From the NCBI RefSeq assembly GCF_008831285.2, contig NC_045140.1, positions 3,823,528 through 3,887,527 on the forward strand: a stretch of DNA of 64,000 bases, in the 5' to 3' direction. Source of the stretch: Nymphaea colorata (Eukaryota > Streptophyta > Magnoliopsida > Nymphaeales > Nymphaeaceae). The translations under genes and the position numbers were made by a program. This document shows, in pieces, positions 1-64,000 of the stretch; the first letter of the stretch is position 1, and every line of letters begins with the position of its first letter. The notes under the pieces were generated by a model. It was not told the DNA's origin and made no database searches. It worked only from the letters and a program-made list of their open reading frames with translations.

Positions 1-273
1 CAGCAGAAAGGAATGGTATATAGGTAGAAGATGAGAGGGAAAGAAGACACGATATAACAAGATGTGTCCTTGGTAAGCAAGAAGAAAAAGGAACAAGAAT
101 TGCGCAAGAGACAAGTAAATTCAGGATAGAGACAAGATGAGAAAAGAGTTCTAACCAGATCAGACCTGTTTGGGCATTTCGTTTGGTAGAGATAACGTAA
201 CCTGGCGCTCTGATACCATGATAGAAATGTAGCACCAATATCTGTAACCCGAAAACAGCACTCACGCAGGAAG

Positions 274-275
274 AT

Positions 276-300
<25 letters not shown>
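274..300. repeat. (GA)n microsatellite
   Basis: An uninterrupted GA dinucleotide run inside the LTR at the left edge of the window. Confidence 0.9.
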
Positions 301-306
<6 letters not shown>

Positions 307-399
307 ACAAGAAGAAACTGAGGAGAAGAAGCCGTAGCCAAAATGGTTTGCACGGCCTCTATTTATAATCTCATTTTCAGAATTCTAAGAGTCTCCAAT

Positions 400-588
400 C
401 GTAGAATCCTAAGAGATTTCACAAGCTCCAAGGACATTAATTACATCATAGAAACCTAAGAGACTTCACATATTACAAGGATATTAACTACAACATAGAA
501 TCCTAGGAGACTTCCCATATAACAAGGATATTAACTATAACATAGAATCCTAGGAGACTCTTCACATGTTACAAGGACATTAAATATT
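400..588. repeat. Tandem repeat, four units of about 47 bp, inside an LTR
   Basis: Four head-to-tail units start at 400, 447, 494 and 541. Each begins C(A/G)TAGAA(A/T)CCTA(A/G)GAGA and contains CAAGGA(C/T)ATTAA. The first three are 47 bp. Units differ by a few substitutions. A partial unit precedes 400 and a related stretch (GGAATCCTAAGAGACTCCTC) follows near 611. Such arrays in LTRs often multiply U3 regulatory motifs; that role is inference. Confidence 0.85.
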
Positions 589-1098
589 TTAACACATTCT
601 ACAAGGAGGTGGAATCCTAAGAGACTCCTCTTCAACGTGCTGGTGAAGGCTTTATATTTTAACAGTTTACAAGATACTACTAGATAGTGTATCTATTGTT
701 AGCATACACACTTTACAACATTGCTTTGTAGCCTTTAGCTTTCCGTCCTTGGTATCATAGAAGGTTTCAGGATGTCTTTATTTTTAGTCTAATGTGGGAT
801 GTATTGGGCAGGAAAAATGTTCAGCAAGGATGAATTTGGAGTATCCAGAGATGATTTATGTGTTTCTTTTCATTGTATTCTGGCCTTTCTGTATTGAGTC
901 TATTGACTAGTCATTTTTCAGTTTTGACCCTCAGCCTTTTGTCTTTTTTTTTTTTTTTCTTCTCATGGTAGAGCTATGTTAAATGTGATGTCTGTACTCC
1001 ATTTCGTTTGTGGGTTCATATTACATTTATCTGTTCCTATATTTGTATATTTTAGTACTGTCTTTCTGATGAGCTAGGATATCTTAAATGAAATGCAG

Positions 1099-2436
1099 TG
1101 GAGCGTTTCTCACTTGGAGTGAGGAATCCAACAGCTTTTCTAGCCGGTGCAATGGTGAGAGCTCTGACCACTGATTACGTAAATAGACTTCATTGGTTAT
1201 TCTCTTTGGTTTGATAGTTCAGTTGCACATAGTCCTCTGATAGTTACATTCTTCTGAGAAGGCTTGTTCTCTGATCATCATGTAGAGTTCCCTTTAAGTC
1301 TTATTTCTATTGGAGCATTCTTCTAGCAGTGTTTCTTTAGAGCTAATATTGCACTGAAATCATTCTTGGTGTAAATTATTAGGAACAGGTTTAGGTTTTG
1401 TTAGACTTATCAATTGGTGAAGTTACATGCGGCTATTTGGTCGTGGTGCATTTGTTATTGTACTCTGAAACTAGGAACATAAAAAATTGCTGTTCATTTG
1501 TCATGATTTTTCACCAATAGAGCAAGGGACATTATCTTTGTGGTTTTAAGCTGATTTATTTGCATTGTTCATCTAAGTATCTAACATCTAACTTGCAAAT
1601 AAGTGCAGGGAATATCAGCAGGCCGTTTTTTTGCTGGTGTCTGCTGTGGATGCTTGATTACTCTTCCAGTCCAGGTTATCCAGATTACCATCTTCTTCCC
1701 TGTTTATTGTTTTTATATCTCAATAAAATTTATCGAGACAATTTATGTGTGCAACATGAGGATTGGTAATTGTGAGCTACTATAAACTTCTGAATTTCTG
1801 GTGCTCTAAATAGATATTTCGCATGTATCAAGAATTTCAGTATTTGTTTTTTTTTCTTTTAGTTGATTTTCTGACTCTGCTTTGTTTCTTCCTCATCTAG
1901 CTGGCGATTGGATTCTTGTTGAGAGATCGTCCTGTGTTTGCTATTGCAAGTGTTGCAACAGCTGTGGTAATTTTACATTCTCTGTTCAGCTTTTACTCTG
2001 CTATTATGCAAGCTTACATCCTGGGTGACAGTTTGTTACTTATGAAACTGAAGTGATCTCATGTAGACACGATTGATTTGGTTGGAGACTTAAAACTAGG
2101 AAAAACTTTGCTCTTGAAATCTCCATTGCATTTACATCCCATTGTCCTTAGCATACGCTTGAGTCAAAAGTCAGTACGAAATGCTTATACACCATTAACT
2201 CGTGGGACTGGCAGCCCATATTTCATGGTTTTCAACTGCTGGAGCTGAGTTCCTTTTTGCATGATGACTTTCAACAAGCTGTTAAGTTGAGTTGCTTTGC
2301 ACGGTTAAATGCAGCCTCTCCTTTTACCACTCATATTGCTTTTTTGCTTTCACAGGGCATTTGGACTTTGTTTCCATACGTGTTAGCTGCTTTGACAACC
2401 CTTTTCTTTTTTGTTCGACACCAGAATACAAAGTAA
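1099..2436 (+). CDS. 3' exons of an unidentified small membrane-protein gene
   Basis: Four exons can be joined at GT/AG sites with no phase conflict: 1099-1154, 1609-1674, 1901-1966 and 2356-2436 (TAA at 2434-2436). The first starts with two bases of a split codon; every later junction is phase 0 and the two middle exons are both exactly 22 codons. The predicted C-terminal 88 or so residues are strongly hydrophobic, with segments such as ISAGRFFAGVCCGCLITLPV and FPYVLAALTTLFFFV separated by the polar stretch LLRDRP, and a tail RHQNTK. This reads as two or three membrane spans. I do not recognise the family. Upstream exons are not found here and may lie beyond the retrotransposon at 1-664, outside the window. 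Not part of any visible operon-like unit; the next gene is 8 kb away. Confidence 0.65.
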
Positions 2437-4901
2437 TTGCAATTTTGCAACATGAAGAGCCTCTCAATTAGCTGAACAGTTTGTCTGTGCTTTATTTGCC
2501 CCTTACATAAGTTGATGTATCACGGTGCTTATTTATCAAAGAAAAGAAGTCCATGAGTTGTGGACTCCATTCATTTTCATTCTACTCTGTGTAGCTAATC
2601 TGTCATTGAATAAAGTTTTGAAGTTCCTGGCATGACTCCTACCGAAGTTCCTGGCATGACTTTTACTGTAGGATGGACCATGGCAAGGGAACATCTTTCT
2701 TGTAAAGTGCGTGTTTGAATGCTTGACACTTGCCGTATACAGAAAGAAAGAGCCTCATAGAAGGCAGAGGCTAATCATGCTTTGCACATTTTTGTTAATC
2801 CGTCAATAGGATCAGACCTTTTTTCATGGAACCTCTTTCTTGTTCTTAAGCAAACCCTTGAAAAAGCTTAGCTGCTCTATGGTTTATGTTTCATTTTTTT
2901 TATTCGTCTCAACAAATAACCAGTTCCGGTTTTCCTTTTATATTGACTGCTTATGAACAAAGATGTAGGATTAAATTTAACTCTAAATTTCGGGCGAGGG
3001 ACATCTCATAGGATTCAAATTGAACTTTCCTCATGTTAGCTGACAAATCATAGCCAATCCCAGCCAGTGAGAAGCCTCATGGACTCTGTACTACAAGACT
3101 TCTGCTATTATAATTCTGATGGCTATGTCACGGGGTTGCAGATACAAGTGTCAGTTTGATATATAATTGGAACTTGGAAATATTTTTTAAATGTTGCAGT
3201 ACACAGGTACTATTTTTTTATAAAATATAAAATATTTCTGAGTACTGCCAGGGCTTGTGGAGATGGGCATGAGTCGTTTCAAAAAGCCTAAAGCAGAGTC
3301 AAATTTTGCACTGCAAACTTTCCTTCTGTCCTCCCATGCGCACAACCCGCTTTTGTTTGCTTTTGTTGGTGTTGTTTTTTGTACCTTTTTGCTTTTTGTA
3401 CCTTTTTATTTTTCAACCATTTAATCTAATCCATTACAGTGAGCTTTCATGTGAAGCAGGCATTTTGTCAGTTTAAACAAATATTACCTAATTTGATGCA
3501 TAAACAAAAAATTAGGTGATTTGAGTCAGAGGACCCATCAATCCTAAGCACTTAATCATTAAATCATGTAGGTCAGAATAGCTTACAAATCCAAATATGA
3601 TCATTTTTTCCCCTAAGTCATTCTTACCCCTGTCTTCAAGGCACAAAATTTTTATACCTGGGTGGTCATCCAATACACCTTTCAAGTTGAGTATCGTGCC
3701 ACTTGTAGTTGAGAAGATTTCGAGTTGATTATCGTGCCACTTGTAGTTCAGAAGAGTAGTATCTATGGGAACTGAACTGACCCTACATTCCTTAGGCTAA
3801 CCAGCTATGTCTCTTGCGGTCCTCAATGCTCCTTAAGAAAAGACATTGCATATTGAAAGCTTGATATGAGTCTAAGTTGATGGGGATAGCACAGGCATCA
3901 TATGAACCTAGCCAAATTGATAAAAATCACGAATGAATTCAAAGCGTGTAGCAGGTATTGCCCGCAGAAGAGCAGAATCTGGGTGTTTCCTCGTCTAGTG
4001 GTCCAAGGCTCTGCCAATTGTTTCTTGCTTCACCCACTGTGTCTGCATCCGCTTCTTTCGTTGGTATACTATGGTTTAAACCATGAACTGTCCATATAAA
4101 CTTGTCGATGGTACGTGAAAGTGCTGCCAATGATCCGACCTGCTCGTTCTAATGTCGTAAGATTTTGTGAAAAAAACATTTGGGTTACTTCGTTCAAAGC
4201 TATCTCTAATTCTTTCTTTTGTTGGTCTCAGGGGCAGAAAGCAGTGTGGGCAATTATGCGCACATGCCCACAGAAAGTGTTTATTTTTCATATATACTGT
4301 AACTGTGTGACAGTTTTCTCATTTACAAACATATGCCTTCTGAAAATCTAATAGTATCTAACTAATAACCAGGAACTTTCAGGCTCCGCCGCTGGTTGTC
4401 CCGTCACCCACTGAATCCATCAACCCACATGTCCGTCATTGGTATGTAACTGAGCAGATATTGTCATGATCTGGCGTCCGAACAGGATCATATGGGGACA
4501 AATCAAGTCCACAGAGATCAGCAATGGCATGCACCGATTGCCGGAGCACATGGACGGCCAGAAGTTTCTCTGCTGTCATGCGGTTCACCATGTGTAGTGG
4601 GACCCTGTCCTCCTTCGTGTTCCACTTGCGAACTTAGATTTGCTTGTTCTATGTTTGATAAAATAAAAAGGTATATTGATGGTTGGTTCCATTCGATGAC
4701 CTTTGAAATAAGTAGAGAAAAACCTTGAGATGAAGCTCCATTTTTACGGTTAGGCACTGGTATACATTGAATTTCATGCATTGGTTCTGGGTTTTGCAAA
4801 TTTAATGAGATGTCATTTCCCCAGATTTAGTGCTACACTTGGAGCTTGGGACGGATGCATTTGTTTCAAGAACGAGTGTTTTACTCTGGTCTTCTCTTCT
4901 T
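2437..4901. other. Intergenic stretch, short local duplications only
   Basis: No coding exon recognised. A 17-bp unit AAGTTCCTGGCATGACT occurs at 2621-2637 and 2645-2661. Around 3686-3760 the phrase ATCGTGCCACTTGTAGTT occurs twice, about 39 bp apart. The 2437-2620 part is probably 3' UTR of the preceding gene. The short open frames around 3900-4800 overlap on both strands and show no family features. Confidence 0.5.
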
Positions 4902-5253
4902 TAAGGATGTCAATGAATTAGATTAGAATCAGATATGCTCTTAACTACATTCAGTTCTTCGGATATTTATATACTTCAAGGATGTCGGTAAAGATAGCCT
5001 TTCACTGATGTCTAGTTTTCTAAGTGTTGGTGAATCCGTCTTTTTTTGTAGTGATTGGACATATGATATGCATTTAAAACTAAACCTGATTGGGTATTTA
5101 TGTATGTCCAAATGTGAATTTGATCGGATGTCATTTCTTAAATCTGAATCCGATCTGATTTTTCAATCAGATATTAAATTATTTCATATATCTGATTTTT
5201 TTGAAATTATTCAGTCATATATTTGATTTAAATCAGATATGTTGATATCCCTA
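4902..5253. mobile_element. hAT-type MITE (GGATGTCAA family)
   Basis: A 352-bp non-coding element with terminal inverted repeats TAAGGATGTCAA on the left and TTGATATCCCTA on the right. It is flanked by near-identical 8-bp direct repeats, CTCTTCTT (4894-4901) and GTCTTCTT (5254-5261), 7 of 8 matching. The interior is rich in AATCAGAT/ATCTGATT-like words as in the better preserved copy at 22322-22710. 8-bp duplications are the hAT superfamily hallmark. Confidence 0.7.
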
Positions 5254-5261
5254 GTCTTCTT

Positions 5262-6894
<1,633 letters not shown>

Positions 6895-7241
6895 CAAGGC
6901 ACTTTGAATATCCTATTGATTAGATAAAACTTACACCAGCTCTTGTACAGGAAGCTATGATGAGCACATATGCATGTCAATGATAGACTAATTTCTGGAG
7001 CACTTCCACCCACTTCCCAAAAAGTTTAGCTTTCCATTAAGGAGATGCCTTTCTGTCCGTTCAACCTTATGGATATGATCTAATTAGAGAAAAAACAAAA
7101 GATAAATCATGTAACTCTAGCGCAAATACAAATATCTCAATATCTTGGAAAATCGATGGTTCTTAATGTGCCAAGTTTTAAAGCTTAAAGTTCATGATTA
7201 CATATCTAAGACAACATAATGTAAATATCTTTTTTTTTTCA

Positions 7242-7274
7242 ACACACACACACACTATATATATATATATATAT
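7242..7274. repeat. (CA)n(TA)n microsatellite
   Basis: A short CA run followed by a TA run, preceded by a poly-T tract. Confidence 0.85.
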
Positions 7275-7677
7275 TGCTGTCTATTTTGTAAAATTACTGA
7301 TGAGTAAATCCAAAAACACCAGAGTTAATATAAACAACTAAAACCTAATGACTGACTGATCTTGAGCTTCTTTCTTCTATAGACTCGAGTTTTGCAGCAG
7401 CAGTACTCTATTAAATAGTAGCTAGACCGTTATAGTCATAACCATAAATACAGACGTTAATTTGAAGAAGCTAATTCATCGTATAGCCGTGAGTGTAACA
7501 GACGAAAAATATCACCTACCCGTATTGGAGTAATAAATGCAATTTTCACATATTTTAAAATTATTTTACAGTGAATTATAAATGAATTTGTACATTTCAA
7601 TATACCAACCGCTATATTTGCCATTTTTTTCCTTGAAACCACTCAATTTTTTATGGCACTCAAAATGCTCTTAAAAA

Positions 7678-7749
7678 CCTGGTTAAATCAAGTTTTATGT
7701 TAAAAAAACCGGACCTGGTTAAATCAAGTTTTATGTTAAAAAAACCGGA
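7678..7749. repeat. Perfect tandem duplication, 2 x 36 bp
   Basis: Two identical 36-bp units, 7678-7713 and 7714-7749, each starting CCTGGTTAAATCAAG and ending AACCGGA. No coding context. The absence of differences implies a recent duplication. Confidence 0.9.
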
Positions 7750-7810
7750 CTTTAGAGCATCACCTAAGTAATCATGAAAATAGAATCTGTTTATTATTGG
7801 TTGAAATTAG

Positions 7811-8080
7811 ACTTGGGTATCGGGCCGGCCTAATCTGATGCTCCAAACCTAAACTCGAGGCTGAGCCTGATACCCGAGCCTAAGCATGGGCCGGGGCTTG
7901 AGCCGATTGGATTAAAATAAATTTTTTAAATATAGTAAAAATAAATAAATTAATTAAAAAATAATCGAATCAAATCGAGTTCCATCAAACAGATTCAAGT
8001 AAGTTTTTTCGAGCAAAAAAAACAAACTGCTTCAAACCAAATACCGAGTACTCATTAAATACCAGGACCCATTACCTAGG
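7811..8080. repeat. Possible non-autonomous element with GC-rich ends and AT-rich centre
   Basis: The left part is rich in GGGCCGG, CCCGAGCC and GGGCCGGGG words and runs into a centre of almost pure A/T around 7915-7970. The same layout recurs at about 30965-31240 (CGGGTCAGCCCG, then an AT-rich centre, then CGGGCTTATT and CGGGCCGACTTGG). That suggests a repeat family, but I could not define inverted termini or a target-site duplication. Confidence 0.35.
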
Positions 8081-8280
8081 TTTGGCGGTTGTTTGTAAAA
8101 TATTTAAATAAATTAATATTGGATAGACTTCCAACAAACAATCTTTATGGCAAAAGCATATTAACAAATAAAGAGTTCTCAACAAACTTTATTCCTTCAT
8201 TTTCTTCACCAACTACCAACATTCATGACTCATTTTGTCTGCTAATTATTTCTCATGTTGACAAATATTGTTAGATTTTA

Positions 8281-10128
8281 GTGGGCCCTTGATTTTACCG
8301 TTGCGTTTAGGAACTTTTCCCATGCACTCCGAAAAATAGTAATTATAAATAAAACCCCTCAGCCCTCAACTTTGCCAAAAATTTTCCGAAAGTATAATAA
8401 ATAGAAAATGTTCTGTCAGGTTAAAGCGGACAAAAAATAAATCTCTGAAAATTACAGGAAACTGCCCCACAACGGCTAGTCCATGTCGGCTGCCGTCCAA
8501 TTTCTGCAGGAGACGACAGTTGAGTGAACCTTTCATCGCCATCAATTGGAAAAAAAAAAAAAAACGTAAAAAGTAAAAAGAAAAAAGAAAGAGGAAATTC
8601 GAGGTCGCGTGCCGTCCTGGGACATTACAACGGCTCCTATGCGGTTCGTACCGTCTCACTTTCCCTTTCCAATCCCGCGTCTCATCCGTATCGGCGGAGT
8701 CGATTCTGCTATCCGATTTCAATCCGCGCACTCTCCTTGCATCCCTCGGCGGGTACGTTGGACAACCATCCATATCCGATTTCCACTCCTCGGTTAAGGG
8801 TCTTTTGTCTTAATTTGGGTTTGGATCCAAATCCGTTAATGGGTTTCAAACACCGGGAATTATGTTTGTGTATTGTAAGAAAAAAAGAAGAATGTGTTTT
8901 ATGTGCAAGTGGAAGCATGTAGACATCTTATTGCCTGATACACAATTATATACCTCGAAGGCAGAAGGGAAAAAGGAGAGCTTCGAGTTTCTCTTAGATG
9001 GTAGAAGTAATCCTCCTACAAGTGCCCGAAAAGAACATCCCAAATAAACCGGCTTTTTCTGTAACGTGAAAATCAAGCAATCTACTAGACTTTCTTGTGT
9101 TTGCATTTGGATCATTTTCTTGGTATAATTTCTCCTCCAATTTCAACATGTGGCAAATAAAAAAAATGTTGTGTTTGGTAAACACTCTAAAAAATGGATA
9201 TTTTGTGAAAATTAGGTTTTGTGATAAGCCTGGTTTTTTAAACTAGCAGAGAGACTTGGTTTGTGTGCTCAGGTGAGAAGATAAAAACAATTTTTTTATG
9301 TAAGACTTGGAGGAGTCAAGTTATTAGGACTATTCGATGAGATGACAAAATTGTTATTTTTTTTCCTTCTTTTTTAGGTTTAGGGTTGTTGTAGGACGTG
9401 GGTGATTTTATAGCTACACCCGACAACTGAATATACTGTATGCTACTAATTGCAATTTAGAGGAGTAGCACTCACGGTGATCAAATGACGACCAAACTCT
9501 CACCAGCCTATCAACTTAACCAGTTATGCTATGCTTTTTGGAGCTATTTACATTCATATGCAAATGTCGTTTACTTAAACTAGTTTTTTTTTTTTTTTAA
9601 TCTGAAACCCATTTTAGATCTCACCTATAAACAGAGCTTAGATATTAAATGTTGTTTGAATGAACAAATGATATTTTGTCTCTAAAACAGCGTTTGAAAG
9701 TGAACCCAAATAAGCCCTTGTGTTGTTCAACTCTATTTCCCCAACACTTCTATTGAATTGAGTAGAGATGAAGTGGAAGGGGGACTTTTTGCTAGTCAAA
9801 ATTCGACAAATAGAATGCAAGAATCCGATGAAGTAGCACTAATGAAAAAAGAGGAAAGTATTTCACCGGGCAGTCAGATCCAAACGCAGAAGGGAATTAT
9901 TGATATGAATCAAATTCCAGATTCGATCTGCCGTCTCAGGTGTACCGATTCCCTGTAGGCAAAACGATCAACGGATCCGAAACAGGAATGGTTTTACCGT
10001 TATGCCGGGTCGTCCATGCGTGTAGCATGGTCTGCCCGAAAGCGCCATCGTCCCCTTTGACCTTCTGCCCGAGAAAGGAGGACACAGGCACTTCGAGAGC
10101 CTCTCTCTCTCTCTCTCTCTTATTGCAG
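8281..10128. other. Gene-free stretch upstream of the DUF593 gene; possible promoter/5' UTR
   Basis: Positions 8590-8790 are a local island of higher GC with several CG dinucleotides (GGTCGCGTGCCG, CCGCGCACTC), unlike its AT-rich surroundings. That is compatible with a promoter or untranslated first exon. Open frames on both strands here overlap each other and show no family features. 9745-10010 has more balanced composition but no recognisable protein. A (CT)n tract lies at 10101-10120. Confidence 0.3.
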
Positions 10129-10322
10129 GATTCTTAGGAATCAAAACTTTTGGTCCTTGGAGGAGAAGTTTTTGTTTCCAAGCAAGTGTGAATTCTAAAA
10201 GTTCGAGCAGTTTGGCTCAAAAATCTCATTCTCTTCTGGTTGTAGCTTCAGTTCCAGAATCAATTAAAAGGAGGTTCTCCTCGTGTTGCAATCCTGATCC
10301 TTCAATCAGGCTGGCAGAAAAG
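10129..10322 (+). other. Candidate orphan exon, transit-peptide-like or 5' UTR exon
   Basis: A pyrimidine-rich tract ending TTATTGCAG stands directly before 10129 and an AAG|GTTTTC donor follows 10322. Between them one frame is open throughout and encodes a Ser/Arg-rich, acid-poor segment (for example FGPWRRSFCFQASVNSKSSS) typical of organelle transit peptides. No partner exon with matching phase was found on either side. It may be an untranslated 5' exon of the DUF593 gene starting 500 bp downstream, or a leftover of another gene. Confidence 0.3.
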
Positions 10323-10837
10323 GTTTTCTTTTTCTCTTCTCATGTTCTTCCTTGTTGTTGGCCTTCATTTTTTCATCTCTCCTCCCTTTAAAAAAATTTA
10401 TGTGGTTCCATTTCCGCAAAAGCCTCCTTACTCCTCAGCAGTATAAAATTATTCAGTTTCTGTTTATAACCAAGACGTGTTTTGCATCGTGATCATTGGA
10501 CCATGTAGAATTTTAGCTACTTAACCTTTTAATTATGAAATCGTTGAAGTTTACTGCAAATAAATGTGAATTTTGTAGATCTGTTGGCGGCAGATTGTTT
10601 AATGGCTCTGTTTCTTGTTCATCCTTATGGATGGCTTTGTTGTAACGAACAAAACGGGCCATGAATTTCTAAAATAAGAACGCCTGATTTTTCTATTTTA
10701 AGTTTTCTTCCTTTCGTTTTTCTTTTCCTTTTTTGGTTGAAGAACTTGTGGTGTCACAAAATTGACATGTGAATTGTTAAGAGTAATTTTCATGAGATTT
10801 TTTTTTTCTCTGTTGGATGTGGAAGGTGGAAACTAGG

Positions 10838-13800
10838 ATGGGTTGCAGAGTGATTCACACTTGGACGTTCTGTTCGTTAGTTGGTGCATTTCTAGACCTT
10901 GGTTTGGCTTATCTTTTTCTATGTGGGTCCACGATCGCATTTTTTTCTGCAAAATTCTTGGGTCTTTTCGGTTTGAGCTTGCCTTGCCCCTGCAATGGAC
11001 TCTTCGGGGACCCAGATTCTGGAAATAGCGGTAGATGCATACAGAGGATGCTGGTTGAATACCCGGCCAGGAGGATATCGTCTGTTCAGATGCTGGCGCA
11101 GAGGAGGTTTCCATTTGATCGGATTTTTGTCAAGGGAGATTACACTTCAAACGTGAAACTGTTGGAGGATGGTGGAACCCATAGTCGGCTCTTGGAGACG
11201 GGTTCTGGGGATAGTCGAGGCCATACGGTGGAGTCGATTTGTTCCGCATATACAGAAGGACAGGGAATGAATAATTTGGTCGTGAATGAAGCGCATTCAA
11301 GCAGTGAGCTGGATGGGGAAAACTTCGCGGTTCAGTATCGAAATGGCAGACAGTTGGAACAGAAAGGAAAAGCCCTTTCGATTCCGAAGCCGCGGCCTTC
11401 TCTGCGTCGACGACGGAAAGCTGGCGTCGAGCACGGCAGAACCTCAAATGCAGCTTCAGCAATTCACCTGAGGCTGGTTGGACAAGGAAACTCGGTTTGC
11501 AACAGCGAGCAAGGCCAAGAGACATCTGATGAAAGCTTTACCTGCAGCTGTTCAAGAGGCAGCGTTCAACGTAAGAATAAGAAAGCAGGAAACCTTTTTT
11601 GCAAATTACACTAACCAAAATTTTATCTACTTTCTAGTCTGCTCACATATCATGTTCCCAACATTCTTTTTGCTCCAACCCCTTTCACAACCATAAATAC
11701 ACGTTCTGTTTTTTTCATTTGTCCTGCTTTATTCATTGTGGTCTGCACTGGAAAGTTTTGACCACCGTGGCTGCTGTAGCAGTGGGTGACTTACTTCTGT
11801 TATAAGGTTGCAGATTGCATAGAGCGTTCACATGGAGAAGGACATGTGGAGAGAACATTGTCTGGCAGCGACTCAAATGGTATATCTGGGGAGCAGAAAA
11901 TCATGGTTGGAGGTCCCCATGAAAAGAGAAAGTTTGGTGAAAATGAGGCAATTGATGTCCAGGATTTGGAACGAGCTCTCAAGGCAGAACATAATGCTAG
12001 GTCCGCTCTCTACCTTGAGCTGGAGGAGGAGAGAAATGCAGCTGCTACTGCCGCTGATGAAGCCTTGGCTATGATTTCACGCCTTCAAGAGGAGAAGGCA
12101 GTGATAGAGATGGAAGCACGCCAGTATCGGAGGATGATCGAAGAAAAAGCTGCATATGATGCAGAAGAAATGAGTATTCTTAAAGAAATCTTATTGAGGC
12201 GTGAGCGTGAGAAACTGGTTCTAGAGAAGGAGGTTGAAGTTTACAGGGAGATGCTTTTCACCGGCAAATCTGAACAGTCTGAAGAAGATGATCGTTCCAC
12301 TGCAGAGGCAACATTAGGAAAAGGCCATGGCCTTTCATTTGACATGAATGATGACCCAGAAATTCTGCTTCAGCAGATTAGTGCATCTCTTGTAAAGAGG
12401 AAAGCGTTCAGAGATGCAAGTAGTTTTAATGCGGACCTTGGGTCCCTATTGGAGGCAGAAAATAACTTTAAGGATTCACCAGTATTTGCAAATTCAAAAG
12501 ACGAGGATTCTGCTAAGGACAAGGACACCGTTAAACATCTCGATGTTTATGGTTCTTCTGATCAAGCTTCATCCTCTAAGCAAACTGGTCTTCATGGGCT
12601 TGAAAGCAGTGACAAACACTCAGTTTCGGTAGATGGGTCAACTAAGAGGTTTGATGTGCAATTTGATGAGAAGACAATGCTATCCATTGTTGACCCCACA
12701 AATTCCCAATCTTGGCCATCAAAGTTACAAGATGCCGCTATGTCTAGTCAGTCATGCTGCCGTCTGGCACAGGGTATTCATGATGATAATAGTTCACTTC
12801 ATGCAGAATGTAAGCTGAAAGGAAATGAGGAGGGGAATGCTATATATAATGCTACTTCTGAGAGAGGTCATTGTCCTTGTGTCAGCAGAAAGGAACATGA
12901 CATTTTGCTTTATGATCCAGACCAGCTTGGAGATCACGTTGATGTTGCTAATCATAACACCAGTGACTATAAGGGTTCTGCATTTGACCCTGAATCAGGG
13001 GTTTATGACGTGCATGTGGTTAATGATAATATTCAAATTAGCAAAATAGATTCTGGACAGGAAAGTGAGGGGCTGTCATCAGGAACTAAATACAGTAGCA
13101 TGGGTAGAAATGGCCATTCAGTGATAGCACCTAGAATTACTAATGAAGATGCTTCCAGCGATCGATCTAGTTCAAACAAGAATGAAGGACGATCAGATCT
13201 GATAAGAAGTGGTTCAGAAATGAACATAGGTGCACAAGCATGGGATGGTCGGGCTCTATCTGTAGACCTAAGAAGACACTCCATATCTGTTGTTGAGGGT
13301 GAGAAACTAAGACTTAACAATGAAGTTGGACAGCTCATAGAAAGGCTACGAACAGTGCAAAAAAGTCGAGATAAGCTGAGCCTTTCATTGGAACACAGGG
13401 AGAAAGAGAAAACCCATATGCAACTTTTGGAACAAATAGTACAACAACTTAGAGAGATCCGTGAACTAACAGAACCTGGAAACTCTGTTCGCCAGGCATC
13501 CTTGCCACCTCTATCTTCTAAGGTAGGCAGTTTGACCAAACTGTTTAAGTGCAAATTGGGGTGGTAATTACTAATTAGTTAATGGAATTGCATGCATCAT
13601 AAACTGGTTGAACTGTTTATTTTTTCTTGTTGGGAGCTTTACAAATTTGCAATTCATGCTTTTGAGTTTTGGTCAATATGCATTTACAATGTCCCATGAG
13701 TATTCCTGAAAAATGATTTGACAGTTTAGTAATAAATTGTTATATGCACTTCACGCCATCCATTCTCATATCACTTATAAATGAATGTAGTTATGCATGC

Positions 13801-16800
13801 TCTGCTTGGAGTTTATAACTGATCTTGTTAATGAATCTTCATGGTTTTCCACCGACTTACTGTCCCTGAATGGGAAAAAGCAATCTAGATTTCACTTGTA
13901 TATTCAATAATCAATGCACATAAGCAAGTGTTTTGAGTGAAGGTAATAGTCATTTAGGAAAAGAAATTCAATCTAGATTTTTTTTTTTGGAGTTATAAGT
14001 GTACAGGGTTGTATAAGTATCTTAAATTGCACTCTGAGTGCAAGTAAGAAATAACATTTTTATTCCAATGAAGACCTGATCGGTTGGGTCCCCTCTTTTA
14101 TTGAAACATATTAACTCAAAATGGGTAAGGAAGTCACATCTTACATTAAAATAAAATAATAAAAGAAGAAAACCTCTTTATGACGAAAAACATCTACATA
14201 TTACACTCAAAATTTTGAGATCCGCATTCCTTAACTCCTGTGGGCTGTGAGCACATTCAGATGTCCTAAAAGTGAAACAATTCCCGTTGTAGAGTTAGAG
14301 ATGTCACCTGAGTGCGGGGTGAGGGTGCAGGTGCAGGTGCTGGTGCTGGTGCGGGTGTGGCGAGGGTGTATATATATGTTTGTGTATATATGTATATAAA
14401 TAATTTATTACGTAGATATTTAACTGTTTAATAGCCTTATTTATTTATATTTGTATAAATAATTTTGTATTAAAGATAATTTAGTTATGTGCACATTTAA
14501 AGTGGTCAGTTTTGACCTGGTTTGGCTGACCACACTGAATGTGCTGTGTCGGAGAAGCATCAGCGCCAGCACCAGCACCAGCATCGACATAGGTGCGGCA
14601 CGGCTGTGGCAGCCATTTAGAAGCACCCAGGTGAACTTAGAGTTAGTTACCAGAGCATGTAATATTAGTTTTAAATGAGAGGATACTTGTGAATATTAGT
14701 TTTCCTGCCTTTGGGTATGTTGCAGAATATTGGAGAACAAAAATCGTGTATTGACCTAGTCTTCTTTAAATAGAGATTAGGAGTGGAGGCAAAGAAAGAG
14801 TTACAGATACGCGAATAAAAATTAATAGAGAGTTTCCTCCCTATTTTATAATATTTGCAAATCACTTCCTATGGTCCTTTATTTTCTCTCAACACTCCCC
14901 CTTAAGCTGAAACATATATATCTAATATGTTCAGCTTGTTACAACACTTAGAGAACCCAATGATAGGTAGAGGTTTAGTAAACACATCGGCAACTTGATC
15001 TTCAATTAAGACATGAATGAGATGTTTTCAGTTTGCACTATATCTCTGATATTGTGACAATCAACCTCTATATGTTTGGTCATTTCATGAAAGACCAGAC
15101 TATTGGCAATACGTAGATGCCTTGTTGTCACATAGCATCTTCATTGGCAGAGAGTCTTGGACTCCTAAGCTAGCAAGTGTTGACTTTATTCAAATCATCT
15201 CTGCTACAGTTTGGGTCATAACTCTATACTTAGACTTTGCACTTGATCTCGCCGCTACTTACTGCTTTTTACTCCTCCAAATGATTAGATTTTTCACAAC
15301 AAAGATGCAAAACCCAGAAGTGGATTTCCTATCTTCATCTGATTTGGCATCGTCAACATCTGCATAGGCCATGACATCAAGTGAAACATTTTTATGAAAC
15401 AATAGTCCTTTCCCTAGTGTAGACTTAAGATATTTGAGTATAATCAGGGTTGCTTCCCAATAAACCTTTCTAAGCTTTTCCATAAATTGGCTTAACTTTT
15501 CTGTGGCTAGAGAAATATCAGGGCGTGCCACTGTAACATATAGGAGTTTGCCAATCAGTGAGCCGTATGATTTGCTATCTACCTTTCGGAGAATCATGAT
15601 GAGATGTAGCTGAGCTTTGTCTGAAGTACTTTAGCAGGAAAGGGGAGGAACTTCGTGCCTTGTGAAGACACTGCCCAAATTTGTATATTGCTTCAGTGAA
15701 TAAAGACTTTGGTTGGTGCCTTTCTGAACCTCCCATGAACTCTATGCTCTTTGCGGTAAATTCACTTTTCTTGTTTCAGAAAACGGAATTACTTGGAATA
15801 TAAAGCTCTATTATATTACATCCTGTTGGATTCAAGCCCTGTCTACTTTCCCAATGCATTGAGTAGAAGGGCATCATTTTTGCATTTTACCAATACTGAA
15901 AATAATCCTAAGATGTTGCATAATGCAGATTTTTTTTCCTCAAAGTGGCTGCCAGTGCTTACTAGGTATGCTGAACAAAAAAAAGAAAAAAAAAAAAGAA
16001 AGCTGATAAGCCAAAGAATAACTTCATTCACATGAGGGGATGAGAGTACTTGTAAATCAACTGAGTATGAATAATTAGCATCTTCAGAAAAAGAAAGGAT
16101 GTGGAGAATCTCTAACGTTTGTTCTTAGATTTCTTCTTTTTAGGTCTTTGTGTTGTCCTCTATGCCAGTGCCTGGAAGTATTTATAACCAAGTTTATGGT
16201 AGTAAGGCACATGATGAAAATCATTATTCCCATGTTGGAAAGTGGTGGAAGAAGCTGGCTGATTGAGTATATGAAGCAAATCTGGATAAAATTTTCAAGG
16301 CTGTAATTATGTGCTTTGATGAGTTTGATGAGCAGCTCATGAGTAGAGATGTCTTCCTGATTATCACTATTAAAACAAGCAAGCTGATACAAAGCACCAC
16401 TTAATCAAAATTTTGCTAGTTTTGCATGACTCAGAATATGAGTGTTTGGCAAAGTCAATGACCCCTCAGTTCTATGCATATGACATTGGATACATGAATC
16501 TGCCTGATTTCCATTCTATGCTGACTTTAGTCATTTTGGCAGTCAGTTTGAGAAAGATTCCTAGCATCCATCTCTTCAAGGTATGCAATTTTTTGTCAGG
16601 TTATTGCAACTTGTTTATGTGGATAAAGCATGATGAAAAGTAAAGTCCATGATGACTTGCCTACCCGCTTTTGTAATGTACTCCAATCCAAGAATCAAAA
16701 TGTTAACAAAAATGAAATGAACCTTTGGAATGAAAATAGCCTATAAAGCTGTTTTCTTGGAGATCCCAGAAAGTTCCACCCCAAAAAGTAGGTAAAGTTG

Positions 16801-18562
16801 GACTGCTGGACTATAAAGGAAACCATCAGTTCTCTAACATCCCGAAGCCATCACCTCATCAAGGCAACGCTCAATATAACTTTTGAACAAGCAAACCCCT
16901 AATTAGGTTTGGATGCCTTTTGATACTTAGCAGTTCAAGATACAAAGGCAGATTAATATCGCAAGAGTAACAATAAATCCAAAACTAAGACAAGGTTGCT
17001 TCATTTCATGTGAGAATGGCTTCTATAACAATTTTAAAAAAAAATGCTAAAATGCTTCATTCCAAAAGCAAAAAATGCTTCTATGAGGAAATTAAGGAGA
17101 AAATGCTTCTAAGGCATATAGAAAGCTGTAATTGTGCATGTGGAATCAACCTTAGTGGAATGTTTGCTTTTCCACCTCAAAAGAAAATATAGAACGGAAG
17201 ATGAAGTAGTACCTGAAGCGGTTTTGTCTTCTAAACTGGTTGGCATTGATGGTTGTCTTGTCCCTAATTTATGTTATTCAGTCATTGTGGCCTTCCTGTT
17301 GGTTTATATCAAACATTAAGAAATAGTAAGATCAGGTTGCCCATTTGCTTGTTTGTATTAGTGTGTGAAATCCCATGACAGCTTTTGTGTAGTTGTTGAC
17401 TGTACTTGTTTAGTTTGTTTGTAGTGTTTAGGCTGTAAAATAAAAGAAGTTGGGACATTAAAATTGTTCAACTGCTGTTGAAGATGGGTTCAAACGAATG
17501 CCAACAAGTCAAGTTGATGGAACTTCTTTGTATTCTTCAAGTGCTCCAGAGGGCTTGACAGAATATCAATTAGATGCTATTAGAAACTAATAATATCTGT
17601 GAATTGAATGCTAAGTTTGCAGTAGGATTAATGGGACAACTGGTCAAGTCCTTATTTTGTGTGCTTGCACATGCAATTTTTTTTTTGATGCTTTTAACAG
17701 GCTTCAAATGGACTTGTATGTAGCATCCAATGCCAATGTTGAAGATGGTTACAGTTTCAATTTTCAATGGATATTACTGCTTTCTGCCTTATTATCCAGG
17801 ATGGTGCACTTAAACTTTTCGCAATTTACTTAGTGATAATGTGAATTCAAATTTATTGATGCCTATAACTGCAGGTCATATGGGGTGTGATTGTCATTTG
17901 TTTCCAGTAACAGAATAAGAGCCCCTTTGATTGTCTAATAATATAATATTTCTTTATGAATAAGATTAGAAGGTTTTTGACACTATAAGAAATTATGTCA
18001 GTTTCTTTGTTCGTTTTTGTATTTTTTTTTGTGTTATTGACTTATTGTCACAGGTCCCAGAAGCTTCTTTTATTTTGGTTGGTTTCGGTTAGATATGTTA
18101 GCTTTTTCTTTTCTTATCTAATTTGACACCCTTTTCTGATATCTCCTTAGGTCATCATGCCAAGTCTCAAGCCTTAGGCTAGAGCCTTGGAAAAGCATAG
18201 TTTTTTAAACTTATTTAATTTTTCAACTTGAATTTTGCTTCATTGTTCACAAAATTATGCGGGCATTGGAATTCCTACAAGAAACGCCAAATTGTTTAGT
18301 TCGCTCTTTATTGCCATCTCTCTATGGGTGACTTCCATTAATGGGATGTAGTGGCTTGCGGATGTTTTTCCTGGGCTGCTCAAGTGTGTTTCATGTGTTA
18401 GATTTGTCTTCTGTGGTCGAATCCTCTGATTGACCCTAGTCTTTTAGGTAAGTGTTTATATAAAAAAAATCTTGCTATTGAGAGGGGGAATTTCTGTTTC
18501 AGGCATCCTCTAAGAAGCGACGGTGTCGAAGTGTGTCCTGGGGTCTAAATGAAAGCACATGA
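10838..18562 (+). CDS. GTD-binding (DUF593) membrane-anchored coiled-coil protein, MYOB-like
   Basis: Exons 10838-11570, 11814-13522 and 18503-18562 join in phase (split codon C|AT at the first junction, phase 0 at the second), predicting 833 aa. Residues 8-48 are hydrophobic and are followed by a CPCNGLFG motif at about 50-57, as in membrane-anchored members of the family. Residues 296-392 form the GTD-binding domain, a heptad-rich helix (DLERALKAEHNARSAL ... EVEVYREML). A Ser/Asp-rich linker follows, then a second coiled coil at about 737-796. In plants this domain binds class XI myosin tails, so the product probably links a membrane compartment to actomyosin transport; that role is from family knowledge. 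An in-frame ATG at 10817 is an alternative start. The last exon (SSKKRRCRSVSWGLNEST then TGA) is short and 5 kb away, so the true 3' end is the least certain part. Confidence 0.8.
14299..14638. mobile_element. hAT-type MITE (GTCAC family), intronic
   Basis: A 340-bp element in intron 2 of the DUF593 gene. Its ends are AGATGTCACCTGAGTGC and GCACCCAGGTGAACTT, imperfect inverted repeats. A perfect 8-bp direct repeat AGAGTTAG flanks it (14291-14298 and 14639-14646). Near the ends are GCAGGTGCAGGTGCTGGTGC on the left and complementary CCAGCACCAGCACCAGC on the right. The middle (for example TTTAGTTATGTGCACATTTA) matches the copy at 32940-33295. Confidence 0.85.
14718..15600 (-). mobile_element. Decayed Copia retrotransposon 3' end (RT-RNase H, polypurine tract, 3' LTR)
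   Basis: On the minus strand, 15597-15259 reads as the end of a Copia reverse transcriptase and the start of its RNase H (KLLYVTVARPDISLATEKLS, ADVDDAKSDEDRKSTSGFC, IIWRSKKQ). Past a stop, 15250-14900 still shows degenerate RNase H words (LPMKMLCDNKAS, QVADVFTKPLP). A polypurine tract AAGGGGGAGTG lies just before the 3' LTR at 14894-14718, which starts TGTTGAGAG and ends CTGCAACA. The element is truncated at its 5' side near 15600, has stops, and sits antisense in an intron of the DUF593 gene. Confidence 0.75.
15780..16640 (+). other. Unrecognised coding-like fragments in the DUF593 intron
   Basis: Several plus-strand segments read like protein but are broken by stops: about 15793-15970 (PNALSRRASFLHFTNTENN), about 16144-16390 (MPVPGSIYNQVYGSKAHDEN, then a stop, then FKAVIMCFDEFDEQLMSRDV) and about 16413-16600 (MTPQFYAYDIGYMNLPDF). 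I do not recognise the family. They may be one decayed gene or captured fragment. The reading is subjective and needs a homology search. Confidence 0.25.
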
Positions 18563-21115
18563 ACAACTTTGTTCATGCAAGCGTTCTTTGTGCTGTAAGA
18601 GACTCTGAATGAAGGTGGTCTTCTATGATCGTGCGAGAACATGGTGGAGATCCTCACATCTGTTGACAGTGATGCCAATATTAAGATACTCCAGTTTGGT
18701 GGCTTTTTGCTGTGCCAAAATGCGATCTGAGGGAGCACCTTTTCCTGAAAAATGTTTCCTTTTGGAAAGGAACAACCACGTTCCACTGTAAAGCTTTCTC
18801 CTGTATATAGAGGTTTACTAAAAAAAGGTCTTTTTCATTTCTCAATGCTTTGCCCCTTTTACAGATCGAATCTGATGTGAATAATAACCCACCAGAAAAG
18901 GCAAAAGATAGCCATACCTATGTTGCCACAAGTTTGGACCATGACATTAATACATTACGGAATAGAACTTTCAGGATGGCAAAGAGGAAGAATTCACTGT
19001 TCATGATGATAAAGGTCATTTAAGAATGTCGTAGAGTCTTCAAACATCATGTTTGAGTAACATAATACATGACACATTGATGACTGTTGATTTATATGTT
19101 GGAGCAACATGGTATATAACACAGTAGTTTAAAAGAAAAAGAGAAGAAGGTACATGACGCAAGTTGATGAAGCGTCTGTGGTCTGCTGACTTGCAAAGAG
19201 CCAATAACATCAGTAACAAGGATGAGGATTGAGATAAAAAAAAGGTGTTCAGGTGTTTTTTTCTGTCATTGACAATGATGTTCATCTGCTGTTGCCTAAT
19301 AGTTTAGGGGATCATGGCTGCACCCCCACCAACATGCATGATAAAAGCAGCCATAAGGTGGGCCTCGTGAAGTTGTGTATGTTGGTGGACGATTAGGTAT
19401 CGACGTAGTTACGTTGTAGATCATAGGTAGGCCTACTGTTATAGCCTTACATGTGGCATTACTGTTTCATGATATTGGTACTGTTGGCCTGCTAACAACT
19501 AGCGATAATGTTTGAAATTTCATCCTTCACTCTGCTTTGGCATAACCTTTCAATATAAATGACTTCATATAAGAAATGCCTTGCCAATAACATTGAGAAA
19601 ATGCAGAAAATGCTAGATGTACTCTCTCTCTCTCTCACACACATACACACACGCACGCACACACACACGCATTAAGTAAATGGAAAGTGGACGTACAATG
19701 TTTCTACGTTGGTAAAAATGCACCTATGCTTTTCTTGTTGCTGATCAAAAAGGTCCTGGAGTTGTCCTCAGTCTGTTAAGTGGGTGGTAAATTTGCCTTG
19801 TAAACACAAAAACGACATGCAAAATAGTTAAGGTTTCATGAAACAATTTGTCTTGTTTTTCATGTACTTTGGATTATAGATGAGGAGATGACTGAGCAAG
19901 AACTTAACTTTTTAAATGGGTGCAAATGTTGAATCAACAGAATAAGGATGGTGAGAACCCAAAAGTTACGAAGAATTTGATAGTATTTCAGTCTTCTGGC
20001 TGATCAGCTTATCATAGACTTCTGGTTCATGGTGCAAAAAACTTGGGCATGTTTTCAACATCTGAAATCTAGCTCTCTTTTTTTTGAAAAAAGAAAATCA
20101 CCATCAACGACTTTGTGTGTGGCTTTCAATCTCCATTCCTTTTAGCTTTAATCCTTCACTCTGACCGTAGATGAACACAAAAATATAGAGCTGGAAAATT
20201 CGGGGCCTGACCCTAAAGCTTATGAAAGAAACAGCAGCAACAGCAAGGGTACAAGCTATGTTAGCACATGTAAGATACGCCTCATCTTTACCTACAAGTA
20301 CCAGTTTCCTTTTCATCTATTTTTCTCATTTTCGGTGATTCTTTCTTAGGAATGATTAGAAATAATTAGATATTCTTTAATTTAAGCTGGAACCGAGTGA
20401 AAATGTAAAGAACAAATTCGGACTGAACCAAAACGATATTTGTGACTGTGATCTGACTCAAACCCCCGATCCGCTGGTGGCAGATGAACCAACTGCACTT
20501 AACTGGACGCAGAAGTATGCCATGGGGCAGTGGATGGTTCAAGGCAGAAAAGCTAGAAGGTTTAATTAAAGAAGACATTTCTCATCGTCTTTGAGTTGTA
20601 TATGAATGTGGCAAAGGCCGGCCTAACCTTTGCCAACAAATAGAAAAAAAAAAAGCCTTGTGATTTAATTTAGTGGACTGTGATGATCTCTTTATTAACA
20701 GTTTGGCCGTATATGGTCGCAACTGCTGCTCAACAGCCAGCAGAAACTGATGAGTTTTTCTTCTTGGTTGTTGGGAAAGGAGCCTGCCGATGATTGTGTT
20801 GCTTGGGCTGTGATTGATTTGTGTATATATATATATATAGAGAGAGAGAGAGACGTTGACGGTCTTCAGATTTGTTGGCTTTCGCAAACATGCACCCAGT
20901 CTGTGCTGGTTTGAAAATAGCAACCTCACTCTCTTTTTGTCAAGCGTTAGGTTTAACTGCTCACCGTTCTTTTCCAGATGAAGTCAGCTCTTAACAGGTG
21001 TGGCTCATGGAGGATTGCATATTGACATGAAAAGGGTCTTAAACAAAAAGATCGAGGGGAAAATGGATTCTCTGCGTTGTCCGCTTTCATGGGAACTCTC
21101 TCTCTCTGTTTTGAA
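18563..21115. other. Intergenic stretch 3' of the DUF593 gene
   Basis: 18563-18790 is probably 3' UTR or decayed coding sequence. 18865-19020, after a TTTTACAG acceptor-like site, has an open frame (ESDVNNNPPEKAKDSHTYVA) that could be an extra exon but has no phase partner I could confirm. A (CT)n(CA)n microsatellite occupies 19622-19671 and a (TA)n(GA)n run lies near 20824-20852. Nothing else recognised. Confidence 0.35.
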
Positions 21116-21330
21116 AGTCCTGTATAATGACAAAGTACTCGAAGAGGATGTTACATATCTCTCTCAAGTCCTGTATAATGACAAAGTGCTCGAAGAGGAT
21201 GATACACATCTCTCTTTGTTTTTAAAATCCTGTATAATGACAAAGTACTCGAAGAGGATGATACATATCTCTCTTTGTTTTTAAAATCCTGTATAATGAC
21301 AAAGTACTGGAACATAATGATACATTTCTG
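21116..21330. repeat. Minisatellite, four units of 51-59 bp
   Basis: The phrase TGTATAATGACAAAGT(A/G)CT begins at 21121, 21172, 21231 and 21290, each followed by GAAGAGGATG or a variant and a CTCTCT stretch. Periods are 51, 59 and 59 bp. Two diverged relatives containing AATGACAAAGT occur near 21578 and 21660. Open frames across the array simply reflect the repeat and are not supported as genes. Confidence 0.85.
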
Positions 21331-21350
21331 AAGGCGAATCAAAGATATTA

Positions 21351-21550
21351 GCATAGCTGGTCGGGTAAGTAGCGTGATGTTCATTCAATTTCTATGGGTG
21401 TTACTCTTTTGAACCATAAAAGGTAAGATCACGATACTCAGCAGATAAGTGTAATGTAGCTCACTGAAGCCATGACTCAGCCCAGGATCTAGAAGACAAG
21501 AGCAAGAACGGAAAGCTTTGGGATCCCTTTTCTGGGTAATGGGTTGTTAA
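21351..21550. repeat. Dispersed repeat, copy 1 (AGCTGGTCGGG...GGGTTGTTAAC)
   Basis: Shares an ordered series of words with 23757-24025: ATAGCTGGTCGGG, GGGTGTTACT, AAGGTAAGAT, AGGATCTAGAA and GTAATGGGTTGTTAAC. No inverted termini or target duplication were found, so the class is unknown. Confidence 0.4.
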
Positions 21551-21825
21551 CATCCTACTTACTCAAAAAGTTGCATGTAATGACAAAGTACCTAAAGGGA
21601 TCCAATATAGCTGACTCTGATGAGGTGACTCCAAAACTTTGTTTTTGAAAGTTCCATACAATGACAAAGTGTGTAAAGATGCTGATATTGCTAATGAATA
21701 CAGTGATGGACCACACCCAGTTAGACATTTTTTGTACTTTGACTTTGTCTTTCAAAGGCTGTGGTCCATCACTCTTGATTTTCCTTATGCAGCTTGTTCT
21801 TGAATGTAAATTTTCAGGTGAAGTT

Positions 21826-22240
21826 AGAGATGTCAACGGATTGAATTTCAATCACATATACATAAACTATATCTGTTTTTTTATATATATGTTTACATAT
21901 TTAGATTCAAATTCAGATTTCAATATGAACAAAGAAAAACCATATTCGAATCTAAAATTCAATTTCATAGTCTGACTTTTGCATTCATATCTGAATCCCA
22001 ATTGAATTATGAACTGAATCTAGCATATGTCAAAAGATAAGAGCATTATACAAGATATTTATTTAAAACTAAATCCGATTTGTATCTAATTGGATATTTA
22101 TATACGTCTGAATTTGAATCCAGATCTCATTTTTTAAATTCAAACCCAATCTGATTTTATAATAGGATATTAGTCTTTTTTTTTCATATCCAATTTTACA
22201 AAAAGGGTTCGGTCAAATATCTTACTCAAATCGGAACATG
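21826..22240. mobile_element. Degenerate MITE-like repeat (GATGTCAACGGATT type)
   Basis: Begins TTAGAGATGTCAACGG and is full of AATTCAAATTC/CGAATTTGAAT-like words as in the intact element at 22322-22710. No right terminus or target duplication was identified, so limits are approximate. Confidence 0.35.
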
Positions 22241-22321
22241 CTTAATTGAAGTCTGTTTTCATGAGAAAAGTACCTCCTTTGTCTTTTCATGTTAGTCCCG
22301 AATGTTTGGGATCACCACACA

Positions 22322-22710
22322 TAGGGATGTCAATATATCCGATTTGAATCGGATATTCGACCGGTCCGATCCGAAAAAATCAGATATGGATAAAAAATTA
22401 ATATCTGATTAAGAAATTGGATCGGATTCGGATTTAATAAATGACATCGGGTCGGATTCGGATTCAGATATACATAAATATCGGATCAGATTCGGATACG
22501 GATTCGGTTCAAAATTCGGATTCAGATTCAGATATAAATATAAAAATCGGATTCGGATCAGATTCAAATTGTAAAATTGGATTTCAAATTCAGATTTGGA
22601 TATAAATTTGCTTTATTCGAATTCGAATCCGAATCCGAATATATGAATATCCGAAAAAGCGGATATGATTAAAGATGTATCCGATCCGAATTCATCCGTT
22701 GACATCCCTA
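22322..22710. mobile_element. hAT-type MITE with perfect TIR core and 8-bp TSD
   Basis: A 389-bp non-coding element. It begins TAGGGATGTCAA and ends TTGACATCCCTA, a perfect 12-bp inverted repeat. Perfect 8-bp direct repeats ACCACACA flank it (22314-22321 and 22711-22718). The interior is packed with the words TCGGATTCGGAT and ATCCGATCCGAA in both orientations. It belongs with the copy at 4902-5253. There is no transposase; movement would depend on an autonomous hAT elsewhere. Confidence 0.92.
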
Positions 22711-23593
22711 ACCACACATTATTTACTAAAAGGAAAAAAAAGTACTTGTTTATTTTGATTTTTCTCAAAGTCCTAGTCTGAGAACTGAGGAGAATGACGA
22801 AAATACGTCACCGTTTTGTAGTTATTTTGGAAAACTATTCTCTACATTCAAAACTCAAAAAATATAGGACCTCTTTTTGTATTTGAGGTAAAATGATGTG
22901 AACCTTTCCTTTGTCAGAGCTCGTAGGGGAGTGCGAATAGTGGCTTTGTGTCAATTTATTAGTGGTGGATCATGTAACATGCTCAAGTCCTTACTCTAAG
23001 AACACCTATAAGTTTCAATATTAACTCTTTGTGATAAACAGTTGCTATCAATGCTATCAATGTCAATATTGGTGAGAGATATGAGATCGAAACCTTTTCC
23101 TTTCTTTCTTATGCTTTTAGGGTTCAGGGTTGTTTCAAGATTTAGATGAACCCATGAACTCGAAAGTAACGTCTATTACCGTTTGTAGTTTAAAAGTATA
23201 GTACCCACAAGAATCAAATTAGTGACCGATCTTTTCCTACCCAACAGTCTGATCAGCTGCGATACGCTCCTTAGAGCAATGTTATTACTATTAGTGCTAT
23301 TGGCTTCTTGTACAATAATGCTTATCTTTTTGTGACTATTAGTTTGGATCCTGGGGTGGAAACAAGAATTTTTTGTTGGAGGAGCCCAACTATAATTTCA
23401 AATTTGAATAGAGGCTCCAATATAATTCTTTAAATTTTTTTACATAGGCTAAACTATAGTTTTTAGACATTATAAGTATAAATTTTTTCCTCCCTTATCT
23501 CTGCCCCAACATTGGTTACAATAATGCAGCCAAGTCACATCAGCTAGTATTGGTTTCAGACTGTTAGTCTTTATGAGCTGGTATTTTAACAAC

Positions 23594-23595
<2 letters not shown>

Positions 23596-23651
<56 letters not shown>
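23596..23651. repeat. (TA)n microsatellite
   Basis: About 28 uninterrupted TA dinucleotides. Confidence 0.95.
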
Positions 23652-23654
<3 letters not shown>

Positions 23655-23756
23655 TCTGGACATGGTCGTCCGGATTACGTAGATGGTTGAACGGGATCAA
23701 CAAATTTTGGAATTTGTGGAGGCGACCAGATCCTTTGTTGTTTGAAATAAGCACAT

Positions 23757-24025
23757 AGCTGGTCGGTCAAGTCAAACACGGACAAGTTGGATGCCCGGTT
23801 TTAAAGTGGAACTCAAACATCCTCACAAGTAAAATTTACTTTTCATTAAGCATAGAATAGCTGGTCGGGCGGGGAACGGGTAACCAGCACGTCCTCACCT
23901 CTATTCACGTGGGTGCTACTTTCTTGAGTCGCACAAGGTAAGGATGCTTGAAGGCACCCTTCAACACACCAAGGACCTAGAAAAATAGCGGGTTTTCGTC
24001 ACGGTAGTAGGTTGTTAACCTTATG
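23757..24025. repeat. Dispersed repeat, copy 2 (AGCTGGTCGGG...GGTTGTTAAC)
   Basis: Second copy of the repeat seen at 21351-21550, with AGCTGGTCGG occurring twice (near 23757 and 23862), then GGGTGCTACT, CACAAGGTAAGGATG, AAGGACCTAGAA and TAGGTTGTTAAC. Class unknown. Confidence 0.4.
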
Positions 24026-24836
24026 TTCATGGACAGGTAAACTTCACTTTCTCACTTTTCATTGAAAACGCCAAAGAAAAAAAGAAATCAGGGGAAAAGT
24101 GCAGCAGATGTTGATGTTCTGCTCCTAGGCAGAAAAGAAACAGATAAAAGTAAAATGTAATCTGTCACATTCTGAAACATGATTTTTGCGTCCCACCTAA
24201 AGAGGTGATGCCCCAGCTAGCAACTCACGTTCAAGCTCCAGACGTAGAGATGTAGATCGTTCCGGATCTACCTTTTACAAGATTTGATTTAATGAGACTC
24301 TCATGTAATCCGATTCAAACTAAATGCAGACTCTATTTGTTAAAATAAGATTTGGGTCTGACCCGCATAGACATTGACACCTCAAATTCGATACTAGACT
24401 TGGTTTTAAAAATTGCACATCAAATCCAGATCTGACTAAATCGATTCAAACCAGATTAGGATTCGTAGTGAAGTGAACCCAATACAGAGTTCAATTGGAA
24501 AAGGATGCAGTAAGAGGTGCTCTTATCAAGTCAAACGGAACCGGTGAGATTTGGTGTTTCTCTCGCCGGTGGGAGCGTATCTGCTCCTGTGATTGAGGCG
24601 CACTCCTCGTGTCGGCGACGGCGACGGCGACGGCGAACCGCCGGCATCTTATCCAGACGTGGCGGTGAATCTGGACCGACAAAGCCTCACCAATCGGCAC
24701 CATCCGGCCGTCCACATGGCCGTCCGCTGAAAGCCCCACACTCTTTGGGCGTCATTGTCGAGTGGCCCCGCCGGATGGACCTTCTATGTTGACATTTTAA
24801 TTGCTGCGTCGCTTCGCTTTCTCTTCCTCTTCTTAA

Positions 24837-25109
24837 ATGGCAGAGGCAGAAGCGTCTGCAGAAGCTGAAGAAGCCCTTCGTCTCCTTCCTCTTCCGCCGC
24901 TTCTTCTTCTTCAAGGCATCGAGAAATGGGAGAGGAGAAGCGAAAGAAGCCAAGAAGGCTCTGTTTCGTCCTTCCTGCCGATCTTGACGACATCTTCGCC
25001 GGATTCCTCGCGTCCTCCGACCAAAAGGAGGTCCAACCGCCGGCCAAGCAGCGGAAGTCGCGGTTCCTCCCCCTCCTCCGCCGCTCGCTCCACCGGTTCT
25101 GCACTTTGA
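24837..25109 (+). promoter_or_regulatory. Overlapping upstream ORF in front of the kinase start
   Basis: An ATG at 24837 opens a 90-codon frame that runs out of frame into the kinase coding region and stops at 25109. Its start context is weaker (T at -3, G at +4) than that of the main start at 24926 (G at -3, G at +4). If included in the transcript it would be expected to reduce initiation at the kinase ATG by leaky scanning. The transcription start is not known, so this is inference. Confidence 0.4.
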
Positions 25110-27445
25110 ACTGGGCTGCCCTCTGGCATAACCTGCCGTGCCCCAACCCGAGGCACTTCTTGGAGGAACCAGCTGACGAGAATGGGAGCAAGCGCAAGGA
25201 GGGGCGCCAGGAGCAGGCGAAGGGCGAAGAGGCGTTTCATGATACCGCTGGAATTGTGTTCTCCGGCAAGGTGTGCCAGGAGAACCCGAGGATATTCAGC
25301 TACGCGGAGCTCTATGTTGGTACCAGCGGCTTCAGTAAGGACGAGCTTCTCGGCAGCGGCGGGTTCGGCCGCGTCTACCGTGCTGTGCTGCCCAGCGACG
25401 GCACTCTTGTCGCCGTGAAATGCGTCGCCGAGAAGGGGGAGCGCTTCTTGAAGACGTTCGCGGCGGAGCTCGTGGCAGTCGCGCAGCTCCGTCACCGGAA
25501 CCTGGTGCGCCTCCGCGGCTGGTGCGTGGAGGCGGACGAGCTTCTTCTTGTTTACGATTACATGCCTAATCGGAGCCTCGACCGGCTGATCTTCCCCCGC
25601 CAGGCGGCGTCGCTCGACTGGGCCCGCCGTGAAAGGGTCCTTTCCGGTCTGGCCGCCGCGCTCTTCTACCTCCACGACCAGCTGGAGACGCAGATCATCC
25701 ACAGGGACGTGAAGACGAGCAACGTCATGCTCGACGCCGACTACAACGCCCGTCTCGGCGACTTCGGCCTCGCCAGGTGGCTCGAGCACGAGCTGGAGAC
25801 GACGCAGACTCTCTCGAGCTCGCTCTCGTCCTCGTCTTCCTCCCACCACTGGCAATTCCGCCTCTCCAATACCAGCAAAATCGGCGGCACAATCGGTTAT
25901 CTACCGCCGGAGAGCTTCCGGAAGAAGAACATGTCCACAGCTAAGTCGGACGTCTTCAGCTTCGGGATCGTTGTGCTCGAGGTCCTCTCCGGCCGGCGGG
26001 CCGTCGACCTCGCGTTTCCGGACGACCAGATCATGCTGCTCGACTGGGTTCGCCGGCTTCACGACGCCAGAAGCTCGGTCGAGGCGGTCGATGATCGCAT
26101 AACGAAGGATGCGTCCTACTCTGTAGCGGAGGCCAAGAGATTGATCCATCTCGGCCTCCTGTGTTCGCTCAACGACCCGCGAGCCCGGCCGCCGATGAAA
26201 TGGGTGGTCGACGCTCTATCCAGTAATTCCGCCGCCGAATTGCCGCCGTTGCCGTCATTCAATTCGGTGGCACCTTACGTTTCCTTGTCTTCATCCTCAT
26301 CCAATGGAACCACCACCACCGCCACCATCAACACAACCACATCATCCTCATCTGGCTCGACCGTCTACCTCACCGCTTCGGACGCCAGCTTTGCCAGCCC
26401 GGACTCGAACCCGTGGCAGCCCACCTCGATTCCGGCCGTCGACACGCCGAGGGAAATTTCTTACAAGGAGCTCATTGCGGCGACAGGGGACTTCGCAGAG
26501 GCGAACATGGTTGCGGAACTGGACTTCGGCACTGCCTACCACGGCGTGCTGGAGAACAACGTCAGAGTCCTGATCAAGCGGCTGGGAATGAAGACGTGCC
26601 CTGCATTGCGCGCCCGCTTCGCCTCCGAACTCACCAACATCGGACGGCTCCGCCACCGGTACCTGGTTCAGCTCCGAGGGTGGTGCACGGACCAAGGTGA
26701 GATGCTTGTCGTCTACGACTACCTAGCCCACGGCCGCTCCCTCAGCAAATTCCTCTTCCACCCGGGCAACTTCGTCCTGCCATGGCGCCAGAGGTATGCC
26801 ATCGTCAAAGCCCTCGCCTCCGCCGTTCTTTACCTCCACGAGGAATGGGAGGAGCAGGTCATCCACAAGAGCATCACCTCCTCCTCCATCTTCCTCGACT
26901 CCGACCTCAACCCCCGCCTCGGCGCCTTCGCCCTCGCGGAGTTCCTCGCCCGCAACGCCCACGGCCACTCCATCGGCGGCAACTCCGATTCTGTCCGGGG
27001 CATCTTCGGGTACATCTCCCCGGAATACATGGCAACGGGTGCGGCCTCCACGAAGACGGACATATACAGCTTCGGTGTGGTGTTGCTCGAGATTGCCTGC
27101 GGTAGGATGGCAGTCGATTTCCGGCGGCCGGATGTGCTGCTTGTGAAGAAGGTGCACGAGCCCGACGCGAGGGAGGCGCTGCTGCGACTGGCGGACTCGA
27201 GGCTGGACGGCCAGTACGACGCGAAGGAAGTGGCGCGGATGCTGAAGCTGGGGATTGTCTGCACCGGCTTCGACCCTCAGGAGAGGCCGAGCATGAGGCA
27301 GATCGTCAGCATACTGGACGGCAATGACCGGTTCCTCCACTCCATGATGAAGGCCTGCAAGGAGGAGACCAAGGAAGCGTGGGATGCCAGGAATGCTTCT
27401 TCCTTGGCCATTGTCAAGAGAATTCAAGCTCTGGGCATCCACTAA
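24926..27445 (+). CDS. Tandem-kinase receptor-like cytoplasmic kinase, receptor-like protein kinase S.2 type
   Basis: One uninterrupted frame of 839 aa. There is no signal peptide and no obvious lectin or transmembrane region. Kinase 1 (about residues 135-430) has the glycine loop LGSGGFGRVY at about 142, lysine K165 in VAVK, HRD at 259-261, DFG at 279-281 and a GTIGYLPPE activation segment, so it looks catalytically competent. A Ser/Thr-rich linker (about 450-500) precedes kinase 2 (about 510-800). There the glycine loop is ELDFGTAYHG, the lysine is kept (K551), HRD is replaced by HKS (647-649) and DFG by AFA (667-669), which marks a pseudokinase. The double-kinase layout matches the plant S.2 group of lectin-RLK relatives lacking the lectin domain (Arabidopsis At2g32800 type, from memory). 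The gene is far more GC-rich than its surroundings. Substrates are unknown. Confidence 0.88.
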   Translation: MGEEKRKKPRRLCFVLPADLDDIFAGFLASSDQKEVQPPAKQRKSRFLPLLRRSLHRFCTLNWAALWHNLPCPNPRHFLEEPADENGSKRKEGRQEQAKGEEAFHDTAGIVFSGKVCQENPRIFSYAELYVGTSGFSKDELLGSGGFGRVYRAVLPSDGTLVAVKCVAEKGERFLKTFAAELVAVAQLRHRNLVRLRGWCVEADELLLVYDYMPNRSLDRLIFPRQAASLDWARRERVLSGLAAALFYLHDQLETQIIHRDVKTSNVMLDADYNARLGDFGLARWLEHELETTQTLSSSLSSSSSSHHWQFRLSNTSKIGGTIGYLPPESFRKKNMSTAKSDVFSFGIVVLEVLSGRRAVDLAFPDDQIMLLDWVRRLHDARSSVEAVDDRITKDASYSVAEAKRLIHLGLLCSLNDPRARPPMKWVVDALSSNSAAELPPLPSFNSVAPYVSLSSSSSNGTTTTATINTTTSSSSGSTVYLTASDASFASPDSNPWQPTSIPAVDTPREISYKELIAATGDFAEANMVAELDFGTAYHGVLENNVRVLIKRLGMKTCPALRARFASELTNIGRLRHRYLVQLRGWCTDQGEMLVVYDYLAHGRSLSKFLFHPGNFVLPWRQRYAIVKALASAVLYLHEEWEEQVIHKSITSSSIFLDSDLNPRLGAFALAEFLARNAHGHSIGGNSDSVRGIFGYISPEYMATGAASTKTDIYSFGVVLLEIACGRMAVDFRRPDVLLVKKVHEPDAREALLRLADSRLDGQYDAKEVARMLKLGIVCTGFDPQERPSMRQIVSILDGNDRFLHSMMKACKEETKEAWDARNASSLAIVKRIQALGIH

Positions 27446-30400
27446 ATCTTACTCCTTTCCTTCTGCTCGTTGGAACCATTGTACATAGTGGAGCAGAAAC
27501 CGTGTGCAATCCGGGAGAGATCAGACCTTCAATCATGAACTTGGAATGCCTCTGTCTCATCATGTTTTTGTGTTTTGTCTCCGTTTTTGTTTGTGGGATC
27601 TTGTTAGTGGGGATTTTTCATTTTGATGAAGACGAACTCTGTTGCTTCTCAATTTCTTTAGCATTTTGTAGATAAGATGGTGGTGTTCGGTTTCATTGTG
27701 GCATCCTTCTTGTACGTCATTCTCGATTGAGCTAACTGAGTTGAATTCAGTTTCTAAACTGGCAAGAGGAAACAAAACGAAAGAAGAAAACAAATGAAAT
27801 CCAGGCGTCCTCAGGACTCTAAACCTCTTCATGACTGGTGCATCAAATGAGCTTGCAGTTCGATACGTATTCCAAATAAAGATTGTTCTTTCCAATGCTG
27901 CAACTTTGTTAGAACAAAATTCTCTTCTAACATCGCAACTTTTCAGTGTGATGACAGAGAAGAGTAATCCTAGAATGACTTCATTAACTCCCTCCAAACT
28001 TATCCGAGAACCTTTCCACAAAATAGAAGGGATGAAGGAAAACATTGTCATATTGTTAAATGTGCCTTGAATATGTTTCACGCTAGCAATCTTTCCCTCA
28101 AGACTTTGGACTAAAGCTTTTTAGTTCTTACACTGCTGTTCATGCGATTAATTGATTGCCCAATTGATTTTAACAAACAAATCTCCTTATTTTGCTTTTC
28201 TTGGATAACATCTTAACTATGATGTCCTATACACTTTTACCCATGTTATGTTCATATTAGCACATACTTGCTAAATAAAATTTAGAATGAAGCTGTAAAG
28301 TGCAGATTCATTGGATCATGTATAGACCATAACGGATATATATTACTACTATGAGACCAAACATATCAAAATCTCCGGTAACGCCACACATGATGAGCAG
28401 AATTCTAGAGATTTGTCATTACTCAACAAGCGTCATCTCTTATGACGGAGGTTTATGATCCTTGGGGTACGAACAATGAGTTGTGTGATTTTGTTAGATT
28501 TTAGTCTTTGTTTGCATTTCAGGGACAATTTTGTTTCGTAGAAATTATTTGATCTCTATAATGAAATATAACTTTGCCTTTTTCTATTGTGCAGAGATGT
28601 CAACTCTTGGGGATTCAAAATCAACCTAGACACATTATAAATAAAGATCAATTGTTGATCAAATCCTCAAAACCTTGTCGTTTTAGATTCTTAATTCTTA
28701 ATTCTTAAGGGTGTCCACTTGTTCCCGCTGTATGAGAAGGACCAAACACGGGCAAACTTTACCATACATACATCATGACTTTGTATCGAATTATACTTTT
28801 TCTTCGACATTCATTGTTCACTTGTTCTTTACCACGGCATGAATTCAAATCCTTCCATGCAAATAAGACGCAGTCGAGCAAGCAATTGTGTTACGTTGCG
28901 AATAATTTTTACCCAATTGATTGCGCCATTGAGCTGCGACCATTGGCTCAGTCAGTCAAACAAGTTCTGCTGTTTATTCCTTCTTCTAGAACCAGAAAAA
29001 AAGAAAGGTGGATTTCGTTAATACAAAAATAGCATTCGTTGATGACCAAACTTTCACCACCCTGGTATGGTAGACTTATCCAATCTAAATTGAGAAATAA
29101 TCCTTCAGCGCAAAAGAGAAAAAAGAAAAATCTCCCAAAGGGAATGGAGAAGTGCATAAATTCTCTTGGACTTCTGAAACCTTTAGCCTTTTAATGCACC
29201 ATTTGTTCTAGAATCTTGGAAATCAAAGCAGATTATGATTTTCCGAGTTCTATTTGTTAAAATAGTCCACCAGTTCTAGAATCTTGGAAGCGAAATCAGA
29301 TTATAATTTTCCCAGTTCTATTTGTCAAAGTAGTCCTCCTCTTACAGGTCAGTTCCAAGTTCATCATGATTATTTTAGACATTTGAAGTCCATCCTTTTT
29401 CTTAAAGTGTGGACCCACTTAGACGGACGCTATCCAAATTCCTTTTTGCATTTGGATCTCAAGGGGTGGCTGGGCCAAGTTAGTCTGATCCAAACAATGA
29501 ACTGAATGAATCATTCTGTATTTCGTTAAAAAAAAAAAAATCATGGAAAGTTGCAACTCCAATCATGGAAAGTTGCAACTCCCAGGTAGTGTTTATGTTA
29601 CTGTAGCTTTGGAAATATGTTTCAAATTTAAAAAAAAATTCCAGCCTATCAAACGCGGAACCGTTGGGCTGCGTTTGATTGCAGGGGAAAACACTGTTGA
29701 GCGGGTGAAATTTCATATTTTTGTGTACGGAAATCCCGCGGTGCATCAAACGCCGGAAATTTTCATCAACGCGGTCGTCTCTCGTCTCTCTTTCCCGCCC
29801 CTTCCTCTCTGCGAAGCCATCTTCCTCCCTGTGTTGAAGCGGCGTCCTCTTCCCCTCTGTCGATTTGCCTCTTCCGCCCTCCGTCGAAGCCCTCTTCCTC
29901 ACTGTGTGGAAGCCGGATAAGGTGGCCTTGCTTCTCCCCCCTCTCCCTCTGTTTCTGCTATAGGGTGCCTAATCCCTTTCTCTTCTCTCTCTATGCAGGG
30001 GTGGCTGAAAGAAGCTTGCATCTCTCCAGGTGAGTCCCCATTACTACCTCTTTCCCCAATCTGCCGGCCATAGAAGGAAAAGGTGTTCATGGTTGTAGCT
30101 TTCCTGTTGGCTTGTTTATTTGGTTGGTGGTTGTTTGAATAGAGGAAGTCAGGAGGAAGAGGAAAAAGATCCTGATTATTTTACCATGTTGGTTGTGCAA
30201 GAGTGTTTTGCCAACTGCCCGTTTTTATTTTCTTCTTCATTTCTCTGTCATTTCGTCTGTTAATCCGCCGTTCCGTAGTTGATTTCTCATGAATCACTTG
30301 CTGTTCTTCTTTTTTCATTTTCTTCTGGCTGATTATGCGATAGACAATCATGCGACTAGTCACATGCCTTTCAATTTGCCTTTCACTACCTGTGTCTCTG

Positions 30401-32931
30401 TCTAGACGCAACAAACCTGAATGTCGTCTTCAAACTGACAGTATGTGCAAGTTTTTTGAATCCATGAAAACCTGCAATAATGACTAATTTGTTCTCAAGA
30501 AGCGTCTGATTACCTTCAGGTTTCTTGATTGTTGGGTGCTTCCATCGGTCCTTGAGTGTTTATAATCTGTAACTGCTTGTTTGGTGAATCAAAGCTGAAA
30601 ATGTACACCAATCATTTGCTTGATGGTTGAGATGTTTAGAGTGAAAGGAGTCTCTGCTGCAGAAAGTATTGTTGCAGGACCATATGGCCCATATTTTGCA
30701 GTTGCTTAAATCGGTTGGTAGACTTCATCGGGAGAGCACACAAAGAAATACTGTTGAAATGTTGAAATTTGGAGATTGTTACTTATTCTTGTTGTTTCCA
30801 GGTTCCAGAAAAGAAAGCTGGAATAGAAGTTGTCTGACACTGTATAATACTAACACTTAAAAAAATTGTATGAAAAGAAGCCGACTTTCGGAGGCGGCGC
30901 GGCGCTCACGGTGGGCTCTTATTTCATTTTACTATATAGATGTTTGAATATTTACTCTTAAGGGTTATGAGCATTGGCTTGGGATAAGAAGTCGAGATCG
31001 GGTCAGCCCGAAATTCGAAACTCGTGCTCGAGCCAGATCTACATTTCTTGAGTTTGGTCTTTTTAAATTAAAAATATATATTTTAATTTAAAATAATATA
31101 TAAATATAATTAATTGTAACAAATATTATAATTTTATATGAAATTAATAAAATATATATTAAAAAATATCATCAAGCTTAGCCAAGCTTATTTGAGCCCA
31201 TTGGTCGGGCTTATTAATTGATCGGGCCGACTTGGTTTTTTTTTTTTTTTTTTTTGTTCTTTGAACCTTAGTAGGGCAGATACCGAGCACTTGGCCAGAT
31301 CCCCATCCTTATTAGGAAGCACACCAAAGAGAGAGAAAAGAAGTGTGCATGGAGAGAGAGCGAGAAGGAGGGTAGCTTTGCTTTCAAAGGACTTAGTAAA
31401 ACTGGATGGTACGGCCATTCTTGAGGTTTGAATACTGTAGCAACTATCAGTGCATTACTTTTTTTTGTTGCAAACAACCATGAGACACTGAGCTAAAAGG
31501 TTCATCCAAACCTTGAAAATTTTTATGCCGATAGTAGTTTCCTCGCAAATGTTTTGTCGTGTTTGGGTGAACCGAAGTGGACAGAGGTTCAAAAGTAGTG
31601 TGATCTACTTAGTAAAAAATATGACCAAGTGTCGATTAGGCTGAGGTAGTCTAAAGTTATTTGGATTTGAACTTAGTTTAACCTCACCCGAAACCAACCC
31701 ACCAAACCCAGTTTTGGAAGGGGAAAACGCAGGCTGCAGGAAGAGAGTAGAGTGCGAGGGAGGGAACGAAAGACAAAGAAAGGGAGACGGAGAATGAAAG
31801 AGTGAGTGAGAAAGGGGGCACGGGAGAGAGCAGGGCTGCAGGAAGGACGAAGGAGGTCGCCACTGTCCCTCTCTCTCTCTGCCTTTGTCTGCGTCTCTCT
31901 CTTTCTCTCGATTAATTCGGTGTTTGGCATTTCTGGTTTTGTTTCTGCCCTACGGGGTGCACGTAGCATGCATACAGAACGTCCTGGACTCAGTTATCTT
32001 TGCTTTGTTAGCTGATAAGAATCGGAAGTTCATCTATGTAGAGCAGGCAATGGAACTTCCCCGTATTTGTCTCCTTTTCACCCTCGTTTGGGATACTTTT
32101 GTTGCTTCAGCTTTTGTTTAGGTGTTTAGCTAAACATTAAAGCGGATAGGCGTTCGAGGCCAGGCAGCACGCATTGCTTGAAACTGACTTATTTGAGCAA
32201 CTCAGGCATTTTTTCAGCGATGGTGGAGAAACCAGAGCCCTATGGTGCAGAAAATTGTGAAAGAAATAGTTGACTCCAGACAACTTGAATTTATGTACGA
32301 ACACATGCTCATCTTGGCTTTTTCTATGTGCAACGTGCTATTGATTCTGAATCTCTGATGCATCTTAGCTCTCTTTGTTTGTTCATAAATATATAGAACT
32401 CTTTATTCTTCCAAGCCATACATTTTGTCATTAATCTCAATCCTTTTTTGTCCCCATGCAATTGAAAGATCATAGAGTCTTCGGGTTTGTAAGTTGCTGG
32501 GGACAAAGTCGTTCACCAGTCAATGCATTACCTGAAAATAGGAAACAGCCCTTTCAGTAAAGAGTTCATCGAGATAATGGTAACACACACACACACAGAG
32601 TTTTCAAAATTTCAGCGATACATCTAAATGGAAAAAACAAGGGAAGTCAAATTTATTTTATAAATTTGCAAGGTTTATCAAACACTGCACTTTTCAAGAA
32701 AATACCAAATACGATTTATGGAAACTTGATAAATAGAAAACCAAGAAGAAAGATTTTCTTGGTTTGCAACCAAAAGGGTTATCTTTTTCTGTTGTTTAGT
32801 TACAATTTTTAGGGTACCCAAAGCCAATAAGATTTAGCAGCGCCAAGAAGAAAATGTATAGATCTGATTATATTGTCATGGTAATGGACCAAAGAAGAGG
32901 AAAAACTCGAGGCTTGAGATTTTGAGAAGTT
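27446..32931. other. Intergenic stretch between the kinase and CFM9-like genes
   Basis: 27446-27700 is likely kinase 3' UTR. A 20-bp phrase, ATCATGGAAAGTTGCAACTC, is repeated at about 29540 and 29562. At 29663-29700 GCGTTTGATTGCAGGGG resembles the end of the Harbinger-like element at 50555. 29775-30060 is C/T-rich with a possible donor (CCAG|GTGAGT) and might be an untranslated exon. About 30965-31240 is the second copy of the GC-ended, AT-centred repeat seen at 7811-8080, ending in a 20-base T run. 31690-31930 is purine-rich then CT-rich. No protein-coding exon recognised. Confidence 0.4.
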
Positions 32932-32939
32932 CAGTTTAG

Positions 32940-33295
32940 CTATGTCACATGGGTGCGGGTTGCAGGTGCAAATGTGGGTGCGGATGTGTCAATTTTTTGA
33001 AAAACTTTAGGTGTGGGGACAGTGGGGTTGTATCTATGTGTGTGTATATATGTATATAAATAATTTGTTACATAGTTTTTTAACTGTTTAGTAACCTTAT
33101 TTTAACTATATTTACGTATAAAGTTTTTGTATTAGAGATAGTTTAGTTATGTACACATTTAAAATGGTCAGTTTTGGTCCCGCTCAGCTCACCGAACCGG
33201 ATGTGCTATGTCAGAGAAGCACCAGGACCAGCTCTAGCATCAATACAGGTGTAACACAGGTGTGGCAGCCATTTAGAAGCACCCATGTGACATGG
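32940..33295. mobile_element. hAT-type MITE (GTCAC family)
   Basis: A 356-bp element with near-perfect inverted ends, CTATGTCACATGGGTGC and GCACCCATGTGACATGG. Flanking direct repeats CAGTTTAG (32932-32939) and CAGTTTTG (33296-33303) match at 7 of 8 positions. Its interior (TGTATATATGTATATAAATA, TTTAGTTATGTACACATTTA, GCAGCCATTTAGAAGCACCC) matches the copy at 14299-14638. The terminal CTATGTCACA is also the end of the large hAT element at 35461-44573, which makes that element type a plausible source of transposase. Confidence 0.88.
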
Positions 33296-33657
33296 CAGTT
33301 TTGTTGATTTTCCTGATGAACCCATTCTTACCTACAATAACATTATGGCTGTGAAAAGATGCTGCTCTTTAGAAACAACTTAAAAGAACTAGGTGTTATG
33401 ATAACGTGAATATGCATTTGTTATAGGGCCATTTTCCAGTTGTGGATTTATAAAATTTTCCAATCCCTTTGCTTATTTCTTTCATGGGAATCCTCTAGAG
33501 CTATATCCATACGTGTAAAATGGCGAGTTTCATCACTTTGATGCTTTGCTGGTTCTACTAGTGAAAGCTCCGGACACCAACATTCCTGTTTATGCCACAA
33601 TATGTTTATGATCCATCAATGGCGTGATTCGATAAATGGAGATAGCATTGGTGGTGC

Positions 33658-35169
33658 ATGGCAAATCGATTTATCTACACTTTCTGTCGCCTCTCCTTCC
33701 TCCTTCACCGGCCTCCTTCTTCCTTGCCAAGGTAAAATGATTACCTGTCCTCTCTCTACTCACACATAGAGAACACACACACGTAAACGAAAAGGAAAAA
33801 CTTCTTATCTATTCGATTCTTCATGTATGAGATGCAAACCCATGTCTTTTTTTTTCTAATGGCAGGGTTGTCCTTCAACATTCACCGGTCACTCCTTTCT
33901 ACTCGTTCTATCCACGGAAAATTTCATTGGGCTTTAGTCCTATGAGCTACAGTTCGGTTAATGTGGTGCTTACTGAAGGGACACCGAAGTTTGTAGTGCA
34001 AGAAGCTGAGATACCCAAGAAGGAGAAATGGAGGACAAAGAAGAGGTTGAAAATGCAAAGAATGAGGGAAAAGAGGAAGAGAAAGTTGGCTAGCAAGACA
34101 GACCCACGTCGACTCACAATCAAAGGAAAGAAGCAGAGGTTTCCAAATGCGGAAGCAAGAATCAGATACAAAATAGAGAAGGTTAAAGTCATTACTTTTT
34201 CTCACGTCCCTTTTATACTTGAACATGTAACTGATTTTTCCATCCTTTTGGGTCTAATGTTTAATTTGTTATCTTGTTACTTTGCTGTCTTCAATTGTAC
34301 TTTTCTCATGATTTGATTCTGTTGTTCATTAAGCTGTATTTTGGTTCTAAAATTTGAATAAGTAATTAAATAACTGATGGATGTAAGCCAGTTTGATCTA
34401 GCTTTTGGTTTTGAAAAGTTCCCTTTTACACATGATTAACTGGACATCTCTGATCTGGAAATAGATTCCATAAAATATTTTATTCCAAATTAACATATGG
34501 TTAAATCTATCGGTCCCAAGAATGCATCATTTTAGATATGCCTGCTTGATGTTATAAATTCCCAATTTTTCCTATGTCAAATAGTTACATGTGTGGATAC
34601 GGGCTATGAGCCATGGCTACATGAGTATGAACAGTACAGGACAAATTGCATAAAAGGTGCAGAGATGTGCAGGTATCGGACATGAAATATCTCACCTAGT
34701 GTTATAGTGTTCCTTTTAGAAGTATATACAAATTCTAAAATATAACAAAGTTATATGACTAATAATTCAGAAGGAAAGATATATTGGTCCTGTTAAAATA
34801 TTAATCTATGTCACACAAAGCGGCTAAAGAGGCCGCGTACCCGTGTCAACTCGCCGACATGGCGATTCCGACACGGCAAAAAATAAAAATAAAAATTTAA
34901 TTTTTTTTTCATTTTATCAATTTTTTGTGATGCATCCAATTATTTCCATGAACAATCCTTTCAGATATTCAGTACTTTTGTGATAAAACACATTTTCTCA
35001 CAAGATTGTAAGAGTGAATTATTAATTTAATGTTTTTTATAATCTTATCATTTTTTAGAATATTTAATGTAGCCGTATCCGCGTATCCGAAAATTTTGAA
35101 AATTGCCGTATCTGCACCTGTATCTCCGTATCTGCACCCGTATCGCATCCACACCCGTGTGACATAGTG

Positions 35170-35207
<38 letters not shown>

Positions 35208-38200
35208 TATTAATGATATATATACATATATGTATATATATTTATATTTTTCTGTATATATCTTGTAACTTCTATATTTTTCTGTTCTTTTTTTTTTCTT
35301 TTTTGCTGCTTAAAGCAGCATTTAAGCTAGTTGTTGACTACCTTCAACGGCTAGAATTCTAGCCATTAGAACTAGTCCGATAGTCAGAGTTTTACTTCCC
35401 TATAAATAGGACTCTCTATTCTTTTGTGAATTACTTCTTGTTTGGGTTTTTATCCCATACCTAAGTCACACGGACACTGCAAAGTGACTGCGCCGCACCC
35501 GTGTCGACATGATTCAAGTGAGGGTGCGGACACGGGTGTGGCTCGGACACCTAACAGAAGTCAACAAGAGTCGGGTGAACACACCTGATCATTTTCGTCC
35601 ATTTTGGACATGCACCCGATTGGCGTTTGACTCGAGTCGGGTGCGGTCAAACTATTATTTTAAAAATTTTTAACGTTAAAAAGAGGGTTTAGGGCACGAT
35701 CGTATACCCTCTTCCTCTCCTGTTGTGCACTCTTCCCTTGCGTGGGTTTTGCTGGTTTCATTGAAGCATCTAGCGGAATGGAAAGTCACTTCCGGACCTC
35801 CGGTGATGGAGGTGGTCGAATGACGACCGGCGACAAGGTGCGATGCGTCTTTGAGTAGAAGAAAAGACTTCTCTGCCTTATTTCAATAGTATTGTCATCT
35901 GCATCTTTCTCAACTCTATTTTCCAGTGTTTGTACGTATCGTACGATACGAGCCCGTATCGTATGATACGTACTGTAGCGTACGATACAAGCCCATATCG
36001 TACAATACACCCCCTGTATCGTAAATAGGACGTGCGATACAGGGCTCGTATCGTACGATACGAGGCGATACACCCTGTATTGTACGATACAGGCTGATTT
36101 TGCAAAAACCCGTCTGAGACCTACTTATTTGACTTCTTTTTTAAAAAAAAACCCTCTGTTCTTCATTTCTCACGCTTGGATACTGCCGTCAAGGAGTGCG
36201 ATCATCCATTTTCACCATCAAAAAGTTGATTTTCACCGTGAAACCAAAGATTAAAGGGTCGATTTGTGCGTAGGTGGTTGATTTTCGTTGGAAAAAAAGG
36301 AGTTTTCTTCATAGGTGGTTGAGTTTCGTTGGAAAAAAAGGAGTTTTGTTCATTTCTTCTTCGTAAGGTATGAAATCTCTTGAGTTTACCATATATTCAT
36401 AAATTTTTACCGTAGATTGAAAGATTTTGAATGCTTTTTATAAAGTTTACCGTAGGATTTCGTTTTTTTTTTTTTTGAAAATATGGATCCTACGTGGCAA
36501 TGGTGCGAAAGGGTGAAGGAGAATGACCGGTTGAAACTCAATTGTAGTTTTTGTGAGAATACGTTTTTAGGTGGGATTAGTAGAATGAAACACCATTTTG
36601 CCGGGGTGGCTCTATGTGTTGGAAAACCAAACAAACCTTTACCTCCATTTGTGCGTCAATGTTTAGATATGCTTCATGCTTTAAATCAAAGGAAGATACA
36701 AAAAGAAATGGAAGAGACAGATGTAGGCTATAATGAGCCTTGGGAAGCTGAAGAAGAAGGAGAAGAAGCTTATGAAAATGTTGTTGATGATGATGATAGC
36801 AGTCTAAGAAGAGATCTGGAGAGCTCAAGAGGTAGAGACCGTAGAGAGAAAGGAATCATGTATGAAGGAGGTCGATCTGGCCCATCGGGAAGGAAGAGAA
36901 GAGACACACTAGATATTAGGGCCAGGCGTGGTCACCGACCACCTAGTGGTAGAGTTCCTACTGGTAGGTCTAGTGTTGGCTCTGTTAATCTAATGCTTCA
37001 AGATCTTAGTGAGATGCATGATATGAAATCAGCTGTTGACCAATGTCAAGAGGTAACAAAATTTATCTATAATCATACGTATGTATTGAGTTTGATGAGA
37101 AAGTTTACAAAATGAGTTGAATTAATACGACTTGCACAAACTAGATTTGCCACAAATGTATTGACTGTGCAGAGTGTGGTGAAACAAAGAACTCCTTTGA
37201 GGAAGATGTTCGCTAGTGAAGAAGGGGTTGCATTCCACATGCTCATAAAAGAAATGCTTCTTTAGTTGTGGATATTGTATTTAATAACGAATTTTGGGAA
37301 TCATGTGTGAAGCTATTGAAGGTTTGTGTTCCATTAGTTAAAGTTCTCAGGTTAGCTGAGAGCGAGGATAGACCTTCCATAGGGTACTTATATGAGGCTA
37401 TGGATAAAGCAAAAGAGGCAATTCGAGACAACTTGAAAGGAAAGAAAAAGTTATATATGCCCATATGGAAGATTATAGATAAAAGGTGGACTGGACAACT
37501 TCATCAACCTCTTCATGCAGCAGCTTACTATCTAAATCCTGCAATTAGATTTTCTCCTACATTTAAGAAAGACAGAAAAGTCATGCATGGTTTGTAGGAT
37601 TGTATTAACGTGTTACTGGTAGAATCTAGAAAACAAGATGTTGTGCATAATGAGTTGGATCTATATGATACTTGTTTTCGGGATATGGGACAACCTGTGG
37701 CCATTCGAGCCAGGACAACCTGTCGCCATTCGAGCCAGGACAACCATGCATCCAGGTAAATACATAGAAATGTTTAATTTACTTTGCATTTGTTACATTT
37801 GATTTTTTTAGAACTTTCACATTGATATGTTATATTTTTGTTTAGATTTGTGGTGGAATAGGTTTGGGTTTGATTATCCAAACCTAGCACGTTTTGCAAT
37901 CAAAGTCCTCAGCTAGACATGTAGTGCTAGTGGATATGAAAGGAACTGGAGTGTGTTCCAACATATCCATAGCAAGAAAAGGAATAGGCTCGAACGTAAA
38001 AGGTTGAATGACCTTGTCTTTGTTCGATATAATATGAGGTTGAAACAAAGGCAATTAAAATATAACTTAAAATAACTTAATATTTACATTTTTTGTACAA
38101 TATATTCATATGTAATTATATATTAACAAGCTTTCTCTTATTTAACGTAGAGAATTACAAAAAAATCTGCAAGAAAGCTTACATCTCAGTTTGATCCTAT

Positions 38201-41200
38201 CAGCTTGAAAAACTTTGACGATCTAGAGCCATGTTTTGAGGAAGAACCAACTACAATATTTGATGATGAAGATCTTCAATGCTTCAACCTTGAAGCTGAA
38301 GCTGTAAGAATCTTCACAAAGTACTCGTCTCTCCGTATGCAAAACAGATATGTTGAGAAGAGAGGATGAAAGAAGACGATGGAGGAAAGGGAGCAGCCGA
38401 CTTAACTTAGCCCTGCGTTCCTTAATCTTTTAATTAAAGAATAACCCTAATAGGGTACAACAGATTTGTACATAAAAAGATAAAAAATTACAAGAGAGCC
38501 ACCGCCTAGTAGCTTTAGGCGTGTGGATATAAGGAGAATGGATCGGGTCTGAACAGACCCGATCCCCATACGCTAACAGCTCCCCTCAAGTTGTGCATGA
38601 GATTTGATCATGCACAACTTGTTCTTCAAATCCCAAAAATGCTGCCCTGTGAGACCTTTGGTAAGAAGATCAGCTATCTGTTCATTGGTAGATATATAAG
38701 TAGGCAAGATCTCGGCTTCTTCAACCTTCTGTCGAATGAAATGTTGATCAATCTCTATATGTTTGGTGCGATTATGCAAAATGGGATTGAAAGCAATTTT
38801 TATCGCACTTTGATTGTCACATAGTAATGATGACCGAACAATAGGAAGATTGAGCTCTCCAAGTAAATGACGTAACCATGACGCTTCAGCCGTCCCTGCA
38901 GCCATTGCTCTATATTCTGCCTCAGTGCTAGATCGTGCAACAGCACGCTGCTTCTTACTGCTCCAACAAATGAGATTAGAATCAAGAAAGAGACAGAAAC
39001 CTGAAACTGATCGTCGGTCATCGGGATCGCCTGCCCAGTCGGCATCAGTATATGTATATATGCTATGTCCAAGAGAAACATTGGAACATTTGGTGTAGAC
39101 TAGTCCATCTCCAAGAGTAGCTTTGAGATACCGTAGGATCCTCTTAGCAGCATCCATATGTCCTTCAGTGGGTGCATGCATGAACTGAGAAATCTGATTT
39201 ACAACATATACTATGTCTGGGCGAGTAAAGGTAAGGTATTGTAACATACCAACAATGCTGCGATAGAATGTGGGATTGGAATATGCAGCAGTTCCATCAG
39301 ATGCAGTCAATTTAGTATTCAGAACACTGGGGGTAGTGATGGGTTTGCAATTAGTCATACCTGCCCTATCCAAAACATCAAGGGTATACTTGTGCTGTGT
39401 AAGAGTCAAACTATCATTTGTCCTGTCAAGTTCGACACCCAAAAAATATCGTAATTCTCCCAGATCCTTCATCTTGAACTCTTGCTTCAACATACCTTTA
39501 ACATAAGATATATGTGAAGAAGAATTCCCAGTTATAACAATATCATCAACATAGATAAGTAACCAGGTGGTAGCTTCTCCAGTGCGATAGATAAACAAAG
39601 AGTGATCGAGAGAGCTTCGGAGAAAACCAATTTGTTGTATGTGATGAGAAAAACGATCAAACCATGACCTAGAAGCTTGCTTCAACCCATATAGAGACTT
39701 GTGTAATTTGCAAACCCATTTTTGAGAATCATGAGTAGTGTAGCCGGGAGGTTGCTCCATGTATACCTCTTCCTTAAGAATTCCATGAAGAAAAGCATTT
39801 TTGACATCTAACTGATAGAGAGGCCATCCATACGAGACTGCAAGAGAAATAATGACACGGATAGTTCCCATCTTGATGACTGGACTGAATGTTTCATCAT
39901 AATCTTCCCCATATTGCTGAGTGAAACCGCGCGCCACAAGTCGTGCTTTATACCGATCAATGCTACCATCTGGTTTATATTTCAGTTTATAAACCCATTT
40001 GGATCCCACAACATTCTTATCGACTGGACGAGGGACAATCTGCCAAGTCTGACATTCATGCAAGGCTGCCATTTCCTCATTCATAGCGTCAACCCAACAT
40101 TTTTCCTTACTCGCATTGTGATAAGATGTTGGTTCCACCTTTTTGCGGACTTCTGTCATAAACAGCTGAAAATCCAAAGAAAAACTGTTATAGCTCACCC
40201 ATCTATCAATAGGATGTCGCACGCGTTGTGATTGGCGTGGAACTGTAGTAGGAACTGATCGCCTAGAATACACCAGGCCTGAGAACCGATTATGCATAGG
40301 TGGCTCACTGGGCTGAGAAGATGAAGGCATGCTGTCCAAGGAAGTAGTGCTGCTCAAGGAACTACTTACAGATGTCTCGGGCTCATTAACAACTTGCTCA
40401 TTGTGCTCAGTCAACATTGCTGCCCCTTGTCTTAAGATTTCAGCATGAAGCCAAGTATCATAAACTTCATTTTTGTCCTTGAGTGTCACAGAAGTAGCCT
40501 TGGGATCCTGTAACCTGTTCTCATCAAATACAACATGCCGTGAAATATGTACACGCCCAGTTTTAGGATTGTAACACCTATAACCCTTGTAATTTTCTGC
40601 ATACCCTATAAATCTACATAAAACAGCACGATCTTGAAATTTGTTTCGCAAGGAAACATCAACATGCACATAGCACACACATCCAAAAACGCGCAACTCC
40701 TCATAACGTGGCTGCTCTTGGTGTAAAAGAAAAAATGGTGATTTTCCATCAAGCAAAGCCAATGGCAATCGATTTATAACATGTACAGCCGTATGGAAAG
40801 CCTCGGTCCACAATGTCATAGGTAAGTCTGTTTCATGCATCATGCTAAGTGCACTTTCAACAATATGCCTATGTTTCCTTTCAGCAATTCCGTTTTGCTG
40901 AGGTGTATGCGGACATGAAATTTGTCTAGTGATCCCATTATCTAGTAAGTACTCAGTAAATTCATTAGAAATAAATTCACCACCACCATCACATTGAAAA
41001 TGCACAATATTACTGGAATATTTATTTTGAACTAAGGCATGAAATTGAGTGAATAAGCGAAAAACTTCTGATTTGTGTTTCATGAAATGGATCCAAGTAT
41101 ATCGGGAATATGAGTCAACAAAAATGACATAGTATCTACTCCCAGAAGAAGAAGGAACTGGAGCAGGCCCCCAAACATCAGAATATATGGTGTCAAAAAC

Positions 41201-44200
41201 CTTTGGAGCTCTTTTATTTATTAATTGAAAAGGAAGGGCATGGCTCTTACAGATATGACAACTCGAGCACATGCTGGACTCACTGACAGAACTCAGACTG
41301 GACTTATCTAAGAGCCCGTCTGCAACAAGACTTCGAACAAAAGATTGACTACAATGAGCTAACCGACCATGCCAAATGGATGGTTTATTATACTCTGTGA
41401 CATTGACTTCACTATGACTTGGAAAACATGAATCGGAAGGATGAGATTTTGACATCTGTGGAGCTCCTTCAAGGACATACATATCTCCTTTGCGAGTGCC
41501 CTCAGCGAATGTCTTCTTGGTTCGAGCATCCTTGACATAAACAGAAGAGGGTGTGAATTCAACAGAGGATTGAGTATCATCAATAAGCTTGGACACTGAA
41601 ATAATATTTTTCTGGACACTTGGAACAACAAGAACATTCTTTAATGGAATCGAAGAAGAGCCCATAGAAATTTGTACATTTCCAATGTGTGATATTGTGT
41701 GATGGGAACCATCTCCCGTGACAACTGAGCCTTTATCTAAATAAGGGAGAGCACTAGAGAGATTACCTGCGTCACCAGTAACATGGGCTGCTGCTCCAGA
41801 GTCCACATACCATTCTCCTTGCTCGTTTTGTTTCAAATGAAGCTTAGACAGGGCTGTCATGAGGAGTTGTTGTACGTCTGCTGAAACATTAGATCCAGAT
41901 GATGATGAAGCTGACCCTGCTGCTGCCTTGTTCTCACGTCTAATCTGATTATTTTTGTTCTGTGGGTTGTGCCAACATTCTGACTTTACATGCCCCCTCT
42001 TGTTGCAATAGAAACAAGTCGGAACCCTTCTAGATGTGGCAGATGTAGTATTCATGCCCTGTGGTGTTGGGAGAATCCCTCTTCCCATTCCTGCCTGAGG
42101 AATCCAAGTACGAGTGCGATTCCCTTGCAATGCATGTGTCCCTGTGATCAGTACATTGTGACTGTTGGAAGGAATCAAATTCTGTCGCTGAACACGACTA
42201 GCTTCGTGTTGGAATAACTTAGCCTTGAGATCTTCGAAAGATGGAAGAATAGGTAGGACTTCCAAGGCTGTGCAAAAAATATCAAAATCTGTTCCCAGTC
42301 CACTCAAGGCTTGTTGCACTTTGTCCTTGTCGCTGACGGGATGTCCAATGGCAGCAAGTTGATCACTTACACTTTTAATTTCATTCAAATATTCCAAAAC
42401 AGTACGCGTCCCACGCTTGATGTCCTGAAATTGCCTTCTTAACTGCAGAAAACGTGCTTCGGATACTTGAGAATACGTGGTGGCAAGGGTAGACCACAAC
42501 TCTAGGGCTGTTAAATCATCATCAATACCTCCTAATACTTCCTCTGACAAAGTAGAAGTAATATAGGCAACAAGAGACTGGTCGTGAGCCAGCCAAGCTT
42601 CATACTCAGGATTATTTTCAGTAATGGTTTCATATTCAAATCTGATTTCACTCATAGCCGCAGCCCCAGCAGCTTGATCTCCCACTACGGTTTTCTTCAC
42701 TTCACGGTCAATATATATAGGAGGTGCTGGAGTGGTCCCATCGATATGCCCGTAGAGTCTATGACTTTTGATAAAAGGGACTATTTGACGTTTCCAAGTC
42801 AAATAGTTACTATGATTCAGCTTTTGTGAAATAAGTTGGGAGAGAAAGCTGGAAGATAGAAGAGAGGGGGTCGGCTGATCCATAATTGATTTAGGGCAAC
42901 GACAAAAATTAGGGCAAAACGATGAGAAGATTAGGGCACAACGATTAGGGCAAATCAATTAGGGCAAATCACGCAAGATTTAGGGCAGAAACTGAAAAGA
43001 GGGATGATCACGCCAGAAAAGAAAGAATTTAGGGCAGATTAGGGCTAATCACATCAAACTGAAATCACTCACCGGAGGACGATGCAACCTGTCTCTGATA
43101 CCATGTAAGAATCTTCACAAAGTACTCGTCTCTCCGTATGCAAAACAGATATGTTGAGAAGAGAGGATGAAAGAAGACGATGGAGGAAAGGGAGCAGCCG
43201 ACTTAACTTAGCCCTGCGTTCCTTAATCTTTTAATTAAAGAATAACCCTAATAGGGTACAACAGATTTGTACATAAAAAGATAAAAAATTACAAGAGAGC
43301 CACCGCCTAGTAGCTTTAGGCGTGTGGATATAAGGAGAATGGATCGGGTCTGAACAGACCCGATCCCCATACGCTAACAGAAGCAACATAAGGATTTGTT
43401 GATGAAGGAGAGTCTGTTGGTGTTGAATATGTTGGTGAGGATCTTCAAATTTTATAAGATAAAGATGAAGAAGAAGATGAAGATGAAGATGATGAAGATT
43501 ATGAATGAGAGTCAAGAGTGCTTTCATTTTATATGTATTGGGCCTATTGTGATGTAAATTTGACAATTTGTAATACATAACATTTAGAACTTGTTTTTTG
43601 ATGTGGTATCGCATATACTTATGGATTTTATGACTTATGAATGATGAATCTATGGTTGTTGAATGTTTTATGCTTTGTAGAATGATATACTTATGAATTT
43701 TGATGTCCATGAATATATGGTTGTTGAATGTTTTATGCTTTGTAGAATGATATTCTTATGAATTTTGATGTTCATGAATGTTGAACGCGTAACTTTATAG
43801 CAATAATAAGTCTATCAGCATCTAAAACATGTTTTCTATAAAGAACTTATTATTTTTTATTTTGACTGATTTTCTTAATGAATTTTTCGATTTTTTCTGA
43901 TTTATTATTAATTATTTAAAAAAAACGATACGGTTACGATACGATACGATATTTTACGATACAACGTATCTTAAAACCCGACCGATACGGCTTACGATAT
44001 GCTTTTTAATCTGCACTTCTTCATTGCACTCTTGAGTTTGTATTTCATGTTGTTGTGCAAGCGATTCAACTAATGACTCATAGTACAAGTGCTTCTATTT
44101 TTTGTGTTTTATGCTTAAGTCAGTAAATGTTCATATTTGACCGTTAGTTTTTTCACTTTCTCAGTTTTGTGTTTTGCTGCAGAGTCTGCTATTTCTTGTT

Positions 44201-47200
44201 TAGAATTTTTTTTCCATTTCTGTGTTCTGTCCTGGTTTTGTTGTTTTTTGTTTACTTGTTTAATGTTTGTACTTTGTAAGCATGTTAATGCTTAATATGT
44301 TACATTCATATACACAATGCATTATAACTTATAAGTATGTAATATATAGTTTATCCATAAAGTGTGTAGTGTAGAGTGTATAGACTATAGACTATAGTGC
44401 ATACTCTAAATTTCTTAATTCTTATATGTATATATATAGTATATATATATCTTATAATAATAAATTAATAATAACAAATAAATGTTCTCGCTGCACCACC
44501 ACACCTAAATTTTTTGGGATGTGCCGCTCCAATACCCGCACTGGCACCAACACCCCACACCTGTGTGACATAGTCCCATACTATATTCTTTGTAATTTTC
44601 TGATTGTATTCAATAAAGTTATCAGTTCAGATTCACTGCTCCCTCTACCAAGTGTTTGAGGGATTGCTTTTAGCTTATTTTGGCATACTACCTGGGTTTC
44701 CATTACATGGTATTAGAGCCAAGGTTAGGCTCGTGAATTTGTTCATCAAGCTGGTGGCATCTTGAGTGTTCTATCTTCGTGTTGATTCAAGGCTTTGTGC
44801 CATTTGTTTGACACAATTTCTCAAACTGCATGGCGCAGTTTTCCTGAAGCAACAAGCTGCTGCAAATCGGTAGGCATATTTGTGACTGTGTGGTGGCTGT
44901 CTTCTCATCTTCTTGAAGCTGCTGCTGATCTGTGGTTTGTGCTGAATTCAAACCTATTGATTCTTCATTGTGTAGAAATATTGTGTTTGATATCATACTT
45001 GTAAGGTGTACATTTTCTTCATTATCCTTTGGTATTTATGATTGAAGACTGTTAACATATCATGTATAGGGAACCGGGTCTGGATCCAGACCCGGTCCCA
45101 TTGGCACGGGTACCGAGAGTGGCTCGGTACCCTAGACGTTTTTCCCTCTTATTTAATCCCACTTATGGTGTAATTGTTGATTAAGTGGAATAACATTTTC
45201 TCTCTCCTAGGGTTGCGGTTGTGCACCTAGGTTAGAGCTTCTCCGTGGTTTTTCACCTCTCTTTGAGGTTTTCCACGTATATTGTGTGTTCCTTTTCTTT
45301 CTCTCCATCTTGGTGTGTGTTTCTACATGGTATCAGAGCCAACGCGTGAGAGATCGTTGGTGTGATAGTCGTGTTTCCGCCGTGTTTCTTTGCCGCTGCT
45401 GTTTCCGCCGTTTTTTTTCTGCCGCTGCTGCGCCGCCGCCGTCCAGCGCTGCCAGCTGCGCCGCCATCGTCCAGCGCGGTTGTTCTCTGCTGCGTTGCCG
45501 CTGTCCAGCGCCGCCGCCGTCCCGCGCCACCGCTGCCCACCGCCGTCGCTCTCTTCCACACCGCCGCCGTACAGCGCCGCTGCCTCTTGTTTGTCGTCTC
45601 TGGTGCTGGGTATTCTTTCTCCTTGGTGATTGTGATGGCCGAGGAGATGTCCCTCAAGATCGATGATGCCCTAGACTCGGGCAGCAATACCAAGAGCGAG
45701 ATCTTGCCTGTTCAAGTCACCTCCATCCGGCTGAACAAGGATAACTATCTCTCTTGGTCGGCTGCCCTAGAAATTGGGATAACCAGTCGTGGTCGCCTGC
45801 CCTACATTACTGGGGAGAAGCCTGCACCTTCAAAAACCGATCCGCGATGGGCTACTTGGACGTTGGAAGATAGTCAGGTTAAAGTATGGATTATTAGTTC
45901 TGTTTCTGCAGATATTCAGCCTTTGATCTTGCGTAAATCGACTGCCTACGACATGTGGACTGTGCTTGCACGGATGTATGGCCGTAAGAAGAGAGTATTG
46001 CGTACGTACCAAATCAAACGTAGCATATACTCTCTTAAACAGGGTGACTTGTCTGTAGCCGCCTTCTTTGCAGCCTTAAAGACTAAGTGGGAGGAACTTG
46101 ACTACCATGTGAATGATGACTGGCACTGTGGGTTTGATCATGCCTTGTACTGGGACAAAGAATGGATGGATCGGACGTTTCTTTTCCTCGGAGGCTTACG
46201 CGATGAATTTGAATCCATTAGGAGCCAAATTCTTAATTGTGACGAGGTCCCCGGAATTGAAGAGGTGTATGCCCGTGTGGAATCTGAAGAACAGCGTCGA
46301 CAGGTGATGCATATTGACACCAGTCAGGGGAGTTCTCCTTCAGCTTTTGTTAGTCGTGTTTCTGGGATTGGACCGCGTCCTGTTCGGCGGTGTAGCCATT
46401 GCAACAAATCAGGACATTCTGTTGATTTTTGTTGGGATCTTCATCCTGAGAGGCGGCTTGTCCGGGGTCGTCCTCCTTCTAGCCGCCGGAGTCCTTCTGT
46501 GCCTGAGCCTAGTCAGAGTAGTCCGTCAAATGTTGCCAAATCTAAGCTTTCCTCCGATCAAATCAAAGAACTGCAAGCGTATATCAGCCGGCTGTCTACT
46601 ACTCAGGAGGATACTTCCACGTCTGAGGGGGCTAAGTTAGCCCAAGCTCTCGTGGCTACTAGTGACCAAGGTAATTCCTCACATGGTGATTGGATTGTTG
46701 ACAGTGGTGCTACGCATCATATGACAGGGGACCCTAAGATGTTCCAAGAATACAAATTGTCTTCGGGGCAGCAACGTGTATCTATGGCTGATGGTTCGTC
46801 TATCTCTGTGGCTGGAAAAGGGAGTTTGTCCTTGTTAAATAAATACTGTCTTCATAATGCTCTTCATGTTCCCAATATTCCTGTGAATTTGCTATCTGTC
46901 AGCAGTATTACTAAAGAACTGAACTGTAATCTGATCTTTTCTGCTGATCGGTGTTTCCTGCAGGACTTGGTGACGGGGCAGAAGATTGGGATTGGTTCGG
47001 CTATTGATGGACTCTACAGACTGCCTGTGCAGGTTGCGTCCGCTCTTATTTCAGCCACTAGTGGACAGTTGTCAAGCGTAGAAGACAGATCTACTATTAT
47101 GCGATGGCACGAGAGGCTTGGTCATCTTCCGTTTCCATTGATTAAGAAGTTGTTTCCTCGTTTGTTTCATTCTGTTTCCATGGACTCCTTCACCTGTGAA

Positions 47201-50200
47201 GTGTGTCAGTTGGCTAAACATGTTAGGGCCTCGTACCCTATTTCATTCAATAAAACCACTCGTCCATTTGCTTTGGTTCATTCTGATGTTTGGGGTCCTT
47301 CGGGAGTACCCACTTGTCGTGGTTTTCATTACTTTATGACCCTTATTGATGATTACTCCCGTTGTACGTTCGTGTATCTGTTGAAAGAACGTAGTGAACC
47401 CGTTGTACGTTCGTGTATCTGTTGAAAGAACGTAGTGAAGTTCCCGTTATTGTCAAAAACTTTGTGGCCCTTGTTGAGACTCAGTTTCAGACGTCTGTCC
47501 AAGCTTTTCGCACCGATAATGCTAGAGAGTATGTCTCTCAATCCCTAGATGATTTCTTGAAGAGCAAGGGTATTGTTCATGAAACGTCATGTAGTTACAC
47601 ACCTTCCCAAAATGGCGTGGCTGAACGGAAGAATCGCCATTTGCTTGATGTTACCCGGGCCCTTCTGTTCCATCGTCAGGTTCCCAAGCGCTACTGGGGT
47701 GATGCGCTTCTCACTAGTGCCCACCTTATCAACCGTATGCCTACCCGTGTGTTGCAGGGCCATTCCCCGTACTCTATGCTTTGGCCTACTCAGAATCCCT
47801 GGCCTCTTACTCCTCGGGTGTTCGGGTGTGTCTGTTTTGTTCATGACCATAGTCCCACCCTTAAGAAACTTGATCCTCGGTCTGTCAAGGCTGTCTTCCT
47901 GGGGTATTCCTCCACTCAGAAGGGATACAAATGTGTTGATCCTACCACCTCTAAAGTCTATGTTTCCCGGGACGTCACCTTCCATGAACATGAGGCATAC
48001 TTTCATGTGAATCCTCTTCAGGGGGAGTATCTAGGGCATAGTAGTGAAGAGTATTCCTCAAATCAGTTGATTCAGTTTACGGATTTCTTGGATTACAAGG
48101 CCAGTGACAGTGTGGCAGACACAGTCAGAGATGATAGAGACCGTCACATGGACGAGGGTCTTGTTGATAATCAGCCTACAGCCCGTGATCATTTGTTCGG
48201 CCAGGTGTACAGAAGGAAGAAGACAGATGTGATTGAAAATGTTGATGTAACCAATCCCAATCCTGTGAGCTCCCCGGATGACCCAAGTCTAATCAATGAA
48301 GAGCTTCCTATAGCCCTGCGCAAGGGCACCAGGTCCTGTACTTCTCATCCTATTCAGAGATTTGTCTCTTATGCGAAATTGAGTAAGAATTACAAATGCT
48401 TTATAACATCCTTGTCTAAGTCTGTTATTCTCAGGTGTGTGGAAGATGCTAGAGAGGATCCTAAATGGCTACAGGCCATGACAGAGGAGATGAATGCCTT
48501 GGCAAAGAATGACACTTGGGAAGTTGTGGATATTCCCAAAGGGACTCATTTAGTTGGTTCAAAGTGGGTGTTCAATGTGAAGTACAAACCAGATGGTACT
48601 GTGGAAAGGTATAAGGCTCGACTTGTTGCAAAGGGGTTCAGCCAGAAATATGGTATTGATTATCTTGAAACCTTTGCCCCTGTTGCCAAACTGAAAACTG
48701 TGAGGGTCATATTAGCTCTTGCCGTGAAAAAGGGGTGGAGCATGGATCAACTTGATGTTAAGAACGCATTCCTGAATGGCCATCTAGAAGAAGAGGTCTA
48801 TATGAGTATGCCTCCTGGATATGTTCAAAGCGGAAAATGCTGTCATCTCAAGAAAGCCTTGTATGGATTAAAGCAGTCTCCTAGAGCATGGTTTGAAAGA
48901 CTGAGGATAGTGATGAAGACAAATGGATACAAACAGGGAAATGGTGATCACACCCTATTCATTAAGCAGAGAGATGGCCTGGTGAGTCTTCTTCTTGTGT
49001 ATGTTGATGATATGATAGTCACAGGTGACGATGAAGAAGAGAAAAAAAAGATGAAGGAGAGGTTAGCTGCTGAATTTGATCTTAAAGATTTGGGTAAACT
49101 AAGGTACTTTCTGGGGATAGAGATTGCTCGGTCAGAGACAGGGCTGGTTATGAGCCAAAGGAAATACACTCTGGATCTTCTAAAGGAGACAGGCAAACTT
49201 GGGTGCAGACCCTTTCTAACTCCAATGGAGTCTGGTACAAAGATAAGCATCAAAACTGGTAACATCCTAGATGAGGAAGGAAAAGGGCGGTATCAGAGGC
49301 TGGTTGGTAAACTCATCTATCTTACTCTTACTCGCCCTGATATTACTTATGCTGTGAATGTGTTGAGTCAGTTTATGCATGCTCCTACTGATTGTCACTG
49401 GAAGAGTGCAGAAAGAGTGTTGGGGTACCTAAAGAATGACCCAGGAAAAGGGTTACTCTATACTCAGCAAGACCAACTTAATATTGAAGGATACTCTGAC
49501 GCAGATTGGGCAGGATGTACTGATACTAGAAGGTCTACCACAGGGTACTGCATCTTTCTGGGGGGTAACCTGGTTGTTTGGAGAAGTAAGAGGCAAGAAG
49601 TATGCTCTAGATCCAGTGCTGAGGCTGAATACAGGGCTGTGGCTATGGGAGTTACAGAAATGTTATGGTTAAAGATTCTCCTAACAGATATTGGTGTTGA
49701 AACAGAAGAGAAGATGAGGATGTACTGCGACAACAAGTCTGCAATTAATCTTGCGAATAATCCCGTTCTGCATGACAGAACTAAACATGTGGAGATTGAT
49801 CGCCACTTCATACGGGAACGCATAGATTCAAAGGAGTTGATCCTACCTTATATGAAGTCTGAAGATCAAATTGCAGATGTTCTAACCAAAGCCTTATGTA
49901 CATCTCAATTCGAGAAAAATGTAAGCAAGCTTGGCATGTTTGACATGTATGCCAAGCTTGAGGGGGAGTGTTAACATATCATGTATAGGTAACCGGGTCT
50001 GGATCCAGACCCGGTCCCATTGGCACGGGTACCGAGAGTGGCTCGGTACCCTAGACGTTTTTCCCTCTTATTTAATCCCACTTATGGTGTAATTGTTGAT
50101 TAAGTGGAATAACATTTTCTCTCTCCTAGGGTTGCGGTTGTGCACCTAGGTTAGAGCTTCTCCGTGGTTTTTCACCTCTCTTTGAGGTTTTCCACGTATA

Positions 50201-53200
50201 TTGTGTGTTCCTTTTCTTTCTCTCCATCTTGGTGTGTGTTTCTACAAAGACAGAATTTGGTTGTATGTCAACCATTCCCAAACTTTCTCCCTCTAACTAT
50301 AGAACATGGGCATCGTCCATGGAAGATATTTTTTGGCAAAATCTTTGGGGCTATATTAATGGTACTGAAGAAGAGCTCAACTTGTTCTTACAGAGAAAAT
50401 AGATAGAAAAGAGGTAGAATCGACTGAATGAGAAAGAAAAGGTTCATAATGAATATAATAGGGAGTGGAGAGTATGGAAGTATGGGCATCATAAAGCTAT
50501 TTGTGGGCTTCAAGCTGGAGTTGATTCTGGCCCAACAATGAGAAAAAACTATTAGGCCCCGTTTGATTGCAGGGTAGATTTTTGCATGGTAAATTTACCA
50601 TGAAAAAAAGTTCTGGAAAAAAATACAGGAGGAAAAATTTCCTTCTTCCAATCTGAGGCCATGTTTGATGGCATGGTAGTTTTTTTCAAGGTAAAAGTTA
50701 ACCGTGTTTGGTGCATGGGGTAAAATAAAGCTTAGACTTTTTAGGTGACCGTTGTGTGCCTCTAATTAACTCGTCACAAGTACTTGTGGGCCTTAAGTAC
50801 TTGTTCACACAAGCACATGGGGCCTTAAGTACTTGTTCACACAAGCACATGTGCAAACATGAGCAAGTAACCAAAGAAAACAGTTAAGACATGTACAACC
50901 AAACATGTTCATGTAAAAAGCAAAACTGGTTCATAGAAATGCACATACACATAAACAAACATGTGCATGTCAACAGGGGTGGAGCCAGGATTTTTTTCAG
51001 GGTCGACCCAAACGATCCGCAGGTCGGGCCAAGAGGAGCGACGGGTCAGGCCAAGACGAGCGACGGGTCGGGCCAAAATAAAAAAATTTGATTTTTTCAA
51101 TATAAATATTTTTTTTTCCTGCGCTCACCCGGGCCATGGCCCAGGCGGGCCCCCCTCCCTCCGCCCCTGCATGTCAACAAGCAAAATTCTGCTTCACTGC
51201 TTGTAAAGAAATAATTGTCAAAACCCCAAGTGGAGTGTAAACAATATACCTAGTGATATATTGGGTATATCTGAAGAAGTTAATACAAACTAATGAACTT
51301 AAATTTGTTTTGCTTGTGAGCATTACAGAACAGCAACCTGCTTATCCAAGCAATGCCGAAAGGCAAATGAATGTAGAGGAAAGAGAAGATCGGTAATTCA
51401 TAAGACAAAAATGAAATTAGTCAAATAGGTTATGAAAACAACACAGTATATATCAATGCAGCTAAAGCAGAACAATCAACACAGCATACAGATGAAGCAT
51501 GACTAAAAAAAAAAATGTATATACGATTCCCCCCTTCGCGTCCGCCATGGTAGCCCTGGAAGGGTCCAAATTTTTTTGCAAGGTGGGGCGGCTATAGCCG
51601 ATGCAGCGCCTCCAGCATCGGTGGAAAAGAGAGAGAACGAGAGAGATTGTGGGGAAAAAAAAGAAAGAAGAATAGGACGACAAAGAAAGGGGCTCCCTAA
51701 GCAGCCCCTCTGTGCGTCAGCCATGGCCAACGCATACCTCCAGTCGGGAGGACCTCCCATGTGTCGGCCATGGCCGACGTAACGCACGCGCGAGAGAGAG
51801 AGAGAGAGTGGCATACCTATTGCGAATGGGTGACGGCGAGGGAAGCTGCAGGTGGAAGACAGGAGAACAATGGAAGATGCGGAAGAAGGCAGACCTGCGT
51901 CGAAGAGCTTCGAAGAAGTGTCGAAGAGAAAGCCCTAAAGGGAAACCAAAAAATCTCTCGAAAAAAGTCGGACCTGGGTCCGACTTTTTTTCAAGGAAAC
52001 TTTACCCTCCTTGTTCTCATTTACCATGGAAATTTTAACATTGTTTGATAACAACGGTTGAAACCGTACAAAATTGAAAATTTTCACTCGATGCACAGTT
52101 TTTTTCATGACAATCAAACAGGGCCTTAGAGAATTCTATGGAGAGATAATGCAACTTTGGGATCAACATGTTTTGTGTGAGCCAAAATAGATGTTGAATT
52201 TATCTTTTAGTAAACAACAACTTGAAGATAAGCTCTTCAAGTTTGTGAATAGTCTCCGACCTGAGTTTGGTGTCTTTAAAACCACACTTCTTCATAGAGA
52301 GCGACCGCCCACTATCCAAGTTCTTGCGGAACTAAATATGGAGGAACTAGGCTATTCAACCAGCTTCAGAAGAATGATAGTGTATTTGCCATGTTAAAAC
52401 CTGGTCATAATGTGAAGCCCTATAAGCCTTTGCACTTCAACAAACAAAATAAGGAAGATTTTTTTAAAAAATGTGATGTCTCACTACTGCAAGCAACCAT
52501 GACATATGAGACCTAGATGCCCTAAATTGAAGAAAGAAGGGAAAAGACCTGCAGCTATAGAAAGGAAAGTAAAACTATCTATGAAGATCTTCAAGCTTCA
52601 ATGGTTGGGATGCAAGTCTCAATTACTCAACTCGTCCAAGCTCTATAACCATCTTCACAATGGCAGCAGTCTCTTCTTCCAATGAAAGTACGAATTCATG
52701 GCTTTTGGACTCAAGTGCTTCTTTTCATATGACTCCAAATGAAACATTTTTCTTGAATGCAAATATTCAAATAATTATGTTTCTACTGCTGATGGAACAA
52801 ATTTAACCCTCAAAAGCACTGGAAATTTTGAAAAATTCTTCAAAACTCTGAAATATTTAACCAGCACTAGCGTGGTGTCATGTCGACATGGGTACTTCTA
52901 CCTTATAGAAATGTCTATGTTCTCTGCATGGTTTTCCATGGAGCGTCCTCAAGAAGTGGATTTACTTGAGAAAATATCAGCAAGATGTCGGTAGTTTTAA
53001 AGCATAAAAAATATAAAGAACAAAAGAAAGAATTACAAGATAATAGGTTGTCTAATATTTTGTTTAAGGAATGAAGGAAACTATAGACTAACCTTTTGAA
53101 AAATATGAAAAACATAAATTGAAAAGGCAACATGTTTGAAAAATATAAATGAGGAATTTTGTATGGAAAATTAAAAAAAATATATTTGGAATAACTTGGG

Positions 53201-54787
53201 TTGGTATCGTGATAAAATTATGACTTTGTTTTTGGGATATCTTGAATTTCTGCATGTTTTGCTGATAATATCAGCTGGATTAAAAATGATGATAATATTT
53301 GGGAAATTTTCAAAGTATCAGAGATATTTGTGACCATGTTTGGAACATTGCTATGTTGCCAGTAGAGATTTGAAATGAGATAATAGATGTGGATGTTGTA
53401 CCGATACATGACATTCATAAATTCTATTTACAATTTTGTGGCAGTTTACGTACTGTATTGTGGTGCTTCTGGAGTAAAACTCTCGTTACTTGGATGACAG
53501 GCCAAACTCAAGGAGGCCATGCTCATTGAGAAGTTGAAAAAATATGATGTGCCTAAGCTTGAAGGACCAACAGCGGAACCTGAAAAACTAACTGGCGAGG
53601 AGTGTTTTTATTTGAAGAAAATGGCTCAAAAACAGTCCAATTATGTCCAAGTTGGTAGGAGAGGTGTGTTTGGTGGGGTCATTCTTAACATGCATTTACA
53701 TTGGAAGAAGCATGAAACCTGTAAGGTCATCTGTAAACCATGCAAACCTGGTCAGATACTTTCATATGCAGAAGAGATAGCCAGATTAAGTGGTGGTATA
53801 GCAATCCAAATTATTGGAAATGATACAATTGTATTTTATCGTGGGAAGAATTATTGCCAACCAGAGGTTATGTCACCTATCGACACACTTTCGAAGAAAA
53901 AGGTATGTAAACTTTGCTTCTTATATTCCCACTATGCGCCTGCTAATGGAAAGATGATGTTTCCAGTAGTGATTAAATTGGAAATGCCAGCAAAAGCAGG
54001 TGCATATTGAATGTGCTTGGCTTACTTGTTTTGGTATCTCTATGTGAAGCCGAAACTATTTTTTCCAATGCAAGCATAATGATTTATCTCTTGTACCTGA
54101 AGTGCTTTGGATGGGTTGAATTGATAAGCTGGGATTATACTTATTTGAGCCATGTGCAGTTGAAATAGTGGTTGTTTGGGAGCAAATAATGAGATCATTC
54201 CCAAAAATTTTGTGCCCCACAAGTATTTATTCACCCCTCGGATGGTTACTTGATCTGTGAAAGGCATTTGGTTTTCTGCCTTAATATTCATGGGGTAATC
54301 TTGATCTCAATAATGTCTTTTTCACTTTAACTTTGCTGTATCAGGTTAATGAATCTACATAATCTCATAAATTTTACTGTTATCTGGAAATCTGTACTTC
54401 AGTATCATCCAGTTCTTCCTTGTTCTTCCTGATCATTTCTGTCAAATAAGTTCACTTTGGCTATTTGATTTCTGATGATTACCCACTAATTCTTTGTCAT
54501 CAACTTTTGGCTTATAGGCATTGGAAAAATCAAAGTACGAGCAATCCCTCGAATCAGTACGACGCTTTATTGCCATCTCGGAGAAAGAGCTAGAACTTTA
54601 TTATCGACATGTTGCACTTTATGGCAATCCCTCTTGCCGTGATTCCATCTCTAGATATGTGCTCCAAAATAACTGCAATGGACGAGAGAGTCTTCAATGT
54701 TCTAACGCTAGAACAGTTAAGTCAATGGGTGACATTAGATGTGGACACTCAGACAGAGAAACCGATGCGGAAGTTGAAGATTCATAG
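33658..54787 (+). CDS. CFM9: CFM9-like CRM-domain protein, mitochondrial intron splicing; 19.3-kb TE-filled intron
   Basis: Exons 33658-33731, 33866-34181, 53501-53902 and 54518-54787 join at GT/AG sites in phase (split codon AG|G at the first junction, phase 0 at the other two) and predict 353 aa. Residues 1-24 are Arg/Ser/hydrophobic with no acidic residue, as in mitochondrial presequences. Exon 2 carries a very basic stretch (KKEKWRTKKRLKMQRMREKR). Exon 3 holds the CRM RNA-binding domain, with GRRGVFGGVILNMHLHWKKH, a variant of the family's loop and helix signature. Exon 4 gives KYEQSLESVRRFI and YYRHVALYGNP, typical of the single-CRM CFM9 group. CFM9 acts in splicing of mitochondrial group II introns (family knowledge). 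The start at 33658 is chosen because it opens the presequence and fits the splice phase. The C-terminus after YYRHVALYGNP is divergent, so the end could be eroded. Confidence 0.82.
34806..35167. mobile_element. hAT-type MITE (GTCACAC ends), in the CFM9-like intron
   Basis: A 362-bp non-coding element beginning CTATGTCACAC and ending GTGTGACATAG, a perfect 11-bp inverted repeat identical to the right end of the hAT at 35461-44573. Inner sequence near the ends is rich in GTATCCGCGTATCCG and GTATCTGCACCCGTATC words. Flanks ATATTAAT and TGTATAAT match only in the last four bases, so the target duplication has decayed or been altered by the adjoining (TA)n tract. Confidence 0.7.
35401..35410 (+). 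promoter_or_regulatory. TATA box of the old Copia LTR
   Basis: TATAAATAGG lies in the LTR remnant 60 bp before the hAT insertion point. It has a good match to plant TATA boxes, and position and composition fit an LTR U3/R boundary. The promoter is now separated from its element by 9 kb of hAT sequence. Confidence 0.45.
35936..36092. repeat. Cluster of CGTATCG/CGATACG words, left side of hAT
   Basis: At least ten copies of (C/T)GTATCGTA or its complement, in both orientations and partly overlapping, within about 160 bp, separated by GAGCCC, AAGCCC and ACACCC(C)TG spacers. The cluster lies about 475-630 bp from the left end of the hAT element. Its mirror cluster is at 43926-43999. Possible transposase-binding array or local hairpin-forming DNA; function is inference. 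Confidence 0.8.
37689..37745. repeat. 25-bp tandem duplication in the hAT transposase pseudogene
   Basis: GACAACCTGT(G/C)GCCATTCGAG followed by CCAG repeats with a 25-bp period from 37689, 37714 and 37739 (third copy partial). 25 is not a multiple of three, so it shifts the frame. Confidence 0.85.
38303..38578 (-). repeat. Copia 1 3' LTR
   Basis: 276 bp, identical on reading to 43104-43379. Contains a palindrome GATCGGGTCTG-AA-CAGACCCGATC at 38541-38564, close to the element-strand start of the LTR. Confidence 0.95.
38573..42958 (-). CDS. Copia 1 Gag-Pol polyprotein, intact
   Basis: A single open frame of 1461 codons; a better start may be the internal Met at 42883 (residue 26, MDQPTPSLLSSSFLSQ), since residues 1-25 lie in the leader and have no Gag features. 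Order: Gag with a UBN2/retrotran_gag-type N-terminus (NHSNYLTWKRQI), zinc knuckle CFYCNKRGHVKSEC, protease with DSGAAAHVTGD, GAG-pre-integrase, integrase (SDVWGP, CDGGGEF, QQNGIAERKHRH), reverse transcriptase (QLDVKNAFLHG, YVDDIVITG) and RNase H (DADWAGDPDDRRS, STEAEYRAM), ending near the polypurine tract. Catalytic residues that I can check are present. The product would self-process and reverse transcribe its RNA in cytoplasmic particles (family knowledge). The stop lies just inside the 3' LTR edge. Confidence 0.95.
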   Translation of the reverse strand: MICPNRCALIFSSFCPNFCRCPKSIMDQPTPSLLSSSFLSQLISQKLNHSNYLTWKRQIVPFIKSHRLYGHIDGTTPAPPIYIDREVKKTVVGDQAAGAAAMSEIRFEYETITENNPEYEAWLAHDQSLVAYITSTLSEEVLGGIDDDLTALELWSTLATTYSQVSEARFLQLRRQFQDIKRGTRTVLEYLNEIKSVSDQLAAIGHPVSDKDKVQQALSGLGTDFDIFCTALEVLPILPSFEDLKAKLFQHEASRVQRQNLIPSNSHNVLITGTHALQGNRTRTWIPQAGMGRGILPTPQGMNTTSATSRRVPTCFYCNKRGHVKSECWHNPQNKNNQIRRENKAAAGSASSSSGSNVSADVQQLLMTALSKLHLKQNEQGEWYVDSGAAAHVTGDAGNLSSALPYLDKGSVVTGDGSHHTISHIGNVQISMGSSSIPLKNVLVVPSVQKNIISVSKLIDDTQSSVEFTPSSVYVKDARTKKTFAEGTRKGDMYVLEGAPQMSKSHPSDSCFPSHSEVNVTEYNKPSIWHGRLAHCSQSFVRSLVADGLLDKSSLSSVSESSMCSSCHICKSHALPFQLINKRAPKVFDTIYSDVWGPAPVPSSSGSRYYVIFVDSYSRYTWIHFMKHKSEVFRLFTQFHALVQNKYSSNIVHFQCDGGGEFISNEFTEYLLDNGITRQISCPHTPQQNGIAERKHRHIVESALSMMHETDLPMTLWTEAFHTAVHVINRLPLALLDGKSPFFLLHQEQPRYEELRVFGCVCYVHVDVSLRNKFQDRAVLCRFIGYAENYKGYRCYNPKTGRVHISRHVVFDENRLQDPKATSVTLKDKNEVYDTWLHAEILRQGAAMLTEHNEQVVNEPETSVSSSLSSTTSLDSMPSSSQPSEPPMHNRFSGLVYSRRSVPTTVPRQSQRVRHPIDRWVSYNSFSLDFQLFMTEVRKKVEPTSYHNASKEKCWVDAMNEEMAALHECQTWQIVPRPVDKNVVGSKWVYKLKYKPDGSIDRYKARLVARGFTQQYGEDYDETFSPVIKMGTIRVIISLAVSYGWPLYQLDVKNAFLHGILKEEVYMEQPPGYTTHDSQKWVCKLHKSLYGLKQASRSWFDRFSHHIQQIGFLRSSLDHSLFIYRTGEATTWLLIYVDDIVITGNSSSHISYVKGMLKQEFKMKDLGELRYFLGVELDRTNDSLTLTQHKYTLDVLDRAGMTNCKPITTPSVLNTKLTASDGTAAYSNPTFYRSIVGMLQYLTFTRPDIVYVVNQISQFMHAPTEGHMDAAKRILRYLKATLGDGLVYTKCSNVSLGHSIYTYTDADWAGDPDDRRSVSGFCLFLDSNLICWSSKKQRAVARSSTEAEYRAMAAGTAEASWLRHLLGELNLPIVRSSLLCDNQSAIKIAFNPILHNRTKHIEIDQHFIRQKVEEAEILPTYISTNEQIADLLTKGLTGQHFWDLKNKLCMIKSHAQLEGSC
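43086..43103 (-). other. Primer-binding site of Copia 1
   Basis: On the minus strand, TGGTATCAGAGACAGG directly follows the 5' LTR end CTTACA. The first 11 bases match the standard initiator-Met PBS. Confidence 0.9.
43104..43379 (-). repeat. Copia 1 5' LTR
   Basis: 276 bp; carries the same palindrome at 43342-43365. It is the upstream LTR on the minus strand and would drive transcription antisense to the CFM9-like gene. Confidence 0.95.
43926..43999. repeat. Cluster of CGATACG words, right side of hAT
   Basis: ACGATACGGTTACGATACGATACGATA and further copies (written here in part: CGATACG at least five times) in about 70 bp, about 575-650 bp from the right end of the hAT element, mirroring the left cluster at 35936-36092. 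Confidence 0.75.
45050..45327 (+). repeat. Copia 2 5' LTR
   Basis: 278 bp. Contains a perfect 22-bp palindrome at 45074-45095 (CCGGGTCTGGA and its complement) 24 bp from the LTR start. Confidence 0.95.
45328..45340 (+). other. Primer-binding site of Copia 2
   Basis: TGGTATCAGAGCC immediately follows the LTR, complementary to the 3' end of plant initiator-Met tRNA. Confidence 0.93.
45635..49974 (+). pseudogene. Copia 2 Gag-Pol polyprotein, frameshifted in integrase
   Basis: The likely start is ATG at 45635 (MAEEMSLKIDDALDS); the frame is open further upstream to 45362 but that part is Ala/Arg/Pro-rich read-through of a CG-rich leader. Order: Gag (DNYLSWSAALE), zinc knuckle CSHCNKSGHSVDFC, protease DSGATHHMTGD, GAG-pre-integrase (RWHERLGHLPF), and integrase beginning SDVWGPSGVP. 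A 41-bp tandem duplication (47358-47398, 47399-47439) moves the remainder to another frame, ending the first frame at 47425. The second part (47440-49974) has the rest of integrase (QNGVAERKNRH), reverse transcriptase (QLDVKNAFLNG, YVDDMIVTG) and RNase H (SDADWAGCTDTRRS, SAEAEYRAVAM). No other break was seen. 41 is not a multiple of three, so the integrase is not made as a single intact domain. Confidence 0.92.
47358..47439 (+). repeat. 41-bp direct tandem duplication inside the Copia 2 integrase
   Basis: CCCGTTGTACGTTCGTGTAT starts at 47358 and again at 47399. The two 41-bp units are identical on reading. This is the only lesion found in the polyprotein. Confidence 0.95.
49969..50246 (+). 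repeat. Copia 2 3' LTR
   Basis: 278 bp, one base different from the 5' LTR; the palindrome lies at 49993-50014. Confidence 0.95.
50974..51169. mobile_element. hAT-type MITE (CAGGGGYGGA ends) nested in the Harbinger-like element
   Basis: A 196-bp element with ends CAGGGGTGGAGCCAGG and CCTCCCTCCGCCCCTG. Perfect 8-bp direct repeats CATGTCAA flank it at 50966-50973 and 51170-51177. Internally GACGGGTC(A/G)GGCCAA is repeated. This is the terminal signature of a common plant hAT MITE group. Confidence 0.92.
51961..51990. repeat. Perfect hairpin palindrome
   Basis: AAAAAAGTCGGACC, a TG loop, then GGTCCGACTTTTTT: 14-bp arms with no mismatch, inside the Harbinger-like element. As RNA it would be a stable stem followed by U residues. 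Confidence 0.9.
52861..53500. other. Right end of the CFM9-like intron
   Basis: AT-rich sequence between the end of recognisable old Copia sequence and the acceptor TTGGATGACAG at 53500. No coding or element boundary seen; probably original intron plus unrecognised element remains. Confidence 0.45.
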
Positions 54788-56684
54788 GTTTTATGAATAA
54801 AAAGTTCCCTGGATATTGTTTCTCTCAACCTTTCAAATTTATTTGATTAAGAGCCCTTATTTAATTATCTTTGCACTCTTTGGCTTTTATTGAACAATAT
54901 GTTGATTCAGTGACATCTAAATTATTTATGGATCAGGTAAAGTTGATTGAAAATTTTAACTCTCTAAGCCAGTGGAAGCTGCTAATCGTCTTTGTACTGA
55001 AAGCAGATCACTTGTGTGATGTGATCTGTCAAAAATGTGAGAAGTTTCGAAAAATAATTTAGGTAGCCAGGAAATTTCTTGGACAGAGGAATGCGATTCT
55101 TTTCCACAGCCTCCTTCCGTTTTGTCTTTGTACCGTGTGTGGGTGTGAATAGTTTTTTTGGTGTGTACGAAAAAAAGCCTGTTGGCTTCTGGAATCTAAG
55201 GACCTTGTAGAATCTGCAAAGTCATATCGTCGAAGTTTCAGACCGCAAATGTATGTTAGTGGCACGCCAGTAGGGGATCCACAGATCAAGTTCAATAGAG
55301 AGACGAAGCTCCATCCAATTCCTTAATTCTTTAGGATGCAGAGTAAGACTTGGAATGGGGTTGGTCTGGGCCGTCCCAAGGCTTCATAAACTGGGCTTAG
55401 GGGTGGCTCGACCATCAACTTTATACCGGTTTGGTACCCGGTTTGATGTCCACTTAACCTTTAATATATTATATTTTAATATCTTAAAAACCTTTACCAA
55501 TGTGTCGAGAGTTTCTGTTGGTGCCATCGATGACACAGAGTTTATAATATCAACGACACATGAAAAGTTTTTAAGGGAGCTATCAGCGATGCAAAAAATA
55601 TTTGTAAATGAGCTACACACACACATATATATAATCAGGCTGAGTTGGCCCCTCATACCTAACTCGGGCCAGCCCACCATAACAAATGTTTTTAATCAGG
55701 CTGGCTCGGGTGTTAACCAAGCCCAACCATCACTGGCTGGGTACCCAACTACCCATCGAGTACTTGACCCGTTGCCCACCCTTAATGCAAAGTCTACTTT
55801 AGGTGCCTTGGGGTGTCGCTCCACTGTGTAGTGACACAGCCATTTATTTCTAGCCCTTTGTATTGTTCCAGTTGCAGGTATCAACTCATCAACAAGCATA
55901 ACAGTTGCTAACATAAAACCAAGCCAATGTAGATGTCAAGCTTTGTTAGGGCAGCTTACAGAAGTGCACTTGCTGTGCATCTGATGTACCTCCAGTTTTG
56001 GTTGGTCTTTCTTTAGTCTAGTTAAAGAAACACTCATACAAGAGTGAAGCAGAAAGCTAGAATCGAAATGTTGGATTTAACTCCTTCACTTTTCGGTTCT
56101 TTAATAACCAAGGATCTCAAAAGAACCGGTTAATCTGTGGTGCTTGGTTGCTTTCTAATTAGAAGCACGCAAAGTCTCCGCTTAAGCCCCCTAGGCACCT
56201 ATCTAGCTGGGGCAACTACGACGCCGCTTGACAATAGTAACAAGTTATTATTATCCTATGAACCCACTCCCAAAAAGTGATGTGGATTCATAAAATACTA
56301 TAACCTAGTGTTTTATAAATTTGTCTTAATTTTCAAGGTAGGTACTGAAACAATAACTTTTTACTATTGCCAAACGGTTCTTAGGGGCTGTTTGGAGCCT
56401 GTAACAATATGTTATTGTTTCATTCATCTATGCCAAAAAAAAAGGTAAATTTATGAAATACTTTTTAAAGTGTCCAATGAATCTTAACAAAGATGCATGA
56501 GAGAATAATATACTGTTACTATTATTGTATACTTTTTGATGGAATACCAAAAATTACTGGCAGAAAAGTTATGTAAGGTTGTAGCTGCACAGATTATGGT
56601 AGTTAGTCAGCTGCAAGCATGCAACCTGCTCATCTAAAGTACTGTTTGCCTGGTGAAGGGGGAAATCCAAGCTTTAAAAATTTA
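54788..56684. other. Intergenic stretch 3' of the CFM9-like gene
   Basis: Contains probable 3' UTR (54788-55060) and a MITE-like repeat at 55397-55785. 56240-56560 repeats ACTATTGCC/TACTATTGTA-type words but has no clear ends. No gene recognised. Confidence 0.4.
55397..55785. mobile_element. MITE-like element (TTAGGGGTGG ends)
   Basis: Left end TTAGGGGTGGCTCGACC; right end GGGTCA-type sequence finishing GTTGCCCACCCTTAA, so the terminal ten bases TTA(G/A)GGGTGG are inverted repeats with one mismatch. Inner parts carry GGTTTGGTACCCGG and GGCTGGGTACCCAAC. No clear target duplication was found. Confidence 0.5.
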
Positions 56685-58010
56685 AAAAAAATGAAGAACT
56701 TGTTTAAGAAAACTTAAAACAAGGAAAAATGCTTTATGTGAAATGTTATTCAAACATTGCATTTTGCAAGTGAACTTTAAGTGTTTTTCTCATGACGAGA
56801 TTTATGATCTGCAGTTCACTGCAAGAACACAATTAAGAAAAAGTACATAATCCTTTTAGAGTGAGAATGTCGTTTACAAGATTGAGTTTTATAGATGAGG
56901 ATGTTTCAGAGTCCAGGAGAAGAAAAATGTTTAGTGCTATCTACGTGTCTCTTATAGTTCTGAGAAGCTTATAGTGACAAGTTCACTGGAATCCCTCAAA
57001 TCTGAGATATGGGATATTTTTGATATCCACACCTTTTCCCAAATTTTCCTACTTTTTTTTAGCTTGATAAGCTGTTTAGGGTGCTTGTTCATATTTGCAT
57101 TGAAACCAAATGTCCTCTTTTGGATTTACATTTTTGAAAAACAATGACAAAGAGGAGGAATATTTTAGGTCTCTTATTCAATATGCATAAAATGTGTAAC
57201 AAAATTATCAGACATTATGACATAGATGCAGTCCTTAGTTGCACCTGAAAGATTAGGCATGTTATTGTGATTTGTGTCTTTTCATTCAACATAGGTCTAT
57301 GGAAGTTATTTGTTAAATAATGGAATCATGACTCAATTTGAACAGCAATTGATTATTGAAAAATTTCTGCCTGATTTAAGATTAACTTTCAGGCTTTTCA
57401 ATTTTTCCTTTTTGTTTTTTTATGTACTTTTGTCTAATACACTTGCTATTCGTTAATTCTGGGCATATATTTGCAGTGTAATTAAATCTAATTTGCTGAA
57501 GCAAGAGGCTGAGGGACACCTCTCCAAGTAGCAAACTTTAGCAGGAGAGTTTGAGCTTGTGGATGGAGCTATTTTCACAGACCCCGATGATCAAAGTGTG
57601 TGGTTTTATCATCTTTGGCTTCTGGATGAAACAACTCAGTCTGATATTCCTATTCTAACGGCTTCATGGCCACCTCCTGGTTCAAATCTGACGTTGGCTG
57701 CTGATGCAGAATTAGGTGTCTATGTGTCTTCCCCCTACAAATGCTTTTTCCCAAAGCAAGGAGATTTTCCTCTTCTCCTTCATTTTAATCAACCAGTTGA
57801 AATGATTAGTAGCTCTGTTGTAACTGTAAAATGTATGGCTCTTAAGAATGAAGATCTTGTATGGAGACCGCTTTCAACTAGCAACATGGAGAAGGCCATC
57901 TCTTGGATTACTTACTTGAGTTTCCCTGATGAATTTCTCAACAATCAAAATGTGTATACTGTTGAAGTTTCTCTTAGTACTCAGAAACTCAGTACCGCTC
58001 TCCTGCTCAA
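56685..58010 (+). repeat. Left arm of a long inverted duplication
   Basis: Reading plus from 56685 matches the complement of the right part of the window, from 64000 down to 62669, almost base for base (for example ATGCTTTATGTGAAATGTTATTC here and GAATAACATTTCACATAAAGCAT there). The arm includes about 790 bp of intron and a 534-bp piece of exon from the Rab GGTase alpha gene. It ends abruptly after CTCCTGCTCAA at 58010. The true left limit may extend beyond what can be compared, because the partner runs off the window. Confidence 0.92.
57477..58010 (+). pseudogene. Inverted partial copy of a Rab GGTase alpha exon
   Basis: Corresponds to the first 560 or so bases of the exon at 62424-63221, with the same TTTGCAG acceptor before it. 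It is disabled: a TAG stop replaces a Glu codon (in HLSK-stop-QTLAGEFE at about 57530), and near 57977 roughly two dozen bases present in the gene copy (between CTCTTAG and CTCAGAAACTC) are missing, shifting the frame. An open frame of 183 codons from 57559 includes the copy plus 100 bp of unrelated sequence and is not a credible gene. Sense transcripts of this copy would be complementary in origin to the gene's minus-strand mRNA only if read from the opposite strand; read-through antisense transcription is the relevant case. Confidence 0.88.
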
Positions 58011-59856
58011 GATGGGAAAGTGCGTACATGGCATGGGGAGTGACTACAAATACAGATCTGTTCACAGGGATTTCAAAAACCAACTAGACAGCAAATTGAG
58101 AAAATACTAAGAACAAACCGTTGGTGAAGCAAATTGAGAGGAGGGTAGTTTGAGAGGAGGGCAGTCCCCTGAAACAGTTAGCGGTAGATTTGATATTGTT
58201 TGTAATGAACTGTTCAATACCGCTAGACGGTTAGCGGCATTCACTGTCTAAAAGGGAAAAGCTGTAAACCGTCTTTAAAGCTGTAAAAACTCTCAAAAGC
58301 GACTTTTTCCTTCCCAAGTTAAATTATGACAGAATCTACCGCTGCCCATCTGAAAAAATCTTTCTTGCAAACGGAGGATTTCCGGTGCAGAGAATTCATT
58401 CAAAATTCACGCTCAAATTATCAGTAACAGCGAATGGAGGAGAAGGCACTTCTTTTTTTCCAATTCACCGAAGCATTTGACTGAGAAATGGCCAAACAAG
58501 CATGAACCAACAAGGAGCAAAACGATCAGAGAAATAGCTTCAGTTCGAAAGTTTTTGTTTCCTAAACTAATTAATTTCTAAAATTAGTTAGAAAATTCAT
58601 TTTCTAATTTAAGGGCAAAAGGGAAATCCATAAATCTAAAACTTTCAACACTATTACTGAAAAAGCAAAGATTGAAGCCTGCGGAGTAGCGATCGAAGAA
58701 TCAGACTCCAACGTAACCACGAACCCAAACTTTTAATTATATGAAAGCAAAGTTGGTAACAATGATGGCCGAATAGATAGTCAGAAGTCAGAGGGCAAGA
58801 TGTCTTTAACTACAAATTTACTTGTAACCTACTGTTCCTCGTAAATATCCACTTTTTTCCTTAGTTAAAAAAAATCTTAGATTTTATTTCGAAAATTTCC
58901 AAGAAAAGTTCTATCTTCCCCTACTAATAAATTTCATTTAAAACATGGCAGTCGGCCTGTTTGGAACTGGACAATCAGATTCATGGATCCATAAAAATTT
59001 TTTGGATCCCTAACCAAACCCAGCCATTTTAATCATCGTCATTATGTTCATTGATTCTTAGCCTTTAAAAGAATGAACCAACTGATTCAAAGTAGCAACA
59101 CCGAGAGCTAGACTCAGAGACTTATGGGTGCTAATAGAATAGATAATTTGATCCGTCCTAAGATCCAAACTTGACATGTTCTAGTTGATTGCTGATCTTG
59201 TATTAGACCAGAACGATCTACGTTTGAAAACAATCAAAGTCGATCATCCTTTCACATAGAAGTTTTAATATTTTAATCAGTATTCTACATATTCTGTACG
59301 ATATAGGGTTGTATCTTGTGATACGTATCGTAAGTATTCAGATTTATGATAGGATACACTCGCATAGTCAGTATTCTACATATTATGTACATCTTTTCGT
59401 TTTTCTCCTTTTTGTTTTTTTTTTTTATTTGTATTGGCTTTTTAACATCAAAATTCCTTCAATACGTGAACGCAGCATCATCGTTGGCTAAAATTTCATA
59501 TTCAAGATACCTTACAATTTCTTTCAGAAAAAATTCACCATCGTTTCCCTGTATATAAATATTCTGGTTCCTCTTCTGATTCTGCAGGCAATTCAGTTCG
59601 CCTTTTACTGGTATCTTAAGTTTTAACTACAATTCGGTTGTTTTGGCTTTTCTTCCTTGCTGATCTCAATAGTGGTTGAGCCAGGAGGCAATGGATATGA
59701 ACCGCGGCCTTGTCCAAATTTTGAAACTTACCATGTAAGTGTATCATTTTTATTTTATACGAAGAATCTTATTTTGAAAAGGATTTCATGAATGATTAGC
59801 TCGCTGTTGCTGGTTAGGTCCACCCTCATTGTTCCGCCAACCATCACATGTATCTT

Positions 59857-59913
<57 letters not shown>

Positions 59914-60548
59914 CTTATTCAATTGTCTTGATCTTAGCTTGAGACATTTATCAAACAATAATTTTCTCATATTAAAACTAGAGGAGCACCATCTCTCTCT
60001 ATTATATATATGGATGGCTCCTCCCATTAACAGAAAAGCTACACGGTCTCCCAAATTGCAAGATTCTTTTCTTCTCCGATATCACGAGGCCGTTTCCTTT
60101 TCCGGCTAGGCTAAACAAGCCCTCCATTGCCTTGCTTCGATCAGTGGTCGCATATTGGATGGACGACCTTTAAGGTCTGGCAAGTGTGGTCAAGCATGGG
60201 TCGCGCCCAGTTTAGTTTCCAGATGAGTGGAGTACAAGCTAAGTGCAATGTAATTTGAACACTGATCTCTCACTTGCGTCCTGCGTCACTTTTTTAATAT
60301 TTTAGAAAAACTCAAGGTAAGAAGGTTGTCGTCCGCACACAATGTAAACAGCCGTGTGGATTTCTTTGCGTACTAAAAAAAATGAAGAATTTCTGAAAAG
60401 ATCAACCTGGAGAAGTTTATCCTGCAAAAAATGCCTTCGGAAACTTGCTGATAGGGCAGCCTGCAAATACATTGTTGCATATTATAAAAATGTAAAATAT
60501 AAATTATATTAAACCAAATAAGATTATCAAACATATAGGAGCAGGGGA
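58011..60548. other. Spacer between inverted copy and gene 3' end
   Basis: No coding exon recognised. 58190-58250 contains GGTAGATTTGATATTG and ACGGTTAGCGGCATT words of unknown origin. 59285-59350 has a few GATACGTATCGTA-type words resembling the clusters inside the hAT element. A (AT)n microsatellite lies at 59860-59908. The last few hundred bases before 60548 should contain the 3' UTR of the Rab GGTase gene. Confidence 0.4.
59860..59908. repeat. (AT)n microsatellite
   Basis: About 24 uninterrupted AT dinucleotides. Confidence 0.95.
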
Positions 60549-63221
60549 TCAATTAACTGATACACCATTAAGCCATTTCAGCGAAGGGATGATTTTTTCC
60601 AGAAGCATTTCGCACTTCTCATCATAGCTTGGATTTCCTGCCATGTCTAATTGTATCAAAGGTAAATCCTTGAACATCAGTAAGAGCTCCCAACTATGAA
60701 CCACATGCAATTTGTCGTTTGCTAACTCTTCCATGTTCATTTCACATCCTCGTCCATTTGATAGAGGGGAACAACACAGATATCTTGTAGTGTCAATAGA
60801 ATGAGCACCAATCTCATTATTAGATATGTCTAACACTCGCAATAGCTTCAACAGTCTCAACGGATCTAGAGCTGTGAAACTTTTCAACTTGTTATGGCTG
60901 AGATTCAAGCATGTGAGAAGTTGGAGGACCTCCAGGCCTAGCAAAAGATCCAGAAAAAAATTAACATGACACAACTGGTGGTCACACACAAGATCCAAGT
61001 TCTGGGTGCGGGTGTGCACACCCACATAACTTGTGCAGGACATTTTTTACTTAAACAGATCTAATACATAGAAAGGAAAATTAATGTTTGGCTTCGCTTA
61101 ACAAGAATTACGTACTATTTTCATGTATTAAAGCTCAGCCATGTTTAACATGATTTACTACTTTCATGTATTAAAGTTGAGTCAAAGTGAATTACGACAC
61201 CTTGATGTTCACCACCTTCATGTAATGCTTTTTCCTGCCAATATTATAGCATACTCCAAACCCCAATGGTATCACGCGATGTTTGCAAAATATCAAGATA
61301 TTGAACTGTATATAAGCCTACTGACATAGAAAACTTTGTGATTACAAAGACATTATTGACGTAGTAAACTTGTCATTCTAAACACGTCCACAGGGAAGAC
61401 CTAACAATTGGTGGTCAAAGCAATGCAACACGCAAGTACATTACCATAGAGTATCATGGTCCAAGAACTCCCTTTATGTGCAAGAGCAAACATATGAAGT
61501 GTTAAAAAATGCAAACAGACTGCTAGAGTTCAATACAGACATAAAACTAACTATAGAATATTGTTTACGAAATTTTTCCTAAAAATTTTAACAAATAACT
61601 AATAGGATGTAGAAGCTGTACCTTCAATATTTTGGAGCTCATTGTGACTAAGATCTAGCATCTGAATCCATGATAAACGCTCAAAGAACCCAATTTGTGA
61701 TATAGACAATTTGCTTAGACGTAGGCACGCATTCTGCTCAAGATTTGAACGTGCTAAACTTTTATGATGCCAGAAATGCTTTGTCAAAGCATCTCTATTT
61801 GATGTCACCTGTAGCATAATCAGGTAGGAAAACATTTTTCAATATGGTCTGAACAGGTTCACAAACAGGTTCATAGAAAAAGCACAAAGCTCTAGATATC
61901 AGTCCAATAGATAATAGGTGATAAACAATACCAGTAAAACTAAGAACAGAAAACCACCAAGAATGACATTTTTTATGATGAACAAAGTCACAAGCTCAAT
62001 CACATGTTTATACAACACATAAATTTACTGAATATAAGGAGATTCATGGCAAACATGCTCAAACCATAGGCAGCTCTATAAGTCATCCCCAAATGTGGAC
62101 TAGTAGATGTGCATATGAAAAAGAATTCACCTGATCAAGAAATACCAGGCTGTGTTGGTCCTTGTAATGTTTGGTGTGGGGTGTGTCTGATCGCTGCAAC
62201 TCATCAAGGAGTTCTAGAACTTCCTCTGAATGGGTCATCTGGTTTTTGGAGTGAATCCCATTAACCATCACATCATGAGCCATTAGTAGCCGTGCAAGTG
62301 TAAGCTTACCAATTTTACTAGAGACAAAGAATAAACAAAAATGAGAACTAGTCTGTACATTGCCTTAAACAAGCTTTCTGCAGAGGCAACAGATGGAGAA
62401 CTTCACATTAAACATTGACTTACCATGATGATGACAGACAGTGGAAACATGTGATCTCATTTTCCAAGGAATTTCGTTGCCAATTTGATGTTATTGGAAT
62501 AGAGGTGCCACCTCTTATTTGATCAAAAGGGAAACCAAAAGGAGTGAAAAGTTCATCAGTACTTCCAATTTTATGAAATTGATCATCTTCCCAGTTCACC
62601 ATCTGAATACTTGATTCACTTTTGATGCCCGTGATATCAATAGACTGGAAATTTAGTGTAAACTCAAATTGAGCAGGAGAGCTGTACTGAGTTTCTGAGC
62701 ACATCACACCAAGAGGATGTCTAAGAGAAACTTCAACAGTATACACATTTTGATTGTTAAGAAATTCATCAGGGAAACTCAAGTAAGTAATCCAAGAGAT
62801 GGCCTTCTCCATGTTGCTAGTTGAAAGCGGCCTCCATACAAGATCTTCATTCTTAAGAGCCATACATTTTACAGTTACAACAGAGTTACTAATCATTTCA
62901 ACTGGTTGATTAAAATGAAGGAGAAGTGGAAAATCTCCTTGCTTTGGGAAAAAACATTTGTAGGGGGAAGACACATAGACACCTAATTCTCCATCAGCAG
63001 CCAACGTCAGATTTGAACCAGGAGGTGGCCATGAAGCCGTTAGAATAGGAATATCAGACTGAGTTGTTTCATCCAGAAGCCAAAGATGATAAAACCACGC
63101 ACTTTGATCATCAGGGTCTGTGAAAATAGCTCCATCCACAAGCTCAAACTCTCCTGCTAAAGTTTGCTCCTTGGAGAGGTGTCTCTCAGCCTCTTGCTTC
63201 AGCAATTTAGATTTAATTACA
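60549..63221 (-). CDS. RGTA1: Geranylgeranyl transferase type-2 (Rab GGTase) alpha subunit, 3' exons
   Basis: Four exons on the minus strand join in phase: 63221-62424, 62317-62131, 61808-61622 and 60937-60549 (TGA). They encode the C-terminal 520 residues or so; earlier exons with the prenyltransferase alpha repeats lie right of the window, past an intron starting at 63222. The first exon begins inside the last alpha-repeat region (FTDPDDQSAWFYHLWLLDE) and continues through an insert of beta-sheet character. The next two carry LTLARLLMAHDVM and leucine-rich repeats (LSKLSISQIGFFERLS, MLDLSHNELQNIE), continued in the last exon (LTCLNLSHNKLKSF, LRVLDISNNEIGA, LIQLDMAGNPSYDEKC). The enzyme, with its beta subunit and REP, attaches geranylgeranyl groups to Rab GTPases (family knowledge). 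Part of its first exon here is duplicated in inverted orientation at 57477-58010. Confidence 0.88.
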
Positions 63222-64000
63222 CTGCAAATATATATCCAGAATTAACGCATAGCAAGTGTATTAGACAAAAGTACATAAAAAAACAAAAAGGAAAAATTAA
63301 AGAGCCTAAAAGTTAATCTTAAATCAGGCAGAAATTTTTCAATAATCAATTGCTGTTCAAACTGAGACATGATTCCATTATTTAACAAATAACTTCCATA
63401 GACCTACGTTGAATGAAAAAACACAATTCACAATAACATGCCTAATCTTTCAGGTGCAACTAAGGAGTGCATCTGTGTCATAATGTCTGATAATTTTGTT
63501 ACACATTTTATGCATATTGAATAAGAGACCTAAAATATTCCTCCCCTTTGTCATTGCTTTTCAAAAATGTAAATCCAAAAGGGAACATTTGGTTTCAAAT
63601 TTCAATGCATATATGAACAAGCACCCTAAACAGCTTACCAAGCTAAAAAAAGTAGGAAAAATTGGGAAAAGGTGTGGATATCAAAAATATCCCATATCTC
63701 AGATTTGAGGGATTCCAATGAACTTGTCACTATAAGCTTCTCAGAACTATAAGAGACCCGTAGATAGCACTAAACATTTTTCTTCTCCTGGACTCTGAAA
63801 CATCCTCATCTAAATGACATACTCACTCTAAAAGGATTATGTACTTTTTCTTAATTGTGTTCTTGCACTGAAGTGCAGATCATAAATCTTGTCATGAGAA
63901 AAACACTTAAAGTTCACTTGCAAAATGCAATGTTTGAATAACATTTCACATAAAGCATTTTTCCTTGTTTTAAGTTTTCAAAAAAAAGTTCTTCATTTTT
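62669..64000 (-). repeat. Right arm of the long inverted duplication
   Basis: Complement of 56685-58010. It covers part of an exon (62669-63221) and the following intron sequence to the window edge. The gene copy keeps an open frame where the left arm has a stop and a deletion, so this arm is the original and the left arm the copy. The arms are separated by about 4.66 kb. Confidence 0.92.

Follow-up and report, generated by a model that had tools for sequence, protein, structure and literature searches.

A 19.3-kb intron filled with nested transposable elements in a candidate CFM9-like gene of Nymphaea colorata

A CRM-domain gene and its second intron

The window analysed here is the whole stretch of 64,000 nucleotides at C3:3823528-3887527 of the Nymphaea colorata genome (contig NC_045140.1, here C3). 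It contains a four-exon gene model whose product carries a complete CRM domain and whose second intron is by far its largest feature.

33658..33731, forward strand: first exon of the CRM-domain (CFM9-like) gene, starting at the ATG; one of three open ATG/GT/AG combinations
33866..34181, forward strand: exon 2; GT-AG borders, phase 0 at its end
34182..53500, forward strand: intron 2, 19,319 bp; homologous intron at the same site and in the same phase in three paralogues
53501..53902, forward strand: exon 3, with the whole CRM domain inside (PF01985, E = 3.1e-19, 69.5 bits)
54518..54787, forward strand: exon 4, to the stop codon; read from sequence

Together the exons make up 1,062 bp and encode 353 aa, with the sole stop codon at the end, GT-AG borders at 3 of 3 introns, and neither a frameshift nor an internal stop. 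Exon 1 appears to be the least certain part of the model; the combination listed was picked because its 3′ splice site comes after a pyrimidine run. The product covers positions 1-84 of the 84 in PF01985, scoring well above the cut-off of 27 bits, and a search of solved structures with it gave three weak matches, the best to bacterial YhbY (E = 0.073). The regions flanking the CRM domain probably resemble those of Arabidopsis CFM9; the CFM9 name and a mitochondrial function, which we take from the CRM domain and from this likeness, are a candidate assignment only. The product is predicted to aid mitochondrial RNA processing. Arabidopsis CFM9 (At3g27550) is described as a mitochondrial CRM protein in the part of PMC7352785 drawn on here, and its likeness to the Nymphaea gene is at the domain level, the CRM domain being what the two have in common.

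Two other features were observed elsewhere in the window. Positions 24920-27442 hold an 841-aa stop-free open frame with two kinase-domain stretches. An inverted repeat is formed by positions 56687-58010 and 62669-64000 (93.6% identical over 1,350 columns); it may extend beyond the window end, and it contains a gene piece with a prenyltransferase alpha-subunit repeat (PF01239) that scores just under the Pfam cut-off.

The large intron opens at AAG/GTTAAAG (34181/34182) and closes at GATGACAG/GCC (53500/53501), in phase 0 on both sides. A first-pass annotation of this DNA had proposed that exon 2 ends in phase 0 at 34181 and that exon 3 starts in phase 0 at 53501, and the GT/AG junction bears this out. 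Its reading of one gene with one intron and a preserved phase is upheld as well, chiefly by introns at the same site and in the same phase in three paralogues.

The paralogues come from a protein search of the genome (407.8 Mb, 783 contigs), which scored all 21 candidates and yielded 16 matches: four from the gene itself, three from close paralogues (49-68% identical), six from distant CRM genes (36-49%), and three from duplicate pieces, which belong to two partial duplicates on C6. The closest paralogue, D, lies at C3:26.636 Mb and is 68% identical, followed by E (C14:10.07 Mb, 52%) and F (C3:3.493 Mb, 49%). The first-pass annotation had raised the prospect of a second complete copy of the gene elsewhere; this genome-wide search, with all its candidates scored, found none, the closest paralogue being D.

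At the shared codon boundary, the intron measures 240 bp in D, 3,663 bp in E, 6,556 bp in F and 19,319 bp in the gene studied here. The length in D reads clearly from the sequence; those in E and F are likely values, set by weak exon 2 matches (tblastn E-values of 3e-6 and 5e-4 on fetched stretches). The residues around the junction are KLEK/AKRK in D, KLKK/AQRK in E, NLRR/AKKK in F and KIEK/AKLK in the present gene, with a basic residue before the junction and an Ala codon after it. All four introns are GT-AG and phase 0, and their 3′ borders are identical in placement. Because this position is common to the paralogues, which is our strongest argument, we take 34182-53500 to be a real intron and not a gap between two genes. 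The site and phase that it shares with D, E and F therefore point to an ancestral intron, enlarged by insertions.

Anatomy of the nest

Almost the entire intron consists of transposons inserted in one another, arranged as follows.

34182..34805, forward strand: left remainder of the host intron; no element recognised in the sequence
34806..35167, no strand assigned: MITE with ends CTATGTCACA...TGTGACATAG; terminal inverted repeat
35168..35460, forward strand: old Copia, left LTR part with CTATAAATA box; read from sequence, left border approximate
35461..44573, forward strand: hAT element, with Copia1 within; exact 8-bp target duplication TCCCATAC, terminal inverted repeats CTAAGTCACAC/CTATGTCACAC, Dimer_Tnp_hAT domain
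38303..43379, reverse strand: Copia1, young; LTRs, target duplication, open frame 38573-42958, domains
44574..45049, forward strand: old Copia, right LTR part, primer-binding-like site and leader; part also in duplicate B; the hAT target duplication makes up its first 8 bases
45050..50246, forward strand: Copia2, young, coding region broken; LTRs, target duplication, domains
50247..50554, forward strand: old Copia, left part of gag; Retrotran_gag_3 at E = 7.6e-4, below the Pfam cut-off
50555..52125, no strand assigned: PIF/Harbinger-type element; terminal inverted repeats matching at 14 of 15 bases, target duplication TTA on both sides
52126..52860, forward strand: old Copia, gag/protease remnant; nearest relative 77% identical
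52861..53500, forward strand: remaining right-hand part of the intron, including a low-copy dispersed repeat (~52948-53345); repeat search

Expressed as lengths, the 19,319 bp comprise a left remainder of 624 bp, a MITE of 362 bp, about 1.8 kb of old Copia in four pieces, about 4.0 kb of hAT in two pieces, Copia1 (5,077 bp), Copia2 (5,197 bp), the Harbinger-type element (1,571 bp) and a right remainder of 640 bp. The layering in the first-pass list of elements is confirmed, and the arrangement is that of a nest, not a row: the old Copia holds the hAT, which in turn holds Copia1, and it also holds Copia2 and the Harbinger-type element. Copia1 runs antisense to the gene; Copia2 and the old Copia run in its sense direction. 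A second MITE had been proposed on the right-hand side; the sequence there holds only the dispersed repeat, with 11 matches in the genome (10 of 10 candidates scored) and with approximate ends.

The hAT assignment is supported by a Dimer_Tnp_hAT match on a fragment of the element (PF05699, E = 1.9e-8, over the cut-off); a zf-BED match (E = 0.031) falls under it. By chance, 5 bp agree between two random places in the intron with a frequency of 0.0013, and 8 bp with a frequency of 0.00003. The 5-bp duplications of the nest were read at LTR borders. For the 8-bp duplication of the hAT, 625 border pairs were scanned, and taken alone it would appear by chance in about 2% of scans of this kind; we accepted it because it adjoins matching terminal repeats. 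An earlier candidate reading took 35461-44573 for a Mutator-like element whose 9-bp duplication matched at 8 of 9 bases; it was dropped after the exact 8-bp duplication and the hAT domain were found. Dense palindromic repeats of the GTACGATACG type occur near both hAT ends (window 35920-36080 and 43920-44000). A search for an inner element ending at these repeats (~35920, ~44000) gave best pairs with at least 4 mismatches over terminal repeat and duplication, and the repeats may be either subterminal repeats or an inner element.

The borders of the intronic MITE show no clear target duplication. Its ends are hAT-like, as are those of a MITE at 32940-33295. The latter is one of two copies of a MITE-like repeat in the window (14354-14634 and 32940-33295, 79% identical), and it is this second copy that has CTATGTCACA-type ends.

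Copia1 lies inside the hAT coding remnant, between two copies of its 5-bp target duplication GAAGC (38298-38302 and 43380-43384). Its LTRs end in TG...CA and are identical at 276 of 276 bases; searched in three separate pieces, its interior matched gag_2, rve and RVT_2, with integrase before reverse transcriptase. Copia2 sits in the leader of the old Copia, flanked by AAGAC, and has TG...CA LTRs identical at 277 of 278 bases; the two pieces searched matched gag_2 and RVT_2. The first-pass view of both as young copies stands on these LTR pairs. Copia2 is not an intact copy, since a perfect 41-bp tandem duplication (47358-47439) breaks its coding region. Each young element has a TGGTATCAGAG primer-binding site, and a purine run before the 3′ LTR. 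When the best 40 of 386 candidate places in the genome were scored with the Copia1 LTR, 40 full-length matches of 98-100% and 20 short 26-base matches were obtained; the best 40 of 1,084 candidate places scored with the Copia2 LTR likewise gave full-length matches of 98-100%. Both elements belong to families with many near-identical copies, and the unscored candidates may be more diverged.

Decay has gone much further in the old Copia. Its best match other than the locus itself, among the 42 listed (40 of 53 candidates scored), is the relative at 77% identity, from which it differs by 16 indels, 11 of them frameshifting, over 748 aligned columns. A 57-aa gag piece of the remnant had no Pfam match. 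The Harbinger-type element, which sits in the gag of the old Copia, is probably non-autonomous.

Order and age of the insertions

The two partial duplicates on C6 bear on the order of events. Duplicate B (C6:5.657 Mb; C6:5657524-5658197) corresponds to window 31856-33964, plus a short stretch at 31599-31657, fused to 44742-45049 and 50247-50302. It comprises the upstream region, exon 1, intron 1 and the start of exon 2, followed by part of the old Copia; Copia2 is missing from that part, and the Copia2 target occurs there once, as an empty site with a 2-base indel nearby. Because B has the old Copia without Copia2, the old Copia must have lain beside the gene before this duplication, and Copia2 arrived later. 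The duplicate is without 33965-44741 and is hence silent on the arrival time of the hAT and Copia1. It differs at 89 of 2070 bases across its gene part and at 8 of 357 across the stretch from the old Copia. Duplicate C (C6:13.455 Mb; C6:13455083-13455596) holds pieces of window 30860-33763 and 33795-33834, and ends within intron 1, before exon 2. As a side observation, the upstream region and exon 1 (window 30860-33964) are twice duplicated on C6 as truncated copies at ~90-92% identity (blastn).

The young insertions are judged recent because the LTRs differ at 0 of 276 positions in Copia1 and 1 of 278 in Copia2. With assumed substitution rates of 7e-9 and 1.3e-8, rough ages are less than ~0.8 My for Copia1, ~0.1-0.3 My with an upper bound of 1.2 for Copia2, and ~1-3 My for duplicate B. 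By its decay, the old Copia is judged to be far older than either young element.

Combining these layers, we propose that the intron would originally have been shorter, and that a Copia element, now decayed, would have been the first to insert. The hAT and the Harbinger-type element would have entered the old Copia next, and last of all Copia1 would have entered the hAT and Copia2 the old Copia. Because the insertions fell within the intron, they would have left the splice sites and the reading frame untouched.

Read-through, alternatives and significance

The anatomy of the nest, the nesting order, the target duplications, the shared intron position, the open coding model and a search that found no second complete copy are matters of direct observation. 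The account that we consider probable is that 34182-53500 is a normal spliceosomal intron that predates the divergence of the four paralogues and grew to 19.3 kb by serial insertion in a gene that is still read through and spliced. RNA polymerase II would pass through the nest, and the spliceosome would join 34181 to 53501, giving the 353-aa CRM protein.

The decay of the old Copia offers a yardstick for selection on the gene. If this copy accounts for half of its 11 frameshifting indels, an unconstrained sequence of 1,062 bp should carry about 8; the coding model has none (P ~4e-4). The open coding model therefore suggests that the gene was under selection while the old Copia sat in the intron, for much of that time, provided that the element was undamaged at insertion. 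A combined lesion estimate of 13.7 was set aside, as its stops had been counted by eye over a longer stretch and divided by 737 bp. On survival since the two young insertions the coding region is silent, these being too recent. We infer transcription through the nest, splicing and gene function from sequence features.

It is unlikely, in our judgement, that the locus is recently dead or dying, with premature polyadenylation brought about by the sense-strand Copia2 and by the nest's length, no full-length mRNA, and a frame that has merely not yet decayed. The recency of both Copia insertions fits such a course, as does the donor site of intron 2: in predicted pairing, GTTAAAG forms the weakest U1 duplex among six compared (-5.2 kcal/mol, against -5.3 in paralogue F and -6.8 to -8.4 in the other four), and U1 pairing is stronger at 109 of the 1,169 other GT sites that the intron contains. 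Changes at conserved CRM residues point the same way. In columns where the other three paralogues agree, the gene here is the odd one out 8 times, compared with 3 in D (plus one gap; cut translation), 9 in E and 19 in F, and the 8 altered residues, shared by D, E and F, include the Pro of the NYVPVG motif. Relative-rate tests against D gave no significant difference (outgroup E, 15:8, chi2 2.1; outgroup F, 11:9, chi2 0.2). Against a dying locus stand the intact coding model and splice dinucleotides and the failure of the genome search to find any other complete copy.

Long introns in other plants weigh on both sides of this question. The portion of the grapevine study drawn on here reports 2,697 introns above 3 kb, with more than 80% repeats and a class above 20 kb; the genes that contain them have fewer ESTs (singletons 46.0% versus 32.8% overall), which would suit a dying locus, yet EST-supported introns above 20 kb also occur (PMC3058033). 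The corresponding part of the Chloranthus report argues against it: of 2,184 genes compared, 876 are longer than 20 kb, long introns seem to stem chiefly from LTR elements, and long-intron genes, up to ~40 kb, are more highly expressed (PMC8626473). So does that of the Sapria report, in which 23 genes have introns above 100 kb and, among the 1,000 flower genes with the highest expression, 640 have introns of at least 1 kb (PMC10246380). The likeness to the present locus lies in many-kb, transposon-rich introns, dominated by repeats in grapevine and by LTR elements in Chloranthus; transcript support belongs only to those plants. Unlike those surveys, as far as the portions cited extend, the locus resolves layers, target duplications and one empty site element by element, and allows a comparison of four paralogues.

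We regard as very unlikely a split gene, in which exons 1 and 2 would end in the intron and exons 3 and 4 would be expressed from a transposon or intron promoter to give a CRM protein without its N-terminal part. The entire CRM domain does lie in exon 3, with an in-frame ATG as its seventh codon, and sense-strand LTRs lie upstream; but the phase-0 junction is preserved, and D, E and F have the same build across the intron. That the nest was misjoined into the gene during assembly, as two near-identical LTR pairs from high-copy families might suggest, is barely credible given a target duplication on each of Copia1, Copia2, the hAT and the Harbinger-type element, an interrupted element that resumes beyond each insertion, and a duplicate B that runs on across the Copia2 site.

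If the gene is indeed read through, the closest precedent for its control is in Arabidopsis, where IBM2, EDM2 and AIPP1 keep early poly(A) sites in genic heterochromatic transposons from being used (PMC10241880, PMC11265718). RPP7, IBM1 and PPD7 resemble the present locus in having an intronic transposon with a potential early poly(A) site; in the parts of these sources drawn on here, chromatin state, early poly(A) use and IBM2/EDM2 dependence are reported for the Arabidopsis genes, and the Nymphaea locus is known from its sequence alone. For most genes with CHG-methylated long introns, lower methylation leaves full-length transcripts unaltered, according to the part of PMC11265718 cited. A BAH-domain family search of the genome gave 15 matches, 14 over the cut-off, a domain-level result that does not single out IBM2. 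The first-pass interpretation thus holds for one gene, one intron, a kept phase, a layered nest and two young Copias, and is overstated in its claim that IBM2/EDM2-type factors are a likely requirement, which is too strong. We think it improbable to a high degree that the nest acts as a condition-dependent switch, the chromatin state of Copia2 setting whether full-length CRM protein or an early-terminated mRNA is made. If it did, a mitochondrial splicing factor would be under the control of an intronic transposon in a plant that may belong to an early-branching flowering lineage.

A limited literature search found no paper uniting CFM9, Nymphaea, a transposable element and an intron. As a single locus, the intron is instructive and unsurprising, a clear example of the already known growth of introns by transposons; its value lies in the four-way comparison and the two young insertions. 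One ancestral intron at 240, 3,663, 6,556 and 19,319 bp provides a matched set for relating intron length and transposon load to transcript completion. The Copia1 and Copia2 insertions may be polymorphic between accessions, and if these two youngest insertions do differ, their effect would be directly measurable.
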